A stretch of DNA of 64,000 nucleotides, from NCBI GenBank assembly GCA_015272395.1, contig JACYLQ010000001.1, forward strand, positions 248,001 to 312,000, read 5' to 3'. Positions 1-64,000 of this stretch are shown here, piece after piece (the stretch's first letter is position 1; each line of letters begins with the position of its first letter). A model generated the notes under the pieces. That model was not told the origin of the DNA. It worked only from the letters and a program-made list of their open reading frames with translations, and did not search any database. The translations under genes were made by a program, and so were the position numbers. Origin of the DNA: Calothrix sp. C42_A2020_038 (GTDB lineage Bacteria > Cyanobacteriota > Cyanobacteriia > Cyanobacteriales > Nostocaceae).

Positions 1-212
1 GTTTTTTTTAATACTCTCTTCATTATTTCTTAATATTGTTAATGTGAACTTATATGAAACCAGTAATTTTTGAAACTTTAGGTAGATGTTTTGACAATGG
101 GAACTTTGGAGTTTATATTCCCGACCGATGCGCGTAAGTATAATCGGATATGCATAAGTTATACATACTGAGAAATAGATGTAAATGTGTCAATCAACGA
201 GAATATCAAGGT

Positions 213-719
213 ATGAACGCGAAAAATGCCGTTTCGATTGGATTTTTGCTACTTGGAATCGGATTATCAGGCTTACAGCCAGCAGGCGCCGGAACTACTA
301 AAATCAACTCAGCTTCACATGGTGCAAATATGACTAAACCTTCGTCATATACTATTGCCCAATTTTCACAAGCAACTTCCCCACTTTATGGAAACTGGAA
401 ATTAACTTATAGTGTGGATGGGATTGTCTATGAAAGTATTCTAATTATGAATGGGTATACAGGTGGGATGGGAACCACGTACTATGACCCCAATTTACGC
501 AGAACTCGAATCATCTCGCAAGCGATGTATCTAAGGTCTTCGTCTCAAGGATTGATTTTAGTTGGTTCTGACCCCAGAGATTACTACACCAAAAGGCCTG
601 AACACAACTACGCTGCTGATAATTTTTTAATCTCAATTAGACCCAATGGGTCATTACTGGTGATTAATTGTGATCGAGCAGGAAGATGCTCAGATGTGGA
701 TATACAAGCAATTAAGTAA
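213..719 (+). CDS. Secreted hypothetical protein
   Basis: Unrecognised protein of 168 residues from the ATG at 213. That start puts a classic signal peptide at the N-terminus: Asn/Lys, then a hydrophobic stretch of about 20 residues ending AGAG, with likely cleavage near residue 27. An upstream in-frame ATG at 150 would add 21 polar residues in front of the signal and is less likely. The mature part is rich in Ser, Tyr and Gly and has a CDRAGRC segment near the C-terminus that could form a disulfide. I infer export to the periplasm or outside; function unknown. A stem-loop follows the stop. Confidence 0.7.
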   Translation: MNAKNAVSIGFLLLGIGLSGLQPAGAGTTKINSASHGANMTKPSSYTIAQFSQATSPLYGNWKLTYSVDGIVYESILIMNGYTGGMGTTYYDPNLRRTRIISQAMYLRSSSQGLILVGSDPRDYYTKRPEHNYAADNFLISIRPNGSLLVINCDRAGRCSDVDIQAIK

Positions 720-745
720 TGCAAAATATTACATATTATTTGTTG

Positions 746-775
746 AAACCTTCCTTGTCTGGGAAGGTTTTGTGT
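746..775 (+). terminator. Terminator-like hairpin
   Basis: Nine-base inverted repeat AAACCTTCC / GGAAGGTTT with a 7-base loop, 27 nt after the stop of the secreted protein gene, followed by a T-rich stretch. It probably ends that transcript. Confidence 0.6.
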
Positions 776-995
776 TCCTTGAGATATTAAAAAACCCTTT
801 CCTAACTCCTCTCAACCATCAAGCCGAGGGTTAATAGAATACTCAGGGGTAAACTTGCAATAGTTCATTCGTTTTAGGTAGTATGACGTTGGAGCAACAC
901 CGAGCGTTAACGGCGCCGAAACAATTTTTGGTAGATTAGTTAAGTTAATCTTGGGAAAGCTGAACTTGCTTTGTTTGCTCATTATACGAATTAAT

Positions 996-1967
996 ATGAA
1001 TGTTCTTGTTACGGGTGCAACAGGTTTTCTTGGTAGAAAATTAGCGGAAAGACTCAACTTATCGCATCAAGTAACAGTATTGGGTCGTAATCAAAAAGTA
1101 GGTAAACAGTTAGAAAGTCAAGGAATGAGATTTTTGGCTGTTGATATTCGTGATGCAGATGGAGTTTTGGCTGCTTGTAAACGTCAAGATTATGTTTTTC
1201 ACTGTGCTGCTCTATCATCCCCTTGGGGTAAATATAAAGACTTTTATAATACAAATGTTGTTGGCACCCGTAATGTCGTTAGAGGATGTGAAATTTATGA
1301 AATTAAAAGACTGATACATGTTTCTACATCCTGTGTCTACTTTAACTATTCCCATCGTTTGAATATTTCTGAAACTGATGTATTGCCAGAACCAGCGAAT
1401 GGACACATAATGACAAAGTTGCTCGCAGAAGGTTTGGTTAATAGGGCTTCACAAAGAAAGTTATCGGTTATATCGATTCGACCGCGTGCTATTTTTGGTC
1501 TTGGAAGGTTTCCAATCTTACCACAATTAATGACTATAAGTCAGAAAACAGGTATACCACTGATTAATGGTGGCAAAGCATTAGTTGATATTACCTATGT
1601 TGATAATGTTGTTGATGCACTGCTACTTTGTCAAACGGCGCCAGATAATTTATCAGGTCGAACTTTTAATATTACTAATGGTCAACCAATGCATTTGATT
1701 GACTTATTAAGAATAATTTCTCATAAGTTGGGATCTGAATTAAAATTACAACCAGTGTCTTATGGTGTTGCTGATAACTTAACTTTGCTAATGGAGTTGA
1801 TATCAAAGCGACTTTTGCTTGGGAGAGAACCTATACTAACTCGATATACCCTTGGAACACTGGCGTTTAGCCAGACTTTGGATATTACTGCTGCTTTATC
1901 TGAATTAAACTATCAACCTCGTATTACTATCGAAACAGGATTGGATATTTTTGGGTATGGTGCGTGA
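996..1967 (+). CDS. NAD-dependent epimerase / 3-beta-HSD-like SDR
   Basis: 323 residues from the ATG at 996. This start gives MNVLVTGATGFLGRKLAERL, an immediate Rossmann nucleotide-binding fold with GxTGFLG, as usual for extended short-chain dehydrogenases. The longer reading from 951 adds 15 unrelated residues. A STSCVYF segment and a proline-glycine rich RPRAIFGLGRF segment are typical of the NAD-dependent epimerase/dehydratase and 3-beta-hydroxysteroid dehydrogenase families. The canonical YxxxK appears as HIMTKLLAE, so the tyrosine seems replaced. Substrate cannot be told from sequence; sterol-like, sugar or polyprenoid oxidation are possible. It stands alone, about 160 nt before gcvT. 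Confidence 0.8.
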   Translation: MNVLVTGATGFLGRKLAERLNLSHQVTVLGRNQKVGKQLESQGMRFLAVDIRDADGVLAACKRQDYVFHCAALSSPWGKYKDFYNTNVVGTRNVVRGCEIYEIKRLIHVSTSCVYFNYSHRLNISETDVLPEPANGHIMTKLLAEGLVNRASQRKLSVISIRPRAIFGLGRFPILPQLMTISQKTGIPLINGGKALVDITYVDNVVDALLLCQTAPDNLSGRTFNITNGQPMHLIDLLRIISHKLGSELKLQPVSYGVADNLTLLMELISKRLLLGREPILTRYTLGTLAFSQTLDITAALSELNYQPRITIETGLDIFGYGA

Positions 1968-2128
1968 AAGTATTTTTGTACTAAATAAAACTGAACCTAA
2001 TCGCGCGACCTTCAGCTAGTGATTCAAATTGTCCACAATCAATCAAAAATATTTACAGATAAAAGCCTTGAGGAGAGCTTCTTCGAGGTGTTTTATTTAA
2101 ATAACCCTAATATTAAGTAAAATTACCC

Positions 2129-3262
2129 GTGGCTAATCAACAAGACAATCTTAAACTCGCACGTACTCCACTGTATACTTTGGCGCAAGAACTCAATGCT
2201 AGGTTTACTGGTTTTGGTGGTTGGGATATGCCTGTACAATTTAGTGGTATTACTGTGGAACATGAAGCCGTTAGGAACAAAGCTGGCATTTTTGATATAT
2301 CCCATATGGGTAAATTTACTCTTCAAGGTCAAAATTTAGTCTCGCAGCTACAAAAACTTGTTCCTTCTGATTTTAGTCGTCTCCAATCTGGTCAAGCACA
2401 ATATAGTGTTTTGCTGAACTCTCAAGGTGGTATTATTGACGACATTATTTTTTATTACCAAGGTGAAACTAGTACTGGCGAACAGCGAGGTGTGTTAATT
2501 GTTAATGCGGCAACTTGCGGGAAAGACAAAGAATGGTTGTTAAACAATCTTGATAACAGCCAAATACAATTTCAAGACGTTTCGTCTGATCAAGTTCTTA
2601 TTGCACTTCAAGGCCCATCAAGTCTTGCCCTGCTACAACCCTTTGTTAGCCAAAGTCTTTCCCCAATAAAAGCTTTTGGACATATCGAAGCTGATATTCT
2701 TGATAAACCTGCTTTTATTGCTCGAACTGGTTATACGGGTGAAGATGGGTTTGAAATTATGCTTGACCCTGATGTCGGCGCCCAGTTATGGCAAAATTTA
2801 ATTAAGTCAGGTGCCGTTCCCTGTGGACTAGGTGCCCGTGATACTCTGCGTCTTGAAGCTGCAATGGCACTGTATGGACAAGATATAGATGATACTACAA
2901 CACCACTAGAAGCTGGATTAGGTTGGTTAGTTCATTTGGATACAAAAGGTGATTTTATTGGACGTTCCATCCTAGAACAGCAAAAAGCACAAGGAGTCAA
3001 ACGGCGCCTTGTAGGGTTACAAATGCAGGGACGTAATATCGCGCGTCATGCCTATCAAGTATTATTTGAAGGTAAAGTTGTGGGGGAAATTACTAGTGGT
3101 ACTTTGTCACCAACTCTTGGTTATCCTATCGCCCTAGCCTATGTTCCCACCGAATTATCTTCAATTGGCCAAACCTTAAATGTGGATATTCGTGGTAAAA
3201 CTTATCCCACAGTTGTTGTCAAACGCCCCTTTTATCGTTCAAAATCACGGTTGATGAATTAG
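2129..3262 (+). CDS. gcvT: Glycine cleavage system T protein (aminomethyltransferase)
   Basis: 377 residues, the normal length. It transfers the methylene group from the aminomethyl-lipoyl arm of GcvH to tetrahydrofolate, releasing ammonia. Family hallmarks include RTPLYTLAQELNARFTGFGG at the N-terminus, HMGKF near residue 60, and the central ARTGYTGEDGFEI and CGLGARDTLRLEA segments that form the folate pocket. The start is GTG at 2129; no in-frame ATG gives the conserved N-terminus. It is first of the gcvT-gcvH-gcvP set on one strand, but the 139- and 249-nt gaps suggest separate promoters or a loose operon. No glycine riboswitch was recognised upstream. Confidence 0.96.
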   Translation: MANQQDNLKLARTPLYTLAQELNARFTGFGGWDMPVQFSGITVEHEAVRNKAGIFDISHMGKFTLQGQNLVSQLQKLVPSDFSRLQSGQAQYSVLLNSQGGIIDDIIFYYQGETSTGEQRGVLIVNAATCGKDKEWLLNNLDNSQIQFQDVSSDQVLIALQGPSSLALLQPFVSQSLSPIKAFGHIEADILDKPAFIARTGYTGEDGFEIMLDPDVGAQLWQNLIKSGAVPCGLGARDTLRLEAAMALYGQDIDDTTTPLEAGLGWLVHLDTKGDFIGRSILEQQKAQGVKRRLVGLQMQGRNIARHAYQVLFEGKVVGEITSGTLSPTLGYPIALAYVPTELSSIGQTLNVDIRGKTYPTVVVKRPFYRSKSRLMN

Positions 3263-3401
3263 TTATGAGTTATGAACTATAAGTTTTAATTCGCTTCGTC
3301 GCGAAACTTTTTATCGCATTACGTAAAGGCAATAACGCGGGAGAAACATCCATACTGCGTTTTGCCTCCCCTGGTTAATTTTTTGGAGGAATTGATTTGA
3401 T

Positions 3402-3791
3402 ATGGGCTTTGAATACCCTGAAAATTTAAGATACCTAGATACTCATGAGTATGTGAGACTAGATGGAGACATTGCGACTGTTGGTATTAGCGAGTTCGCT
3501 ATTGACCAATTAGGGGACATTGTATTCTTGGAATTACCAGAAGTTGGAGACGTTGTTACCAAGGGTGAAAGTTTTGGTACTATTGAGTCGGTAAAAGCTG
3601 TTGAAGACCTAAATGCACCTGTTACGGGAACAGTTCTCGAACGTAATGATGCTCTTGTTGAGGCGCCGGAGCAAATTGGTGATGACCCCTATGGAGAAAG
3701 TTGGTTGTTAAAGATTCGCGTTGAGGATGAAAGCGAAATTGAGGACACATTAACAGCAGACGAGTATCGCACGCAAGTAGAAGGAGAGTAG
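3402..3791 (+). CDS. gcvH: Glycine cleavage system H protein
   Basis: 129 residues, standard size. It carries the lipoyl swinging arm that shuttles the aminomethyl group from GcvP to GcvT. The lipoylated lysine is K65 in ESVKAVEDL. The N-terminus [16 protein letters not shown] and the acidic C-terminal region fit the family. A clear ribosome site, GGAGGA, lies 12 nt before the ATG. It sits between gcvT and gcvP; the L protein (dihydrolipoamide dehydrogenase) is not in this window, as is normal because it is shared with other complexes. Confidence 0.97.
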
Positions 3792-3798
3792 AGTATTA

Positions 3799-3825
3799 GG
3801 AATCCCTTATTGATTTCGGGATTCC
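3799..3825 (+). terminator. Hairpin after gcvH
   Basis: Perfect 8-base inverted repeat GGAATCCC / GGGATTCC with an 11-base loop just after the gcvH stop. It lacks a good T-tract, so termination is only possible; it would allow gcvH to be expressed apart from gcvP. Confidence 0.4.
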
Positions 3826-4040
3826 TTGCGTTATGCACCATCCTCTAGGAAAAATCTCATAGTAGTCCACAGGCAAGGACCCCTGTTCCACAACTCCCCA
3901 GAATGGCACGAACCACTAGATTGGTTGTAATGGTTTTCACGCACCCTACGTTCATTTTTTAACAAATCTCAGTTTTTATATATGACGATACAAATATAGA
4001 TGTTGCAAAATATTAAATAGTTACGTTTGGAGACCATATT

Positions 4041-6938
4041 GTGGTAATTTCCGCTCCACAGCCTAAGTCAAGCAATCTATCGCTGGACGAAAAAAGTCAG
4101 TCAAACAATTTTCAAGCCCGACATATTGGACTGTCGGACAGTCAAATTCACTATATGCTAGAAGCTATGGGGCTTTCTAGCTTAGATGAGCTTATTGATC
4201 AAACTGTACCGCAAGCGATTCGGTTAACCAGAGAACTGAAGCTTCCTGAAGCTAAGAGCGAGTATGCTGCCTTGGCACAGTTGAAAGAAATAGCTTCCCA
4301 AAATCAGGTTTACCGTTCTTTTATCGGTATGGGATATTCTAACTGTATTACTCCCCCTGTCATTTTACGGAATATATTGGAAAATCCTGGTTGGTATACT
4401 GCGTATACCCCTTATCAACCTGAAATTGCTCAAGGGCGCCTAGAAGCGTTGTTAAATTTCCAAACGATGATAATTGACCTGACTGGTTTGGAAATAGCTA
4501 ATGCTTCGTTACTTGATGAAGGTACTGCTGCTGCCGAAGCGATGAGCATGAGCTATGGTATTTGTAAGCATAAGGCAAATGCTTTTTTTGTGTCCCAAGA
4601 TTGCCATCCCCAAACAATCGATGTGTTACAGACACGTGCCAGACCTTTGGGTATCGAAATCATCATTGGTGACCACCGTACTTTTGATTTTGAGCGAACT
4701 ATTTTCGGCGCCGTTTTACAATATCCTGCCAGTGATGGCACAATATACGATTACCGTGAATTTATTGAACAAGTTCATAAACAAGGTGCCCTTGTTACGG
4801 TTGCCGCTGATATTATGAGCTTGTGTTTACTCACACCTCCTGGAGAATTTGGCGCCGATATCGTTGTTGGTAGTACTCAGCGTTTTGGAGTTCCCCTTGG
4901 CTATGGAGGTCCACATGCTGCATATTTTGCTACTAAGGAAGAATACAAACGACAGGTACCAGGAAGAATTGTTGGTGTATCAAAAGATATTCGTGGTCAT
5001 GTCGCATTACGTTTAGCATTACAAACGCGCGAGCAACATATTCGTCGTGATAAAGCAACTAGTAATATCTGTACAGCCCAAGTTTTACTCGCCGTAATCG
5101 CTGGAATGTATGCTGTATATCACGGTGCTGATGGATTAAGACAAATTGCCTTAGATATTCATCAAAAAACCTTAACACTGGCAGCCGGACTCAAAAATTT
5201 AGGTTATGTAATAGCTTCTGAAAACTTCTTTGATACATTAAAGGTTGACCTAGGGAACCAAAAGTTAGAAGAAATTTTAGATAGAAGTGAAGCTAAAAAA
5301 ATTAACCTTAGAATTTATGACGACACGGCAGTTGGTATTTCTCTTGATGAAACGACCACTGAAGCTGATTTAATTGACTTACTAGAAATCTTCGCTGGTT
5401 CTAATAACCTTTCCTTCTCTCTAGAAACAATCAAAAATCAAAAATCGAAAATCGAAAATCGTACTCCTTATCTCACTCACCCAGTATTTAGCCGCTATCA
5501 CTCCGAAACTGAGTTACTGCGTTACATTCATAAACTTGAGACCAAGGATTTATCATTGACAACATCAATGATTCCTTTAGGTTCATGTACGATGAAGCTA
5601 AACGCAACAGCGGAAATGATACCTGTTACTTGGGCAGAGTTTGGTAATATTCACCCATTCGCACCAAAATCACAAACGCGCGGGTATCAAATCTTATTTG
5701 CCCAGCTTGAAGAGTGGTTGGCAGAAATTACTGGTTTTGCAGGTATATCTTTGCAGCCTAACGCAGGTTCACAGGGTGAATATACTGGACTTTTAGTAAT
5801 TCGCCAGTATCATGAATCTAGGGGAGAAGGTCATCGTAATATTTGTTTAATTCCTGAATCTGCACATGGAACCAACCCAGCCAGTGCAGTAATGTGTGGT
5901 ATGAAGGTAGTTGGTATTGCCTGTGATCACGACGGTAATATTGACATTGCAGATTTAAGAGCCAAAGCTCTTAAGCACAGTAATAACCTTTCTGCTTTGA
6001 TGGTGACATATCCGTCTACTCACGGTGTATTTGAGGAAGATATTAAGGAAATTTGTACCATCGTGCATTCCCACGGTGGACAAGTATATATGGATGGCGC
6101 CAATATGAATGCTCAAGTTGGACTTTGCCGTCCTGGAGATATCGGTGCCGATGTTTGCCACTTAAACCTCCACAAAACCTTTTGTATACCTCACGGTGGT
6201 GGTGGCCCTGGTATGGGTCCGATCGGTGTTGCCTCACACTTAGTCCCCTTCCTACCAGGACACCCAATTGTAAAAACTTCTAACAACGCAAAATCAATAG
6301 GTGCTGTTTCTTCTGCACCTTGGGGTAGTGCCAGTATTTTAGTAATTTCTTGGATGTATATTGTAATGATGGGTGCTTCTGGTTTAACTGAAGCTACCAA
6401 AGTTGCAATTCTCAACGCCAACTACATTGCCAAACGCTTGGAAAAGCATTACCCAGTACTTTACAAAGGTAGTAATGGGTTTGTTGCCCACGAGTGTATC
6501 TTAGATTTACGCGCGTTGAAAAAATCTGCCAACATCGAAATTGATGATGTCGCAAAACGCTTGATGGACTATGGCTTTCATGCTCCTACTGTATCATGGC
6601 CTGTTGCTGGTACAATTATGGTGGAACCAACCGAAAGTGAATCAAAAGAAGAACTCGATCGTTTCTGTGATGCTTTAATTTCCATCCGACAAGAAATTGC
6701 AGATATCGAATCTGGTAAAATGGATATTCAAGACAACCTCTTGAAAAATGCCCCCCATACTGCCGAAAGCTTAATTTCTGGAGACTGGACACATTCTTAC
6801 ACCAGAGAACAAGCTGCATATCCGGCACCGTGGACGCGCGAAAATAAATTCTGGGTCAGTGTTAGTCGCATCGATGCTGCATTCGGTGACAGAAACTTTG
6901 TTTGTTCATGCCTACCAATGGAAGCATACGCTGAATAA
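4041..6938 (+). CDS. gcvP: Glycine dehydrogenase (decarboxylating), P protein
   Basis: 965 residues, the usual length of the fused homodimeric form. It decarboxylates glycine with pyridoxal phosphate and loads the aminomethyl group on GcvH; in cyanobacteria it works in photorespiratory glycine breakdown and one-carbon supply. The PLP lysine is K712 in HLNLHKTF, followed by the glycine-rich [13 protein letters not shown]. The N-terminal half holds RHIG and [13 protein letters not shown]. The start is GTG at 4041, preceded by TTTGGAGA. A 28-bp heptamer tandem repeat at 5431-5458 encodes an extra Lys/Asn-rich linker between the two halves, near residues 464-474, not expected in the family core. 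Confidence 0.97.
5431..5461 (+). repeat. Heptamer tandem repeat inside gcvP (STRR-like)
   Basis: Four heptamers in a row, TCAAAAA twice then TCGAAAA twice, followed by TCG. Such short tandem heptamers (STRR) are known, mostly intergenic, from filamentous cyanobacteria; here the copies lie within the gcvP reading frame and are translated. Confidence 0.75.
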
Positions 6939-7343
6939 ATCAATTTTGTGATATAATGCCACACTTACAGCTAGCTGTAAGTGTGGACTTCTCGCCAAAT
7001 CTATATTTAATATCTTTTCCGTTCACATTGGAATGATAAAAATCTCGGCTCAAAAACTTTATGTCACTTTGCGTTAGAAATATATAGTACTAAAGAACTA
7101 ATATAACAACCATTTACGTAACTGCAATACTGCCACCCAACCTAGGGTTTACTAAGTTTTGTTAAAAAATAATTGAAATAGATTATCAATAAAATATTTT
7201 ATGGTAGATAATTAGTAGAGTTAATTCTCAATAGCTTGGAATGTAATAGTGCTTATCAAGGGCGCTAGAAGTTTAGAATGCTCTATGCATATCTGATTTA
7301 CAAATCTAATAAAAATATTCAACAAGGAGTAGGACGAGGAATA
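6939..7343 (+). promoter_or_regulatory. gcvP-isiA intergenic region with palindrome and possible Fur box
   Basis: 405 nt without a gene. It starts with a perfect 28-bp palindrome (6959-6986) just after gcvP. Nearer to isiA is ATTGA-N9-TCAAT (7172-7190) in an AT-rich stretch. isiA genes are known to be repressed by Fur under iron sufficiency, so this is a candidate Fur site; the assignment is inferred from gene identity and weak similarity only. The ribosome site CGAGGA sits just before the isiA ATG. Confidence 0.4.
6959..6986. terminator. 28-bp perfect palindrome after gcvP
   Basis: CCACACTTACAGCT followed directly by its exact reverse complement, 20 nt after the gcvP stop. As RNA it would form a hairpin without a proper loop and there is no T-tract, so it could be a terminator, an RNA-processing site or a protein-binding operator. 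Confidence 0.45.
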
Positions 7344-8387
7344 ATGCAAACATACGATAATCCCAACGTTAAGTATGATTGGTGGGCTGGAAACGCGCGC
7401 TTTGCCAATATGTCAGGTCTATTTATCGGCGCCCATGTTGCTCAAGCAGCGTTAACAACTCTGTGGGCAGGTGCCTTTACTTTATTTGAGATATCTCGCT
7501 ACAACCCAGAAATACCAATGGGAGAGCAAGGTTTGATTTTGTTACCTCATTTAGCAACTTTAGGTCTTGGTGTAGGAGCAGGTGGAAAGGTAATAGATAC
7601 TTATCCATATTTCGTAGTGGGAGTAATACACCTGGTTTCATCTGCGGTTTTAGCTGCAGGTGCCTTATTCCACACATTCAAAGCTCCGAAAAACTTGAAA
7701 GGTGTACCAGGTCGTGCGGGTAAGTTTCACTTTGAGTGGAATGACCCTAAACAACTTGGTTTGATTTTAGGACATCACTTACTTTTCCTGGGAGCAGGAG
7801 CTTTACTACTAGTAGCAAAAGCCATGTTCTTTGGTGGATTGTATGACTCTGCAATACATGATGTACGAGTTGTTACGAATCCGACTTTGAATCCATTTGT
7901 TATTTTTGGTTATCAAACTCACTTCGCTAGCGTTGATAACTTAGAAGATTTAGTTGGTGGTCATGTTTATGTTGGAATACTCCTCATTGCTGGAGGTGTA
8001 TGGCACATTCTGAAAGAACCTTTACCTTGGGCGAAACAGGTATTAATTTTCTCTGGTGAAGCGATTCTTTCCTATTCTTTAGGTGGTATTGCACTCGCTG
8101 GTTTTGTTGCTAGTTACTTCTGTGCAGTGAATACTTTAGCCTATCCAGTTGAATTCTATGGACCTGTATTAGAAGTAAAATTCGGTGTATCTCCCTACTT
8201 CGCTGATACTGTAGAGTTGGCAAATGGCGCCCATACAGCTAGAGCATGGTTAGCAAATGCTCACTTCTTCCTGGCATTCTTCTTTTTACAAGGTCATTTG
8301 TGGCACGCACTAAGAGCTATAGGTGTAGATTTTAGACAAGTGGAACGAGCGTTAAATTCACAAGAAACTGGTACGCAACCTCAATAA
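7344..8387 (+). CDS. isiA: Iron-stress chlorophyll-binding protein IsiA (CP43')
   Basis: 347 residues from the ATG at 7344, which has AGGACGAGGA just upstream and gives the conserved [20 protein letters not shown] start; the in-frame ATG at 7278 would add 22 unrelated residues. IsiA is a six-helix membrane antenna that binds chlorophyll a and forms rings around photosystem I, or empty aggregates that dissipate energy, when iron is scarce. Visible family features are the regularly placed histidines in membrane segments ([37 protein letters not shown]) and the long C-terminal loop ending in [17 protein letters not shown]. The usual partner isiB (flavodoxin) is absent; a Pcb-like gene follows after a terminator. 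Confidence 0.94.
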
Positions 8388-8394
8388 ACCTGTG

Positions 8395-8427
8395 ATTCTC
8401 GACTTCGCAAAAGAAGTCGAGAATTTT
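8395..8427 (+). terminator. Rho-independent terminator after isiA
   Basis: Stem ATTCTCGACTTC / GAAGTCGAGAAT (12 bp, 6-base loop) followed by TTT. It lies between isiA and the Pcb-like gene, so the second gene is either read through or has its own short promoter. Confidence 0.75.
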
Positions 8428-8461
8428 ACTAACTTCGTTAAACTTTAATTTCTTTCATCTC

Positions 8462-9424
8462 ATGACTATCACTACAGAAAGAACTTTTGCTGCAGGTACT
8501 AATGCACCTTGGTTGATTGGTAATGCTCGTCTTACTGACTTATCTGGCCAACTGCTTGGCGCCCATGTTGCTCATGCTGGACTAATCATGTTTTGGGCAG
8601 GTACAACTACAGTAATAGAAGCGCTGCGATATACTCCTGGTGTACCTCTATATGAGCAATCAATGATATTATTACCCCATTTAGCAACTTTGGGATGGGG
8701 TGTTGGCGCCGGAGGTGAAATAATTGATACATATCCATACTTTGTAATTGGGATGTTACATCTAGTTGCATCAGCAGTTCTAGGTGCAGGTGGTTTGTTT
8801 CATGTCTTCCGTAGTCCGCCAATTTTATATACATCTGGTGGACAAGTTGCCAAATTTCACTATGAATGGAATGACCCAAAACAGCTAGGGTTAATACTGG
8901 GACATCATTTAATCATTCTGGGAATAGGAGCATTTCTGTTAGTACTCAAAGCGATGTATTTTGGTGGAATCTATGACACAGTGCTTGGAAACGTTCGTCT
9001 TGTTAATAATCCCACCCTCGACCCACAAGTAATATTTGGCTACTTATTTGGCATTAAAGATGGTAGTCGAACCGCAATTGGAATGGCAAGCGTTGATAAC
9101 TTAGAAGATATAATCGGTGGTCACATTTGGATTGGCTTAATTCTCATTGCTGGTGGAGTATGGCATATTATCGTTAAACCTTTTGATTGGGTAAGGAAAA
9201 TCATGCCAATTGAAAGTGGGGACGAAATACTTTCCTATAGCTTGCTTGGGTTGGCTTTGATGGCTTTCATCTCCACAGTATTTGTTGGATACAACACTAC
9301 AGCTTTCCCTATCGAATTTTACGGTTCAAACCGTTTAACACTTGCAAATACCCAATTTTTTCTTGGAATTTTAGCATTTTTAGGCTTTATTTGGCATCGA
9401 GTTAAAGCAAGTCAAAATATATAA
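8462..9424 (+). CDS. Pcb/IsiA-family chlorophyll-binding antenna protein
   Basis: 320 residues, six predicted membrane helices, clearly homologous to the upstream IsiA across its length ([60 protein letters not shown]). It differs by a distinct N-terminus (TITTERTFAAGTNAPWLIGN) and a shorter end, lacking the long lumenal C-terminal loop of IsiA, like Pcb accessory antenna proteins. It probably binds chlorophyll in the thylakoid membrane near photosystem I or IsiA rings, perhaps also under iron stress. The exact Pcb subgroup is not decided here. Confidence 0.88.
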   Translation: MTITTERTFAAGTNAPWLIGNARLTDLSGQLLGAHVAHAGLIMFWAGTTTVIEALRYTPGVPLYEQSMILLPHLATLGWGVGAGGEIIDTYPYFVIGMLHLVASAVLGAGGLFHVFRSPPILYTSGGQVAKFHYEWNDPKQLGLILGHHLIILGIGAFLLVLKAMYFGGIYDTVLGNVRLVNNPTLDPQVIFGYLFGIKDGSRTAIGMASVDNLEDIIGGHIWIGLILIAGGVWHIIVKPFDWVRKIMPIESGDEILSYSLLGLALMAFISTVFVGYNTTAFPIEFYGSNRLTLANTQFFLGILAFLGFIWHRVKASQNI

Positions 9425-9457
9425 TTCAAATCTGTACAACACAGCGCATTTAATACT

Positions 9458-9484
9458 GCCTACAGTTAACTCCTAACTGTAGGC
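9458..9484. terminator. Inverted repeat between convergent genes
   Basis: Perfect 11-bp stem GCCTACAGTTA / TAACTGTAGGC with a 5-base loop, between the convergent antenna gene and arsS. There is no strong T-tract; it may serve either strand. Confidence 0.5.
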
Positions 9485-9545
9485 AAATTCTTGAGATTTT
9501 TATCATTAACAGTCTCGCAAATGGAAAATTACTGCTTAAAAAATA

Positions 9546-10517
9546 CTAAACTAACGCTCCCCCACAACTCGAACCACTTCCTGCGGTACATCCATAGCAG
9601 TAAGGTGCAGTTTGAACTTCCCTAATTAAATCTAAGTTCCCTGCTGCAAGTAACTTGCTCACTGTTAAAGTTTCCCCATCTGATGTTTTTGCTGGCAGGT
9701 TCATCATTTGGTTAAAATCACAATCATAGATATTACCCTGATAATCAATAGATATCTCGTCACGACACATTAAATTCTCTACCGTTTCCATATTGAAGTG
9801 CGATTCTAAAAAATTTAAATAGGATTTGTATAACTTTTTACGTTCCAAATCTAATTTTGTTCTACCTACTGGTAGGTTGGTAATAGTAAACAAATTGTTG
9901 AAGACAATATTGAAGTTATCTTTTAAGAAATTTTTGTATGCGTTTTCGAGTTTGTGTTGGTCAGGAGTTAACGAAAAACTGTCTGTTGTCGGTAGTTGCG
10001 GATTATACACTAAATCTAAAATTAAATCAGGCACCGTTCCATAACCGAGTTCGTTGAGCCATTGGATAGCTCTAATTGAAGCATCGAATACACCCTTGCC
10101 ACGCATCTTATCCACATTATCTGCCAAATAACAGGGAAGAGAAGCGACTACTCGGACTTGGTGTTGAGCAAAGTATTCTGGAAGATAAGCAAAACCTTTT
10201 TCAAAATAAATTGTCAAATTAGACCTAACAATTACTTGTTTACCATTTTTTCTCGCAACTTCTACAATTTGCTGAAAACCATAATTCATTTCCGGCGCCC
10301 CGCCAGTTAAATCAACAATTGTGATTTGGGGAAACCTTTCGATTAATTCGATGATAGAATCGCAAATTGAAGATGATAATTCCTCAATACGTTTTGGCCC
10401 AGCCTCTACATGACAATGAGAACAAGCTAAATTGCACCGTTTACCTAAATTAACCTGTAAAACCGTAATTTTTCGTTTATTCAAAGGATATTTTAGCCTT
10501 TCTTGGAAATTTATCAT
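9546..10517 (-). CDS. arsS: Arsenosugar biosynthesis radical SAM protein ArsS
   Basis: 323 residues from the ATG at 10517. A radical SAM enzyme: CNLACSHC (C28, C32, C35) is the CX3CX2C motif that holds the 4Fe-4S cluster, and DLTGGAPE is the glycine-rich SAM-binding segment. The C-terminus CYGCTAGSGSSCGG with further cysteines matches the cyanobacterial ArsS type, which adds the 5'-deoxyadenosyl group to dimethylarsenite on the way to arsenosugars. It lies directly downstream of arsM, as in other arsenosugar clusters. A longer reading starting at 10574 is possible but adds residues without family support. Confidence 0.85.
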   Translation of the reverse strand: MINFQERLKYPLNKRKITVLQVNLGKRCNLACSHCHVEAGPKRIEELSSSICDSIIELIERFPQITIVDLTGGAPEMNYGFQQIVEVARKNGKQVIVRSNLTIYFEKGFAYLPEYFAQHQVRVVASLPCYLADNVDKMRGKGVFDASIRAIQWLNELGYGTVPDLILDLVYNPQLPTTDSFSLTPDQHKLENAYKNFLKDNFNIVFNNLFTITNLPVGRTKLDLERKKLYKSYLNFLESHFNMETVENLMCRDEISIDYQGNIYDCDFNQMMNLPAKTSDGETLTVSKLLAAGNLDLIREVQTAPYCYGCTAGSGSSCGGALV

Positions 10518-10596
10518 ATCTGTTATGGATTTACATAGGGTGCGTGACCCCACAAAAAACATCAATCTAGCCAACTGTTTTTATCGCATCACACAC

Positions 10597-11562
10597 TTAA
10601 CAACATCCACCACCTGTGTAATGCCAGGTTGAATTTGTAATAATTAAATCATTACTTAATTTCGATAAATTATTTGCAGTCTTATCACATATGGCAAAAG
10701 GAACACCCGCTTGTAAAATATGACCATTATTATCGTCAAAATATTCTTCAGCACCAGCATAGATAGCTGTTTTACCAGTAAATACACAAGCTCCATCTTC
10801 CGGAATTGGTACTTTAAAAGACACAGAATCTAAACTTTCCAATAGTAGATTTTCTGACAAATTGTAATTATGCGTATCTAATAAACGATATGGGCGCCGT
10901 GCGCGAATTTCTACTTGACCAAAACCAGCGTCGATGATGTGACTAACATACTCATCATAAGTTAAAGCCCCTGATAAACACATCGCACGTAAACGCTCAT
11001 CGCGCTGTAAGTGTTCTGGAATAGGACGAGTCGCAATGGGGTCACTCATTTGTAAGCGTCCACCTGGTTTGAGTACACGAAACGCTTCGCGCAACGCGCG
11101 GGTTAAATCTTCAGATTCAAAAATATTGAATAAACAGTTTTGTGCCACCACATCCACCGATGCATCCGCAACAGGTAAATTGAAAGCATCACCTTCTTTG
11201 ATTTCCACAAAACTTGTATCAAACCAAGAATTTTCTATTACTGCCATTTCTAAATTTGCCTTTGCCGACGCGCGCATTGCTGCCACAGGGTCAACCGCAA
11301 TAACTCCACCCACACGACGAGAAAAATACGCAAACTGTAAAGCTTCCAGTCCACCACCTACACCCACATATAAAACAGTTGGTTGATCTGCAAGTTCGGT
11401 TGGGTGTACCGTAGTTCCGCAACCGTAGTTCATTTCCTTCATCTTTTGCGGAACTATTAAACCCGGTAGCTGTAAAGGTGTGCTTTGTACACAGCAAAGT
11501 CCAATTTGCGGTGTTTGAGCAACTTCACTGTAAAATTTTGCTGCGGTTTCGAGGTAAGTCAT
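10597..11562 (-). CDS. arsM: Arsenite methyltransferase ArsM (arsenosugar type)
   Basis: 321 residues. A SAM-dependent class I methyltransferase: VLYVGVGGGLEALQFAYFSR is motif I and AVDPVAAMRASAKANL motif II. Cysteines in GLCC, YGCG and the C-terminal GGGCC fit thiol binding of trivalent arsenic. It methylates arsenite to dimethylarsenite, which ArsS then converts. The gene precedes arsS with only an 80-nt gap, so the two are likely one operon. No ArsR-type repressor or arsenite pump is nearby, suggesting arsenosugar synthesis rather than a full resistance operon. Confidence 0.87.
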   Translation of the reverse strand: MTYLETAAKFYSEVAQTPQIGLCCVQSTPLQLPGLIVPQKMKEMNYGCGTTVHPTELADQPTVLYVGVGGGLEALQFAYFSRRVGGVIAVDPVAAMRASAKANLEMAVIENSWFDTSFVEIKEGDAFNLPVADASVDVVAQNCLFNIFESEDLTRALREAFRVLKPGGRLQMSDPIATRPIPEHLQRDERLRAMCLSGALTYDEYVSHIIDAGFGQVEIRARRPYRLLDTHNYNLSENLLLESLDSVSFKVPIPEDGACVFTGKTAIYAGAEEYFDDNNGHILQAGVPFAICDKTANNLSKLSNDLIITNSTWHYTGGGCC

Positions 11563-11600
11563 AAAGATTTTAGCTTCAAAAGTCCATGCTATAACCCAAA

Positions 11601-12767
11601 TTACTGCAAAATTCCAATAAAATGCAGCAAACCACGACCTGTTAACATTTCAATCATCAATGCAATAAATCCAAGCATCGCAATTCGACCATTCCAAACT
11701 TCTGCACTTGTAGTAATTCCCCATTCCCATTGTTCTGGAGGATACATTTTTATCCTTTTCTTCATTTGGGTAACTTGTGATAAATGAAGGTTGGGAGATG
11801 TCAAAGCATTTACTACTAAATCAGCTAGCGCGCGGATAAATGTTGGATGTGTATTTAATGCTGGAACACGACGGAAATTCTCAATTCCTGCATCAGAAGC
11901 AATTTCACGATACTCAATATCAATTTCTTGCAATGTCTCAATGTGTTCCGATACAAAGCTTATAGGAACAACTACCAAAGTTTTAACACCTTTTTCACCC
12001 AACTCCTCAATTGCATCCTCTGTATAAGGACGCAACCACTCCACCGGACCAACACGACTTTGGTAAGCTAATGTGTAAGAATTTGGACGGTTGAGGGTAC
12101 GCATTATTAGTTCTGTACATTCCTCAATTTCTTGTTGATAAGGGTCACCAGCTTCTTCAACATAACTTTTGGGAACACCATGCGCGCTAAAAAAGATATG
12201 AGCTTCGTCTGGGTTCGGTAATTGCTCAAGCTCTTGAGTAATTAGTTCTGCCATTGCCTTCAGGTACTCAGGTTGTTTGTACCAAGATGGAATAACCGTA
12301 TACTCAAGTTGTTGCAGTTGTGGGTTCGTTTTCCATATTTGTTCGAGTAATCGGAAGCTTGAACCACTTGTACTAATGGAAAACTGCGGATATAAAGGGA
12401 GAATAACTAGCTTTTCTAATTCATCTTTTGTCAGATGAGCTATTGCTTCCTCTGTATATGGATGCCAATACCGCATCCCAACATATATTTCTGCATCTTT
12501 TCCCAAAACTTGAAGCTGTTTTTTTAATGCTTCTCCTTGAGCTTCAGTAATTTGTCGTAGTGGTGAACCTCCACCTATCTGCTTATAATTTTCTTGCGAC
12601 CTTTGAGTCCGTCGCGAAGCAATGAGCCAAGCTAGAGGTTTTTGCAACCAGGGGAAAGGTAGGCGAATAATCTCTGGATCTGAAAATAGATTGTACAAGA
12701 ACGGCCCCACGTCATCCAACTTGTCCGGACCGCCGAGATTAAGTAATAATACACCTACACGACCCAT
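11601..12767 (-). CDS. hemH: Ferrochelatase with C-terminal chlorophyll-binding-like helix
   Basis: 388 residues from the ATG at 12767 ([20 protein letters not shown]); GGGAG lies upstream. It inserts ferrous iron into protoporphyrin IX, the last step of haem synthesis. Core motifs include [36 protein letters not shown] (catalytic His) and [13 protein letters not shown]. After about residue 340 comes a linker and a membrane helix, [20 protein letters not shown], with the ExxNGRxAMLGF motif of light-harvesting-like proteins, as in other cyanobacterial ferrochelatases. It is on the same strand upstream of arsM. Confidence 0.96.
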
Positions 12768-13009
12768 AGCAGTTTTTTCTCCCAAGCTTTTATCTAGGCT
12801 TTTACTAATGTTAGCAACATATCTTTACTTAATATATAGTTTATTTGCAAAAACTGAGACAATTTCTCAAATTTTATCGTATTATGTTACCTGCTTTACA
12901 TCATCCCTTCACTTTACATGTTTTAATACTTTGTAGTTTATGATACAAAATATTAGTGTCGATGCCAGGTAGAAATATTGGCAACACCTCAAAATTTTGT
13001 TGGCATGAT

Positions 13010-15109
13010 TCAAATGAAAAGCGGGTGTGGTTTAGCAACTCCGAAACCCTGTAAATAATCTACTCCAATCGCTTGGACTGTATCAAGTATTTCTTTTGTC
13101 TCTACATACGCAGCAATCGTTTGCATATCCATTGTATGAGCAATTTTATTTATGGCTTCGACCATTGCTATATAAATTTTATCCTCCACAATATGTTTGA
13201 TGAAACTACCATCAACTTTCAGATAATTTACACTTGTGTTCTTGAGATAAACCCATGAAGACATACTATTACCAAAATTATCTAAAGTTAAACGACAACC
13301 CAATTCTTTCAAGGCACAAATCAAATTTGTTGCTTTCCTTAAATTACCCATTACAATAGTTTCAGCAATTTCAAAGCAAATTTTTTCTGGAGGAATTTGA
13401 TATAATTTTAGTTGCTCAGTTACAAAGTCGATAAAATATTCATCTTTAATACTAGCATCAAAAAGATTTATCGCGTATATACAGTTAGTATCATGAATCG
13501 TTATATCAGCACAAACTTTGTTAATAACCCAACGGTCGATAGCTGATGTTAAATTATATCGTTCAGCCGCAGATAAAAAAACCATTGGTAAGACTTCTTT
13601 ACCGTCTTCCTCAATGAAACGCAACAAGACTTCATAATATTCACTATGAGACTGATTCGGATTAGTAGCAACAATCGGTTGATAATACAGCGAAAAACTA
13701 TTGTTTTGTAAAGCTTGAGTAATTTTTTCTACCCATTGTACTTTACTGCTTGCTTCTACTAACTCATTATAGTTGTCTTGATACACATGTACGCAGTTGC
13801 GCCCTTGACTTTTGGCACTGTAACAAGCTGTATCAGCTTTACTTATTAATTTTGTAATATTGCGATTATTTGTTTCTATTGTAACTAACCCAATGCTGAC
13901 ACCAATATTGAAGCTTTTACCTTGCCATACAAAATAAAAGTCTTGAACACGCTGCACTATGTTATTGGCTATTCGTAATGCTGAGTCTAGAGGACAGCTT
14001 TCCAATAATATCGCAAACTCATCTCCTCCCAAACGTGCTAAAGTGTCGGAACAACGAATCGAGTCTTGAAACAATGCAGTTACCTGTTGTAATAACTCAT
14101 CACCTGCAATATGTCCACAGGTATCATTAACAACCTTAAATCTGTCTAAATCTAAAAATAATAATGTATTTTGATGATTTTCTGTATTGTTATTCAAAAC
14201 ATGAGTGAGACGACGTTCAAACTCACTACGATTTAATAATCGTGTCAATGCATCATGAGTTGCCTGCCAAGACAATTGTCGTGCTATACTACGTTTATGA
14301 CTTACATCTTGAAGTACTATGACGGCGCCAATTACTTCACCATTCTTGGCACAAATTGGCGCCGCAGAGTAATCAATCGCAACCTCACTACCATCACGAG
14401 TGATTAAAGTATATTCTTTGTTTAAACAAGAATTATGAGAAGATAAAGCTTCTTCTACAGGATTCTCTATTGACTCTTGGTTAATTTCGTTGATAACTCT
14501 AAATACTTTTTCTATGGGTTTTCTTTTGGCATCACAAAAACTCCAACCAGTTATTTTTTCTGCCACAGGATTCAGATATTTGATGTTTCCATATGCGTCA
14601 GTTGTAATGACTGCATCTCCTATTGAGTTCAACGTTACCTGAGCTAATTCTTTCTCTTCAAACAACTCTTGTTCCAGTAGTTTTTGTTCAGTAATGTCAA
14701 TTGCTACACCTCCTACAAGTCTTTCCCCGCAACTATCTTGAAAAGGAAATTTAAAAACCAACCATTGATTGAGACATCCATCTATATTGGGAACAGTTTC
14801 TATAACTTGTATTGTTTTACCCTTTGAAAGAACCTCAAGGTCGTTTTTATGCAACTGCTTTGCGATTTCTTTTGGCAACCATGCAAAATCTGTTTTTAAA
14901 TACAAATCCGCAAACTTGATATTAAATTTTCGCTCCAAGGTTTTGTTAACATAAACAAATCTTCCTAAAGAATCTTTCATGAACGCAACTGTCGGACTAT
15001 TATTCATAAATGCTTTGAAACGTTCCTCACTCTCACGCAGCGCGCGTAACGCTTCAATCATTTTCTTCTCTTTCTTTTGATAGATTCGGTTTTTTGTAAT
15101 TGTGTCCAT
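13010..15109 (-). CDS. PAS-PAS-GGDEF-EAL signalling protein
   Basis: 699 residues. Order: a short helical start, two PAS sensor domains (about 20-145 and 150-275), a GGDEF domain with RLGGDEFAILLE (G361-F365), and an EAL domain to the end. GGDEF domains make cyclic di-GMP; the intact motif suggests an active cyclase. In the EAL domain the signature reads EVLLRF (E493) and the usual DDFG loop is DNFGNS, so one metal-binding aspartate is replaced and phosphodiesterase activity is doubtful. No membrane segment is evident, so a soluble sensor is likely. An alternative start at residue 17, with an AGAGAAG stretch before it, is possible. Confidence 0.9.
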   Translation of the reverse strand: MDTITKNRIYQKKEKKMIEALRALRESEERFKAFMNNSPTVAFMKDSLGRFVYVNKTLERKFNIKFADLYLKTDFAWLPKEIAKQLHKNDLEVLSKGKTIQVIETVPNIDGCLNQWLVFKFPFQDSCGERLVGGVAIDITEQKLLEQELFEEKELAQVTLNSIGDAVITTDAYGNIKYLNPVAEKITGWSFCDAKRKPIEKVFRVINEINQESIENPVEEALSSHNSCLNKEYTLITRDGSEVAIDYSAAPICAKNGEVIGAVIVLQDVSHKRSIARQLSWQATHDALTRLLNRSEFERRLTHVLNNNTENHQNTLLFLDLDRFKVVNDTCGHIAGDELLQQVTALFQDSIRCSDTLARLGGDEFAILLESCPLDSALRIANNIVQRVQDFYFVWQGKSFNIGVSIGLVTIETNNRNITKLISKADTACYSAKSQGRNCVHVYQDNYNELVEASSKVQWVEKITQALQNNSFSLYYQPIVATNPNQSHSEYYEVLLRFIEEDGKEVLPMVFLSAAERYNLTSAIDRWVINKVCADITIHDTNCIYAINLFDASIKDEYFIDFVTEQLKLYQIPPEKICFEIAETIVMGNLRKATNLICALKELGCRLTLDNFGNSMSSWVYLKNTSVNYLKVDGSFIKHIVEDKIYIAMVEAINKIAHTMDMQTIAAYVETKEILDTVQAIGVDYLQGFGVAKPHPLFI

Positions 15110-15645
15110 AATGTAATCAATATAGGGATACCCTAATTAGTAAAAATAGCAATCAATTAGTTACTCTTTCTGTTTCAAAAGATTCACTGATTAATTTATA
15201 TAGCTCTTTTCTATAAGGATACAAATATTTCTTTCATTATAAAAATTAGCTATTTAATTTATAAATTTTTAATAACTAAGGTTCAGTATTTCTCTGTGAG
15301 TTATTCCATAAAATACTTGCGTACCATATCAGATATTAAACTTATTTGTTATCAGTAATAATACTGGTGTTTATAAAATGTAATGATTACTTAGGTTATA
15401 TGTGTACTTCTTAAAGCTTGCAAGCTTATGAATATAAGGTTTTCAAAGATTAGATACTCATCACATCATTAGTCGCAACAATTGTGATTACACACTATGT
15501 AAACTTTGTATACAAAGTTTACGTATAATAAAACTTTCCATGTGATGGCGTCTGCTTTGTTTGCAGCTAAAGAGGTTGGGACACCCATAGCGATGTATGA
15601 AAATATCGATTAAATTAAATGCATACCTCCCAGATTGTTTAACTC
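15110..15645. promoter_or_regulatory. Divergent intergenic region with 24-bp palindrome
   Basis: 536 AT-rich nucleotides between the divergently read GGDEF/EAL gene and the lipid kinase gene. The clear structure is the perfect 24-bp palindrome at 15499-15522, plus a small AAGCTTGCAAGCTT inverted repeat near 15413-15427. No gene is supported. Confidence 0.45.
15499..15522. promoter_or_regulatory. Perfect 24-bp palindrome, possible operator
   Basis: GTAAACTTTGTA followed by its exact reverse complement. It is about 125 nt before the lipid kinase start. Its AT content and perfect symmetry suit a dimeric regulator; the regulator is unknown. Confidence 0.4.
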
Positions 15646-16575
15646 ATGGCTGTAATGCTCCCATCGCAACCGCGCGTCCTCATACTGTTGAATCCGTTTG
15701 CAGGTCGGGCGTACAATCTTAAACAAACTCTGGAAAGTGCTGCTGATATTTGGCGAAGTCAAGGATGGGATGTAGAAATACAATTAACCAAAGCACCAGG
15801 TGATGCAACAGTACAGGCGCGTATTGCAGCAGAGTCCGGTTATGATGTGGTTGTTGCTGCTGGCGGTGATGGTACAATTAACGAAGTAGTCAATGGTTTA
15901 GTTGGAACAAGTACCGCCCTAGCTGTATTACCTATCGGAACAGTAAATATTTGGGCCCGCGAATTAGGTTTACCGATGGACTTGCGTCGCGTTGCTTATG
16001 CCTTTCTGACTGCACAACTAGAACAGATAGATGTCGGTAAAGCTGGAGAAAGATATTTTCTATTGATGGCAGGTGTTGGTTTTGATGGTGCTGTTACAGC
16101 ACAAATAAACCCTTTAGAAAAAAAGCGACTTGGTGTTTTTGCTTACGTTAAAGAAACACTCCAACTTGCATTGTGTTATCAAGGTGTTCGCTCGTTCGTT
16201 TGTATTGATGGACAAAGAATTCGTGGACGTATACTACTAATAGTGATTGGTAACAGTCAGTTATATGGTGGTGTGGTCAAGTTGACTGCTCATGCTGTTG
16301 TTAATGATGGTTTACTAGATGTCTGCGTCATCAAAGGACATAGTATGTTAGTTGCACCTTTACGATTAATATCTGTTTTCACGCGCCGCTACAACCGTGA
16401 CCCTAAAGTTGTATATTACCGCGCGCGAAGAGTTGATATTAATGGTAAAAATATATTATCTGTTCAAGTTGATGGTGATTATTTGGGTACTACTCCTATG
16501 AGTTTTGAGGTGGTTCCAAAGTGTTTGTTTGTGCTAGTTCCAAAAACTGTAGATAAGTCTTTGTGGCAATCTTAA
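15646..16575 (+). CDS. YegS/diacylglycerol kinase-family lipid kinase
   Basis: 309 residues. The N-terminal LLNPFAGRA segment and GGDGTINEV (residues 73-77 are GGDGT) are the ATP-binding signature of diacylglycerol/sphingosine kinase catalytic domains; the C-terminal beta-sandwich part includes DGLLDVCVIKG and VDGDYLG. It should phosphorylate a lipid alcohol such as diacylglycerol at the membrane; the true substrate is not known for most YegS/BmrU members. A single gene facing a convergent dehydrogenase with a 25-nt gap. Confidence 0.88.
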   Translation: MAVMLPSQPRVLILLNPFAGRAYNLKQTLESAADIWRSQGWDVEIQLTKAPGDATVQARIAAESGYDVVVAAGGDGTINEVVNGLVGTSTALAVLPIGTVNIWARELGLPMDLRRVAYAFLTAQLEQIDVGKAGERYFLLMAGVGFDGAVTAQINPLEKKRLGVFAYVKETLQLALCYQGVRSFVCIDGQRIRGRILLIVIGNSQLYGGVVKLTAHAVVNDGLLDVCVIKGHSMLVAPLRLISVFTRRYNRDPKVVYYRARRVDINGKNILSVQVDGDYLGTTPMSFEVVPKCLFVLVPKTVDKSLWQS

Positions 16576-16600
16576 TCATGATAATACTAATGTTTTGTGT

Positions 16601-17368
16601 TCACCATGAAAGTTTATTCCCATCCCATGAGAAAAATTGACCACTGTCAATAGGTTCTAGTTTTTCTATTACTTCTATTAGTTGGTTGACTGTTCGGTCT
16701 ATACTAAATAGTTTTTCTGGTGGGACGTTGCTTTGAAAGGGTTGTGATAAGCGTGTGTTTGTTGTTCCTGGATGTAATGTTACTACTATATTCTTTGGAC
16801 AACTACGCGCGTATTCGATTGATACGTTTCGCATAAACATGTTGAGTGCTGTTTTCGACGCCCGATAACCGTACCATCCTCCAAGGTTATTGTCACCTAT
16901 ACTGCCTACTTTGGCGGAAATACTGGCAAATACACTTTTGTCTTGGTGTTTAAATAAGGGTAAAAGATGTTTGGCTAACAGTACTCCCCCTATACTGTTG
17001 ATTTGAAAGTAACGAGTTAAGTTTTCTAAGTTCACATGTTTTAAGCTTTTCTCCGGTTGCAAGTTTCCCTCGTGAAGCACTCCAACGCTGTTGATAGCTA
17101 AGTGTAGTGTTTTGACTTCAGTTTTTATTTGTTTCACTGCTTCTTCGATTTGTACTTCGTTGATAATATCTACTTTTAAGCACTGTAAACGCTCTGAGTT
17201 TTCTGTTGCTAGTGTTTTTAACTCGGTTGCAGACTCTGGATTACGATATGTTGCATATATTTTGTTAAATTTATCATTGTTGAGCAATTTTTTGACAAAA
17301 CCTAAGCCAATACCTTGACTTGCTCCTACGATTAATGCGTGTGCCGGATTTTGATTTGGAAATGACAT
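16601..17368 (-). CDS. Short-chain dehydrogenase/reductase
   Basis: 255 residues, classical SDR size. GASQGIG (15-21) binds the cofactor, NSVG is the structural NxxG motif near residue 93, and Y168xxxK172 in YGYRASK is the catalytic pair with serine at S149 or S151. The C-terminal HPGTTNTRLSQPF resembles the C-factor/sniffer-like subgroup. Substrate unknown. It is divergent from the hydrolase gene 60 nt away. Confidence 0.87.
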   Translation of the reverse strand: MSFPNQNPAHALIVGASQGIGLGFVKKLLNNDKFNKIYATYRNPESATELKTLATENSERLQCLKVDIINEVQIEEAVKQIKTEVKTLHLAINSVGVLHEGNLQPEKSLKHVNLENLTRYFQINSIGGVLLAKHLLPLFKHQDKSVFASISAKVGSIGDNNLGGWYGYRASKTALNMFMRNVSIEYARSCPKNIVVTLHPGTTNTRLSQPFQSNVPPEKLFSIDRTVNQLIEVIEKLEPIDSGQFFSWDGNKLSW

Positions 17369-17427
17369 TACTATTATCTACCTATATCTAGTTAAAATGT
17401 TGTATCGGCGCCGTTTTCATTTGTGCT

Positions 17428-18288
17428 ATGGGCATGAGCAAAAACATGATTTGTAAACTCGAAGGTTTTATTCCAAGTACCGATGGTACTCAATTATACT
17501 ATCAAACTTGGCATCCGGAAAGTCATGTAAGGGGAATACTTGCGATTATCCACGGTTTGGGTGGGCATAGCGGAATATATGGTAATATTGTGGAATATTT
17601 AATACCTAAAAATTATGCAGTATATGGTGTTGATTTACGAGGTAATGGTAAATCACCCGGTCAACGTGCGTATATAAACTCCTGGAATGAGTACCGTGAG
17701 GATGTGGGAAGTTTTGTACAGTTCGTTGCTGATCAAAATTTTGGTGTTCCTTTGTTTTTGATGGGTCACAGTTTAGGAGGGTTGACGGTTTTAGATTATG
17801 TTTTACGTTTTCCTAGACCAAAGCCGAAATTAAATGGTTTAATTAATCTTACTCCTGCGCTGGGAGAATCTGGTATTTCACCAGTTAAAATTTTGATTGG
17901 ACGTATGCTCTCAAGAGTATATCCTCGGTTTTCGATGGACACGGGTATAGACTTCAGGTTAGCTTGTCGCGATGAGCAAGCTATTGCTCGTCGTATTCAA
18001 GATAAATTAAGACATAGTCTTGGTACCGCGCGTTTGTCAACTGAGTTTTCTCGGACTCTTACTTGGGTGCAAGCACATGCTAGCGAGTTAAATGTACCAT
18101 TTCTGATGATGCTTGCAGGTAATGATAAAGTAACCTTTCCTGAAGGTAGTCGCAATTTTTTTGAAAAAATTACTTTTGCTGATAAAGAATTATACGAATA
18201 TCCTGAAAGTTATCATGAAATCCATGATGATATCGGTTATCAAGAGGTGTTAAAAGATTTAGAAGCTTGGCTTAATCGTCACCTCTAA
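17428..18288 (+). CDS. Alpha/beta hydrolase, monoacylglycerol lipase-like
   Basis: 286 residues. The nucleophile elbow is GHSLGG with S115; HGLGGHSG near residue 42 builds the oxyanion hole, and a late Asp (AGNDKVTFPEGS) and His (SYHEIHDD) complete a triad. This pattern is that of the Hydrolase_4/lysophospholipase group, so a soluble lipase acting on monoacylglycerols or lysolipids is likely. The first codons contain several Met (residues 1, 3 and 7), so the exact start is open within 6 codons. Confidence 0.88.
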   Translation: MGMSKNMICKLEGFIPSTDGTQLYYQTWHPESHVRGILAIIHGLGGHSGIYGNIVEYLIPKNYAVYGVDLRGNGKSPGQRAYINSWNEYREDVGSFVQFVADQNFGVPLFLMGHSLGGLTVLDYVLRFPRPKPKLNGLINLTPALGESGISPVKILIGRMLSRVYPRFSMDTGIDFRLACRDEQAIARRIQDKLRHSLGTARLSTEFSRTLTWVQAHASELNVPFLMMLAGNDKVTFPEGSRNFFEKITFADKELYEYPESYHEIHDDIGYQEVLKDLEAWLNRHL

Positions 18289-18362
18289 TATAATCTTTCT
18301 TATGCTGTTATGCACCCTAAAATAATCTTACAGGTTCTAAAAATAACTTTATCAGGCGCCCT

Positions 18363-19358
18363 ATGACATCATCAAGTATCAATACTCAAGACACAGTAGC
18401 GATAAAAGCTGCCACCGATACAGTTGCGATATGTGACTGTAGTCACTGGGGACGTATTAAAGTATCCGGTGATGACCGTTTACGTTTTCTTCATAACCAA
18501 AGTACTAATGATTTTCAGTCTCTCAAACCCGGTCAAGGTTGTGATACCGTTTTTGTTACATCTACTGCTAGAACTATTGATTTAGCAACAGCATATGTTC
18601 AAGATGATGCCGTGCTTTTAATCGTTTCCCCTAACCGTCGCGAATTTATATTACAGTGGTTAGATAAGTATATATTTTTTGCTGACAAAGTAGAACTGAC
18701 TGATGTCACCGACGAAACTGCTACTTTCTGTTTGATTGGCCCTGAAAGTCATGCAGTAGTTGAGAAATTAGTAAATGACAAACTTCAAAATCAACCTTAC
18801 GCTCATCATCAATTATATAATATTTCTTCCATCCAGACTCGGATTGCAGTTGGTAGTGGCTTGGCTTTACCCGGTTACACATTAATTTTCCCTGCCACCC
18901 ACAAAGCTACCCTTACCAATATACTTGTGGAAATGGGCGCCGTTGAAATGAGTCAAACTGCATGGGAAACGCTACGCATTATCCAAGGCCGTCCATACCC
19001 AGAAAAGGAATTAACTGACGATTATAATCCTCTCGAAGTCGGTTTATGGCAAACTGTATCCTTTAACAAGGGTTGTTACATCGGACAAGAAACTATTGCT
19101 CGCTTAAACACATATAAAGGTGTCAAAATATACTTGTGGGGTATTAAGCTTGATAGTTATGTCAAACCCGGAACTACTATATATTTAGGGGAAGAGAAAG
19201 TCGGCGCCTTAACTAGTATCGCCGAAACTACTGATGGTTTTTTCGGACTTGGTTATATTCGTAGCAAAATTGGTGGTGTTGGTTTAAATGTAACAGTTGG
19301 TGAGAGCAAAGGTGAAGTTGTGGAAATACCCTTTGTTTCCCACGAATATCCTACCTAA
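18363..19358 (+). CDS. YgfZ/GcvT-type folate-binding protein
   Basis: 331 residues. Related to the T protein fold, but it carries the YgfZ signature K-G-C-Y-I-G-Q-E at 236-243, including C238, which marks the tetrahydrofolate-dependent proteins that support assembly or repair of some iron-sulfur enzymes. The upstream part binds folate as in GcvT. It sits about 70 nt after the hydrolase gene on the same strand and 170 nt before CRISPR array 1. Not a second glycine cleavage enzyme. Confidence 0.88.
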   Translation: MTSSSINTQDTVAIKAATDTVAICDCSHWGRIKVSGDDRLRFLHNQSTNDFQSLKPGQGCDTVFVTSTARTIDLATAYVQDDAVLLIVSPNRREFILQWLDKYIFFADKVELTDVTDETATFCLIGPESHAVVEKLVNDKLQNQPYAHHQLYNISSIQTRIAVGSGLALPGYTLIFPATHKATLTNILVEMGAVEMSQTAWETLRIIQGRPYPEKELTDDYNPLEVGLWQTVSFNKGCYIGQETIARLNTYKGVKIYLWGIKLDSYVKPGTTIYLGEEKVGALTSIAETTDGFFGLGYIRSKIGGVGLNVTVGESKGEVVEIPFVSHEYPT

Positions 19359-19531
19359 CCCTGTTTTGTCACTCTTGGAAAACAATAATCTCAACCAGAT
19401 TCCAAGACCTAGATTTAATCAAGGTTTGAGGCTTTATTTTCTAACAGAAACTAGAATTTGTAGACAAAAAGTGGAAAATAAAGCCCTGTAAGCGTTTGGG
19501 CAATTAAATTCTACCAAAGTGACAAAAGAGG

Positions 19532-20348
19532 AATAAGGTTTCAAGATCTATATGATGTTGCTTGTTTAAAGGCGGATACTAGTTTCAGTCCCGCGAACGG
19601 GATTTATAAGGTTTCAAGCTATATCTAACACAGGCGCGATAAACATTATTTATAGTTTCAGTCCCGCGAACGGGATTTATAAGGTTTCAAGCTATATCTA
19701 ACACAGGCGCGATAAACATTATTTATAGTTTCAGTCCCGCGAACGGGATTTATAAGGTTTCAAGTTCCTATGGAATAAATATTATTCCCCCAAATGTGAA
19801 GTTTCAGTCCCGCGAACGGGATTTATAAGGTTTCAAGAAGAGAGGAAGAGCCAAAAGAGTGTACCACAGTTTTCGTTTCAGTCCCGCGAACGGGATTTAT
19901 AAGGTTTCAAGGAAATATTCCACAACAAAAATCGTTGTAGAACCTTGTTTCAGTCCCGCGAACGGGATTTATAAGGTTTCAAGTATTGAAATAGTCACTT
20001 CGTGGTTTTCCATATAATTGTTTCAGTCCCGCGAACGGGATTTATAAGGTTTCAAGAAAAATCATGTTCTTAAACCAAGGTGTGCATATGCGTTTCAGTC
20101 CCGCGAACGGGATTTATAAGGTTTCAAGCATGTTTTTTATCGATAGATTTCGCTAATTTTTGATGTTTCAGTCCCGCGAACGGGATTTATAAGGTTTCAA
20201 GAAATACGATGCAGCATGTGCATTCTGGACATGCTACGTTTCAGTCCCGCGAACGGGATTTATAAGGTTTCAAGGGCTAAAAAGGCCATTCAGTCTATAA
20301 ACCCAGAATTTGTTTCAGTCCCGCGAACGGGATTTATAAGGTTTCAAG
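19532..20348 (-). CRISPR. CRISPR array 1 (11 full repeats, one decayed terminal repeat)
   Basis: Eleven identical 37-nt repeats starting at 19582, 19655, 19728, 19801, 19875, 19947, 20020, 20092, 20165, 20238 and 20312, with spacers of about 35-38 nt. A twelfth, oldest unit survives only as its 3' part AATAAGGTTTCAAG ending at 19545. Read on the minus strand each repeat has the stem TCCCG-TTCG-CGGGA and ends ACTGAAAC, the likely 8-nt crRNA handle. The leader is on the right (20349 on), so the newest spacer is at 20275-20311. Plus-strand repeats read GGGATTTATAAGG, two bases different from arrays 2 and 3 (GGGATTCGTAAGG). Spacers 19619-19654 and 19692-19727 are identical. Confidence 0.98.
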
Positions 20349-20568
20349 ACCGCGCGCTACGAAGCTTACAGAGTAAGGGTTCCAGAAAGGATTTTCGTGA
20401 ATGCCAAAATCGAGTCGATTTCAGCCGCGCTTGTTGAGACTTATTTGCAGTTACTACAACTGTACAAATGCTGTAATTATTATATTGTCTAGGTTCTGAG
20501 CTTTTTCGTGAAACCCCTAGGGTTTTCGCTCTCGCTTCGATTGACGAAACATCAAGCTATTAGCTTAA
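20349..20568 (-). promoter_or_regulatory. Leader of CRISPR array 1
   Basis: The sequence next to the newest repeat is shared by all three arrays for at least 160 nt with only a few changes, as expected of leaders used for transcription and spacer insertion. On the minus strand a TATAAT box lies at 20484-20479, about 130 nt before the first repeat. The leader runs up to the cas2 stop codon. Confidence 0.85.
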
Positions 20569-20862
20569 TTATAAAACGATAACTTGTTCTTGTCTAGGTT
20601 TTTCTGAACCATAAGTAATCGTTCGTTTCACGGAACCTGCATCCAATACGTATACTCGCACGGAGTCTTCATCTGGCTTGATTAATTTTTCTACTTGAAT
20701 TTGTAGTTGAGTAAATTGTACCGCAGTTAAGAAGCACTCAAACACGCTGTACTGTGTCCATGTTCCGTAACCAGTAAGCATTTTATGCAAGCGAGTCCGG
20801 CGCCTGTTAGCTGCTTTGTTATCAGGTAAATCGTAAATAATCAGATAGAACAGTGTAGTCAT
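20569..20862 (-). CDS. cas2: CRISPR-associated protein Cas2
   Basis: 97 residues. Small ferredoxin-like fold; YLIIYDLPDNKAANRRR holds the conserved Asp at residue 11. Cas2 dimers bridge two Cas1 dimers in the spacer-integration complex. It is the last gene of the cas8-7-5-6-4-1-2 run, followed directly by the array 1 leader. The last codons lie in sequence that has a degenerate counterpart in the leaders of arrays 2 and 3. Confidence 0.96.
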   Translation of the reverse strand: MTTLFYLIIYDLPDNKAANRRRTRLHKMLTGYGTWTQYSVFECFLTAVQFTQLQIQVEKLIKPDEDSVRVYVLDAGSVKRTITYGSEKPRQEQVIVL

Positions 20863-20961
20863 AATGGGGAAAGCAGAATAAAGTATAAAAAGCCTCTCCC
20901 ATTGCAGGGGAGCTAGCCGCGTGTTCCCCGTTGACTGGCGTGAGAGGTTTGAAGAGGGGTT
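20863..20961 (-). other. Structured cas1-cas2 gap
   Basis: A 99-nt gap with nested inverted repeats: outer CCTCTC / GAGAGG (20893-20898, 20942-20947) and inner GGGGA / TCCCC. It could fold as RNA and tune cas2 expression; function unproven. Confidence 0.35.
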
Positions 20962-21939
20962 TTAACGTAAAATCAAAGGTTTATAAGGAGTTCCTTCTTG
21001 TAGATGACGACTTAACAACCGTGCTTGTAGTTCTACTGCACGTCTATATGTACATCGATAACCGAATACAGGATGTTTAAATTCATCGTTCATTTTACGT
21101 TCAAATGCTTCTAAAAAGCGCTTTCTTCCAGATTCAGACAACTGATAGGCGCCTAAACTTTCAGTAAAATCATTGGGTTTAACTTCACCTTTACGTAATA
21201 CTCCAAACACCACGCTATCAGCAACCAAGGCACGAAATTCTTCCATCAAATCCAAGACCATCGAAGGTTGCCCATGATGAACTTCGTGTAAATAACCAAT
21301 GTAAGGGTCGAGTCCGGCAAGATGAACACCTGCTGTAACCTGAACTCGTAATAAACCATAGGCAAAACTTAACAGCGAATTCACCGGGTCAGTTGGTGGG
21401 CGCCGGTTTCTACCAGTAAAAGTCCATTGTTTACCAACGATACGGTCCCAACAAGCAAAATATTCTCGTGCAGCTAAACCTTCAATTCCTCGTACTTGGT
21501 CAATAGTTTGCTGGCTTTGAACTTGGTTCTTACGCTGTTTAAGAGGATTATTTCGTTCGTTATGACGGTATAAAATTAGGTACTGGTTATGAATTTTCGC
21601 TGTAACTATTGCTTTGACTAATTCTAAGCGCCGGACTTCATCGTTATAAACTTGATATTGTGCCAGCCTTAATTGACCGTTGCGTGAATTCCCTGGAAGT
21701 GCAGAGCCTAAATATTTACCGAATAGGGAAAGATAATGTATGGGCATTCCTAGCTCTAGAGCATAGACTAAGGCATCTCCAGTAACTTGGGGATTACCCA
21801 TAAGTACCACTTGTTCTACTGTTTGGGCAGGGATATTCTTTTTATTCCAAGTTCCATCTTCTTGTTTAAGGGCAACAGTAAAAGCTTCGTAGTTTTTACT
21901 AAGAACAGCTTCAGGTTGAGTAACGTAAAGAACTGTCAT
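20962..21939 (-). CDS. cas1: CRISPR-associated endonuclease Cas1
   Basis: 325 residues, normal for type I-B/I-D Cas1. The metal-binding integrase residues are visible: E153 in RGIEGLAAREYF, H218 in IGYLHEVHHG, and D230/E233 in MVLDLMEEFRALVADS. It integrates new spacers with Cas2 and, judging from the neighbouring gene, Cas4. It lies 26 nt downstream of cas4. Confidence 0.97.
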   Translation of the reverse strand: MTVLYVTQPEAVLSKNYEAFTVALKQEDGTWNKKNIPAQTVEQVVLMGNPQVTGDALVYALELGMPIHYLSLFGKYLGSALPGNSRNGQLRLAQYQVYNDEVRRLELVKAIVTAKIHNQYLILYRHNERNNPLKQRKNQVQSQQTIDQVRGIEGLAAREYFACWDRIVGKQWTFTGRNRRPPTDPVNSLLSFAYGLLRVQVTAGVHLAGLDPYIGYLHEVHHGQPSMVLDLMEEFRALVADSVVFGVLRKGEVKPNDFTESLGAYQLSESGRKRFLEAFERKMNDEFKHPVFGYRCTYRRAVELQARLLSRHLQEGTPYKPLILR

Positions 21940-21965
21940 TTCTATTTAAGATTTGAGATTTTGAG

Positions 21966-22547
21966 TTAGTTAGACGCACGCATTGCTTTGACTTCAAAGG
22001 GCAAACAAATTCTTTGCAAGCTACATGATTGACACTTTTTGGTATTGTCAATTGGAGACGGCATGGCGCCAGTAGCAGCATTTTGAGCTAGTACAATTGC
22101 CTGTTTGGTTGCTTGTCGAAGTTGAGGTGTAAAAGCTACTGTTTCTCGTCTTCTGCTAGTGTGGTAAAAAATATCACCATAAGGAATGCTACATCCAGTG
22201 CGTTCTTCTATACATATAGCAGCGGCACAAAGTTGAAAATGGTCATTGAGATGTTGTGCCATTTTGCCTTTTTTATATTCAACTGGCACTAGTTGACCAT
22301 TACACTCTTCAACAGCATCGATAATACCCGCAACTTTTAATCGGTCACTCCATACCCATTGTTGTTGATGAATTACAGTATCACCTTCAGTGAGTATCGC
22401 TTCTTCGTTGATATTGCGGTGTAAGTGGCGCCCTAATATTATGTGTTCGTTATCTTCCATTTCGCCCAACACATATTCTAGATAGAACCTGCGCGCGCAA
22501 TATTCCCAAGCGTTTAAATAAGCTAGAGGTAAATAGTTTTCTATCAT
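21966..22547 (-). CDS. cas4: CRISPR-associated exonuclease Cas4
   Basis: 193 residues. RecB-like nuclease with D77 (GIIDAVE), E90 and K92 (PVEYKKGK) as the active site, and C17, C172, C175 and C181 as ligands for the iron-sulfur cluster. In type I systems Cas4 trims prespacers and sets PAM and orientation; that fits the PAM-anchored repeat acquisition seen in array 3. Directly upstream of cas1. Confidence 0.95.
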   Translation of the reverse strand: MIENYLPLAYLNAWEYCARRFYLEYVLGEMEDNEHIILGRHLHRNINEEAILTEGDTVIHQQQWVWSDRLKVAGIIDAVEECNGQLVPVEYKKGKMAQHLNDHFQLCAAAICIEERTGCSIPYGDIFYHTSRRRETVAFTPQLRQATKQAIVLAQNAATGAMPSPIDNTKKCQSCSLQRICLPFEVKAMRASN

Positions 22548-22605
22548 TTATTATTCATCCCTCCTAACTCCTAACTAAACTAATCACGTAGATATCTAGA
22601 TAAAT

Positions 22606-22635
22606 GTTGGGTGGAGCGTTTGCGCTCCACTCAAC
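22606..22635. repeat. Hairpin in the cas6-cas4 gap
   Basis: Inverted repeat GTTGGGTGGAGCG / CGCTCCACTCAAC, 13 bp with one mismatch and a 4-base loop, in the 106-nt gap between cas6 and cas4. It could act as an attenuator separating effector from adaptation genes, or be a dispersed intergenic repeat. Confidence 0.5.
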
Positions 22636-22653
22636 CTACTCAGTTCCTAACTC

Positions 22654-23667
22654 CTAAATAATTACTATTTGCCCCATTCCCATTGTGGTTTTGCGACCTA
22701 CCCCAGCGAAGCAGGCAAAATGAGCTAGGATGGTGGCAATTTTGGCTTGTTCAGCATCTGCGAAATGGTATTTCACACGACCTTCGGCGCCTATTTCTCC
22801 ACCTCCTTCCATTTTCATGGCGTAGGTTTTGAGTTCGTAGGCAGAAACAAAACCGTTCCATTCGACTGGGGGAAAGTGCAAGTTTTCAGGGGCAAATTTA
22901 TTCCAGCGTTTTAGTAAACCGTTGAAAACTAATTCTAATAATGGAAATGCCTGGATATACTTTCCTTGTTTAAAACTTGTGGGAGTAAGAAATTCTAATT
23001 GTACGAATTTCTGAGCAGGTATTTGCATGAGTTTTTCATAGCTGCTTGCTTGCACGACATCAACCCAAGTATTTAACCTACAAGGTACTCCTGTAATGTT
23101 AATCTCATTGCCTAAATCTGAACTCATCCCCCATAGTAGTGGCGCCAGTAATTCTTTTTGTAATAAGTTGATTTTGAGCAATATCTTTTTGGGAGAGCAA
23201 TACTCTATTCCTGAAGTTATTGGTAAATTATCCTGTTCGTGTAAGGTTTGAGCCAAATTTGCGTCTGCTTTAGCAAACCAGTGGAAGCATAAAGCGTGAA
23301 CCGCACGTGCAATTGTGGGAGGAAGAGGAATAACAGGGTTAATTGCTACTTGAATACTATGTAAAGAATTGTTGTTTACTTCTACTCCTGTTAATTCGTA
23401 GGTTTTTTGACGCCATTCCACCAGATTATTACTACCGATTTGCTGTAAAATTGATTGCATCAAGTTTTCATAAAAAGCAGGTTGTGGCAATACTGGCATA
23501 ATCTTTGTTACGCCATCAATATACCGTTGTGGTATCCAAGCTGGAGATAATTCATTTGGCAACCAACATATTAACGGGGTTGCCTCACATACTGCTTGGG
23601 TTGACCGTAAAACAACGCTCAGTCCAGCCAAATTGGTTTCTGTACTAGTATCTGTGATATAAGTCAT
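22654..23667 (-). CDS. cas6: CRISPR RNA endoribonuclease Cas6
   Basis: 337 residues from the ATG at 23667 (a GTG nine nt upstream is also possible); the start overlaps the end of cas5. The C-terminus has the glycine-rich loop GVGRKTTMGMG that is the hallmark of Cas6 RAMP proteins. It cuts pre-crRNA at the base of the repeat stem, here predicted to leave ACUGAAAC on each crRNA. The protein is longer than typical 200-280 aa Cas6, in line with the larger cyanobacterial forms. Confidence 0.9.
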   Translation of the reverse strand: MTYITDTSTETNLAGLSVVLRSTQAVCEATPLICWLPNELSPAWIPQRYIDGVTKIMPVLPQPAFYENLMQSILQQIGSNNLVEWRQKTYELTGVEVNNNSLHSIQVAINPVIPLPPTIARAVHALCFHWFAKADANLAQTLHEQDNLPITSGIEYCSPKKILLKINLLQKELLAPLLWGMSSDLGNEINITGVPCRLNTWVDVVQASSYEKLMQIPAQKFVQLEFLTPTSFKQGKYIQAFPLLELVFNGLLKRWNKFAPENLHFPPVEWNGFVSAYELKTYAMKMEGGGEIGAEGRVKYHFADAEQAKIATILAHFACFAGVGRKTTMGMGQIVII

Positions 23668-24394
23668 AACGGGCACCAGTAGCTCGAAGCTGTAAAGGTA
23701 AATATCCAGGTTCTATTATCCTGTCTTTATTGATTTGAGCTTTTTTGCTGGAGAAAGGATTAATGTGGTTAAAGGTTGTTTTTTTACCTAAGTCATCCAT
23801 CGGTTGGATAGTAAAGCTGTTGTTAGGGTTTGATGTAAAGCTGGGTTCAGGAGTTTTTTGAGTGGCGCCAGGTAGAAACTGGAAAAAACAACCTCGTTTG
23901 CCAAAATAATTAACTTGAGCAAATAGTTGCGTGAGTTCATCTAGTTGCGTTGTTTCACCGCAACAAATTTGTAAGTTTCCCTGTAAATGTATCCATTCCC
24001 GAAATACAAAACCGTCTTGCATGGGTATAGTCAGGCGATTTTTATCGGCTTTATCTGCGATTTGGTCATAATAACGCAGTTTATAACCATTGCGATTTAC
24101 CACTAACTGTTCTGGTGGCATTATATATATGTGTAAATCCCGAATCCAAGTAAATTGGTTTTTAATCCACGAGTCGAAGTCATTTTGATGGTATTTTCCC
24201 TCACCTTCGAGTAACACTTTCAGAAGTGCCATTTTAATAGTGTATGGTGTGGGGACTAAGTTAGACCTGGCAGCCATACTCGTTGCATCAGAACGTTTAA
24301 GCGAGAATAAACTTACAGGTTGATAGGTAACGGTTAACCACCTCTCAATATTCCCCTCTGCTGGGGTCAGGGGTGAGGTCTTATTCTTCGGCAT
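23645..24394 (-). CDS. cas5: CRISPR-associated protein Cas5
   Basis: 249 residues from the ATG at 24394, preceded by GGGAAAG and overlapping the cas7 stop by 14 nt. Weakly conserved RAMP fold; the segment YQPVSLFSLKRSDATSMAA followed by PTPYTIKMALLKVLLE resembles the N-terminus of Cas5 proteins that go with DevR-type Cas7. It caps the 5' handle of the crRNA in Cascade. Assignment rests on its position between cas7 and cas6 and this N-terminus. It does not resemble Csc1 of type I-D. Confidence 0.75.
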   Translation of the reverse strand: MPKNKTSPLTPAEGNIERWLTVTYQPVSLFSLKRSDATSMAARSNLVPTPYTIKMALLKVLLEGEGKYHQNDFDSWIKNQFTWIRDLHIYIMPPEQLVVNRNGYKLRYYDQIADKADKNRLTIPMQDGFVFREWIHLQGNLQICCGETTQLDELTQLFAQVNYFGKRGCFFQFLPGATQKTPEPSFTSNPNNSFTIQPMDDLGKKTTFNHINPFSSKKAQINKDRIIEPGYLPLQLRATGARYDLYHRY

Positions 24395-25337
24395 TATCAC
24401 TTTCCCAAGGTTGTGCTTGTGCAATAATTGTTTGGATTTGTTCGGCGAATTGCGCCATTGACTCAAAATCAAAGCAGTGAATTGTATCGGCGCCGTTAAG
24501 ATTATTCAAGGTATCAGCCAAGCTGTGAATTTGACGGTGATAGTCAGTTTCCAAAGGACTAAGCATTGGCGCCGGACAGCGACGAGTGCTTACGGTGATT
24601 ACTCCTTCAAAGTAATCAGGGTGAGGTAAATTTGTATTACGCTTGGCGCCGTTAGGTTGCATGTATGTATAAAGTACACTCTTGAGTAAAGCATCCAAAC
24701 GCTTTTTACGCTCTAAACTATCGATGCTGTATTTGAAATTGTGGGGATTATAACCAATGCGGAAAGCTTCAATATTCAAAACTGTAGCGTATAAACCCGA
24801 ACTTACCTGAACATTATAGGGAGTAGGATTATCAACACCGTATTTGGCATGGAAGTAACTTTGGGTTTTCACCAGAGTAGGTAAACCAACAATGGCACCA
24901 AATTCAATAGCAGATTCGCGTTTGAGTGTTTGTCCTCCTTTGACCGTCACCATAAACCCTTCCAAGTCGCTAATTGTACAGCATTGAAGTACCTTATCAG
25001 TTTTGGCGCCTAAATCAGCATCTTTATCGTTAAATATTAGCTGATTTTCCTGAATATCATAGCCAATTCTATCAGGATTAAATAGTTTACCACCTCTAGA
25101 TAAACTTAATCCTTCTTCAATTGCAATCCGGTGTAAATGTTCAGCTTGAATATGTTTGAGCATATCACCAGAAACACCATTTACATATTCTGGTTCACTC
25201 ATCCCTTTTTGGATAATATAAAAGCGACGAGTTAAAGATTGATTTCCCTCGTTGCCTTCGTTATTCAAAGCATGAAGTTGCCAAGATAATAAACCACTGA
25301 TGGAAATAGAGTAAGCGAGAAAGCTTGTGTTTTTCAT
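24381..25337 (-). CDS. cas7: CRISPR-associated protein Cas7 (DevR/Cst2/Csa2 family)
   Basis: 318 residues. The N-terminus YSISISGLLSWQLHALNNEG and VNGVSGDMLKHIQAEHL are typical of the DevR/Csa2/Cst2 Cas7 group, as is FGAIVGLP. Cas7 makes the helical backbone of Cascade along the crRNA. This group goes with types I-A and I-B (including the MYXAN variant), not with Csc2 of type I-D. A 155-nt gap separates it from the cas8-like gene upstream. Confidence 0.9.
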   Translation of the reverse strand: MKNTSFLAYSISISGLLSWQLHALNNEGNEGNQSLTRRFYIIQKGMSEPEYVNGVSGDMLKHIQAEHLHRIAIEEGLSLSRGGKLFNPDRIGYDIQENQLIFNDKDADLGAKTDKVLQCCTISDLEGFMVTVKGGQTLKRESAIEFGAIVGLPTLVKTQSYFHAKYGVDNPTPYNVQVSSGLYATVLNIEAFRIGYNPHNFKYSIDSLERKKRLDALLKSVLYTYMQPNGAKRNTNLPHPDYFEGVITVSTRRCPAPMLSPLETDYHRQIHSLADTLNNLNGADTIHCFDFESMAQFAEQIQTIIAQAQPWESDNAEE

Positions 25338-25492
25338 GATTTTAATAAAATTGTAAGGATATGAAAATTTAGAACAGTATTGTCAAGGTGCTTCAGATTC
25401 TGGCGCCACATAGCTTGAAAATCTTAGTCCTCTAGAAGAGGACTTTTGCTATTAGCATCGGGTTTGCAACTCGATGCGGCTAAAAATGCAAT

Positions 25493-27283
25493 CTAAGGTT
25501 CTTCTGCTGGTTTTATATTCTCTGTATCCTCATCTTTTGATTTACCCCAACCTTTTGCATATCCATAAGCAATTAATAGATTCGCTATCAAACTAGAGCC
25601 ATACTTATCAATTAAATGAATCAATTCATCTAAATCATCCTTAGTCGTCCAAATGCGACGGGGTTTTTTCAATGTACGTAAATCATCATCAATACGTAGA
25701 TTCTCATTCTCATAACTGGCAAGAAACGACATGATTTCAATAATAAAATCCTTTTTAGAACCAGATTGGCTACTTAAACGCTGTGCCAAACCATAAATTC
25801 TTTCCCAACCAGTATCTTTAGTATGATTATCTTTGTCACAAATTGTTCCAGCGTAAACAGTCGCGCTATTAATCGCTTTTGCAATATTCAAAAATCCCTG
25901 GTTTTCAATAATTTTAGTTAAATTCAAATCTCCGTCATCTTGACGGTACCTATTATTACTTAAATTTTTTATCATCAAATTGAGTCCTTGTTTTGAAAAA
26001 AGTGCTACCCTTGCATTGGCGCCTGCCAATTTCTTAGTAATATAATCGGCATAGCTAACTTGGAAACGGAAAAACTGGTATAAGTCATTACCACTAATAA
26101 AATCTCGGTATGCAGCAATTAATTCGCTATGACCATCATCAATAGAAAGTGCGCGGACTACATTGAGATGTTCGTTTAATACATTTTGATAATCAAGTAG
26201 TTCATTGTAGTCATGAGGACATATCCAAGCGGGAAGTCCTAAGCTAAAGACTTCTTTTACTCCGTAAACTTGACCTTTAGAACCAAAATGAGTTCCGGCA
26301 AAGTTGTTAACGAAGTGATTTACTGGTTTATCCCAGTCGTCAAAATCATCTTGTTTGTTCTCTGCTGCTGCACGGTTATAATTAAGTAATTCCTGACAAA
26401 ACTTAAGTACCAACTCTGCATCAAACCGCGCGGCGCCATGTTTTCCTGTAGGTGGATTATATATTATTAAATTCTTTAAAACAACCTCATATTTACTCAA
26501 AGATATATCGTAAGGCTGTAACGCAACAAGGCGCCAGTCTTCAAAACTTTTAGCAATTTTCACCTTTTGTGCGACACCAAAGTTAAATAACCCATTGGCT
26601 ATTAACCATAAACTCAACCAATCTGTTTTTTGTGAATCAACTTTATTACTGTCTGCTTTAACTCTATTAACTCCCTGAACACAATTAGGTAAATAAATTT
26701 TTACTGCACTAGCATTAGGCAATTTACATCCAGTTGCAGTTTCAAAGAACTCTGCAACGAGTTCTGTTGTAGCATTTTCTTTGCTAAAACCTTCCAATAA
26801 CGCAACAATTAAGGCGCCGAAATAATTCCTAAGCTTCCAACCATCTAGCCATAAATTATTATGATTACGGTCATGACGCATCGAAGTTAAGATGGCGCCA
26901 TTCTGAGTTCTAGGGTCTGGAGGTTGTGGTGATTCTTCCGTCCGTTCTTTACCCCGTTGTTGAAGCATAAACTCGTGGTAAACTTTACGAGCTTCGTCAT
27001 GTTCAACAGTGTCAAAAATGTTCGCCTCCTCTGGTATATTACTAATATCTGTATTTTTTCCTTTCACAACAGGAAAAGGAGAAGTGTACTTGATTTTAGC
27101 TATCGGTTCTAAATTCACACACTTTTTGAACTGGATACAATAGTGCGTCCCCTGGTCAATAAGTTGGATTTCGCTTTTTTGCTTACTCTCTTTAAGAGCA
27201 TATTCAATAACGCGCGCTAAACCCAACAAGAAAAATGTGTCAGCATAATTACCGTACTTTTTTGGAATCAATAATCGTAACAT
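25493..27283 (-). CDS. Cas8-like large subunit of the type I effector
   Basis: 596 residues with no motif I can name. It is placed exactly where the large Cascade subunit is expected, upstream of cas7-cas5-cas6. N-terminal LLIPKKYGNYADTFFLLGLA, a central IYNPPTGKHGAARFD, and a Lys/Glu-rich tail are visible; there is no HD motif or palm-domain GGDD, so it is not Cas10d. I infer PAM recognition and Cas3 recruitment, as for other Cas8. Sequence is fast evolving in this family, so the I-B/MYXAN or I-A assignment needs a profile search. Its start is about 190 nt from array 2. Confidence 0.7.
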   Translation of the reverse strand: MLRLLIPKKYGNYADTFFLLGLARVIEYALKESKQKSEIQLIDQGTHYCIQFKKCVNLEPIAKIKYTSPFPVVKGKNTDISNIPEEANIFDTVEHDEARKVYHEFMLQQRGKERTEESPQPPDPRTQNGAILTSMRHDRNHNNLWLDGWKLRNYFGALIVALLEGFSKENATTELVAEFFETATGCKLPNASAVKIYLPNCVQGVNRVKADSNKVDSQKTDWLSLWLIANGLFNFGVAQKVKIAKSFEDWRLVALQPYDISLSKYEVVLKNLIIYNPPTGKHGAARFDAELVLKFCQELLNYNRAAAENKQDDFDDWDKPVNHFVNNFAGTHFGSKGQVYGVKEVFSLGLPAWICPHDYNELLDYQNVLNEHLNVVRALSIDDGHSELIAAYRDFISGNDLYQFFRFQVSYADYITKKLAGANARVALFSKQGLNLMIKNLSNNRYRQDDGDLNLTKIIENQGFLNIAKAINSATVYAGTICDKDNHTKDTGWERIYGLAQRLSSQSGSKKDFIIEIMSFLASYENENLRIDDDLRTLKKPRRIWTTKDDLDELIHLIDKYGSSLIANLLIAYGYAKGWGKSKDEDTENIKPAEEP

Positions 27284-27473
27284 TTGGCGTGGTGCCGTTC
27301 CTTTATTTACTTTCCAATATTATACACCTCGTTGGAATAGGGGTCTTCCAAAATTAATCAAATGCTTGTAACCTATATATGGCACCATTTATGGTATCGC
27401 TATATAAGCAAAGCCTGCCAAAACGCAACAGCTAAAAAACTTACAGACTATCAAGTTGACTTAAAATTTGAGA

Positions 27474-29409
27474 GTTTTAGTCCCGCGAACGGGATTCGTA
27501 AGGTTTCAAGAGGCAGCAGACTGAAATATTGGTTCTCGACCAAAAAGTTTCAGTCCCGCGAACGGGATTCGTAAGGTTTCAAGACTTTGTGATCATCGAC
27601 GAGGCGCACATGTTTTTAAGTTTCAGTCCCGCGAACGGGATTCGTAAGGTTTCAAGTATACGAGTCGTTTAATATCGACTCGTCGTTTTCGAGTTTCAGT
27701 CCCGCGAACGGGATTCGTAAGGTTTCAAGGGGTGGTGACGCAACTTGGTATTCTATGCCAAGATGTTTCAGTCCCGCGAACGGGATTCGTAAGGTTTCAA
27801 GAGTTTAGGAGATTATCTCCTAAGCAAATATTCTGGGGTTTCAGTCCCGCGAACGGGATTCGTAAGGTTTCAAGCTAATGAAATTCAGCAATTAAACTCA
27901 AAAACATAGTTTCAGTCCCGCGAACGGGATTCGTAAGGTTTCAAGCAATCAACTGCCGCTAACAGTAAATCCAAATCAAGGTTTCAGTCCCGCGAACGGG
28001 ATTCGTAAGGTTTCAAGTCGTTTCCAAAAGGAAGCAGCAGAGCGCATGATTGTTTCAGTCCCGCGAACGGGATTCGTAAGGTTTCAAGACTTGCCCCTAT
28101 ATTGTTTTAGGGGAACAAAAGAGGTTTCAGTCCCGCGAACGGGATTCGTAAGGTTTCAAGTTAATCCTGGAGATAAACTACTTGGCTGATTATATAGTTT
28201 CAGTCCCGCGAACGGGATTCGTAAGGTTTCAAGTCAAAAGCTCTGACAAAAATCTGAACTCAGTTCAAAGTTTCAGTCCCGCGAACGGGATTCGTAAGGT
28301 TTCAAGCTTCTAGGGGGGAATAGTAAAAAATTTCACATTTTTGTTTCAGTCCCGCGAACGGGATTCGTAAGGTTTCAAGGAGATATGGGGTAGGCAAGCA
28401 GAGGTTGCAAGGGATGTTTCAGTCCCGCGAACGGGATTCGTAAGGTTTCAAGCAAATTTCTTTCTATCTCAAAAGCAAGACCCATAAATGTTTCAGTCCC
28501 GCGAACGGGATTCGTAAGGTTTCAAGCTATCAAGGAGATATTAACCGAGCAATTGTTAGAGAAAAGTTTCAGTCCCGCGAACGGGATTCGTAAGGTTTCA
28601 AGGAAGGTGTTTATTTAAATGCGAGTCAGCAAAGGTCTGTTTCAGTCCCGCGAACGGGATTCGTAAGGTTTCAAGTTAAAAAATGGCATCATCCCTAGGA
28701 ACTCTTGAGATTGTTTCAGTCCCGCGAACGGGATTCGTAAGGTTTCAAGATCTGTTATTGTGATTACCAAGATTCCTCCTTTGTTGTTTCAGTCCCGCGA
28801 ACGGGATTCGTAAGGTTTCAAGCATTACCTGCGTATATACGCGGGTAATGTTATTTGAGAGGTTTCAGTCCCGCGAACGGGATTCGTAAGGTTTCAAGTA
28901 ACCGCTATCGCTCAGAGATGCTGGAACTAGAAAGTTTCAGTCCCGCGAACGGGATTCGTAAGGTTTCAAGGTAATGCTTCTGACTGACACAATTCTTCTG
29001 AAAAGTTTCAGTCCCGCGAACGGGATTCGTAAGGTTTCAAGTTGAGTTGGAATAATTCTAAATTCTCCAGACTTAAAGTTTCAGTCCCGCGAACGGGATT
29101 CGTAAGGTTTCAAGGGGTGGAAAGTTGTCTTCTTCTTTCGACTTCGTTTATGTTTCAGTCCCGCGAACGGGATTCGTAAGGTTTCAAGATGTCCAGGTGG
29201 TAATCTAAATTCAAAACCTGGTGTAGTTTCAGTCCCGCGAACGGGATTCGTAAGGTTTCAAGGTAAAGTTACCCATACAAATATTCAAAGTCTTTTGAAG
29301 TTTCAGTCCCGCGAACGGGATTCGTAAGGTTTCAAGATTATCTGATTATGACTTTAACTGTTTCAAGATTAAGTTTCAGTCCCGCGAACGGGATTCGTAA
29401 GGTTTCAAG
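27474..29409 (-). CRISPR. CRISPR array 2 (27 repeats)
   Basis: 27 repeats of 37 nt and 26 spacers of about 35-39 nt. The leftmost, oldest repeat (27474-27510) begins GTTTTAG instead of GTTTCAG; the other 26 appear identical. Transcription is leftward from the leader at 29410, so the newest spacer is 29337-29372. The repeat is the same as in array 3. The array lies between the split cas3 and the cas8 operon, all on the minus strand. Spacer 27584-27619 encodes a DEAH-type segment in its plus-strand reading; spacers 28823-28861 and 28089-28123 can fold on themselves. Confidence 0.98.
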
Positions 29410-29796
29410 ATCGCGCTCTACGAAGCTTACAGAGTAAGGGTTCCAGAAAGGATTTTCGTGAATGCCAAAATCGAGTCGATTTCAGCCGCGCTTGTTGAGA
29501 CTTATTTGCAGTTATTACAACTGTACAAATGCTGTAATTATTATCTTGTCTAGGTTCTGGGCTTTTTCGTGAACCTACGGGGGTTTTTGACCTCGCTTCG
29601 GTTTACGAAACATCAAGCTTATTGCTTCATCATAAGACAAGATGTTGCTTTTGTCTAGGTTAATGTAACAATTTTACAGACCTTTGGTCGCATAGGCGCA
29701 GCGCCCTGACTATTAATAGATATAGTTGGAAGTACTCAACTTCATCGCTGGTAAATTTATTTAAGTCGAGTTCTTTAACTGGGTAGAGGTTATGTT
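29410..29796 (-). promoter_or_regulatory. Leader of CRISPR array 2
   Basis: Nearly the same as the array 1 leader for the first 160 nt or so, with the -10 box changed to GATAAT on the minus strand. Beyond that it diverges but keeps a degenerate counterpart of the cas2 3' end (…TTGTCTAGGTT near 29650). It runs to the stop codon of the cas3 C-terminal ORF and was copied whole to 37271-37657. Confidence 0.8.
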
Positions 29797-31713
29797 TCAA
29801 AATTGGCTCAGATAAGGGTAAGTTTGAGGTAAAAATCGTTTTATCCTTTGCCAGCTTTGAGTTATTGCTTTCTGCGCTTCTGGATGTAACTCTATGTTCC
29901 GAAGCTTTGCTATATTTTTACTATCCCATCCGCTTGCCCAAGCTGAGTGATGGCGCCCTGCTGCCATAATTACTGTGTAGTAAATGTGTTTAATTTCCTC
30001 AGTGTCGGCGTTAAATTCAGTTTCTAGTAGTGGGACTAAAGATTGTTTGAGAATCTCCTGTGCGAGGAAAGCGCTTTCAACTGCGTGGTTGGGACGTTTA
30101 TTTTTACGTTCGTAAGCTTTTAGAGTTTGCTGTTGCTGCTTGTCTTCTGGGTTGTAGTCTGTATGTGCAAGTAGATGGTTCCTAGGGTTAGTACCTTTAA
30201 ATTGCTGATAAGCTATTTGTTGCCATCCTCGCATGACTTGCTGCCATTTGGTTTGGAGTTTGCCTAAGTCATGGGTAAAGATAGCTAAAAAAACTAATAT
30301 TTCAAACAATGCTTCTGTTTGGCTTTTTGTTGCTTTCAGAAAGATTTTGGCTTTGATGAATTTTCCACCTGCTGTTAATAATTCATCACGCACGCTGATG
30401 TATGTGATTTTTTCAGAAACACCATTTTTGATGATAGTGGTTGTAAAAGGTTGGCGCCAGTATTTCCACATTAATACTAAATGTCCTATGTAGTTATCCA
30501 TTTTGTATTGGTACTGGCTAGTAACTTCTTTCTCTTGTTTCGTAGGTGATTGAAAACCATTCCCAAATACATCTATACCTATTTGTAATCCAATATGCTC
30601 ATCATAGGCAATAAATCGAGGATTAACTAATATCCGAATACTGCTAATTAAAAATTCACGCGAAGTAATTGACTTACAATTAGGTTCTGCGTAAGTTTCT
30701 GATTTATGTTTTGGTGGTACCTCAATTCGTTTAAAAATCCAATCTATGCTAAAGTATAGGCTTTCTTTAAAATCTCGCCAAGCTTTGCATAAAGTCGAAA
30801 TAGGAACTGAGAAAGGCAGTAATTTATTGAGGTCAATAGTTTCTGTATCAAAATCTGTAATAATTGAGTTATCCCAAGTAAAAATACTACGACTATCTAC
30901 ATTTCTTATCAATTTTTGCGCGGTACCTTCCTCTCCTTTAAAAACAGCATCTTCAAAGTTTTGCTCAAACTCCATTCGACTGTCTTGTCTACGCTTTTGT
31001 TCAAGCGAATCTTCTTGTGTATGTACTTGATTTAGCCATTCTTTCTCAAGCCTAAAACCAACGTTTTGATTTACAATGTCAGAGTTAGTATGTGTTTCTA
31101 ATACTTGCCATGTTAGCTCACATATCCCTTTTGCATATGGCAAAAAGCTGATTTTCTTATCTTGATTATCTTGTGCTTCTGAGTCAATATCTGCCTCAGC
31201 TAATTCTATATTTTCCTGATTAACTTCTACTGTTCGATAAACAAAAACCTCTCCTTGTTCACCATTAAACCTCGCACAGCGTCCCGCACGTTGCAGTAGC
31301 GAATTCATCGGGCAAAGCTGAACATGCATAACTTCACAGGTAATATTAATCCCCGCTTCAATAACCTGCGTAGATATTAGAACATGGCAGGCGCCTGTAT
31401 CATGGGATTTCCACTTCTGAGCAAACGTTTCTTTGAGAAAAGACTCTTTTGCCGCACGATGTTCCGGTAAAAATCTTGAATGAAGCAAGGTAATATTTAG
31501 TTCAAAGTCAAAGTTGAGTGTTTCTAAGTCTTTATATAACGCCTGTGCAGAAGAAACAGTATTACATATAGCTATCACCCGCTTGCGTTGATGCGCGCGG
31601 ATGTCATCCCAAATAACTTGTGCAGTCAGAGGTTGAGAAAACGCGCGGAATGTTCGGCAACGGTTTGCTTCAATTAGTTGTAAGTCGGTGTTTTGTATTT
31701 GGATAGTTTCCAT
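29797..31713 (-). CDS. cas3: Cas3, C-terminal part: helicase domain 2 plus HD nuclease
   Basis: 638 residues. The first third is the second RecA-like helicase domain: AICNTVSSAQALYKDL, STQVIEAGINI and LLQRAGRCARFNGEQG (motif VI). Towards the C-terminus is an HD nuclease: THDLGKL, then RPNHAVESA and AAGRHHSAW. The HD domain after the helicase is the reverse of the usual Cas3 order. The ORF starts right where domain 1 of the upstream ORF breaks off, in the same frame, so this is half of one ancestral gene. Residues encoded just before its ATG (…LLSLVERINYYVP) still read as protein. Confidence 0.9.
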   Translation of the reverse strand: METIQIQNTDLQLIEANRCRTFRAFSQPLTAQVIWDDIRAHQRKRVIAICNTVSSAQALYKDLETLNFDFELNITLLHSRFLPEHRAAKESFLKETFAQKWKSHDTGACHVLISTQVIEAGINITCEVMHVQLCPMNSLLQRAGRCARFNGEQGEVFVYRTVEVNQENIELAEADIDSEAQDNQDKKISFLPYAKGICELTWQVLETHTNSDIVNQNVGFRLEKEWLNQVHTQEDSLEQKRRQDSRMEFEQNFEDAVFKGEEGTAQKLIRNVDSRSIFTWDNSIITDFDTETIDLNKLLPFSVPISTLCKAWRDFKESLYFSIDWIFKRIEVPPKHKSETYAEPNCKSITSREFLISSIRILVNPRFIAYDEHIGLQIGIDVFGNGFQSPTKQEKEVTSQYQYKMDNYIGHLVLMWKYWRQPFTTTIIKNGVSEKITYISVRDELLTAGGKFIKAKIFLKATKSQTEALFEILVFLAIFTHDLGKLQTKWQQVMRGWQQIAYQQFKGTNPRNHLLAHTDYNPEDKQQQQTLKAYERKNKRPNHAVESAFLAQEILKQSLVPLLETEFNADTEEIKHIYYTVIMAAGRHHSAWASGWDSKNIAKLRNIELHPEAQKAITQSWQRIKRFLPQTYPYLSQF

Positions 31714-31782
31714 TGGTACATAGTAGTTGATTCTCTCAACCAGGCTTAATAAAGGGGCTTATCGCTGTTGGAGCCTAGAATT

Positions 31783-31826
31783 CGTTAACCTAAGCATGAG
31801 AGTCACCCCTCATGCTTAGGTTAACG
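31783..31826. repeat. 18-bp hairpin inside the cas3 gap
   Basis: Perfect 18-bp inverted repeat (CGTTAACCTAAGCATGAG and its complement) around an 8-base loop, within the 120 nt that separate the two cas3 ORFs. In the cas3 frame the stretch contains four stop codons. It looks like an inserted palindromic element; no second copy was seen in the window. Confidence 0.75.
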
Positions 31827-31833
31827 GAGTATA

Positions 31834-32448
31834 TCAATCATCTATGATATTTTTTATCTGACCTGCAAGCTCATCAGTTAAAGTAGCAGTCATTAATAGA
31901 AATGGAGAAATACCTTTAACCTGCTGTAACACTTTTAAAACAGTTGTAAAAGAGCGCTCAGGGTCAAGAAGGTGTAATTCATCGAACACCAAGTAAGATG
32001 CAAAAACGGCGCCTGCGTTGATATTAGCAGAACCACGACCAACCGAATAAGGAATATTTAGAAAGCTGCTCAACATTTGGTCAATAGTGCAAAAAACAAT
32101 ATCACCCTCAAAACGTGGGTCTTCAGGGTTTTCACCTGTTTGCAAAGTCACCACAATAGGATGAGGTAGTTTATGTAATAGTGCCCATTGCTGTACTAGT
32201 TCTTCTGTTCGCTGACGTAAGCTATTTGCCAAAGTTCGTAAAGGAACAACATAGATTAATTTCTTAGGAAAGTCGAGGTTAAAAGCTTTCGCAAACAGAA
32301 AAGGTGCTATTGCCGTCTCAGTTTTTCCTGAACCAGTAGGCGCCCGAAGTAGAGTATTTTCTTGGTTGAGGATGCGAGTAATAGTTTGTGTTTGGAAAGC
32401 GCGCGGGTTGTAGGTAGTGAGAGTTTGGAACAAATGGAGAATATCCAT
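31834..32448 (-). CDS. cas3: Cas3, N-terminal part: helicase domain 1
   Basis: 204 residues from the ATG at 32448 (a GTG at 32487 would give 217). RecA-like domain 1 of a superfamily 2 helicase: Q-type FQTQTI, Walker A APTGSGKTE, YVVPLRTLANSLRQR, box II DELH and motif III TATLT. It stops right after motif III, where the linker to domain 2 is expected. The downstream ORF at 31713 supplies domain 2 and HD. Both halves keep intact motifs, so either two polypeptides assemble or the gene is broken. Confidence 0.88.
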   Translation of the reverse strand: MDILHLFQTLTTYNPRAFQTQTITRILNQENTLLRAPTGSGKTETAIAPFLFAKAFNLDFPKKLIYVVPLRTLANSLRQRTEELVQQWALLHKLPHPIVVTLQTGENPEDPRFEGDIVFCTIDQMLSSFLNIPYSVGRGSANINAGAVFASYLVFDELHLLDPERSFTTVLKVLQQVKGISPFLLMTATLTDELAGQIKNIIDD

Positions 32449-32459
32449 AAAAGTAGATA

Positions 32460-32671
32460 CGCGGTTTATCAAAGATATTTCCAACACTTACCTCAAGCTA
32501 AATGCAGCAGAGGAACAAATTTTCCAATCAGAAATAGTTCAACTAGAACCAGTTAAACAGGAGGTTGTTATGGAAATTATTACCAGTTGGCAGTTACAAG
32601 GTAGACAAGAAGGAAAGTTAGAACTAGTCATACGTCAACTTTATATTTGTCAAACTCAGATTTACTCATAG
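32460..32671 (+). pseudogene. C-terminal remnant of an Rpn/DUF4351-like gene
   Basis: About 70 codons in the plus frame of 32417: FIKDISNTYLKLNAAEEQIF, then LEPVKQEVVMEIITSWQLQG and RQEGKLELVIRQL. This is the usual C-terminal tail of cyanobacterial Rpn-family (recombination-promoting nuclease/transposase-like) proteins. The catalytic N-terminal part is missing; the fragment abuts and partly overlaps the 5' end of cas3 on the other strand. Confidence 0.6.
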
Positions 32672-32780
32672 GGTAGATGTATTCTTTTTCAACCTTGCTA
32701 TACCAAGATTACACCCTACCGGAACACCTCTCTTCCGATACTTGCTAAATTGATAATTACACTTAAGATAGTCTACTCAT

Positions 32781-34193
32781 ATGAATCTCAACTGCCACAG
32801 TTTCCCTCATCCCCAACATTTACAAAACTTAGCAAAAGGCTCTTTAGAGCAAGTTCAGAACCTTACCCGCGCGCTTCGGCTATGGGTATTGTTACGTTGG
32901 CTGTATAGTGATAAAGGAAACACCATCGGTGACAGCTTTACTTATAATGAATGGCGCCAAACATTTTTTAGCAAAACACACAAAGACGAAAAACAAGAAG
33001 ATATACAAAATCATAAAGACCCTAACTGTGTTTGCAATAAAACAACCAAACAGTGGCTAATCGATTTTGAAGTTAATTTAGATGAATGGCGAAGTGTTTT
33101 GCAGCAAAAAATATCCATAGCTGACTCCGATATAGACAGAATTTTAGAAGAACGTTTGTTTGCTCAGGTTCGTAAATCGCTACAAAGTGACTTTGATTTA
33201 TTAGTAAACCGAAAATGCTTACATCAACTAGAGAATGTAACCGGGAGAAGTAAACATTTCTGTCGGGTTGAAGAATTAAAAATATTTACCACTTCAGAAA
33301 ATATAACAAGTGATTTAACGCAAAAAAAACAAAAATGTATCGCTGGAGCATTGGGTATATTTAGCTTTCTTGACCCAAGATACCCGCTTTTAGCTGAAGA
33401 ATTTTCCGAAGATATAGACGAAGACAATCACCGCGTCTTTTTATACGTTGATTATGTTGTACCAGAATCTAGCCATATACAAGATGTAGTAGACGAAATT
33501 CAAAGCGAATTACAACAGATTTGGGATTCTGGAAAAATACAACCTCTATTGTTATCTTATCATAGCGCGCACCAAAACCAAATTAAAGAGTGTGCAGTAT
33601 ATCCAGTTTGTATATACTTCATGGAGTACGCTAAGTATCTTTGTGCTTATGGTCGAACCCCAAAAGATGAGATTAACTGGTATAAATATCGTCTTGATAG
33701 AATTATATCCCAAGGTCTAGAACTATTAGAATGGCAAGACCCGCGTGTTCCGCAGTTATTAAGAGAGCAACATCAAATGAATAAACTATATACTCCAAAA
33801 ACTGTAAACGACAAATTAAAAGAAGCTTGGGGATGCGACTTTTACAAAACAAAATCACTGATGATATTACGGTTTGATCAGGATTTTGATAAGAATTATG
33901 TGAAAGGAATAAACGTTCACGATACTTTTAAGCCAATTGAATACAAAACTGCATTTGAATTAATCCAACAACATACACTAGACCCAGGACAACAAAAAAA
34001 TATACTAAAAGCTTTTAAATCACGTCCAAACACAGATGCTTACTACCAAGTTTATTACCGAGTAACAGATTATTACGTACTTAGATGGCTACGGGCTTTA
34101 GGCTCAAAAGTTGAAGTTTTATTACCTTGGGATTTACGACAACAAATGGTTGATGAAATTCAAAAGACTTGGAATTTATACGCTAACTTATAG
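32781..34193 (+). CDS. WYL/WCX-type CRISPR-associated regulator (TIGR03985-like)
   Basis: 470 residues. The C-terminal end, TDYYVLRWLRALGSKVEVL then PWDLRQQMVDEI, matches the WCX tail of WYL-domain transcription factors; the upstream region (residues 200-420) has the alternating strands of a WYL domain. Cyanobacterial proteins of this sort, such as Synechocystis Sll7009 next to a CRISPR locus, affect crRNA levels. Here it is the only plus-strand gene in the island, between cas3 and array 3, 39 nt from the first repeat. I infer that it controls the locus; the ligand is unknown. The N-terminal part may be an HTH but is not clear. Confidence 0.75.
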   Translation: MNLNCHSFPHPQHLQNLAKGSLEQVQNLTRALRLWVLLRWLYSDKGNTIGDSFTYNEWRQTFFSKTHKDEKQEDIQNHKDPNCVCNKTTKQWLIDFEVNLDEWRSVLQQKISIADSDIDRILEERLFAQVRKSLQSDFDLLVNRKCLHQLENVTGRSKHFCRVEELKIFTTSENITSDLTQKKQKCIAGALGIFSFLDPRYPLLAEEFSEDIDEDNHRVFLYVDYVVPESSHIQDVVDEIQSELQQIWDSGKIQPLLLSYHSAHQNQIKECAVYPVCIYFMEYAKYLCAYGRTPKDEINWYKYRLDRIISQGLELLEWQDPRVPQLLREQHQMNKLYTPKTVNDKLKEAWGCDFYKTKSLMILRFDQDFDKNYVKGINVHDTFKPIEYKTAFELIQQHTLDPGQQKNILKAFKSRPNTDAYYQVYYRVTDYYVLRWLRALGSKVEVLLPWDLRQQMVDEIQKTWNLYANL

Positions 34194-34231
34194 GTAACAC
34201 TAAATTTTATTTAACAAAATTATTACTTGAG

Positions 34232-37200
34232 GTTTCAGCCCTGCGAACGGGAATCGTAAGGTTTCAAGCTCTCCGCTTGCATACTCACTGCTTTGGAAAC
34301 ATAGTTTCAGTCCCGCGAACGGGATTCGTAAGGTTTCAAGAGATTTTAAATTTGATTGCAATTTGACTTTAGCGAGGTTTCAGTCCCGCGAACGGGATTC
34401 GTAAGGTTTCAAGTTTAGATAAGCCTATAAAAGCCCTTTTTTCGTTTTCGTTTCAGTCCCGCGAACGGGATTCGTAAGGTTTCAAGTCGCCAGGTTTCTT
34501 TTATTGGGACACACAACTTGTGGTTTCAGTCCCGCGAACGGGATTCGTAAGGTTTCAAGTTTAAAAATTTATCAAAAATGGTTTGATTTGGATGTTTCAG
34601 TCCCGCGAACGGGATTCGTAAGGTTTCAAGCAACGAGTTCAAACCCACGATTAATAGTCATGAGTTGTTTCAGTCCCGCGAACGGGATTCGTAAGGTTTC
34701 AAGAATAACTTTAAAATTATTAGCACTTTGAATCTAAGGGGTTTCAGTCCCGCGAACGGGATTCGTAAGGTTTCAAGTTCTTTAACAAATCTATTTGCGT
34801 TTCGTCGTATGCAGTTTCAGTCCCGCGAACGGGATTCGTAAGGTTTCAAGAAAATGTATCTAGATGGAATAATACATCAATCATTTTTGTTTCAGTCCCG
34901 CGAACGGGATTCGTAAGGTTTCAAGGATGGTACAAAAACAATGTAGCTGGAACTAAAGTGTTTCAGTCCCGCGAACGGGATTCGTAAGGTTTCAAGACTA
35001 TTGTGTTATACACATCAAACGTCATGATGATTTGTTTCAGTCCCGCGAACGGGATTCGTAAGGTTTCAAGGAATTCTGAGTAGTAATAGTAGCCCCTACT
35101 ATTCCTGTGTTTCAGTCCCGCGAACGGGATTCGTAAGGTTTCAAGATTCATTTATCGGTGCAAACATTCCTTGTAATTGATTGTTTCAGTCCCGCGAACG
35201 GGATTCGTAAGGTTTCAAGTAATAAGGTAGTTGGGTCAGTTTTAGAATATTGGTTGTTTCAGTCCCGCGAACGGGATTCGTAAGGTTTCAAGCCACTCAA
35301 GGAGCCAGTCAAGTAATGTTCCAGGGGAGTTTCAGTCCCGCGAACGGGATTCGTAAGGTTTCAAGTTCATTTATCGGTGCAAACATTCCTTGTAATTGAT
35401 TGTTTCAGTCCCGCGAACGGGATTCGTAAGGTTTCAAGTGCTCTACTGCTTGTCTGATTTCAGGTAAATTAGGTAGGTTTCAGTCCCGCGAACGGGATTC
35501 GTAAGGTTTCAAGTTACGGAGTGCCATCATAGATGTCTAGATTTTTAGATCGTTTCAGTCCCGCGAACGGGATTCGTAAGGTTTCAAGTATTTAAAATAT
35601 CAAAATATGTGTCGTTTATTTTGAGTTTCAGTCCCGCGAACGGGATTCGTAAGGTTTCAAGCTCTGCCGGGGTGAAATACGGTTTATACCCAGAAACCAT
35701 TGTTTCAGTCCCGCGAACGGGATTCGTAAGGTTTCAAGATAAGCGCACTTGGGTTTTTTATTTCGCAATGAATGTTTCAGTCCCGCGAACGGGATTCGTA
35801 AGGTTTCAAGCAATTTCTATTTCGACTGCCCGCGCGTCTATGACTAGTTTCAGTCCCGCGAACGGGATTCGTAAGGTTTCAAGGACAGCGCCGTTCGGAC
35901 AATTTTGCTCTAGATCGATGTTTCAGTCCCGCGAACGGGATTCGTAAGGTTTCAAGAGTAATGTTGTTATATCTAATGATCAAATAATAGAGAGTTTCAG
36001 TCCCGCGAACGGGATTCGTAAGGTTTCAAGTCTAGATCTTTCTTGAGATGTCTTTTAATGACATCAGTTTCAGTCCCGCGAACGGGATTCGTAAGGTTTC
36101 AAGGTCTAACTTCGTTGCATATGCGCCACTGTTTTTAAGTTTCAGTCCCGCGAACGGGATTCGTAAGGTTTCAAGGTTTCAACCAATGAGCCTACTGGCA
36201 AGATTAAATTGAGTTTCAGTCCCGCGAACGGGATTCGTAAGGTTTCAAGCACCAAAAGCATCTAACGGTTCACCACCATTTGTCAAGTTTCAGTCCCGCG
36301 AACGGGATTCGTAAGGTTTCAAGAGAACTGTCATCATCGGGTGCTTTGTCGTTTAGAGTTTCAGTCCCGCGAACGGGATTCGTAAGGTTTCAAGGTAGAC
36401 AGTTTTCTGGTTGAATCCAAGGGTGGAAAGTTTCAGTCCCGCGAACGGGATTCGTAAGGTTTCAAGAATCAGTGGGCGATCTTAATAAAAGTCATTGGTG
36501 AGTTTCAGTCCCGCGAACGGGATTCGTAAGGTTTCAAGCCTGTAGTTAACCCTGTTGCTATTAAGTCAATTGATAGCGTTTCAGTCCCGCGAACGGGATT
36601 CGTAAGGTTTCAAGCAAGCAGAATTTTAAAATTAGCGTCTTCACGCCAAGTTTCAGTCCCGCGAACGGGATTCGTAAGGTTTCAAGATTGCGGGTTTAAG
36701 ATTTTCTTCATTTCCAGATAAGTTTCAGTCCCGCGAACGGGATTCGTAAGGTTTCAAGTAAATATGCAAACATATGGTTGACAAGCTCTAAAAATGTTTC
36801 AGTCCCGCGAACGGGATTCGTAAGGTTTCAAGCATTAAGCAATGACAAAGCTGATGCAGAACGTATTGGTTTCAGTCCCGCGAACGGGATTCGTAAGGTT
36901 TCAAGGGAAGCAGCTGTAATAGAGAGATTATGTTTAATCCTGGTTTCAGTCCCGCGAACGGGATTCGTAAGGTTTCAAGAAGGATAGAACATGATAAAAA
37001 GATAATAAGCTCTATTAGTTTCAGTCCCGCGAACGGGATTCGTAAGGTTTCAAGCTAGTGGAGCTTCAGTAAATAAAGTTAAGTTGGGTTTCAGTCCCGC
37101 GAACGGGATTCGTAAGGTTTCAAGCTAAAGTATCAGTTCCAACAGTTTTATTAAAACTAGGTTTCAGTCCCGCGAACGGGATTCGTAAGGTTTCAAGATC

Positions 37201-37270
37201 TTCGCATTTTTACCATTGTGGATATATAAACCTGTTTCAGTCCCGCGAACGGGATTCGTAAGGTTTCAAG
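34232..37270 (-). CRISPR. CRISPR array 3 (42 repeats)
   Basis: 42 repeats and 41 spacers counted, the longest array here. The repeat is the same as in array 2. The oldest repeat (34232-34268) carries three changes (GCCCTGCG for GTCCCGCG and GAATCG for GATTCG), as expected at the leader-distal end. Leader at 37271 onward, newest spacer 37198-37233. Spacer 35146-35182 (37 nt) and spacer 35366-35401 (36 nt) are the same sequence apart from one terminal base. Short ORFs reading through the repeats on either strand are artefacts of the repeats. Confidence 0.98.
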
Positions 37271-37657
37271 ACCGCGCGCTACGAAGCTTACAGAGTAAGG
37301 GTTCCAGAAAGGATTTTCGTGAATGCCAAAATCGAGTCGATTTCAGCCGCGCTTGTTGAGACTTATTTGCAGTTATTACAACTGTACAAATGCTGTAATT
37401 ATTATCTTGTCTAGGTTCTGGGCTTTTTCGTGAACCTACGGGGGTTTTTGACCTCGCTTCGGTTTACGAAACATCAAGCTTATTGCTTCATCATAAGACA
37501 AGATGTTGCTTTTGTCTAGGTTAATGTAACAATTTTACAGACCTTTGGTCGCATAGGCGCAGCGCCCTGACTATTAATAGATATAGTTGGAAGTACTCAA
37601 CTTCATCGCTGGTAAATTTATTTAAGTCGAGTTCTTTAACTGGGTAGAGGTTATGTT
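37271..37657 (-). promoter_or_regulatory. Leader of CRISPR array 3 (duplicate of array 2 leader)
   Basis: Practically identical to 29410-29796, shifted by 7861 nt; the visible differences are in the first 10 nt (ACCGCGCGC as in array 1 versus ATCGCGCTC). The copy continues without a break into the tail of cas3. Confidence 0.88.
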
Positions 37658-37859
37658 TCAAAATTGGCTCAGATAAGGGTAAGTTTGAGGTAAAAATCGT
37701 TTTATCCTTTGCCAGCTTTGAGTTATTGCTTTCTGCGCTTCTGGATGTAACTCTATGTTCCGAAGCTTTGCTATATTTTTACTATCCCATCCGCTTGCCC
37801 AAGCTGAGTGATGGCGCCCTGCTGCCATAATTACTGTGTAGTAAATGTGTTTAATTTCC
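37658..37859 (-). pseudogene. cas3 3'-end fragment
   Basis: About 67 codons of the cas3 C-terminus, including AGRHHSAWASGW and the native stop, copied with the leader. Identity to 29797-29998 ends abruptly at 37859, where unrelated AT-rich sequence follows. It has no start or promoter of its own and is a relic of the duplication that founded array 3. Confidence 0.88.
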
Positions 37860-38011
37860 CAGAGAGTTCGCTAGTTTAAACATGGTATTCAATCTGACAA
37901 TATTAATCAATGTGATACTTTTAACTCTAATATATAAATTTGTTACTTATTTTATTATTCCCCTTCCCAGATGCGGGAAGGGGTTAGGGGTTGGGTTTTT
38001 AGTCAATAATC

Positions 38012-38305
38012 TTAATGTTGAATTGTGTTGATGTTGATTATAAACTCCTCGGAACCACGCGGACCTTTGGGTTTTGGACGCTCTCTTTGACCAACTTTGA
38101 TATCTATCTCTGTTGTTTTTGTTAACGCTTCACTACCTCCTGGACCACCTGGTTTGGGACGTTGGGTATCACTTAATACCGGAGCTTTCACATTGGTGCC
38201 TACTGATACTGCCGATACTTGTTTTTGAACTTCACCCGCAAAACTCGATGCTACATTTCCCAAAACTAACGATACAGATACCGCTACTATCAATCCATAT
38301 TTCAT
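38012..38305 (-). CDS. Small secreted protein with PKPxGPxGSE repeats
   Basis: 97 residues. A clear signal peptide (MKYGLIVAVSVSLVLGNVASSFAG) with likely cleavage after AFA or SFA-type site near residue 24. The mature peptide of about 73 residues has two copies of a short motif, RPKPGGPGGSE and RPKPKGPRGSE, about 28 residues apart. Not recognised. I infer an exported peptide or envelope protein; the repeats resemble binding or processing motifs but nothing proves it. It is the first gene right of the CRISPR island. Confidence 0.65.
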   Translation of the reverse strand: MKYGLIVAVSVSLVLGNVASSFAGEVQKQVSAVSVGTNVKAPVLSDTQRPKPGGPGGSEALTKTTEIDIKVGQRERPKPKGPRGSEEFIININTIQH

Positions 38306-38442
38306 AAATCTACACCACTTGTATATATAGTTACTAAGCTCTCACAGAAGACTCCATTTGCCTAATACGTCTGTTTAATCATTTTTATGCAACCTGTTAG
38401 TATTGATATACAGTTGCTATTTTGAGAATTTCGGACTGGTAG

Positions 38443-40350
38443 TTAACTTTTTAGATAAAAATCGAATCTTTCTTTCATTTGTTGAACTGTTAAGTTTTGT
38501 GTCCAATATTCTACTAACGCGCGCCCAAAAGACCAAGCGTTATGGTCGCTCGCCGCTGTATTATCTAGTAAGAATGGCCAAAGTGTACGTAAATCAAAGG
38601 ATAACGGGTTAGTAGCGTCTGGGTTGAGCAACGAAAATAATTCATACGCCATTTGTAATTTCCCAATTACTATTGGTAACTGTTCTGCAGGTATTTTCTC
38701 TGATAATAAATGGGCAAGTGCTGGTGAACCAGTAGATATAGTAGAAATAAACTGAAGCACTGGACTTTTAAGTAATGCTGTTAACCCCTGTGCTGTCGTC
38801 ATTTGAAAAGTGTAATGGTCGATAATTTTTGCCGCTGCAATGCTTCTAGCATCGATATTACGCAAAAACCTAGCTAGTCGTTGTTGCTTGGCTGGATTGA
38901 TCGCTTCTACTAAAAACAGTGATAATGCTTCTATTCCCCACCCTTCTCGATTCGTTTTTATATCACTCGTGACTACTGGTAAAATAATATCGCAGTAATT
39001 ACCTAGTAATTGTGCCCGATATTGCACTGCTTCCCGAATTGCTACCTCCTTTGGTCTTTCTCCCCACTCCCAGTCATAAGGTGGTTCCCATTCTCTAATT
39101 GGACGTAATTTATCTACCTGAGTTACAATTGCTACTACTGGCAAGTCATTTACTTCTGCTTTAATATCGCGTAAAAAGTCTGTATCGATTTGTAGTGAAG
39201 GGTCAAGTACAGGAGTGACTAGTAATAGTAAATCAACATTGCGCGTATATTCTAATACTACATGCCGTAAATCACCGTGGTTGATTTGCTCGTAACCGGG
39301 TGTATCCCACAGGGTAAGTGTTTCTGCTCCGTTTTGCCAATGGTAGCTTTGAATGTTATCGGTGCTGGGTAAAACATCTACTTGGGCAAGTTCTGATTGG
39401 AACAGTGTATTTATTAAACTACTTTTCCCGGCGCCAGTCCGACCAACAATAAGAATATTAACTGGCTTTTGCTCAACTACTTCAACAGGTTGAGCTTGCA
39501 TCAAAATATTGCGTAAGGTTTCAGTTTTCGGTTGTTGTAATGCTGGTGCAGTTTTCGTGGATGTAGATATATTAGATGTTGCTTTACCACTATACAGTGT
39601 AACTGCTTGCCTACACAAATTTCTCAAAGCTGCTTCCCGTACTAATTGGTTAAGATTTACTAATAATTGCTGATTTGCTTGCTCATTGTAACGTTGGCTC
39701 GCACGTTTCGCAACTGCCGCAGCTGGGTTTAATAACCATTGCGCTAAATTCCACACACGTAACAACTTACGCGCGGATGGTTCTAACTTTTGGTAAACTT
39801 CGTATGCTTCGTATGCTTGTGCAATAGTTGCTTGGTTTAATGCGGGTGATAGCTTCTGCATCCAGCTATCCATATCATCGATAGTCCCGCGAATTAATCC
39901 ATATGCTTGTGGTACATAGATATTTAACTCAGGATATTTGACTTCCGGATAGTATATTCTAGCTACCGCTGACACTAAATTGATACATCGTTGCCAAAAT
40001 GTTTGCAAATCTTCCCAAACTGGTGCATCGTTCTGCGAGGCTTCCAAAACTTGTTTTAACACGTTTTCGATTTGACTGCCTCGATTCTCTCCTATCGCTA
40101 CTGTATCACCTGGCGCCGATTCTAACTCAAGGTTCATCTTTGCTACAACCGCTTCGACTTCAGCTAAAACTGGTTTCGTCCACTTGACTATTAACAGGCG
40201 CCAGATAACAAATATAATTGTAAAAACTGCCCAAATCCAATTCAATCCCCACTGATGGATTTGTACACCCGCAGCAATTAGTAAAAAAGTAATAATAGAT
40301 GCTATTGGCAATCCTAAAACGAGCCATTGCCAAGGTTGTAACCTTACCAT
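38443..40350 (-). CDS. Membrane-anchored Era/dynamin-like GTPase
   Basis: 635 residues. Two hydrophobic helices at the N-terminus (residues 8-50), a helical region, then a GTPase domain with the P-loop GRTGAGKSSLIN from G303, DTPGYEQ (G3) and TQVDKL (G4). The C-terminal part is helical with a weakly hydrophobic stretch. Such GTPases of the HSR1/DUF697-like kind are common in cyanobacteria and of unknown role, perhaps membrane remodelling. The next gene upstream on the same strand, 27 nt away, codes for a small membrane protein and probably shares the operon. Confidence 0.85.
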   Translation of the reverse strand: MVRLQPWQWLVLGLPIASIITFLLIAAGVQIHQWGLNWIWAVFTIIFVIWRLLIVKWTKPVLAEVEAVVAKMNLELESAPGDTVAIGENRGSQIENVLKQVLEASQNDAPVWEDLQTFWQRCINLVSAVARIYYPEVKYPELNIYVPQAYGLIRGTIDDMDSWMQKLSPALNQATIAQAYEAYEVYQKLEPSARKLLRVWNLAQWLLNPAAAVAKRASQRYNEQANQQLLVNLNQLVREAALRNLCRQAVTLYSGKATSNISTSTKTAPALQQPKTETLRNILMQAQPVEVVEQKPVNILIVGRTGAGKSSLINTLFQSELAQVDVLPSTDNIQSYHWQNGAETLTLWDTPGYEQINHGDLRHVVLEYTRNVDLLLLVTPVLDPSLQIDTDFLRDIKAEVNDLPVVAIVTQVDKLRPIREWEPPYDWEWGERPKEVAIREAVQYRAQLLGNYCDIILPVVTSDIKTNREGWGIEALSLFLVEAINPAKQQRLARFLRNIDARSIAAAKIIDHYTFQMTTAQGLTALLKSPVLQFISTISTGSPALAHLLSEKIPAEQLPIVIGKLQMAYELFSLLNPDATNPLSFDLRTLWPFLLDNTAASDHNAWSFGRALVEYWTQNLTVQQMKERFDFYLKS

Positions 40351-40377
40351 TCCCCTGTTCCCATCCTATGCTTCCTA

Positions 40378-40782
40378 CTATTTTAGTATGATTAAATTTC
40401 TTGTCTGTTCGTGTGGCATTCCTAATGCTCTACTTATTGCTGCTTCAACTTGATTAGTTTCAGTAACGGGAAATTCAAATACAATCTCTGCTAAAGGATA
40501 GTTCTTCGTCTCTACTTTAACTCGTGATACACCCCGATTTTTGTCTATTTCAACGTAAATCGCTCTTGGTTCTGCCCATGTCGGTAACGCTGCAACTACA
40601 ATTTGAGGTGGTAACTTGGCTTGTTCTAATTGTAAATATTTTTTGGCTCCGTATGAACGATTTATGACGCTATACATCGCAATTCCACTTAGTCCCCAAC
40701 ACCCCAAAGCGATGAAAGGTAAAGATAACCACAATTCAAATAATGTGGGACGTAATATTTTAAATAACTTATATTTGAGCAT
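40378..40782 (-). CDS. Small membrane protein next to the GTPase
   Basis: 134 residues, not recognised. One transmembrane segment near residues 15-40 (LWLSLPFIALGCWGLSGIAMY), then a soluble part that alternates strands (AIYVEIDKNRGVSRVKVET). Probably co-transcribed with the GTPase. Its start codon is only 7 nt from the start of the divergent response regulator, so its promoter must lie inside that gene. Confidence 0.7.
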   Translation of the reverse strand: MLKYKLFKILRPTLFELWLSLPFIALGCWGLSGIAMYSVINRSYGAKKYLQLEQAKLPPQIVVAALPTWAEPRAIYVEIDKNRGVSRVKVETKNYPLAEIVFEFPVTETNQVEAAISRALGMPHEQTRNLIILK

Positions 40783-40789
40783 ATATATT

Positions 40790-41464
40790 ATGTTAATTTT
40801 ACTCGTGGAAGACGATACAGCTCAATTAGAACCTATTCGTGCGGCACTTGCCAAAGCGGGACATACCGTTGACGCTGTTGAAGATGGTGATACTGCACAA
40901 TGGTTACTGTCACAAAAAGATTATGACTTGTTAATTTTAGATTGGATGCTACCCAAAGTTAGTGGTGTTGAACTTTGTCAAATCTATCGTAGCAGTGGTA
41001 AAACTTCCCCTGTTCTCATGCTTACTGCTAAAGACACCACCAAAGACAAAGTTATTGGTTTAGATGCAGGCGCCGACGATTATCTAGTTAAACCGATTGA
41101 TATTATAGAGCTACTAGCACGAGTGCGTGCCTTACTAAGACGTTCACCATTGTGGCAAAGCGATACTATCTCCCTTTCATCACTACATCTTGACCGCAAT
41201 AATTTAACTATTCAACGCAATAACACTACTACACAATTATCAGGTCGTGAATTTCAACTTATGGAATACCTCATGCGTCATCCCCGTCAGGTTTTGACGT
41301 ATACTCAAATCGAACAAGCATTATGGGGATGGGGAGATGAACCCGAAAGTAACGCTATCACTACCCTAGTTCGTCGCTTAAGACAAAGACTCCAAACTGT
41401 TGGCGCCAAAGATTGGTTAGAAAATGTTTATGGTATTGGTTATCGTCTCAATATCCCTGATTAA
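40790..41464 (+). CDS. OmpR-family response regulator
   Basis: 224 residues from the ATG at 40790. Receiver domain with acidic EDD at 7-9, phosphoacceptor D51 in LLILDWMLP, and the conserved Lys in YLVKP; then a winged-helix DNA-binding domain with SGREFQLMEYL, SNAITTLVRRLRQRL and VYGIGYRL. The ORF can be extended upstream to 40616 but that part overlaps the opposite gene and has no family match. No histidine kinase is next to it, so it is an orphan here. Confidence 0.92.
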   Translation: MLILLVEDDTAQLEPIRAALAKAGHTVDAVEDGDTAQWLLSQKDYDLLILDWMLPKVSGVELCQIYRSSGKTSPVLMLTAKDTTKDKVIGLDAGADDYLVKPIDIIELLARVRALLRRSPLWQSDTISLSSLHLDRNNLTIQRNNTTTQLSGREFQLMEYLMRHPRQVLTYTQIEQALWGWGDEPESNAITTLVRRLRQRLQTVGAKDWLENVYGIGYRLNIPD

Positions 41465-41498
41465 ATTAGTATTATTACAAAATATGATATGAAAAATT

Positions 41499-41780
41499 AT
41501 GGCGCGTCGGTTTTATGTAATTCAATTTGGTTCTTATTGGAGTTTACCAAAACAACAATATTTAAAGTTGTTACAACATGGGGCTGTAGACAGCATCAGC
41601 CATGTCGATTTAAAATTGTATCAAGCCCGAGAAGTTAAAAAGCCCCCTGTTCAAGCTAAACCAATTGATTTAACTGATTTTGAAATTGAACATTATCAAA
41701 TGGAGTTGGAGCATTTCCTCAAAACTGGTGAACAAACAGGATTAGATGTTGCTGGCTATGTCAGTGTCTTTTTTGAATAA
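41499..41780 (+). CDS. Small hypothetical protein
   Basis: 93 residues, not recognised. Basic, aromatic N-terminus (ARRFYVIQFGSYWSLPKQQYL), Pro/Lys-rich middle (VKKPPVQAKP), acidic C-terminus. No signal peptide or membrane helix. It begins 35 nt after the response regulator on the same strand and may share its transcript. Its stop touches the convergent pseudouridine synthase gene. Confidence 0.65.
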   Translation: MARRFYVIQFGSYWSLPKQQYLKLLQHGAVDSISHVDLKLYQAREVKKPPVQAKPIDLTDFEIEHYQMELEHFLKTGEQTGLDVAGYVSVFFE

Positions 41781-41781
41781 A

Positions 41782-43392
41782 TCAAAATGGCACCTGAGTT
41801 TTGAGGTGTAGTTTACCTAGTTTGGGATGTCTAAATTCCAGTTCACGCGCATGTAAATAAAGTCTACTCGCTTTTGTACCCCCATACAATCTATCACCTA
41901 AAATCGCTATTCCAAGTCCTCTAGGGTCTGCTGCATGGACTCGCAGTTGATGTGGGCGCCCTGTTAAAGGTGTAAACTCTACACGTGTATAATCTTTTTG
42001 GTCAATAACTTTATAGTGCGTTACGCAGGGTTTGCCATATTCCCAGTTCACTTCTTGATACGGACGATGGTTCGGATTTCCCCAAAGTGGTAGTTCAATC
42101 ACACCTGCATTTGTGTTAATCTTAGCTGAAAGTACAGCTTCATACACTTTGTTAACTTGTCTTTGCTGAAACTGCATCGCCAACTGACGATACGTTTCTA
42201 AATCACGTGCAATGACTAAAATACCAGAAGTATCTTCATCTAAACGATGCACAGGAATAAGTTGCGAACCATCTGCCAACAAGTTACGCAAACGACTCAA
42301 AACACTATCTTGTGTGTGGGAGTATCGACCGGGAACCGATAGTAACCCAGAAGGTTTGTTAATAACTATTATGTACTCATCTTCATACACCACCCCACCC
42401 ATTTCCATCCCATTTATAAGGGAAGGGTTTGGGTCGGGTTTCAACCCCAAAAGTAAAAACCCCATAATAGGTTGACATCGTTCGGAACAGGCGCCGTAAA
42501 ATTGTCCTTGAATTTTATCACCACTCGATTTTCCCCACCAAAATTCTGCCATCGCCACAGGTTTTAAATTATGTAGTGCGGCATAATTAAGTAACTTAAT
42601 ACCACAACACTCACCTGTTCCAGTTGGTAAACCTTGTGGCATTAACTGCTGTAAAGATTTTGATAAACCTAAAAAATTAGTGAGTGAATATACCGCGTGC
42701 ATTTGTGCTTGAAGTTGACGTGATAACTCTTTGCGCTGTTGTTTCAATTCCCCAATTCGCGCGTCGGCTGATGCAATTATTTGCTTTAATGGTTCTAAAG
42801 CCTCATCTCGTTGACGTTTGAGTACTTTCCTTTCAATCCCATCTCGACGACTTTCTGCTTCCAGTTCTTCTATCACTCCACTACTCATACATGATACGCG
42901 CCTTTCGTGACGCTTTTGTTTACGCTGTTGATGTACCTCCACTAACTCTCCCATTCGCTGCGAAAATTGAAACGATAAGCTTTCATACTCTCTTCGTTGG
43001 GGAATTTCTTGCAAACTAATCAATTCCTGTTTGATCGCATCTAACTTTGATAGTACATAAGCTTCATCCAACGCAACTCGTTCACGTCCTTGTATCGGTG
43101 GTACCCAACCTTCAACTTCTGCTTCACCGTTTAATAACCCAGAAAAAGCTTTTAGTACATATAAACGATGAAATGATTGCACTAAAAGTACACCATACAT
43201 TTTACCTTCTAACGAGAAATGTGCGTCGGTTGCAAGATATCGCATTAAACCACGAGCAATTTCTTCTACTTGCCTTGTACGGGGAAGTTTTAATGTTTGA
43301 TTGTAGTATCCTTCGTAATAATAGCTAGGGGGTAAATCGGTTATTTTGATATTTGGGTCGATAAAATCTGAAAGTTGATGCAATATACCCAT
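41782..43392 (-). CDS. RluA-family RNA pseudouridine synthase with long N-terminal extension
   Basis: 536 residues. The C-terminal 200 residues form the synthase: VINKPSGLLSVPG, then PVHRLDEDTSGILV with the catalytic D385, and TPLTGRPHQLRVHAA. It isomerises uridine in rRNA or tRNA. The first 320 residues are unusual: a charged helical/coiled-coil region (about 120-235) and a Cys-containing segment (CCGIKLLNYAALHNLKPVAM). This architecture is seen in larger RluA-like proteins of cyanobacteria; the target base is not evident. Confidence 0.88.
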   Translation of the reverse strand: MGILHQLSDFIDPNIKITDLPPSYYYEGYYNQTLKLPRTRQVEEIARGLMRYLATDAHFSLEGKMYGVLLVQSFHRLYVLKAFSGLLNGEAEVEGWVPPIQGRERVALDEAYVLSKLDAIKQELISLQEIPQRREYESLSFQFSQRMGELVEVHQQRKQKRHERRVSCMSSGVIEELEAESRRDGIERKVLKRQRDEALEPLKQIIASADARIGELKQQRKELSRQLQAQMHAVYSLTNFLGLSKSLQQLMPQGLPTGTGECCGIKLLNYAALHNLKPVAMAEFWWGKSSGDKIQGQFYGACSERCQPIMGFLLLGLKPDPNPSLINGMEMGGVVYEDEYIIVINKPSGLLSVPGRYSHTQDSVLSRLRNLLADGSQLIPVHRLDEDTSGILVIARDLETYRQLAMQFQQRQVNKVYEAVLSAKINTNAGVIELPLWGNPNHRPYQEVNWEYGKPCVTHYKVIDQKDYTRVEFTPLTGRPHQLRVHAADPRGLGIAILGDRLYGGTKASRLYLHARELEFRHPKLGKLHLKTQVPF

Positions 43393-43400
43393 ATGAAATT

Positions 43401-44144
43401 TTAAACATTGTTCAATATATTACTGATGACATTTTGTAATTTATTGTAATGTGAACCTTTCCAATAGATTTGATTGCAACTTTGACAACGATGAAACTCA
43501 TGGTTGAGATTTTTGACGCTTTCGGGGATTTGAGTCAGAATAACCTCTTTGGCTACTGAATTCAAGATACCATTACATCGTAGACACCGACGAAATGGCG
43601 CCGCATATTCAAATAAGTTAAACCGATACATTACCTCTATTATTTGCTTTTGCGGGTCGGTTTGACGGACATAATAACCATAAGACACAATACTTCGCAT
43701 CAATAAACCTTTGTCCCGCGTTAACAAGATTCGATTTTCGCTACTTGAGACGCGCGCTAGTTCTGGGTCAGAATAATCATTACGATACAACGTATCAAAT
43801 CCCAGTAATCGTAATGACGTGGCAAGTTTACCCAAATGTATATCTAGAACAAAACTTTGAATGTTGTTTGTTTGTGGTTGAATACAAAGATTTGGTTTGA
43901 TTCTTGCACAAGATGAAATCGGATAAACATTGATATTATCTCCATCCTGTATAATATACGTAAAATCTACAAAAATTGAGTTTACTTCTATACTATACAC
44001 TTCTGGATGTGGTACACCCAATGACTCGATTACATCTTTTATAGAACCACGTTCGGTGAAGGTATAATTGATGCTCACCTGTCTTTTATGGCGTGGTAAA
44101 AAATCGTTTAACTCCCCATAAAAGCATAAATAAGCAACTCCCAT
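43401..44144 (-). CDS. Mut7-C RNase-domain protein with ubiquitin-like N-terminus
   Basis: 247 residues. N-terminal 85 residues resemble the Mut7-C-associated ubiquitin-like domain (LNDFLPRHKR, GSIKDVIESLGVPHPEV). From 95 on is the Mut7-C PIN-like domain (DIHLGKLATSLRLLGFDTLY, DPELARVS, RILLTRDKGLL), followed by a zinc ribbon with CLRC and CQSC. Proteins of this kind are thought to be RNases, possibly toxin-like or RNA quality control. It starts 8 nt upstream of the pseudouridine synthase, so the two are probably one operon. Confidence 0.87.
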   Translation of the reverse strand: MGVAYLCFYGELNDFLPRHKRQVSINYTFTERGSIKDVIESLGVPHPEVYSIEVNSIFVDFTYIIQDGDNINVYPISSCARIKPNLCIQPQTNNIQSFVLDIHLGKLATSLRLLGFDTLYRNDYSDPELARVSSSENRILLTRDKGLLMRSIVSYGYYVRQTDPQKQIIEVMYRFNLFEYAAPFRRCLRCNGILNSVAKEVILTQIPESVKNLNHEFHRCQSCNQIYWKGSHYNKLQNVISNILNNV

Positions 44145-44748
44145 AGCAAACTTTTTCCCCTCTATCCTAACTGTCTGATTTATTTGACCAAACTATTGAT
44201 AATTTTTTTTGTTTTTATTTAAGTATAGACGACTATCTATATAAGTCATAATTTATCCGTAAGTCCTATTTAATCAATGTTTAACTTTACTCAATTTATA
44301 CAGATTATAGAGAAATAATTTCAACTACTTGCAAATTTTTTTGACTTGGGTTAGAGTCGAAGCATGAATCATATATTCATAATTTCAGGAGGTTAATTGC
44401 AAATTCCGCATAAAAGCCAAGATTTATGATAATTTTGCAATGTCAATATATCTAAAGGCTGAAATAGTATAGAAATGAGTAATAGTAGTTTACTCTATGT
44501 TTATCATCTTCAAAACTAATTGATAAACTTTATCAATTTGTTTCTTGAGAAAGATGGTTTGATGTTGAATATTGTTGGAAAATATCCAAATAAACATTGT
44601 TGGGCGAAAGTTACAAATGGTAGATGATGTAATAAAGTGATTACAAATCTTTGTCGTGTCATCTAGCTTCTTGAAGTAATCTTTGTGTAAAAATCCTTAA
44701 AATTCTTTGTTCGTATATAAAACTACATTCAAATTGCAGTACAGGTAG
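44145..44748. other. Intergenic region, no gene seen
   Basis: 604 AT-rich nucleotides between divergent genes. An AGGAGG-like stretch near 44390 is not followed by a usable ORF. Probably promoters for both sides; nothing more specific can be supported. Confidence 0.5.
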
Positions 44749-45726
44749 ATGAGTAATTTTTTTTGTTCTGATAACTCGCGCGCTGTGGGAGAGGATATAA
44801 TTGGCAGTGCGGCCAATCATCAAACTTATATATTGGTTGAATGTCCACCACCTTGGGCATCAGAAGCGTTTCATTCTAGGTGGGTTCCGAGTAATTTACA
44901 AGACTTGGTGGAGGAAGTAAAACGTGCGCGATTACCAATAAAGTTTTTATTAATTGCCAATAGTTTATCGCATAAGGCGTCACGTACTACACTTTTGATA
45001 TATCAGCGGAAACAGGGTTTAGGAAGTGGGTACCGTAAGCAAGAATATAGTTTGTCAAATATTGAACAAGTGGCGCCGTTAATTAGGAAATGGTTATTGG
45101 GTGGTGTAATAAATTATGAGGTGGAAAGTGGTATTACTAGAGATATTTTAGTTTGTGCCCACGGTAGTCATGACCGTTGTTGTGCGAGATATGGCGCTCC
45201 TTTTCATTTTCATGCTACATCGATTATTGCTGAACAACGCCTCGATGATGTCCGAATTTGGAAAACTACACATTTTGGTGGACATCGATTTGCACCAACT
45301 GCGATAGATTTACCTGATGGTAGATATTATGGGGTTCTTGAGCCAGAAATTTTTAGAGTGATACTAACACGCACAGGTAATATTGAGTGCATAAGTAAAG
45401 TGTATCGGGGATGGGGGATTTTACCGTCAGAAATTCAGGTTTTGGAGCGGGAACTTATTTTTCGTTATGGGTGGGAATGGTTTAACTATAAAGTTGCTGG
45501 TCGGATTGTTGAGACAAATGAAGATAAGAGTAATATTCTTGCAGAACTGACTTTTGAAAAGCCTGATGGTTCAATATACTGTCATCAAGCGCAACTTGTC
45601 CAAGATCACAGAAAGACTGTTGAACTCAAAAGTTCATGTGGCGCCACCAAGGAGTCAGTGTTTACAAAGTATACTGTCACCAATGTTTGGTTAGCATCAC
45701 AGAAAATAGCTAGTTACACATTTTAA
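44749..45726 (+). CDS. Sucrase/ferredoxin-like family protein
   Basis: 325 residues. Contains the family's thioredoxin-like ferredoxin module with cysteines in CSDNS, VECPPPW, LVCAHGSHDRCCARYG, and the HFGGHRFAPTAIDLPDGRYYG signature. These proteins are expected to bind a 2Fe-2S cluster and act in electron transfer; the name sucrase is historical and not a function. Single gene with a large upstream region. Confidence 0.87.
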   Translation: MSNFFCSDNSRAVGEDIIGSAANHQTYILVECPPPWASEAFHSRWVPSNLQDLVEEVKRARLPIKFLLIANSLSHKASRTTLLIYQRKQGLGSGYRKQEYSLSNIEQVAPLIRKWLLGGVINYEVESGITRDILVCAHGSHDRCCARYGAPFHFHATSIIAEQRLDDVRIWKTTHFGGHRFAPTAIDLPDGRYYGVLEPEIFRVILTRTGNIECISKVYRGWGILPSEIQVLERELIFRYGWEWFNYKVAGRIVETNEDKSNILAELTFEKPDGSIYCHQAQLVQDHRKTVELKSSCGATKESVFTKYTVTNVWLASQKIASYTF

Positions 45727-45839
45727 AGCTAATTGCGTTGAACATTGGAATTACCGTACTTAAGGGCATAAGAGTAGCTATCTCACTAAATAACCCTCAT
45801 ATATTGTTATCCCTGTGGAACTTCAAATATTCAACCGAG

Positions 45840-47711
45840 TTAACTTCCTAACATTTGTAGGTTGTGGAGTGTTGCATATAGTCCTCCTTGTTGTATTAAC
45901 TGTTCGTGACTTCCTTGTTCGATGAGTTCACCACGTTTAAGTACAAAAATTCTATCGACATTACGTATTGTTGATAAACGGTGAGCAATAATTATGGCAG
46001 TACGTTCTATTAATAATTCGTTTAGTGCTTGCTGAATTAACGCTTCGGTTCCAACGTCTAAATTTGCTGTTGCTTCATCTAATACTAATACCTGCGGGTC
46101 ACGTATTGCTGCACGCGCGAAAGCGAGAAGTTGTTTTTGTCCACTGGAAATATTGGTTCCGCGTTCGCGTAGTTGAGTGTGATAACCTTGGGGTAATTGT
46201 TCGATAAATTCTGCGATATTAGTTTTTGTCGCAGCTTGTTCCACTTCTTCCAACGTATAACCATCTCCTAAAGAAATATTTCCTTTGACATCTCCAGCAA
46301 AAATAAACCCATCTTGGAGAATAACTGCCATATATCGTCGCAGTTCGGCTTGTGGTAGCTCACGAATATCGATACCATCTATTAATATCCGTCCTTGTGT
46401 TGGTTCGTATAAACGACACAATAATCTGATTATCGAACTTTTTCCGGCGCCTGTTGGTCCGACCAAAGCAATTTTTTCACCCGGATGAATAATAAAATTA
46501 AGGTCTTTAATCACATAATCATCGTCTTTGTAAGCAAACCAGACATTTTCAAAACGTATTTCACCACGTTTGACTTGAGTTTGACCTTGTACGTCAAGGT
46601 TATCGATAATTTCATCAATGTAACCAAACTCAAACCCAGATAAATGCCTTGATACCTGGTCGCGTATCTCTATCGGTTCGTCTAAAATATCGCTAACCCG
46701 CTCGATGGCAGTAAAACCTGCTTGGATAACTGTAAATTTCTCGGCAAATTGTTGTAACGGGTCAAATAACCTCTGTGCATACAATATAAATGTAGAAAGA
46801 ATCGCAAACGTTAATTGTTTTCTCAACAGCAACCATCCTCCCACCCAAAGTACTCCTGCGATGGCAATTAATGAAATCCATTCGAGTGTTGCTGATACTG
46901 ATGAATCAAAAAATATAGTTCTATCTACTTCTTTAACATAACTCTGATTTGAATCTTGATACAGCTTGGCGTTAAATTTCTCACGCCTAAATAACTGAAC
47001 AACGTTGATACCTGTTATATTTTCTTGTAACTGTGAATTCAGAATCGAAAGTTCTTCTCTTGCTTTATAATTAGCTTTTCGGTACTGCTGTTGAAAATAG
47101 ATAATTAACGCTCCAATTGGTATCAGTGTCAAAATCAATATCAATCCTAGCTGCCACTGAATCGAAAACATAAATCCTGCAATCACTACCATTGAAAATA
47201 TATCAGCAAATATACCTACTGCCCCTGTTGAAAATACATCACCTAACACTTCTACATCACTAGTTAAGCGAGTAATTAATTTACCTACAGGTGTACGGTC
47301 AAAAAATCTCACTGCCAACGATGTGACATGATGAAATAACTCTTGGCGAATTTCTGCTGTAATATTTTGTCCTACTTTTTGAACTAGATACCCTTGTAAC
47401 CCTGTAAATAATAATCGAATGATTACCGTTATCAATAAGATTAATTCAATAATTTGTAAGCCTTCAAGTAATGTATCTCGCTTAAAAAAGGCATACGTAC
47501 TTGCTTCATTCCGTATTAATGATATTGCTTGCCCTATCAACAGTGGTTGTGCTGCATTACTTACTGCTATTGGTACGAGCAATAGCATTGATGCTGCTAG
47601 TAACCGTCCGTGACGACGTGCGTAAGGCGCCAAGCGTAAAAATAACCGCCAGTCGTTTTCACGACGACGGTACCCGGCTTTCAGTTTGGTTCGAGAATTG
47701 GTGATGCTCAT
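45840..47711 (-). CDS. ABC exporter, fused permease and ATPase (MsbA/MdlB-like)
   Basis: 623 residues. Six membrane helices (about 35-335) followed by an ATPase with Walker A GPTGAGKSS, signature ISSGQKQLL, Walker B VLVLDEATANLD and the switch His in IIAHRLST. It works as a homo- or heterodimeric exporter of lipids, peptides or drugs; substrate not evident. No second half-transporter is adjacent. A Lys/Arg-rich N-terminus (GYRRRENDWRLFLRL) faces the cytoplasm. Confidence 0.92.
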   Translation of the reverse strand: MSITNSRTKLKAGYRRRENDWRLFLRLAPYARRHGRLLAASMLLLVPIAVSNAAQPLLIGQAISLIRNEASTYAFFKRDTLLEGLQIIELILLITVIIRLLFTGLQGYLVQKVGQNITAEIRQELFHHVTSLAVRFFDRTPVGKLITRLTSDVEVLGDVFSTGAVGIFADIFSMVVIAGFMFSIQWQLGLILILTLIPIGALIIYFQQQYRKANYKAREELSILNSQLQENITGINVVQLFRREKFNAKLYQDSNQSYVKEVDRTIFFDSSVSATLEWISLIAIAGVLWVGGWLLLRKQLTFAILSTFILYAQRLFDPLQQFAEKFTVIQAGFTAIERVSDILDEPIEIRDQVSRHLSGFEFGYIDEIIDNLDVQGQTQVKRGEIRFENVWFAYKDDDYVIKDLNFIIHPGEKIALVGPTGAGKSSIIRLLCRLYEPTQGRILIDGIDIRELPQAELRRYMAVILQDGFIFAGDVKGNISLGDGYTLEEVEQAATKTNIAEFIEQLPQGYHTQLRERGTNISSGQKQLLAFARAAIRDPQVLVLDEATANLDVGTEALIQQALNELLIERTAIIIAHRLSTIRNVDRIFVLKRGELIEQGSHEQLIQQGGLYATLHNLQMLGS

Positions 47712-47853
47712 AGGAGCATTATATTAATTTTTACCGCAGAAATTAACGCCCGCCGCAAGCTACTTATTCAAAGAACGGTCAATCCTTACAAACTGGGGAA
47801 ATTACTTTCCCCATAACATTTTTATCAAAATGTTAACTTTTATTAAGTAAATT

Positions 47854-48012
47854 TTAGTCTTCGTGGTCGTCGAATGGGTCGGCAAGCTCTTTGGATGGAG
47901 GACCAAAAGAAGTGTAGATTGAGGCTCCAGTGATAATGATAACTACAGCGCTAACTGCTAATATCATTACGGTTGCTGGCTCAAGATTGCTAAGAGATGT
48001 TGCAAATTCCAT
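47854..48012 (-). CDS. psbN: Photosystem II assembly protein PsbN
   Basis: 52 residues, on the strand opposite to and upstream of psbH, the conserved cyanobacterial and plastid arrangement. The single membrane helix and C-terminal SIYTSFGPPSKEL, then DPFDDHED, are diagnostic. Most PsbN begin MEPATV and have 43 residues; here this reads LEPATV, with a CTT codon that cannot start, and translation begins nine codons earlier at ATG 48012. PsbN helps photosystem II assembly or repair. Confidence 0.93.
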   Translation of the reverse strand: MEFATSLSNLEPATVMILAVSAVVIIITGASIYTSFGPPSKELADPFDDHED

Positions 48013-48294
48013 AGATCAGCGATGAATTATGAGTGCTATTATTATAAAATATTACGAAAATATAAGTTAAAAGCGTAACTGCTTTTAACTCAACTCCATA
48101 ACTGCATACTGAAAAACAACCACATTTTGCCTGTTTGCGGTATGTCAAGGCTAAAGTAATCTTTTGCAAAAGGGCAATGTCATAATTGCACTCTGTTTTG
48201 TGGAAGAATAGGTTAAGCCCAAGTATCTTATGGCTTATAGCTGTAAGAGTTACAAAAAAATAAAAAGGCTTTGGTAAATAATCTTAGGTGAATT
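48013..48294. promoter_or_regulatory. psbN-psbH divergent promoter region
   Basis: 282 AT-rich nucleotides that must contain promoters for both photosystem genes. A weak AGGTGAATT stretch precedes psbH. No specific operator was recognised. Confidence 0.45.
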
Positions 48295-48498
48295 ATGGCA
48301 CAACGGACATGGTTGGGAGACATCCTCAGACCTTTAAATTCTGAATACGGAAAAGTTGCTCCTGGTTGGGGAACTACTCCCCTAATGGCTGTTTTTATGG
48401 GACTATTCTTTGTTTTTTTGCTGATTATCCTACAGCTATATAACAAGTCAATTGTAATTCAAGATGTCTTAGTCGATTGGCGTACTGTGGGTAGGTAA
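48295..48498 (+). CDS. psbH: Photosystem II phosphoprotein PsbH
   Basis: 67 residues. [20 protein letters not shown] and [17 protein letters not shown] are conserved; there is one membrane helix, and the C-terminal VLVDW is typical. PsbH stabilises quinone/bicarbonate binding at photosystem II. A strong terminator follows. Confidence 0.97.
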
Positions 48499-48519
48499 CT
48501 TTATTTCAAACCTCTCGTA

Positions 48520-48560
48520 GATTCCCGACTTCTTGAAAAGAAGTCGGGAATCTTGTTTTT
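48520..48560 (+). terminator. Terminator after psbH
   Basis: 15-bp stem GATTCCCGACTTCTT with its complement around a 3-base loop, followed by TTGTTTTTC. It separates psbH from tatA. Confidence 0.85.
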
Positions 48561-48638
48561 CAATTAGTAGCTACACTACATAGTATCTATGTGACTTAGC
48601 TTAAAATGCTTAAATAATATTACGTATCGGAGAGAAAT

Positions 48639-48899
48639 ATGAATATTTTTGGTATTGGTTTACCGGAAATGGCTGTAATCATGGTCGTTGCCTTACTTGT
48701 GTTTGGTCCAAAGAAGCTACCAGAGATTGGTAGGAGTTTAGGTAAAGCTATACGTAGTTTCCAAGATGCATCACGCGACTTCCAAGAGGAGTTTCAAAAG
48801 GAAGCATCACAGTTACAGGAATCTGTGAAGACAAGAGCAGAAATTGAGCCAAAGCAAATTGAAGCAGAAAAGCTTGAAGTACAGCAAGAAGAAGCTTAG
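48639..48899 (+). CDS. tatA: Twin-arginine translocase subunit TatA/E
   Basis: 86 residues: one N-terminal membrane helix (IFGIGLPEMAVIMVVALLVF), the FGPKKLPE hinge, then an amphipathic helix and a charged Glu/Lys/Gln-rich tail. TatA forms the pore through which folded proteins cross thylakoid or plasma membrane. A GGAGAG ribosome site lies 5 nt before the ATG. tatC is not nearby. Confidence 0.95.
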   Translation: MNIFGIGLPEMAVIMVVALLVFGPKKLPEIGRSLGKAIRSFQDASRDFQEEFQKEASQLQESVKTRAEIEPKQIEAEKLEVQQEEA

Positions 48900-49026
48900 A
48901 AAAACATGAATCAGAAAATTAGGTTGCTAACGCATCACCCTTAATTAATTTAATTAAGGTTATAAAAGTTTTGTGAACAGGTCAGTAGTGTGAACCCTTG
49001 TCATACAAGTATTTTCTTCATTCTTT

Positions 49027-49650
49027 ATGGAAAAAGTTACAGTAATTCCTCAACTAATTGTGGGTTTGGGAAATCCAGAACCCAAGTATGACCAAACACG
49101 CCACAACATTGGTTTTGCCGCAATTGATGCTTTGTGTCGTGCTTGGAAAATTTCTGTATCCGAAAATAAGAAATTTCACGGAGAATACGGAGAAGGTACA
49201 GTCAATGGTGATAAAATTCGTTTGCTGAAGCCACTTACATACATGAATCGTTCTGGACAATCGATTCAGGCTGTAACTAAATGGTATAAATTAGAACCAG
49301 AATCTGTACTTGTTATTTATGATGATATGGATTTACCACTGGGAAAAACGCGATTACGATTATCGGGTTCTGCTGGTGGGCATAATGGGATGAAGAGTAC
49401 TATCGCGCATTTAGGAACAGATAATTTTCCGAGATTACGTATAGGTATTGGTAGACCAAAAAATGAAGTTGTTGAGGATACTGGAACTATTTCCCACGTT
49501 TTAGGTCGGTTCAACGCGACTGAGAGTCAATTGATGGAAGAAGTGCTTGATTTTGTGGTTGAGAATGTTGAACTGTGTATAAAACAAGGTGTTGAAAAAG
49601 CAATGAACCGATGTAACAGCAAAACTGTTGCTGTACCTTCTGTTGGTTAA
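49027..49650 (+). CDS. pth: Peptidyl-tRNA hydrolase
   Basis: 207 residues. LIVGLGNPEPKYDQTRHNIG contains the catalytic His and Asn; further motifs are LKPLTYMNRSG, DDMDLPLG and GGHNGMKS. It frees tRNA from peptidyl-tRNA released during translation. It follows tatA by 127 nt and may be transcribed from its own promoter. Confidence 0.96.
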   Translation: MEKVTVIPQLIVGLGNPEPKYDQTRHNIGFAAIDALCRAWKISVSENKKFHGEYGEGTVNGDKIRLLKPLTYMNRSGQSIQAVTKWYKLEPESVLVIYDDMDLPLGKTRLRLSGSAGGHNGMKSTIAHLGTDNFPRLRIGIGRPKNEVVEDTGTISHVLGRFNATESQLMEEVLDFVVENVELCIKQGVEKAMNRCNSKTVAVPSVG

Positions 49651-49729
49651 CCGCTTTTGAAAATGGCACCGTACTTTATGTCACTGAATTAAATTCAGAA
49701 GACATACATTGGCGCCTGAGTTTTGCATC

Positions 49730-50788
49730 CTACTCCCAAACTCCACTATCTATTAAAGCCTGAAATTCTTTGCTGTATGTTGCTTTATTCCAATTTTTTG
49801 CTTCTTTGATTTGAATAGGAGTGATATATTTGACATCTCGCATGTCAGTTCCTTGTAGGTCTGCACCACTCAAATTGGCGCCACTTAGGTTAGCTCCACT
49901 TAAGTTCGCAAATTGGAGTTTTGTCCCTGCAAGGTTTGCACCTTGAAGGTCTGCTCCTTGTAAGTTGGTACTTTGAAAATTAGCACGCTGGAGATTTGCG
50001 TTTTGTAGGTTTGCTCCTTTCAAGTTAGCAAATTGAAGCTTAGTTTGATGCAGGTCAGCACTCTGTAAATCTGCTCCTCTTAAGTCAGCACTTAATAATA
50101 TAGCTTGTTGTAAGTTCGCCATTTGTAAGTTAGCTTCCGATAGCTTGGCGCTTTGTAGGTCTGCTTGCAAAAGATTTACTTGCTGTAGGTTCGCTTTTTC
50201 AAAAACTGCTTGCTGTAAATTCGCTTGCTGTAAATTCGCTTGCTGTAAATTCGCTTTGTAAAATACTGCTTCTTGAAGACTCGCTTGTTGCAAATTCGCT
50301 TGCTGCAAGTTTGCTTCCTTGAGTCGAGCTTTTTGTAAGTTGACCTGAGTTAAGTCCGCACGTTGTAATGTTGCTTCTTGCAGGTTCACTTGCTGTAAAT
50401 CCGCGCGTCGAAGCGATGCTTCCTGGAGTGTAGCATAACTGATATTAGAAAACGAAAGTTTTGCCCTATAAAGATCAGCCTTTTGCAAATCTGCTCTTTG
50501 TAAATCTGAACTCTGAAGCACAGCTTCTCGAAGCGTTGCTTCTTGAAGATTTGCTTGCTGAAAATTCGCAAATTGAAGTTTTGCTTGCTGGAGATTTGCC
50601 ATTTGCAGGTCAGCAAGCTGAAGGTCTGCTTGCTCTAGCGTAGCTCCTTGAAAGTTGGCATCTTTCAGCACTGCACTGCGAAAGTCTGCCATCCGAATCA
50701 CAGCGTTGCTAAAGTCAGCGTTCCGAAGGTTTTGACCGCGAAATAGTTGACCGAGAACATTTTGACCGGAGAAGTCCTGTGCAGCCAT
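49730..50788 (-). CDS. Pentapeptide-repeat protein
   Basis: 352 residues from the ATG at 50788 (a longer reading to 50860 has unrelated residues). From about residue 15 to 320 it is almost entirely A(D/N)LQx pentapeptides, which fold into a right-handed square beta-helix. The repeat core is unusually rich in Gln (NLQQA). The short C-terminal cap is VKYITPIQIKEAKNWNKATY. No signal peptide; likely cytosolic. Roles of such proteins vary, so none is assigned. Confidence 0.88.
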   Translation of the reverse strand: MAAQDFSGQNVLGQLFRGQNLRNADFSNAVIRMADFRSAVLKDANFQGATLEQADLQLADLQMANLQQAKLQFANFQQANLQEATLREAVLQSSDLQRADLQKADLYRAKLSFSNISYATLQEASLRRADLQQVNLQEATLQRADLTQVNLQKARLKEANLQQANLQQASLQEAVFYKANLQQANLQQANLQQAVFEKANLQQVNLLQADLQSAKLSEANLQMANLQQAILLSADLRGADLQSADLHQTKLQFANLKGANLQNANLQRANFQSTNLQGADLQGANLAGTKLQFANLSGANLSGANLSGADLQGTDMRDVKYITPIQIKEAKNWNKATYSKEFQALIDSGVWE

Positions 50789-51676
50789 AGCATAATTAAA
50801 AATTACATACCTTGAGATTCTGATACATACTCTATGTAAAGTCCCGTCAGTGTTATACATTTTTGATGCATTTTTCTGCTTATATACACCTCAGACCAAA
50901 AGTTAAAGAAAAAGCGAACTCCTTGTAAAGAAGCTCGCCTGCTTGCTGAGGGAAAACTTTAATTCTGCGTTGGATGTTACAACCGTAAAGTCAACTAATT
51001 TTTGTATAAATAACAGCTTAAAAACTCTTTAAATTCTGATTTTTTATATCAAACGCCCTAATACTTACATCTTGTTTTCAACTCTGCAAGCTTTTATACT
51101 TCTCCTTTATCAAAAAAATATATTCTTACAATCTTTCCAATAAGGTTATAGTGGCTCTTTGGCAAGTATCAATCTTAACACTCTAACCCCTTCCCTACCA
51201 GGATGCAGAAGAGCGATTCGGGGGTAATACCCCACACTTTAACGAGAAATCAAGTATTTCAGCAATAAGTGGCGCCTCAAATGATAGGTCAAAAACCCCA
51301 TCAAATCGTTTACGTGAGAGGTTACACCTACCATTCGCTTTTCTGTATTCTACCAGGGAAGAGGAATAATAAAATACAAGTTTGACAGCCTCTTCACCCT
51401 AACATGAAGAGAGGTTTTATGTATATTTTTAGATTTTTCAAAAATTTTCTAAGCGTATGTGTTATGTACAATTAATACTTCATGATTTTTTTATATATTT
51501 CCTGTAGACTTGGGGTGTTGTAGAGTAGGCATCCGTGCCTTTTTTATTTGTCAGCCATAGAAAGACTGACCCATAATAAATTATACATACCACCAAAATT
51601 ATTTACATGAACCACTCTTTGAACAAATTATAAAGTTTATGTAATTTAGAGGTGTATATACTGATATTATTGAATT
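50789..51676. other. Intergenic region with a terminator-like hairpin
   Basis: About 890 nt without a supported gene. The only clear structure is CCTCTTCA / TGAAGAGAGG followed by TTTTAT at 51389-51418. The rest is AT-rich and includes the promoter side of the pentapeptide gene. Confidence 0.45.
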
Positions 51677-51991
51677 ATGTTACACATTGTAATTACAATT
51701 AACATCCTGATTTCAATAGTGCTACTTTATGTAGCTTGGCGAGTTTGGCTATTAAAGCGCTCATTTGTGAGAATCGCAAATACTTTGAACAGAGCATCTC
51801 GTAGTACTCACACCGTACTCTCAGTGGCGCCCAACCTTATCAACAAAAGACAGCTTGCTATTCAGAATTTGCGTTTAAAAAATCAAGGCTTGGAATCACA
51901 GTATCAAAAGTTGAATCAGATTTTGAGTTTAGTGATTCTCGCTTCCAGATTTGGACGCAAAAATGTATTTAAAACTACAATTAAAAAGTAG
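51677..51991 (+). CDS. Small membrane protein with coiled coil
   Basis: 104 residues, not recognised. One membrane helix at 4-27 (IVITINILISIVLLYVAWRV), then a basic helical region (SFVRIANTLNRASRSTH) and a coiled-coil-like stretch (NLRLKNQGLESQYQKLNQIL). It precedes two further membrane/helical proteins on the same strand, suggesting an envelope or thylakoid-related cluster. Confidence 0.65.
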   Translation: MLHIVITINILISIVLLYVAWRVWLLKRSFVRIANTLNRASRSTHTVLSVAPNLINKRQLAIQNLRLKNQGLESQYQKLNQILSLVILASRFGRKNVFKTTIKK

Positions 51992-52110
51992 TAGCCTTGA
52001 TAAAAACCTAACTTTTTTAGGAAAGCAAGTGTCAACAGCCATAAATTAGAATAATTTTACTCTGCAACCTGTGTAAAGGCGCATAGAATAGGTTGTAAGG
52101 GGAGGAAAGC

Positions 52111-52464
52111 ATGATGTCTAACAACCGTTCTGGAAAATTTATTGGTGGATTAATGGTAGGAGCTACACTTGGAGCTTTAGCTGGTTTACTCGTGGCACCG
52201 CGTACAGGCAAACAAACACGTCAACTATTGAAAAAATCCGCGAATGCGCTGCCAGAATTAGCGGAAGATTTATCTACCAGCGTTCAAATTCAAGCTGATA
52301 GAATTTCTACTAATGCTCTACGCAACTGGGATGAAACTTTAGAAAGACTCAAAGAAGCACTAGCAGCAGGAATTGATGCAAGTTTTCGCGAAGCAAATGC
52401 TCTTCGCCAACGGCAACCACAAGACCTAGGTGCTGATACAATAAACAACTCCTTAGATAATTAG
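52111..52464 (+). CDS. YtxH-domain protein
   Basis: 117 residues. N-terminal glycine-rich helix GGLMVGATLGALAGLLVAPR followed by TGKQTRQLL is the YtxH pattern; the rest is amphipathic helix. GGGGAGGAAAGC stands right before the ATG (two ATGs in a row, 52111 and 52114). YtxH proteins are general-stress-related; the exact role is unknown. The next gene begins 14 nt later. Confidence 0.85.
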   Translation: MMSNNRSGKFIGGLMVGATLGALAGLLVAPRTGKQTRQLLKKSANALPELAEDLSTSVQIQADRISTNALRNWDETLERLKEALAAGIDASFREANALRQRQPQDLGADTINNSLDN

Positions 52465-52478
52465 GTTAATTTTTTGTT

Positions 52479-53057
52479 GTGACAGAACCTTTGTTTTGGC
52501 TGGGTGTATCTCTTCTTTTAGTCGCTGCTAGTTTAGCAGCAGTTCTAGTTGTCGCTATCCCAGCATTGCAGGAACTAGCCCGTGCAGCTCGCAGTGCTGA
52601 AAAGTTATTTGATACCCTATCACGAGAATTACCTCCTACTCTCGATGCTATTCGTACAACTGGTTTAGAAATTACAGACTTAACCGATGACGTTAGCGAA
52701 GGTGTTAAAAGTGCTGGTCAAGTTGTTAAACAAGTTGACCAAAGTATTGAAACCGCCCGTAAACAAGCGCAAAATGTTCAAGTAGGTACTCGCAGCTTAT
52801 TTGTAGGTATCAAAGCTGCTTGGAAAACCTTTACTCGTCAAAAACCTCCCCGTAAAACTTCAGAACGTCAACCACTGCGCGAGTGGGAGTATACAAGAGA
52901 CAACCGTCGCTCTAAACCAGAATACCAAAGTGATGAACTATACGAAGAATCTATCAGTTGGGTAAGCGGCTATGATCAAAATAAATTAGACAATTCTGAT
53001 GTCTATCCTAAATCTGTAAAACCTGCTAATACTGAAGACTGGTCTGATTCTGAATGA
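52479..53057 (+). CDS. DUF948-like membrane protein
   Basis: 192 residues from GTG 52479. One N-terminal membrane helix (WLGVSLLLVAASLAAVLVVA), then a long helix with heptads (LARAARSAEKLFDTLSREL, ITDLTDDVSEGVKSAGQVV) as in DUF948 proteins, and a basic, polar tail. Paired with the YtxH gene in likely one operon, the common arrangement in cyanobacteria. No reaction is known. Confidence 0.78.
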   Translation: MTEPLFWLGVSLLLVAASLAAVLVVAIPALQELARAARSAEKLFDTLSRELPPTLDAIRTTGLEITDLTDDVSEGVKSAGQVVKQVDQSIETARKQAQNVQVGTRSLFVGIKAAWKTFTRQKPPRKTSERQPLREWEYTRDNRRSKPEYQSDELYEESISWVSGYDQNKLDNSDVYPKSVKPANTEDWSDSE

Positions 53058-53105
53058 GCTAAACTAATTTAAACTTTGTATTAAATATTCTCACAGGCTG
53101 CTTCT

Positions 53106-53303
53106 ATGCTTATTCATAATTGTGATTTTAAAAACTCAGTACCTACTGTTGATCATTTACAACGTCAAATTCAAATTAGGAAAATACAGCTAAAAATAGC
53201 GCGCGACTCTAACATGCATTTTGTTGCTGAGACTTTACAGCACCAGTTAGAGGAGCTACAGGATAATTCCAATTTTCAAGCTTTGATGAGCTTAATTGAT
53301 TAG
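53106..53303 (+). CDS. Small hypothetical protein
   Basis: 65 residues, not recognised. Mostly helical (VDHLQRQIQIRKIQLKIA, FVAETLQHQLEELQDNS). It starts 48 nt after the DUF948-like gene on the same strand. Moderate confidence as a gene because of helical heptads and codon use like its neighbours. Confidence 0.5.
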   Translation: MLIHNCDFKNSVPTVDHLQRQIQIRKIQLKIARDSNMHFVAETLQHQLEELQDNSNFQALMSLID

Positions 53304-53306
53304 CAG

Positions 53307-53360
53307 GGTGCGTGACGCTAAGAAAATATTCGATTTTTTGATTAAACCAAGCGTCACGCG
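53307..53360. repeat. Inverted repeat with GTGCGTGACGCT motif
   Basis: GCGTGACGCT and AAGCGTCACGC face each other across about 30 nt between convergent genes. Short pieces with GGGTGCGTGAC also occur near 10543 and, inverted, near 3940, so this looks like a dispersed intergenic repeat that may also act as a terminator. Confidence 0.5.
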
Positions 53361-53385
53361 TGATTTTTTCACACACTCTCGGATT

Positions 53386-53814
53386 TTACGCCACTCCTTG
53401 AATGTTTTGTAAATTTTCCCCCATTCGCAAACACTCTAGTTTCTCTTTCAATTCATTACTCATCTTTGCAACGAAAAACAAATCATCTATTAGCTGCACA
53501 CCTAAAATCTTCATCACTTTTAAAAACTCAGATGTGCTGTCTGATACTGGTGATTTTTCTAACTCGCAAATCTTTGCTAATTCTTGGGAGTTGATTTTAA
53601 AAGCTATACTTGCCTTGATAGGTAAATCAGAAATTTGATCAACGTTGTCTACTTCTAACAAAATTGCCTCTTCTGGGTTGTGGGCAACTAATGCCTCATA
53701 TTCTAATATTTCAGCTTGCAACTTTTGCAGTAATGCTTGCTCTGACTTGTTTGGTGTCAGTATTTTTTCTACCTGCTCTTTCGCTATTGCTAACTCTTGC
53801 TCGTTCTTAATCAT
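53386..53814 (-). CDS. Hypothetical protein, possible antitoxin-like regulator
   Basis: 142 residues. N-terminal MIKNEQELAIAKEQVEKIL resembles the start of HigA-like antitoxins and related proteins, while the C-terminal part (SEFLKVMKILGVQLIDDLFF) could be a helix-turn-helix remnant. No toxin gene is adjacent. Function not assigned. Confidence 0.55.
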   Translation of the reverse strand: MIKNEQELAIAKEQVEKILTPNKSEQALLQKLQAEILEYEALVAHNPEEAILLEVDNVDQISDLPIKASIAFKINSQELAKICELEKSPVSDSTSEFLKVMKILGVQLIDDLFFVAKMSNELKEKLECLRMGENLQNIQGVA

Positions 53815-54907
53815 AACCTGCTACTCCAAAAATTTTAAATCTGTTAACATTTGAGTTAATCAACTGGAGTCCAGCCTAAATAAAAACCAACATCACTCAC
53901 TTCAGTCAACATTTTGGAATGATTATTTTTTCCAGCAGTGCGTTACTACACAATAACTTAACAAAGAATTAACAAAATCGCACAACTTACACTATTACAA
54001 TTACTTATCTTCCTTCATCATTTCTTTGATGAAGGCGCCTGAAATCATTAATCAACAATTAAAATCAGATACAGTAAATGTAGTATTTTTTATTACATGT
54101 TAAAACCGTAATATATAACTAAGCTATGACCCACAACAGTATTCCTACAAAATTTTGAATACTACCTATGTATTGCGATGTACCAAATACCCTCTGTATC
54201 CCTTAAGTCGATGACTTCAAGCCATTACAATCACTTAACGATATATTGGAGCGCTTTTACTTGCCACTAACTAATTTTACAAAAAATTTATAAATCTGTT
54301 CTGAGTTTACCCAAAAGTCAGCAAACCCTGACACAGCAAGCAATACAACAAATAGTACTAGGGTAAAGAATTATCTTAAAACTAGCAATTACAAAAAACA
54401 GTATTAACTGTTACAGAATTTCCTAAGTCTAAAAATACACAATATGTTAACAAAATTGAGTTTTCCAAAAAATCTTAATAAATTGTAACTAAATGATGTT
54501 TGTATGTAAATATTAACTACATGTAAGCATAGTATTGGTTCAATTTTTGAGAAATACAAAAAACAATTTAGCTGTTAGATTGTCAAAAAATGTACTATGC
54601 ATCCTAAATATTTATTAATTTTTTGAAGACTTTATTAATAAGTATTGACTGTTGCCAAAATAGCATCATAATAAAGTCTTAAGAAAAACTTAAACTGTTC
54701 TCCATTTAGTTTGTAATGTAGACAGGATGAGGTAAAGTTTTGATTTCCGATATGATTTCACAAAACGTGAATATCATCATTGGATTTCAATTTTGAAGCT
54801 TTTCAATGCAGGTACAATCTTAGCATTTGAAAACTTCCTGTATTTGACTTTCGAGCTTGATTTACATTTACACACTCTTGTAGTAGTTAATAGTTGTTGA
54901 AAAGAAA
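53815..54907. promoter_or_regulatory. Long AT-rich upstream region of the ammonium transporter gene
   Basis: 1093 nt without a supported gene. A hairpin CCTTCATCA / TGATGAAGG sits at 54012-54034. GTA-N9-TAC at 54506-54520 is one base off the NtcA consensus spacing, so it is only a weak candidate. The length suggests complex control of the ammonium transporter. Confidence 0.45.
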
Positions 54908-56488
54908 ATGTTGAAACCCAAGCCAACGAAAAAAAGGACGAGAAGAAGTCGGTGGCATGTAACTTTGCCTCTGAATTCTTCTAAGTATAATTCAATTGCA
55001 TGGCGTTTATTGAACACAATTAAACGCTTATCCCCAACCTGGCAGGCTAGTATACCCTTAGCTGCAATAATAGTTTTGGCATCGGGTTATGCGGCGGTTG
55101 CCCAAACACCTGCCGGACCAAGTACTGGCGATTTGAAAGTTGCACTAGATACATTGTGGGTTGCAATTGCAGCGTTTCTAGTCTTCTTTATGAATGCTGG
55201 ATTCGGTATGTTAGAAACTGGGTTCTGTCGTCATAAAAATGCTGTCAATGTCCTTGCAAAAAACTTGATTGTATTCGCGTTAGCGACAATTGCATTTTGG
55301 TCGATTGGCTTTGGGTTAATGTTTGGTAATGGTAATGACTTTATTGGTTTGAGTGGATTCTTTTTGCCTGCCGATAATAGTCCTGCTGTGGGTAATGCTT
55401 ATAAAGGAGCTTTTGAAGCTCTTAATTGGACTGGTGTTCCTCTTGAGGCAAAATTTCTATTTCAACTGGTTTTTGCTGGAACTGCTGCCACTATCGTTTC
55501 TGGCGCCGTTGCTGAACGGATAAAATTTGTTGACTTTTTAATTTTTAGTCTTTTGCTTGTTGGCATAGCTTACCCAATAACCGGACACTGGATTTGGGGT
55601 GCTGGTTGGCTTGCTGACATGGGCTTTTTTGACTTTGCTGGTTCTACGGTTGTTCACTCTGTTGGTGGTTGGGCAGCTTTGATGGGTGCCGCTTTTTTGG
55701 GCCCCCGTATTGGTAAATACCAAGAAAAACAAGTTATAGCAATACCCGGTCATAATATGAGTATTGCTACTCTTGGTTGTTTGATTCTTTGGTTGGGATG
55801 GTTTGGTTTTAACCCAGGTTCACTCATGGCAGCTGACCCTCAAGCATTAACTCATATTGCCTTAACAACAAATATGGCAGGTGCAGTTGGTGGAATTGCA
55901 GCAACTGTGACTGCATGGTTATACCTAGGAAAACCTGACTTATCGATGATTATCAACGGTATCTTAGCTGGTTTGGTAGGGATAACAGCTGCTTGTGCTT
56001 ACGTCAGCATCCCAAGCTCAGTTGTTATTGGTTTAATTGCTGGTATTATTGTTGTCTTTTCTGTCACCTTCTTTGACCGCCTTGGTATCGATGACCCTGT
56101 TGGCGCCACTTCTGTACACTTAGTTTGTGGTATTTGGGGTACTTTAGCTGTTGGACTATTTTCAGTTGGTCCTGGTGGTTATCCTTGGCTGGTTGACCTT
56201 GATAATAAACCTGTTGGACCTCACGGTTTATTCTTCGGTGGTGGACTTTCATCCCTCATTCCCCAAATTATAGGAATTCTTGCTGTCGGTGGAATGACAG
56301 TTCTTTTGAGTACAATATTTTGGCTGGCACTCAAATATACTTTGGGTATTCGTGTTACTCCCGCTGAAGAAATCGAAGGTTTGGATATTGGTGAACATGG
56401 CATGGAAGCTTACCACGGCTTTTTGAAGGAAGCTGATACCACCAGTGGATTTACTGATGCTTCACATTATGGAAAACATCCTATGTAA
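54908..56488 (+). CDS. amt: Ammonium transporter
   Basis: 526 residues, with the typical 11-helix Amt core. Core signatures: [54 protein letters not shown] (pore His), [19 protein letters not shown] and [20 protein letters not shown] (second pore His). The first 60 residues are an Arg/Lys-rich extension followed by a hydrophobic segment ending YAAVAQ, which looks like a signal peptide. It takes up ammonium, normally under nitrogen limitation. No glnB/glnK is next to it. A terminator follows. Confidence 0.95.
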
Positions 56489-56517
56489 GTTTTGACTACA
56501 TAACTTCATTAATAACT

Positions 56518-56555
56518 GGGGCATGATATACAACATCATGCCCCTATTTCTTTTA
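56518..56555 (+). terminator. Terminator after amt
   Basis: Perfect 10-bp stem GGGGCATGAT / ATCATGCCCC with a 7-base loop, followed by TATTTCTTTT. Confidence 0.88.
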
Positions 56556-56850
56556 ATCTATCCAAACATTACTTAAATCCCAAGAAGATTAATCTAGTTG
56601 GCTAGAGTATTTACGTAATTTTTTATTTTTTGAATAAAAATAATTACAGTGTACTTTGCTTTATTCTGCCCTTATATAGGTTGAAACATCGCGTAGTATT
56701 TATAATATTTAACATACATTGCGCTCTGCCCGTTCCTCAACCGAAGGTAAGGAGAGGATGTAATAGAAAACGTTTGAACAGCTTCGTTAAAGTAGAACTT
56801 ATGTTAGCCTTGACGGCAGGAAGTGTTCAATTTACATCCGTTATGATAAG
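56556..56850. other. Intergenic region, no gene seen
   Basis: About 295 nt between the amt terminator and the convergent DUF3082 gene. A 74-codon open frame here has no start signal and no protein-like features. Confidence 0.5.
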
Positions 56851-57141
56851 TTAAGTATCTGGAGATTGTTGTTTGAAATTTTGTACTAATAGCTGTACTC
56901 CAAGAGCAAATAGTCCGATAGCAACTATTCCAAAGACCCACATTCCTAATGATACGACTCCTACTACTAGGGAGCGGACGACTGAGGAAATACTAGCTAT
57001 AATTTGATTGGTTGTATGTACTGGTTTATTTGCAAATGTGATTGCGATTGCACTTGTTAAGTTATACGAACCATATGCCATTACACTTGCTAATATGGCG
57101 CCGATAAGACATTTTGTTGGTGTTGGTTTTTCTTCGCTCAT
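56851..57141 (-). CDS. DUF3082-type membrane protein
   Basis: 96 residues with two membrane segments (CLIGAILASVMAYGSYNLTS and VVGVVSLGMWVFGIVAIGLF). This matches the small cyanobacterial and plastid DUF3082 family. It lies downstream of ispE on the same strand, a common arrangement. Function unknown. Confidence 0.78.
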   Translation of the reverse strand: MSEEKPTPTKCLIGAILASVMAYGSYNLTSAIAITFANKPVHTTNQIIASISSVVRSLVVGVVSLGMWVFGIVAIGLFALGVQLLVQNFKQQSPDT

Positions 57142-57241
57142 TTTTTTTGCTTTGTTTAAATTTTGATTGTACTTGACACTATAAGACTTTTTAGTTTCCC
57201 TACCATAAAAGGAGGAAAACTTTTTTGATATTTTTGATATC

Positions 57242-58192
57242 TTATGTAAAGTCTGACATATGAATACCTTGGGGAATGGTTTGAGTTGTAAATAATTCTA
57301 AATCTTGATCTGGTATTGTTGCGCGTACTTTTTGTTTGACACTTTCTGCGTGTTCTAAAGATTCACAAATTCCAAACACGCTCGGACCTGAACCTGACAT
57401 CATTGCTCCTAATGCACCTGATGAGGTGAGAGCTTCGCGTAACTCTAGTACTTTGGGAAATTCTGGTAAGACAACTTTTTCTAAGTCGTTGTGTAATTGT
57501 TGCGATATTTCCCTTGCGTCTTTATGAACTATTGCTTTGATCATTGGTGCTGAGTGTACAGAACTGGTGCGTGCTGTTAAAGTTTCTGTATCTTGGGGAT
57601 ATGTATTACCATACATAGCACGATAAGTTTTGTATGCCCAAGGAGTAGAAACGCTAAGACTACGATGCTTACCTAATACTATATATATATTGTCTAAACC
57701 TAAAATTTCTGAAAGTTGTTCTCCTCGTCCTGTTGCTATTGCTGTTCCACCTGCTACACAGAAGGGAATATCTGAACCTAAAGTGGCGCCTAAGTCTTCT
57801 ATTTCAACTTTAGTTAGTCCCAACTTCCATAATAAATCAATCCCTACTAATACTGCTGCGGCATTTGTGGAACCACCTGCTAACCCAGCAGCTACAGGTA
57901 TGCGTTTATAAATTTTGATATCTACTCCCCCAAACTTACTAAATTGTTCAGGAAACTGTTTTGCCATTAACTCTGCTGCACGGTAAGCAAGGTTTGTCTT
58001 ATCTCCGGGCACTTCCAAGTTATCACACTGCACACGAATATTTTCACTACCATTTGCGACAACATCTACTTGGTCTGCCAAGTCAATACTTTGCATTACC
58101 ATTGCTAATTCATGATACCCATCATCACGGGCGCCGATGATTTCTAAATACAAATTTATTTTAGCAGGAGCTACTAAACTATAACCTTGCAT
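57242..58192 (-). CDS. ispE: 4-diphosphocytidyl-2-C-methyl-D-erythritol kinase
   Basis: 316 residues. GHMP kinase with APAKINLYLEI at the N-terminus, the ATP loop PVAAGLAGGSTNAAA, and LGSDIPFC. It phosphorylates CDP-methylerythritol in the plastid-type isoprenoid (MEP) pathway that feeds chlorophyll phytol, carotenoids and quinones. It follows rsmA closely on the same strand, a conserved gene pair. Confidence 0.96.
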   Translation of the reverse strand: MQGYSLVAPAKINLYLEIIGARDDGYHELAMVMQSIDLADQVDVVANGSENIRVQCDNLEVPGDKTNLAYRAAELMAKQFPEQFSKFGGVDIKIYKRIPVAAGLAGGSTNAAAVLVGIDLLWKLGLTKVEIEDLGATLGSDIPFCVAGGTAIATGRGEQLSEILGLDNIYIVLGKHRSLSVSTPWAYKTYRAMYGNTYPQDTETLTARTSSVHSAPMIKAIVHKDAREISQQLHNDLEKVVLPEFPKVLELREALTSSGALGAMMSGSGPSVFGICESLEHAESVKQKVRATIPDQDLELFTTQTIPQGIHMSDFT

Positions 58193-58230
58193 GGTAATTC
58201 ATTAACTCATCTGCTTCAATATACCTATAT

Positions 58231-59073
58231 TTATGGTGCTTTTCCTACCTGTTTCAATTCATTACTCAACTGAACCCATTGTTCTACACCAATATCTTCT
58301 CCACGCACTTGAGGGTTAATATTTAATCTTTCCAAAATACCAGTCAACTCATCTCGTTCAACAACACTCTGCAAATTATTTCGTAACATTTTTCGTTTCG
58401 CACTGAACCCTAACTTTACCAAAGTTTCTAAATAATTCGGGTCATCAGCTTGTCTTTCCAACTGACGTGGTACCAATTTTACTACAGCCGAATCTACTTT
58501 TGGTGCTGGATGAAAAGCCTTAGCTGGAACTGTACAAATATATTCACACTTTGCTAAATATTGTACACGTACAGTTAAGGCGCCAAAAACCCTCGAACCT
58601 GGTTTTGCAACAATCCTCTCAGCCACCTCTTTCTGTACTAATAATACAATCGACTCATAGGCTCGAATATTTGGATTTGCAATCGTCCCCAATAACTTTT
58701 CAATAATCGGCCCAGTAATATTATACGGAATATTCGCTACTACTTTATTCTGATTCTGAAACTTCTCAAAACTACTAATTTGTGACTCAATATCCAACTC
58801 CAAAAAATCACCTTGTAACAATAAAAAATTATCCCTATTTCCAAACTCCTTTACCAACAGTTTACACAAATCCCTGTCAATTTCTACAGAAACTAAAGCC
58901 TCTACCAAAGGTAAAATTCTACCTGTCAAAACTCCTGTCCCTGGACCTATCTCCAATACTCTATCATTCTGACTACACTCCGCTGCACTGACTATACTGT
59001 CCAAAACACTCTCACTCTTCAGCCAATGCTGGGCAAAGACCCTGCGCACCTTCACTTCCCCAAACCCTTTCAT
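58231..59073 (-). CDS. rsmA: 16S rRNA dimethyladenosine transferase
   Basis: 280 residues from the ATG at 59073, chosen because AGAGGG lies 6 nt upstream; the ORF can extend 11 codons further to 59106. It dimethylates two adjacent adenines near the 3' end of 16S rRNA. Motifs: RRVFAQHWLKSE, VLEIGPGTGVLT (SAM site), VANIPYNITGPII (catalytic NIPY), FHPAPKVDSAVV. The ispE gene begins 38 nt downstream, so the two are likely co-transcribed. Confidence 0.95.
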   Translation of the reverse strand: MKGFGEVKVRRVFAQHWLKSESVLDSIVSAAECSQNDRVLEIGPGTGVLTGRILPLVEALVSVEIDRDLCKLLVKEFGNRDNFLLLQGDFLELDIESQISSFEKFQNQNKVVANIPYNITGPIIEKLLGTIANPNIRAYESIVLLVQKEVAERIVAKPGSRVFGALTVRVQYLAKCEYICTVPAKAFHPAPKVDSAVVKLVPRQLERQADDPNYLETLVKLGFSAKRKMLRNNLQSVVERDELTGILERLNINPQVRGEDIGVEQWVQLSNELKQVGKAP

Positions 59074-59315
59074 AGCATACCCTCTACCCTTTACCTCAAA
59101 TCCCATTTCTTACTTTTTGCTTATTTTTTTATCCTACTCTCTTTGTATAAATATAGTCTTGACTTAGATTATCTCCGTAAAAATATAGTTACAGTATATA
59201 CTTTTAGATAATATAAAAAGCCGTGTTTATCTCAATATAAATACTGATTTTAAGATATTGTGGTTACAAATAATACTTATATATCAACGACACCACAAAT
59301 TTAATCCAGAATAAT

Positions 59316-59663
59316 CTAATCAGCATCAAGGTCAATTAACTTAAAATTCCAAGGTTTCATGGCAGCTTTAGCTATTTCCTTATCTACACCTTCATAAATT
59401 TCCCACTCGGAATTTTGATCTTTGGGATGTCCATCACCTACATACCCCGCAACTTTGATTATCGGACAACCCCCTAAACGATGATTTTCCATTCCTTTTG
59501 GAATTGCTAATTTGAGCTTATGCCCTACAAATTTTGATACACTTAGTTCAGCAACAGATTCACGTATTAAACAAATATCACCAGCAGTTCCCCAAGTAGT
59601 TGGATAAATGTAAAGAAAACATATATAAGGCTGTGGCTTAATGGCTCTTTTGAAAACTTTCAT
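59316..59663 (-). CDS. Hypothetical protein
   Basis: 115 residues, not recognised. Conspicuous WGTAGDICLIRES, HRLGGCPIIKVAGYVGDGHP and an acidic C-terminus ending LIDLDAD. No signal peptide. The protein-like composition and lack of an overlapping alternative frame support a real gene. Confidence 0.6.
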   Translation of the reverse strand: MKVFKRAIKPQPYICFLYIYPTTWGTAGDICLIRESVAELSVSKFVGHKLKLAIPKGMENHRLGGCPIIKVAGYVGDGHPKDQNSEWEIYEGVDKEIAKAAMKPWNFKLIDLDAD

Positions 59664-59844
59664 TATCTATAATCCTTACACATTTGTTGAAAATTCATAG
59701 CATACTAAAATCATTTACTTAGCCTGACTATAGTACAACTGTAAAACAAAAAAATCAAACTTAGCGTCAGATAAATCTAAGTTTAGAAGTTGCACAATAA
59801 GTTCGACAACAGTGTGTTTATTATTACCATAGTTTTTCAAGTTT

Positions 59845-59876
59845 AAACATCTAAACATTTAAGCATCTAAATGTTT
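59845..59876. repeat. Octamer tandem repeat (left of the nuclease-like gene)
   Basis: Degenerate 8-bp units AAACATCT, AAACATTT, AAGCATCT in a row, followed by a partly complementary AAATGTTT. Similar units lie on the other side of the gene at 60555. Confidence 0.6.
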
Positions 59877-59881
59877 TATAA

Positions 59882-60499
59882 TTATATGATACCTTTCAAT
59901 GCAGCAACTAAAATTCGCATAACTTGTTCTAGATCTTCAGGAACTCGATAACTATTAATTCCTTGTTCAAAATGTTTTGCGACACGGTTTAATCTACCAA
60001 ATTGCCAAATAGTTCCTGTTGTCACAACTCCAATTAAAATAGGTTGTTGAGAAACTGTGGTTGCTCCATCCCAATGGTCAAGAGCAACTAACTCAGCAAC
60101 AAGCTGAGTGAACCCGCGCGTTAAATCTTCATACTTTGCTTCAATAACCAATAACTGATTAACAGAATTTAAACGTAGTAAGTAATCTAAGCTACCTTGA
60201 AGCCAATTAGAAACTTTTAAAGTATATTCAATACGCAATTCAGCCTTTGTGTAATGAATTAATTCTGTCACCACCCGTGAAATCAGAATCTCCCGTCTTG
60301 CTAATTCATTAGTCAATGGTACAAATGGTAGTACTTCTTCAATCCGGTCGCGTAGTTCTTCCAAACGATCAAGGTGATCAGGGAACTGAGGTAGAATTAA
60401 ATTTTTGCGAGTTAATCCGTAGCCAAATTCTTGAGCTAATTCACTAGCTTCAAATCCAAGCTCAAAGTATCGGCTTTGGTTTGGGTCTAGAATCGGCAT
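59882..60499 (-). CDS. PD-(D/E)XK nuclease-like hypothetical protein
   Basis: 205 residues. In the middle, GSLDYLLRLNSVNQLLVIEAK followed by FTQLVAELVAL fits a restriction-endonuclease fold: D in GSLDY, E and K in IEAK, Q in the following helix. The N-terminal half is helical. It could be a nuclease in defence or mobile DNA handling, but no partner methylase or helicase is near. Flanked on both sides by similar 8-bp tandem repeats. Confidence 0.65.
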   Translation of the reverse strand: MPILDPNQSRYFELGFEASELAQEFGYGLTRKNLILPQFPDHLDRLEELRDRIEEVLPFVPLTNELARREILISRVVTELIHYTKAELRIEYTLKVSNWLQGSLDYLLRLNSVNQLLVIEAKYEDLTRGFTQLVAELVALDHWDGATTVSQQPILIGVVTTGTIWQFGRLNRVAKHFEQGINSYRVPEDLEQVMRILVAALKGII

Positions 60500-60554
60500 A
60501 AGTAACTATGAAGCTATTCACCTTTTTAAATATAGCGTAGAAAATCTCTGTTTC

Positions 60555-60583
60555 AAGCATCCAAACATTTAAACATTTAGATA
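60555..60583. repeat. Octamer tandem repeat (right of the nuclease-like gene)
   Basis: AAGCATCC, AAACATTT, AAACATTT in direct order, in the same orientation as the units at 59845. Confidence 0.6.
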
Positions 60584-60697
60584 CTTAACAAGTACTTGCA
60601 AGATTAAATTCTCTATTTGAAGGTATGTAATACTACTTATTTCAGAAAATTACAGAGGTAAAATATATTACATGAAACTTTGATAGGAGAATTTTAA

Positions 60698-62092
60698 ATG
60701 TTAAATCGTAAGCACCTTGTGATGTTAAAGCAGGGTGTAAATATTTGGAATAGATGGAGATGGGATAATCCAGAGATAATTCCAGAATTGGTTGGAGCAG
60801 ATTTAAAATTGTTTATGTTAATTGGTGCTGACTTTAGTGGTGTAGATTTAAGTTATGTAAATTTAAGTAGAGCAAACGTAAGTGGGGCAGATTTTAGAGA
60901 TGCTGTTTTAGTCAAGGCAAATTTTAAAGGGGCTAATTTAAGCGGCGCCAATTTGAGTAAAGTAAATTTGAGCGAAGCGAATTTAGAAGGTTGTGACTTA
61001 AGTCAGGCAAAGTTAGCAAAAGCGAATTTGAGTAAAGCAGATTTGACAGGGGCTGATTTAAGCGGTGCAATACTAAGTCGAGCTATTCTTAGTAATACTA
61101 TCCTAAATAGTGCCAACTTGATAGGCGCCAATTTATGTCGTACAATTTTTAGTCAAACAAGCTTTAGGGATATTAGCTTAGATGCAGCAAATTTGAGTGG
61201 AACAAATCTAAGTGGCATAAATTTAAGTGGTGTAAATTTGAGTCATGCCAACTTAAGTAAAGCAAATCTAAGTGAAACAAACTTTAGTATGGTAGACTTA
61301 ACAGGCGCCGACTTAAGTGCAGCAAATCTAAGTCGTGCAAAATTGAACGGAGCCAATTTAAACGGGGCAAAGTTAATATCAGCGAATTTAAGATATTCGG
61401 AATTACAAGGAGCTTCTTTAAGTCAAGCAAATTTAACAGCTGCTGACTTATGTGGTGCAGAAATGCGAGAAGCAAACTTACAGTATGCAGTTCTCGTTCA
61501 AGCAAATCTACCAAATGCAAATTTATATAGAGTTGAATTACAGGATGCGGATATTACGTGTGCCAATTTTTTCAACTCGAACTTAAGTGAAGCCAACTTA
61601 ACGCGCGTTCAAGCAACAGGGACAAACTTCACAGGTGTAAATATTTCAGGTGCATGTGTAGAAAAATGGCACATCGATGCTTTAACCAAATTAGATGATA
61701 TAGATGCTAGTCATGTCTACCTTAAGCGTAACCAACAAGAACGTTGTCCTTTTCGTAGAAATTTCCAAGCAGGAGAATTTTCACTTTATTTTCAAACATC
61801 ACAAACAATCAATTTAAGCTTCAGTGAAATCATTGATTGGCAGGCGTTATGGATATCCATACAAAAACTCACTACACTAACTAATATTAGCAACTTACAT
61901 ATTAAATCAATTGAGAATGATAATAATAATTTAATAATTCGGCTGAGTATTCCGTATGCGGTAGATATACATAATGTAGAAACATGGTTATGGAATGAAT
62001 ACCAAAACACATTACAAATGCAAAAAAGTGCAAATCATCGTCAAAGTAGTAGTAACTTAATAGACACCATTAAAATTCTAGGAACAAAATAG
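60698..62092 (+). CDS. Pentapeptide-repeat protein with C-terminal domain
   Basis: 464 residues. An N-terminal amphipathic segment (LVMLKQGVNIWNRWRWDN), then about 55 pentapeptides of the A(N/D)LSx kind (residues 30-320), predicted as a beta-helix, followed by a distinct 140-residue domain (about 325-464) starting near HIDALTKLDDIDASHVYLKR. GGAGAA precedes the ATG. The repeat core uses Ser where the other pentapeptide protein in this window uses Gln. Role unknown. Confidence 0.85.
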   Translation: MLNRKHLVMLKQGVNIWNRWRWDNPEIIPELVGADLKLFMLIGADFSGVDLSYVNLSRANVSGADFRDAVLVKANFKGANLSGANLSKVNLSEANLEGCDLSQAKLAKANLSKADLTGADLSGAILSRAILSNTILNSANLIGANLCRTIFSQTSFRDISLDAANLSGTNLSGINLSGVNLSHANLSKANLSETNFSMVDLTGADLSAANLSRAKLNGANLNGAKLISANLRYSELQGASLSQANLTAADLCGAEMREANLQYAVLVQANLPNANLYRVELQDADITCANFFNSNLSEANLTRVQATGTNFTGVNISGACVEKWHIDALTKLDDIDASHVYLKRNQQERCPFRRNFQAGEFSLYFQTSQTINLSFSEIIDWQALWISIQKLTTLTNISNLHIKSIENDNNNLIIRLSIPYAVDIHNVETWLWNEYQNTLQMQKSANHRQSSSNLIDTIKILGTK

Positions 62093-62096
62093 AGCT

Positions 62097-62129
62097 GCGG
62101 CGCCACAATAAGTTAAGATAAGGCGCCGC
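62097..62129. terminator. GC-rich hairpin between convergent genes
   Basis: GCGGCGCC / GGCGCCGC, an 8-bp stem that contains two copies of GGCGCC, with a 17-base AT-rich loop. It lies between the stop codons of the pentapeptide gene and the integrase. Confidence 0.6.
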
Positions 62130-63571
62130 TATGTAAAAAATTCCAATTGGTGTTTAATTAAGATAGCTTTTAAAGTTTGATTTTCAGCTTCTAACTCTTT
62201 GATACGTTCTTTCATAGCTTCTTTACTCATTCCAACACTGTTAATAACCACTTCCTTATAAATTTCTAAATTGGCATCTTCACTCATCCAACGCTGATAA
62301 GTTTTTGTATGTTCGTTAACGGTATGTCCCATATAGTCAGACATCGTTTTAATGGGAACTCTTAAACGGTGTCCACGTATAGCGTATGCATGACGCAGGT
62401 CATAGGGACGAAAGTTTAAGTTAACGGTTCTAAACCGATTGTAGAGTTTAGCTGTTTGATTTTCTAAAGTACCACCAAAAACAGGCACCTTAATATTTTT
62501 TAAATCAAATAATTCCACCCAATGAGGATATAAAGGGGGAACACCACAGTTACGTTCTCCTGTTTTAGTTCCTTGTGTTAAAGTGGGATTTAATCTAATC
62601 AAATGGAAAGTGTTACTAGGACTGATAAAAGCTTCTAAGTCCAAAGCAAACAGTTCATGGGGTCTTAAACCATAAGCTGCTAACATTCCATAAGCCCACT
62701 GCCATTGTTCAGGGTACGTAATATTTTCTTTACTAGAATACCGAGAAAGCGGTGCCCCAATTAAATCAAATCCTGCAATAATTTCGTTATCAGTAGGAAT
62801 TCTTCTAAGAGTGGGATTTGGATTTGGAGTAGCATATGCGACAATTTGTTTTGCAACATCGATACCACAAAAATCAGCAAATTTCTTTAATTGCCAAGAC
62901 AAGTAAAAACGCGAAGAAGTGTTTGGTTTTGTCTTTTTGAGGGCAGTTTCTATTGCTTCGAGAGTAAGAGGTTGATCTTGGGGTAATTTCTTGAGGTGAC
63001 GTAGGTAGTGACTTTCCCAAGTGCGTACTCCCTGACGGTTATGAGTATGAGTTTTCCAGAAAGCTTGTTCATATTCTTCAATGAGTTCAGAAATCAATTT
63101 TGCAGGCTTTACGACATCTAATAGTACTTTCTGGGCCTGTTTCCCTAAGAGTTCAGGAGTCCATTGAAATTGCTTAGTAATCAATAGTAAATCTAACTCG
63201 CGCGCTTTTGCAACGGCAGCTTTCAAACCAACATCATTTGCTGTAAAACCAAGAGAAATAGTATACTGTTTGTTAGCACTTCCATTTTTACCAATGTCTC
63301 CAGGCTTGCAGGGAAAGGTACCTTGCAAACCAATAGATTTAGGACTAGTTAACTTAATCTTAACTTTAACCCTCTCAAGAATTAATGCAGAATTAGCCAG
63401 TTGAACCGAGTGCTTCATACGCAAATACTCACGTTCTAACTTGACATACTCATCTGATGCTGGAGTTTTAGCTTTCCACTGCTTCCATTTTTCAGGTGGA
63501 TACTTCTCAATAGGAGTATTATCCCATTCAGCCTGACGAGGGTCATATGTACTAATAGATAAATTAGACAT
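62129..63571 (-). CDS. Tyrosine recombinase / site-specific integrase
   Basis: 480 residues. The catalytic half is C-terminal: LAAYGLRPHELFALDLEAF (first Arg), DLRHAYAIRGHRL (His-x-x-Arg), YMGH, and the nucleophile Tyr in TKTYQRWM. The N-terminal 240 residues contain a SAM-like DNA-binding part. The C-terminal heptad stretch MKERIKELEAENQTLKAILI is a short coiled coil. It could belong to an integrated element to the right, but no attachment site was identified within the window. Confidence 0.85.
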   Translation of the reverse strand: MSNLSISTYDPRQAEWDNTPIEKYPPEKWKQWKAKTPASDEYVKLEREYLRMKHSVQLANSALILERVKVKIKLTSPKSIGLQGTFPCKPGDIGKNGSANKQYTISLGFTANDVGLKAAVAKARELDLLLITKQFQWTPELLGKQAQKVLLDVVKPAKLISELIEEYEQAFWKTHTHNRQGVRTWESHYLRHLKKLPQDQPLTLEAIETALKKTKPNTSSRFYLSWQLKKFADFCGIDVAKQIVAYATPNPNPTLRRIPTDNEIIAGFDLIGAPLSRYSSKENITYPEQWQWAYGMLAAYGLRPHELFALDLEAFISPSNTFHLIRLNPTLTQGTKTGERNCGVPPLYPHWVELFDLKNIKVPVFGGTLENQTAKLYNRFRTVNLNFRPYDLRHAYAIRGHRLRVPIKTMSDYMGHTVNEHTKTYQRWMSEDANLEIYKEVVINSVGMSKEAMKERIKELEAENQTLKAILIKHQLEFFT

Positions 63572-63928
63572 AGAATCAACTTACAGCAACTTTCAAGTTA
63601 GTTAAATGCAGCCGAGCGCTCAAGGATGCCGACTCCACAACAGTTTAATTTTAATCTATGTACCTTCCGCCACCTAAAAACAGCTGTATATACTCAAATA
63701 AGTCGAGATAGATATTATTTGATGGAATGATGTGAAGCCAACACACATAAGTATAAGTGTGTAGGTAAAATATTGGCAGGATAAGGGGTAGAGATAATAC
63801 AGCAGATGAAAACGAAGGTTACCCTCTTTCCTAGTTTCACTATTGAAGACAAAATTTAGACGGAAAGTTTACCCTCCATACTGAAGTTAAATGTTAACTC
63901 CCAAGGCAGCAGGAGAACGTGCAAATCT
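63572..63928. other. Intergenic region upstream of a lipoprotein gene
   Basis: 357 nt between divergent genes; no ORF, tRNA or direct repeats that would mark an attachment site were recognised. Confidence 0.45.
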
Positions 63929-64000
63929 ATGAAAGTCGAAAAAAAACTTATTGTTCCTTTACTCATTGTGGCGGTAGCAGCTAGCCTTAGTAGCTGTGCA
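63929..64000 (+). CDS. Lipoprotein, N-terminal part only (cut by window end)
   Basis: 24 codons to the end of the window: a Lys-rich start, a hydrophobic stretch (LIVPLLIVAVAASL) and the lipobox LSSC at residues 20-23. AGGAGA lies 12 nt before the ATG. It should be lipidated on the Cys and anchored in a membrane; the mature protein is out of sight. Confidence 0.65.
   Translation, partial: MKVEKKLIVPLLIVAVAASLSSCA

Follow-up and report, generated by a model that had tools for sequence, protein, structure and literature searches.

Our in silico analysis indicates that the cas3 gene in the stretch of 64,000 nucleotides from Calothrix sp. C42_A2020_038 studied here (the window) represents a family of loci in which Cas3 is encoded by two adjacent genes. 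We consider it quite probable that these genes yield a two-chain Cas3, in which a RecA1 subunit and a RecA2-HD subunit together rebuild the ATPase site, and that the copy in the window was later altered by a dispersed repeat and a frameshift. In this family, the position of the split is conserved, the motifs are intact, both halves are under purifying selection, their divergence is correlated, and the genes stand in an operon context.

The cas Gene Cluster of the Window and Its Divided cas3 Gene

The two cas3 open reading frames are located on the minus strand (32487-31834 and 31713-29797) and, as the first-pass annotation of this DNA had recognized, share one reading frame and are separated by an intergenic spacer of 120 nt (31714-31833). 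The first gene (31834..32487) codes for the RecA1 domain only (Pfam DEAD, E 7e-20), and the second (29797..31713) codes for RecA2 and a C-terminal HD nuclease (Pfam Cas3-like_C_2, Helicase_C and Cas3_HD). With DEAD on one side of the spacer and Helicase_C/Cas3-like_C_2 on the other, the Pfam matches bear out the notion that the gene is broken between its two RecA domains. A GTG at position 32487 would provide a first half of 217 aa, and an in-frame ATG at position 32448, which is probably the start codon, one of 204 aa. The first half contains Walker A (GSGKT), DELH, and TAT motifs that are invariant, or nearly so, in an alignment of 16 sequences including that of the window. The second half begins with ATG and comprises 638 aa, compared to 677-712 aa in 21 intact split loci.

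Further cas genes on the minus strand code for the type I-A large subunit Cas8a (25493..27283; PADLOC Cas8a, E 1e-29, with no match in Pfam or NCBIfam), a Cas7 of the DevR/Csa2 family (24381..25337; Pfam, NCBIfam, and PADLOC profiles), Cas5a (23645..24472; PADLOC Cas5a, E 6e-72), Cas6 (22654..23676; best PADLOC profile Cas6d), Cas4 (21966..22547; best PADLOC profile Cas4d), Cas1 (20962..21939; Pfam Cas_Cas1), and Cas2 (20569..20862; Pfam CRISPR_Cas2). Cas10 was absent among the ten genes of the window that were scanned by profile. By these profile matches the cas set is type I-A-like: it holds the complete type I-A gene set of Cas8a, Cas5a, Cas7 (DevR/Csa2), Cas6, Cas4, Cas1, and Cas2, with Cas8a and Cas5a on I-A profiles and Cas6 and Cas4 best on those of type I-D. 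The C-terminal part of Cas8a (residues 509-578) matches the Cas11a profile (E 5e-5), which suggests that the small subunit may be fused to Cas8a or internally started. A gene for a WYL-domain CRISPR-associated regulator (TIGR03985) was found by profile matches on the plus strand (32781..34193), and two CRISPR arrays with an identical repeat (27473-29431 and 34231-37271) flank the cas3 pair and this regulatory gene.

Distribution of the Two-Gene Arrangement

We searched for the second half of cas3 in 100 genomes (that of the window and 99 relatives) and found it in 15 of them, the genome of the window included. Among the 14 others, 12 hold 13 loci with separate genes, and the remaining two (G028 and G064) possess one frame across the junction. 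A scan with the first half (alignment A1), performed with one genome per species, yielded 46 loci, 45 of them cyanobacterial and one from Bryobacterales; several genomes contribute to both counts. For each locus, the stop of the first half and the start of the second half were located. Two genes were present in 29 of the 46 loci, which together with the window and L074 gives 31 split loci. One frame runs across the junction in 12 loci (L059-L063, L065-L069, L072, and L077), with L060 classed by its frame at the junction despite a stop at the 5' edge of the locus, and L072 by a single ORF spanning both matches. L074 and L077 were added from a sample of the phylum as loci reaching the junction; loci in which no start of the second half was found (L042, L044, L052, L064, L070, L071, L076, L078, L079, and L080) stand outside these counts. 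In all 31 split loci, the cut falls into the linker between RecA1 and RecA2.

We also sampled the order evenly, with some genomes in common with the species scan, and found RecA1 in 33 of 388 genomes (that of the window included). The RecA1 open frame measured 212-252 aa in 21 of these 33 genomes (split) and 817-933 aa in 10, and was partial in 2; these lengths report where RecA1 ends and not whether RecA2 follows, and one of the 21 short-frame genomes (G027) lacks most of the second half. The even sample of the phylum contained RecA1 in 8 of 386 genomes, again including that of the window.

Seven plasmid records were also found, two of which (L039 and L024) are already counted as split. Four of the five that we examined carry a two-gene cas3 (Anabaena cylindrica PCC 7122, Nostoc sp. 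ATCC 53789, Planktothrix agardhii, and Allocoleopsis franciscana PCC 7113), three of them with overlapping genes (by 20, 20, and 14 nt) and one with a gap of 51 nt at the junction; the record from Deinococcus gobiensis carries a one-gene cas3 of 844 aa. Since annotation in the four two-gene records gives each half a name of its own ("DEAD/DEAH box helicase" versus "CRISPR-associated helicase Cas3'"), the arrangement is easily missed. Flanking cas8 genes are present in 27 of the 46 loci of the species scan, split and one-frame alike, with many loci ending before cas8 could appear. On the PCC 7122 plasmid pANACY.01 (L089 941-10665), the split cas3 pair (8004-8645 and 8626-10665) lies upstream of I-A-like genes and directly downstream of CRISPR-annotated RAMP, csx19, and TIGR03986 genes, which perhaps form a type III-like module; the situation in Planktothrix agardhii is similar.

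Structural Models of the Junction and of the HD Domain

For L069, a one-gene homologue of 893 aa, a model built with 34 alignment rows reached a pLDDT of 77.7 and a pTM of 0.80. Its residues 1-587 match Cas3 helicase cores, best that of T. fusca Cas3 (Z 19.9, 477 aligned, rmsd 4.5), and the comparison with type I-A Cas3 gave a Z of 16.2. The match of the first half ends at residue 204 of this protein and that of the second half starts at residue 214; in the model, the junction is thus positioned between the last helix of RecA1 (192-204) and the first strand of RecA2 (212-215), in a stretch whose residues 205-208 have a pLDDT under 50.

When modeled alone, the C-terminal 290 residues of the second half from FI2-JRJ7 gave a pLDDT of 92.6 and best matched type I-A Cas3'' chains up to the last helix (7tr8_Q, Z 14.5, 197 aligned, rmsd 3.5), with the first non-Cas3 match at Z 8.1. 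Only the structural comparison made this assignment clear: Foldseek returned weak matches (best E 0.013), and the HD profile had no sequence match among solved chains up to E 5. In 28 HD alignment rows, chosen for their complete C-termini, the residues H17, H87, D88, K91, H123, H149, H194, H195, and D282 are invariant. The pattern of motifs and the alignment of helices point to D282, which lies in the last HD helix (262-288), as the putative counterpart of D205, one of the HD residues described for T. thermophilus Cas3 (PMC5965380).

Conservation of Both cas3 Halves

The SF2 core of Cas3 (two RecA domains, Walker A, DExH, and motif VI) is present when the two chains are taken together. To assess motif integrity, we checked Walker A, DELH, and TAT in the first halves and motif VI, HDLGK, GRHH, and the final LR(L/I)(C/S)D in the second halves. 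All of these were kept in 21 of the 31 split loci; eight fail at least one, among them L031 and L054, which lie close to contig ends, and L053, which fails only in its first half, and two run past the end of the sequence. Seven of 11 one-frame loci pass all motifs, with L062, L067, L068, and L077 failing, the last of which is cut by the sequence end. The motif with the last aspartate is in frame in 22 of the 31 split loci; of the nine others, L031, L054, L058, and L074 reach close to where the available sequence stops.

Values of dN/dS ranged from 0.04 to 0.26 for the first half and from 0.10 to 0.31 for the second half in 14 chosen split pairs, and amounted to 0.10 and 0.19 in one control pair without the split. 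The comparison of the window with NIES-4105 gave 0.10 for the first half and 0.19 for the second, and that of its first half with three congeners 0.10-0.12. These ratios indicate purifying selection on both halves, of a strength comparable to that in the control pair. Loci with more distant first halves also have more distant second halves (r = 0.81 across 28 loci, with 0 of 2000 permutations as high), as expected of halves that travel together, although common descent alone would give the same result.

With a mean distance of 0.19, compared to 0.36 for the second half, RecA1 is the more conserved part of the protein, and it keeps Walker A and B, just as RecA2 keeps motif VI. These features argue against a RecA2-HD protein that acts as a lone nuclease, with RecA1 serving in another or only a regulatory role and no two-chain motor being formed. 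We regard this explanation as unlikely, even though type I-G immunity has been reported to be weakened, and not abolished, at full expression when the helicase activity of Cas3 is missing (PMC10482374).

Broken second halves are present in the window, PCC 7103, HK-06, CSU_2_0, and the Peltigera cyanobiont 210A. Loci L042, L052, L064, L070, and L071 contain the RecA1 gene, or part of it, with no recognizable start of RecA2-HD nearby, and fragments were seen in L042 and L052. Since it is not unusual for the second half to be broken or missing, the system appears to decay often. One might go further and view the split itself as the mark of pseudogenes, that is, of a non-working Cas3 kept only by recent descent, and the eight split loci that fail the motif check, the truncated HD domain of the window, and the genomes without a recognizable second half would be in line with this. 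Nevertheless, we find this view improbable, since no checked motif is lost in 21 of the 31 split loci, purifying selection resembles that of the control pair, and the split spans deep branches.

Spacing and Reading Frames of the Two Genes

The junctions of the 31 split loci comprise 14 overlaps of 4-32 nt between different frames, 10 gaps of 2-22 nt (2 nt in L056), and 7 gaps of 51-376 nt. These spacings are counted from start codons chosen by script, some of them TTG; with ATG in place of TTG, the genes of L046 would not overlap. The halves are in different frames in 27 of the 31 split loci and in the same frame only in the window, L034, L035, and L055. Since same-frame halves are thus exceptional (4 of 31), the single frame of the window does not point to a gene that was whole until recently. 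Within the genus, the gap amounts to 11 nt in PCC 7103 and HK-06, 85 nt in FI2-JRJ7, 107 nt in NIES-4105, and 120 nt in the window, and the first halves of the congeners and of the window end at corresponding residues. The idea that the second genes have a ribosome-binding site in common was rejected; AGGA-like sequences precede the second ATG in only three of the 31 split loci (L046, L047, and L053).

The 14 overlaps between different frames are of a kind that could be bridged, and programmed frameshifting or read-through might hence join the halves into one Cas3 chain. Against this stand the seven loci with gaps of 51-376 nt, among them the window with its four stops and USR001 with a whole gene in between. 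Moreover, the frame of the second gene extends upstream of its start by no more than 1-15 open codons in the 14 split loci found in the 100-genome search, and by up to 38 codons (in L038) in the full set of 31 loci, and an inspection of the junctions by eye revealed no common slippery heptamer. A joined chain therefore seems to us no more probable than the pseudogene view.

The Palindromic Element in the Spacer

The spacer of the window holds a perfect hairpin (31783..31826, minus strand) with an 18-bp stem (31783-31800 / 31809-31826) and an 8-nt loop, and its read-through meets four in-frame stops, counting that of the first half itself; both features had been correctly noted in the first-pass annotation. 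The hairpin is set inside a 25-nt inverted repeat (88%). After the stops, the read-through continues as ...LLSLVERINYYVP-M; this protein-like sequence before the second ATG is present in the window as described, but it is not kept in the gaps of the congeners. As RNA, the gap folds with -45.4 kcal/mol (z = -5.63), a value that none of 200 shuffles reached. We rejected a role of the hairpin as a terminator or promoter: no intrinsic terminator was found in the region 31500-32100 (shuffle mean 0.3), which contains one promoter-like site, on the other strand, compared to 1.3 expected, so that neither signal is above chance. Because the congeners manage without the hairpin, a role in steering reinitiation, as suggested earlier, is not indicated either.

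In agreement with the idea of a palindromic element, 12 matches to it were found at 7 distinct places in the genome of the window (G000), two of these places being short partial matches of 25-30 nt. The copy in the window (31760..31842, minus strand) has 88-89% identical counterparts, which cover most of its length, at two other places and shorter matches at four more. Since the similarity to the other copies spans 31760-31842, the repeat reaches at its edge into the stop codon that ends the first half. Four other copies adjoin unrelated genes (for a glycosyltransferase, a protein kinase, a cytochrome P450, and rbfA). The repeat was found in none of six congeners, and a few matches occur in 3 of 14 more distant genomes. 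With several similar copies dispersed in its genome, the element is a candidate for a miniature mobile palindromic repeat.

Other loci have different material in the gap. That of NIES-4105 contains another palindrome, of high copy number (80 matches in G002 and 73 in G005, both strands counted), and folds strongly (z -6.49), the gaps of FI2-JRJ7 and Symplocastrum fold no better than chance (z -0.93 each), the Mastigocoleus gap contains other dispersed repeats (45 matches), and in USR001 a whole DUF4926 gene lies between the cas3 halves (L051 6682-6921). Since the inserts vary from locus to locus, the spacer looks like an ordinary landing site, and the hairpin is not a shared feature. Judged by this comparison, the hairpin of the window is an ordinary dispersed repeat that later landed in a spacer already present. 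Like the dispersed palindromes of the REP type, it is a short palindromic repeat in an intergenic spacer, and the repeat in the NIES-4105 gap begins with GTAG, as does the GTAG-tagged class of these palindromes (PMC3733652). The repeat of the window differs from them by its low copy number (7 places) and by a stem without GTAG at its start.

Evolutionary History of the Split

The proposal of the first-pass annotation that the palindromic element recently inserted into a whole cas3 gene and split it would fit an element that is a dispersed repeat of this genome and occurs in none of six congeners, and halves that share one frame, but it can practically be dismissed, since the congeners PCC 7103, HK-06, NIES-4105, and FI2-JRJ7 lack the element yet have the split in the same position, and the split reaches across many families. 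A comparison with relatives had been set beforehand as the test of this proposal; it revealed the same two-gene arrangement, without the hairpin of the window, in congeners and distant relatives, and the split is therefore older than the hairpin.

We calculated one tree with 43 rows and a second one with 38 of these (L030, L049, L068, L072, and L077 were left out), both as quick trees, the second with SH-aLRT support only. The split and one-gene states require three changes on either tree. Contrary to expectation, the AU test rejects a single clade of all split loci (p 2.6e-53; 29 split rows kept), and there must therefore have been several splits or some re-fusions; several splits would fit the trees, and so would one split followed by re-fusions. 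The one-gene locus L069 sits beside the split loci L036/L045/L051. Another one-frame cas3, that of a Richelia MAG (L062, 4382-6976), is grouped with the split loci L047/L053 and is a possible re-fusion; its second half shows a later change of frame near residue 627. That Deinococcus and Bryobacterales have cas3 as a single gene suggests that this form is ancestral. As far as these comparisons of sequences can date it, the split is old and conserved across cyanobacterial families.

A Frameshift in the Copy of the Window

The first-pass annotation credited both halves with intact motifs. This does not apply to the second half of the window, which ends 44-46 residues short of those of two intact congeners and lacks the C-terminal LRLCD; that motif lies downstream, in another frame. 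Near residue 630, the gene is one base shorter than in three congeners, and the conserved tail therefore continues in another frame. A comparison with congeners places the frame-change region and this out-of-frame HD tail (...EYFQLYLLIVRALRLCDQRSVKLLH) at 29660..29830 on the minus strand. Of the presumed HD metal ligands, HDLGK, GRHH, and the other His motifs are present, and the last Asp is out of frame. Since the out-of-frame tail is still well conserved, the frame change looks young. The segments 29432-29998 and 37293-37859 are identical (567 of 567 nt) and contain the CRISPR leader and the 3' end of cas3, including the frame change, beside the second array; this copy represents a recent duplication or gene conversion.

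With the last HD helix and the conserved aspartate out of frame, the cas3 copy of the window is probably impaired. Since both are lost, we expect impaired nuclease function; an HD-site variant of type I-G Cas3 is reported to have behaved like a strain without Cas3, with aggregation of the protein (PMC10482374). The loss of interference considered in the first-pass annotation is thus likely in the window, but through the 3' frameshift of the second half and not through the hairpin. A working two-chain Cas3, which had been named as the other outcome, would be the best reading for the family, with the copy of the window probably impaired.

A Putative Two-Chain Cas3 and Its Relation to Known Systems

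We propose that the locus of the window is a member of a type I-A-like CRISPR-Cas family of cyanobacteria in which Cas3 would be built from the products of two adjacent genes. The first gene would provide a RecA1 subunit and the second a subunit of RecA2 with the C-terminal HD nuclease. Both polypeptides would have to be made, to associate, and to act in interference. Upon assembly, the ATP site would be rebuilt across the interface, with Walker A/B contributed by one chain and the arginines of motif VI by the other, and the rebuilt motor would drive DNA into the HD nuclease. In the genome studied here, a dispersed palindromic repeat would later have entered the spacer, and a separate frameshift would have put the final HD helix out of frame. 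More tentatively, one may picture an obligate two-subunit motor, cut in the middle of its ATPase, in which RecA1 functions as a switch: RecA2-HD alone would at most nick DNA, the joining of RecA1 would start processive unwinding and degradation, and the mode of cutting would be set by assembly. The conserved cut between RecA1 and RecA2 is a natural test of whether an SF2 motor runs as two chains, and of the effect on DNA degradation, and a naturally two-part Cas3 could serve controllable tools for long-range deletions.

No Cas3 split between RecA1 and RecA2 is described in the literature searched, which includes few subscription papers and hence cannot show that the arrangement is absent from print. 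The accessible part of PMC3150331 describes no such cut, and a review of cyanobacterial type I systems makes no use of the word "split" (PMC11903412). Where the available text of PMC10212523 speaks of a split cas3 in cyanobacteria, helicase versus nuclease is meant. The same holds for the described Cas3 splits of types I-A and I-D, which separate the helicase from the HD nuclease (PMC5965380, PMC10212523, PMC11127173).

Type I-D systems, with Cas3' and Cas10d, are likewise abundant in cyanobacteria and have helicase and nuclease on different chains (PMC10212523), and Cas6 and Cas4 of the window best match I-D profiles. However, the helicase of type I-D is one gene, and its HD domain resides in Cas10d (PMC10212523). 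The type I-G Cas3 shares the domain order RecA1-RecA2-HD with the present family: its HD domain is at the C-terminus (PMC10482374), as it is at the end of the second half here, and both halves of the window match the I-G model cas3_GSU0051, far below its whole-protein cut-off. In contrast to the two genes found here, the type I-G Cas3 is described as one protein (PMC10482374), and instead of the I-G gene set of Cas7, Csb2, and Cas8g (PMC10482374), PADLOC assigns Cas8a, Cas5a, and a DevR-family Cas7 to the window.

The archaeal type I-A Cas3'/Cas3'' resembles the present family in that two genes of a type I-A-like cas set code for Cas3, and Cas3'' chains are the best matches of the HD model (7tr8_Q, Z 14.5). 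In the archaeal systems, however, the cut parts the whole helicase (Cas3') from the nuclease (Cas3''; PMC5965380, PMC11127173), whereas in the present family it lies inside the helicase and leaves HD fused to RecA2, an arrangement (RecA1 | RecA2-HD) shared by every one of the 31 split loci. This conserved separation of RecA1 from RecA2-HD is different from the known helicase/nuclease split of Cas3.
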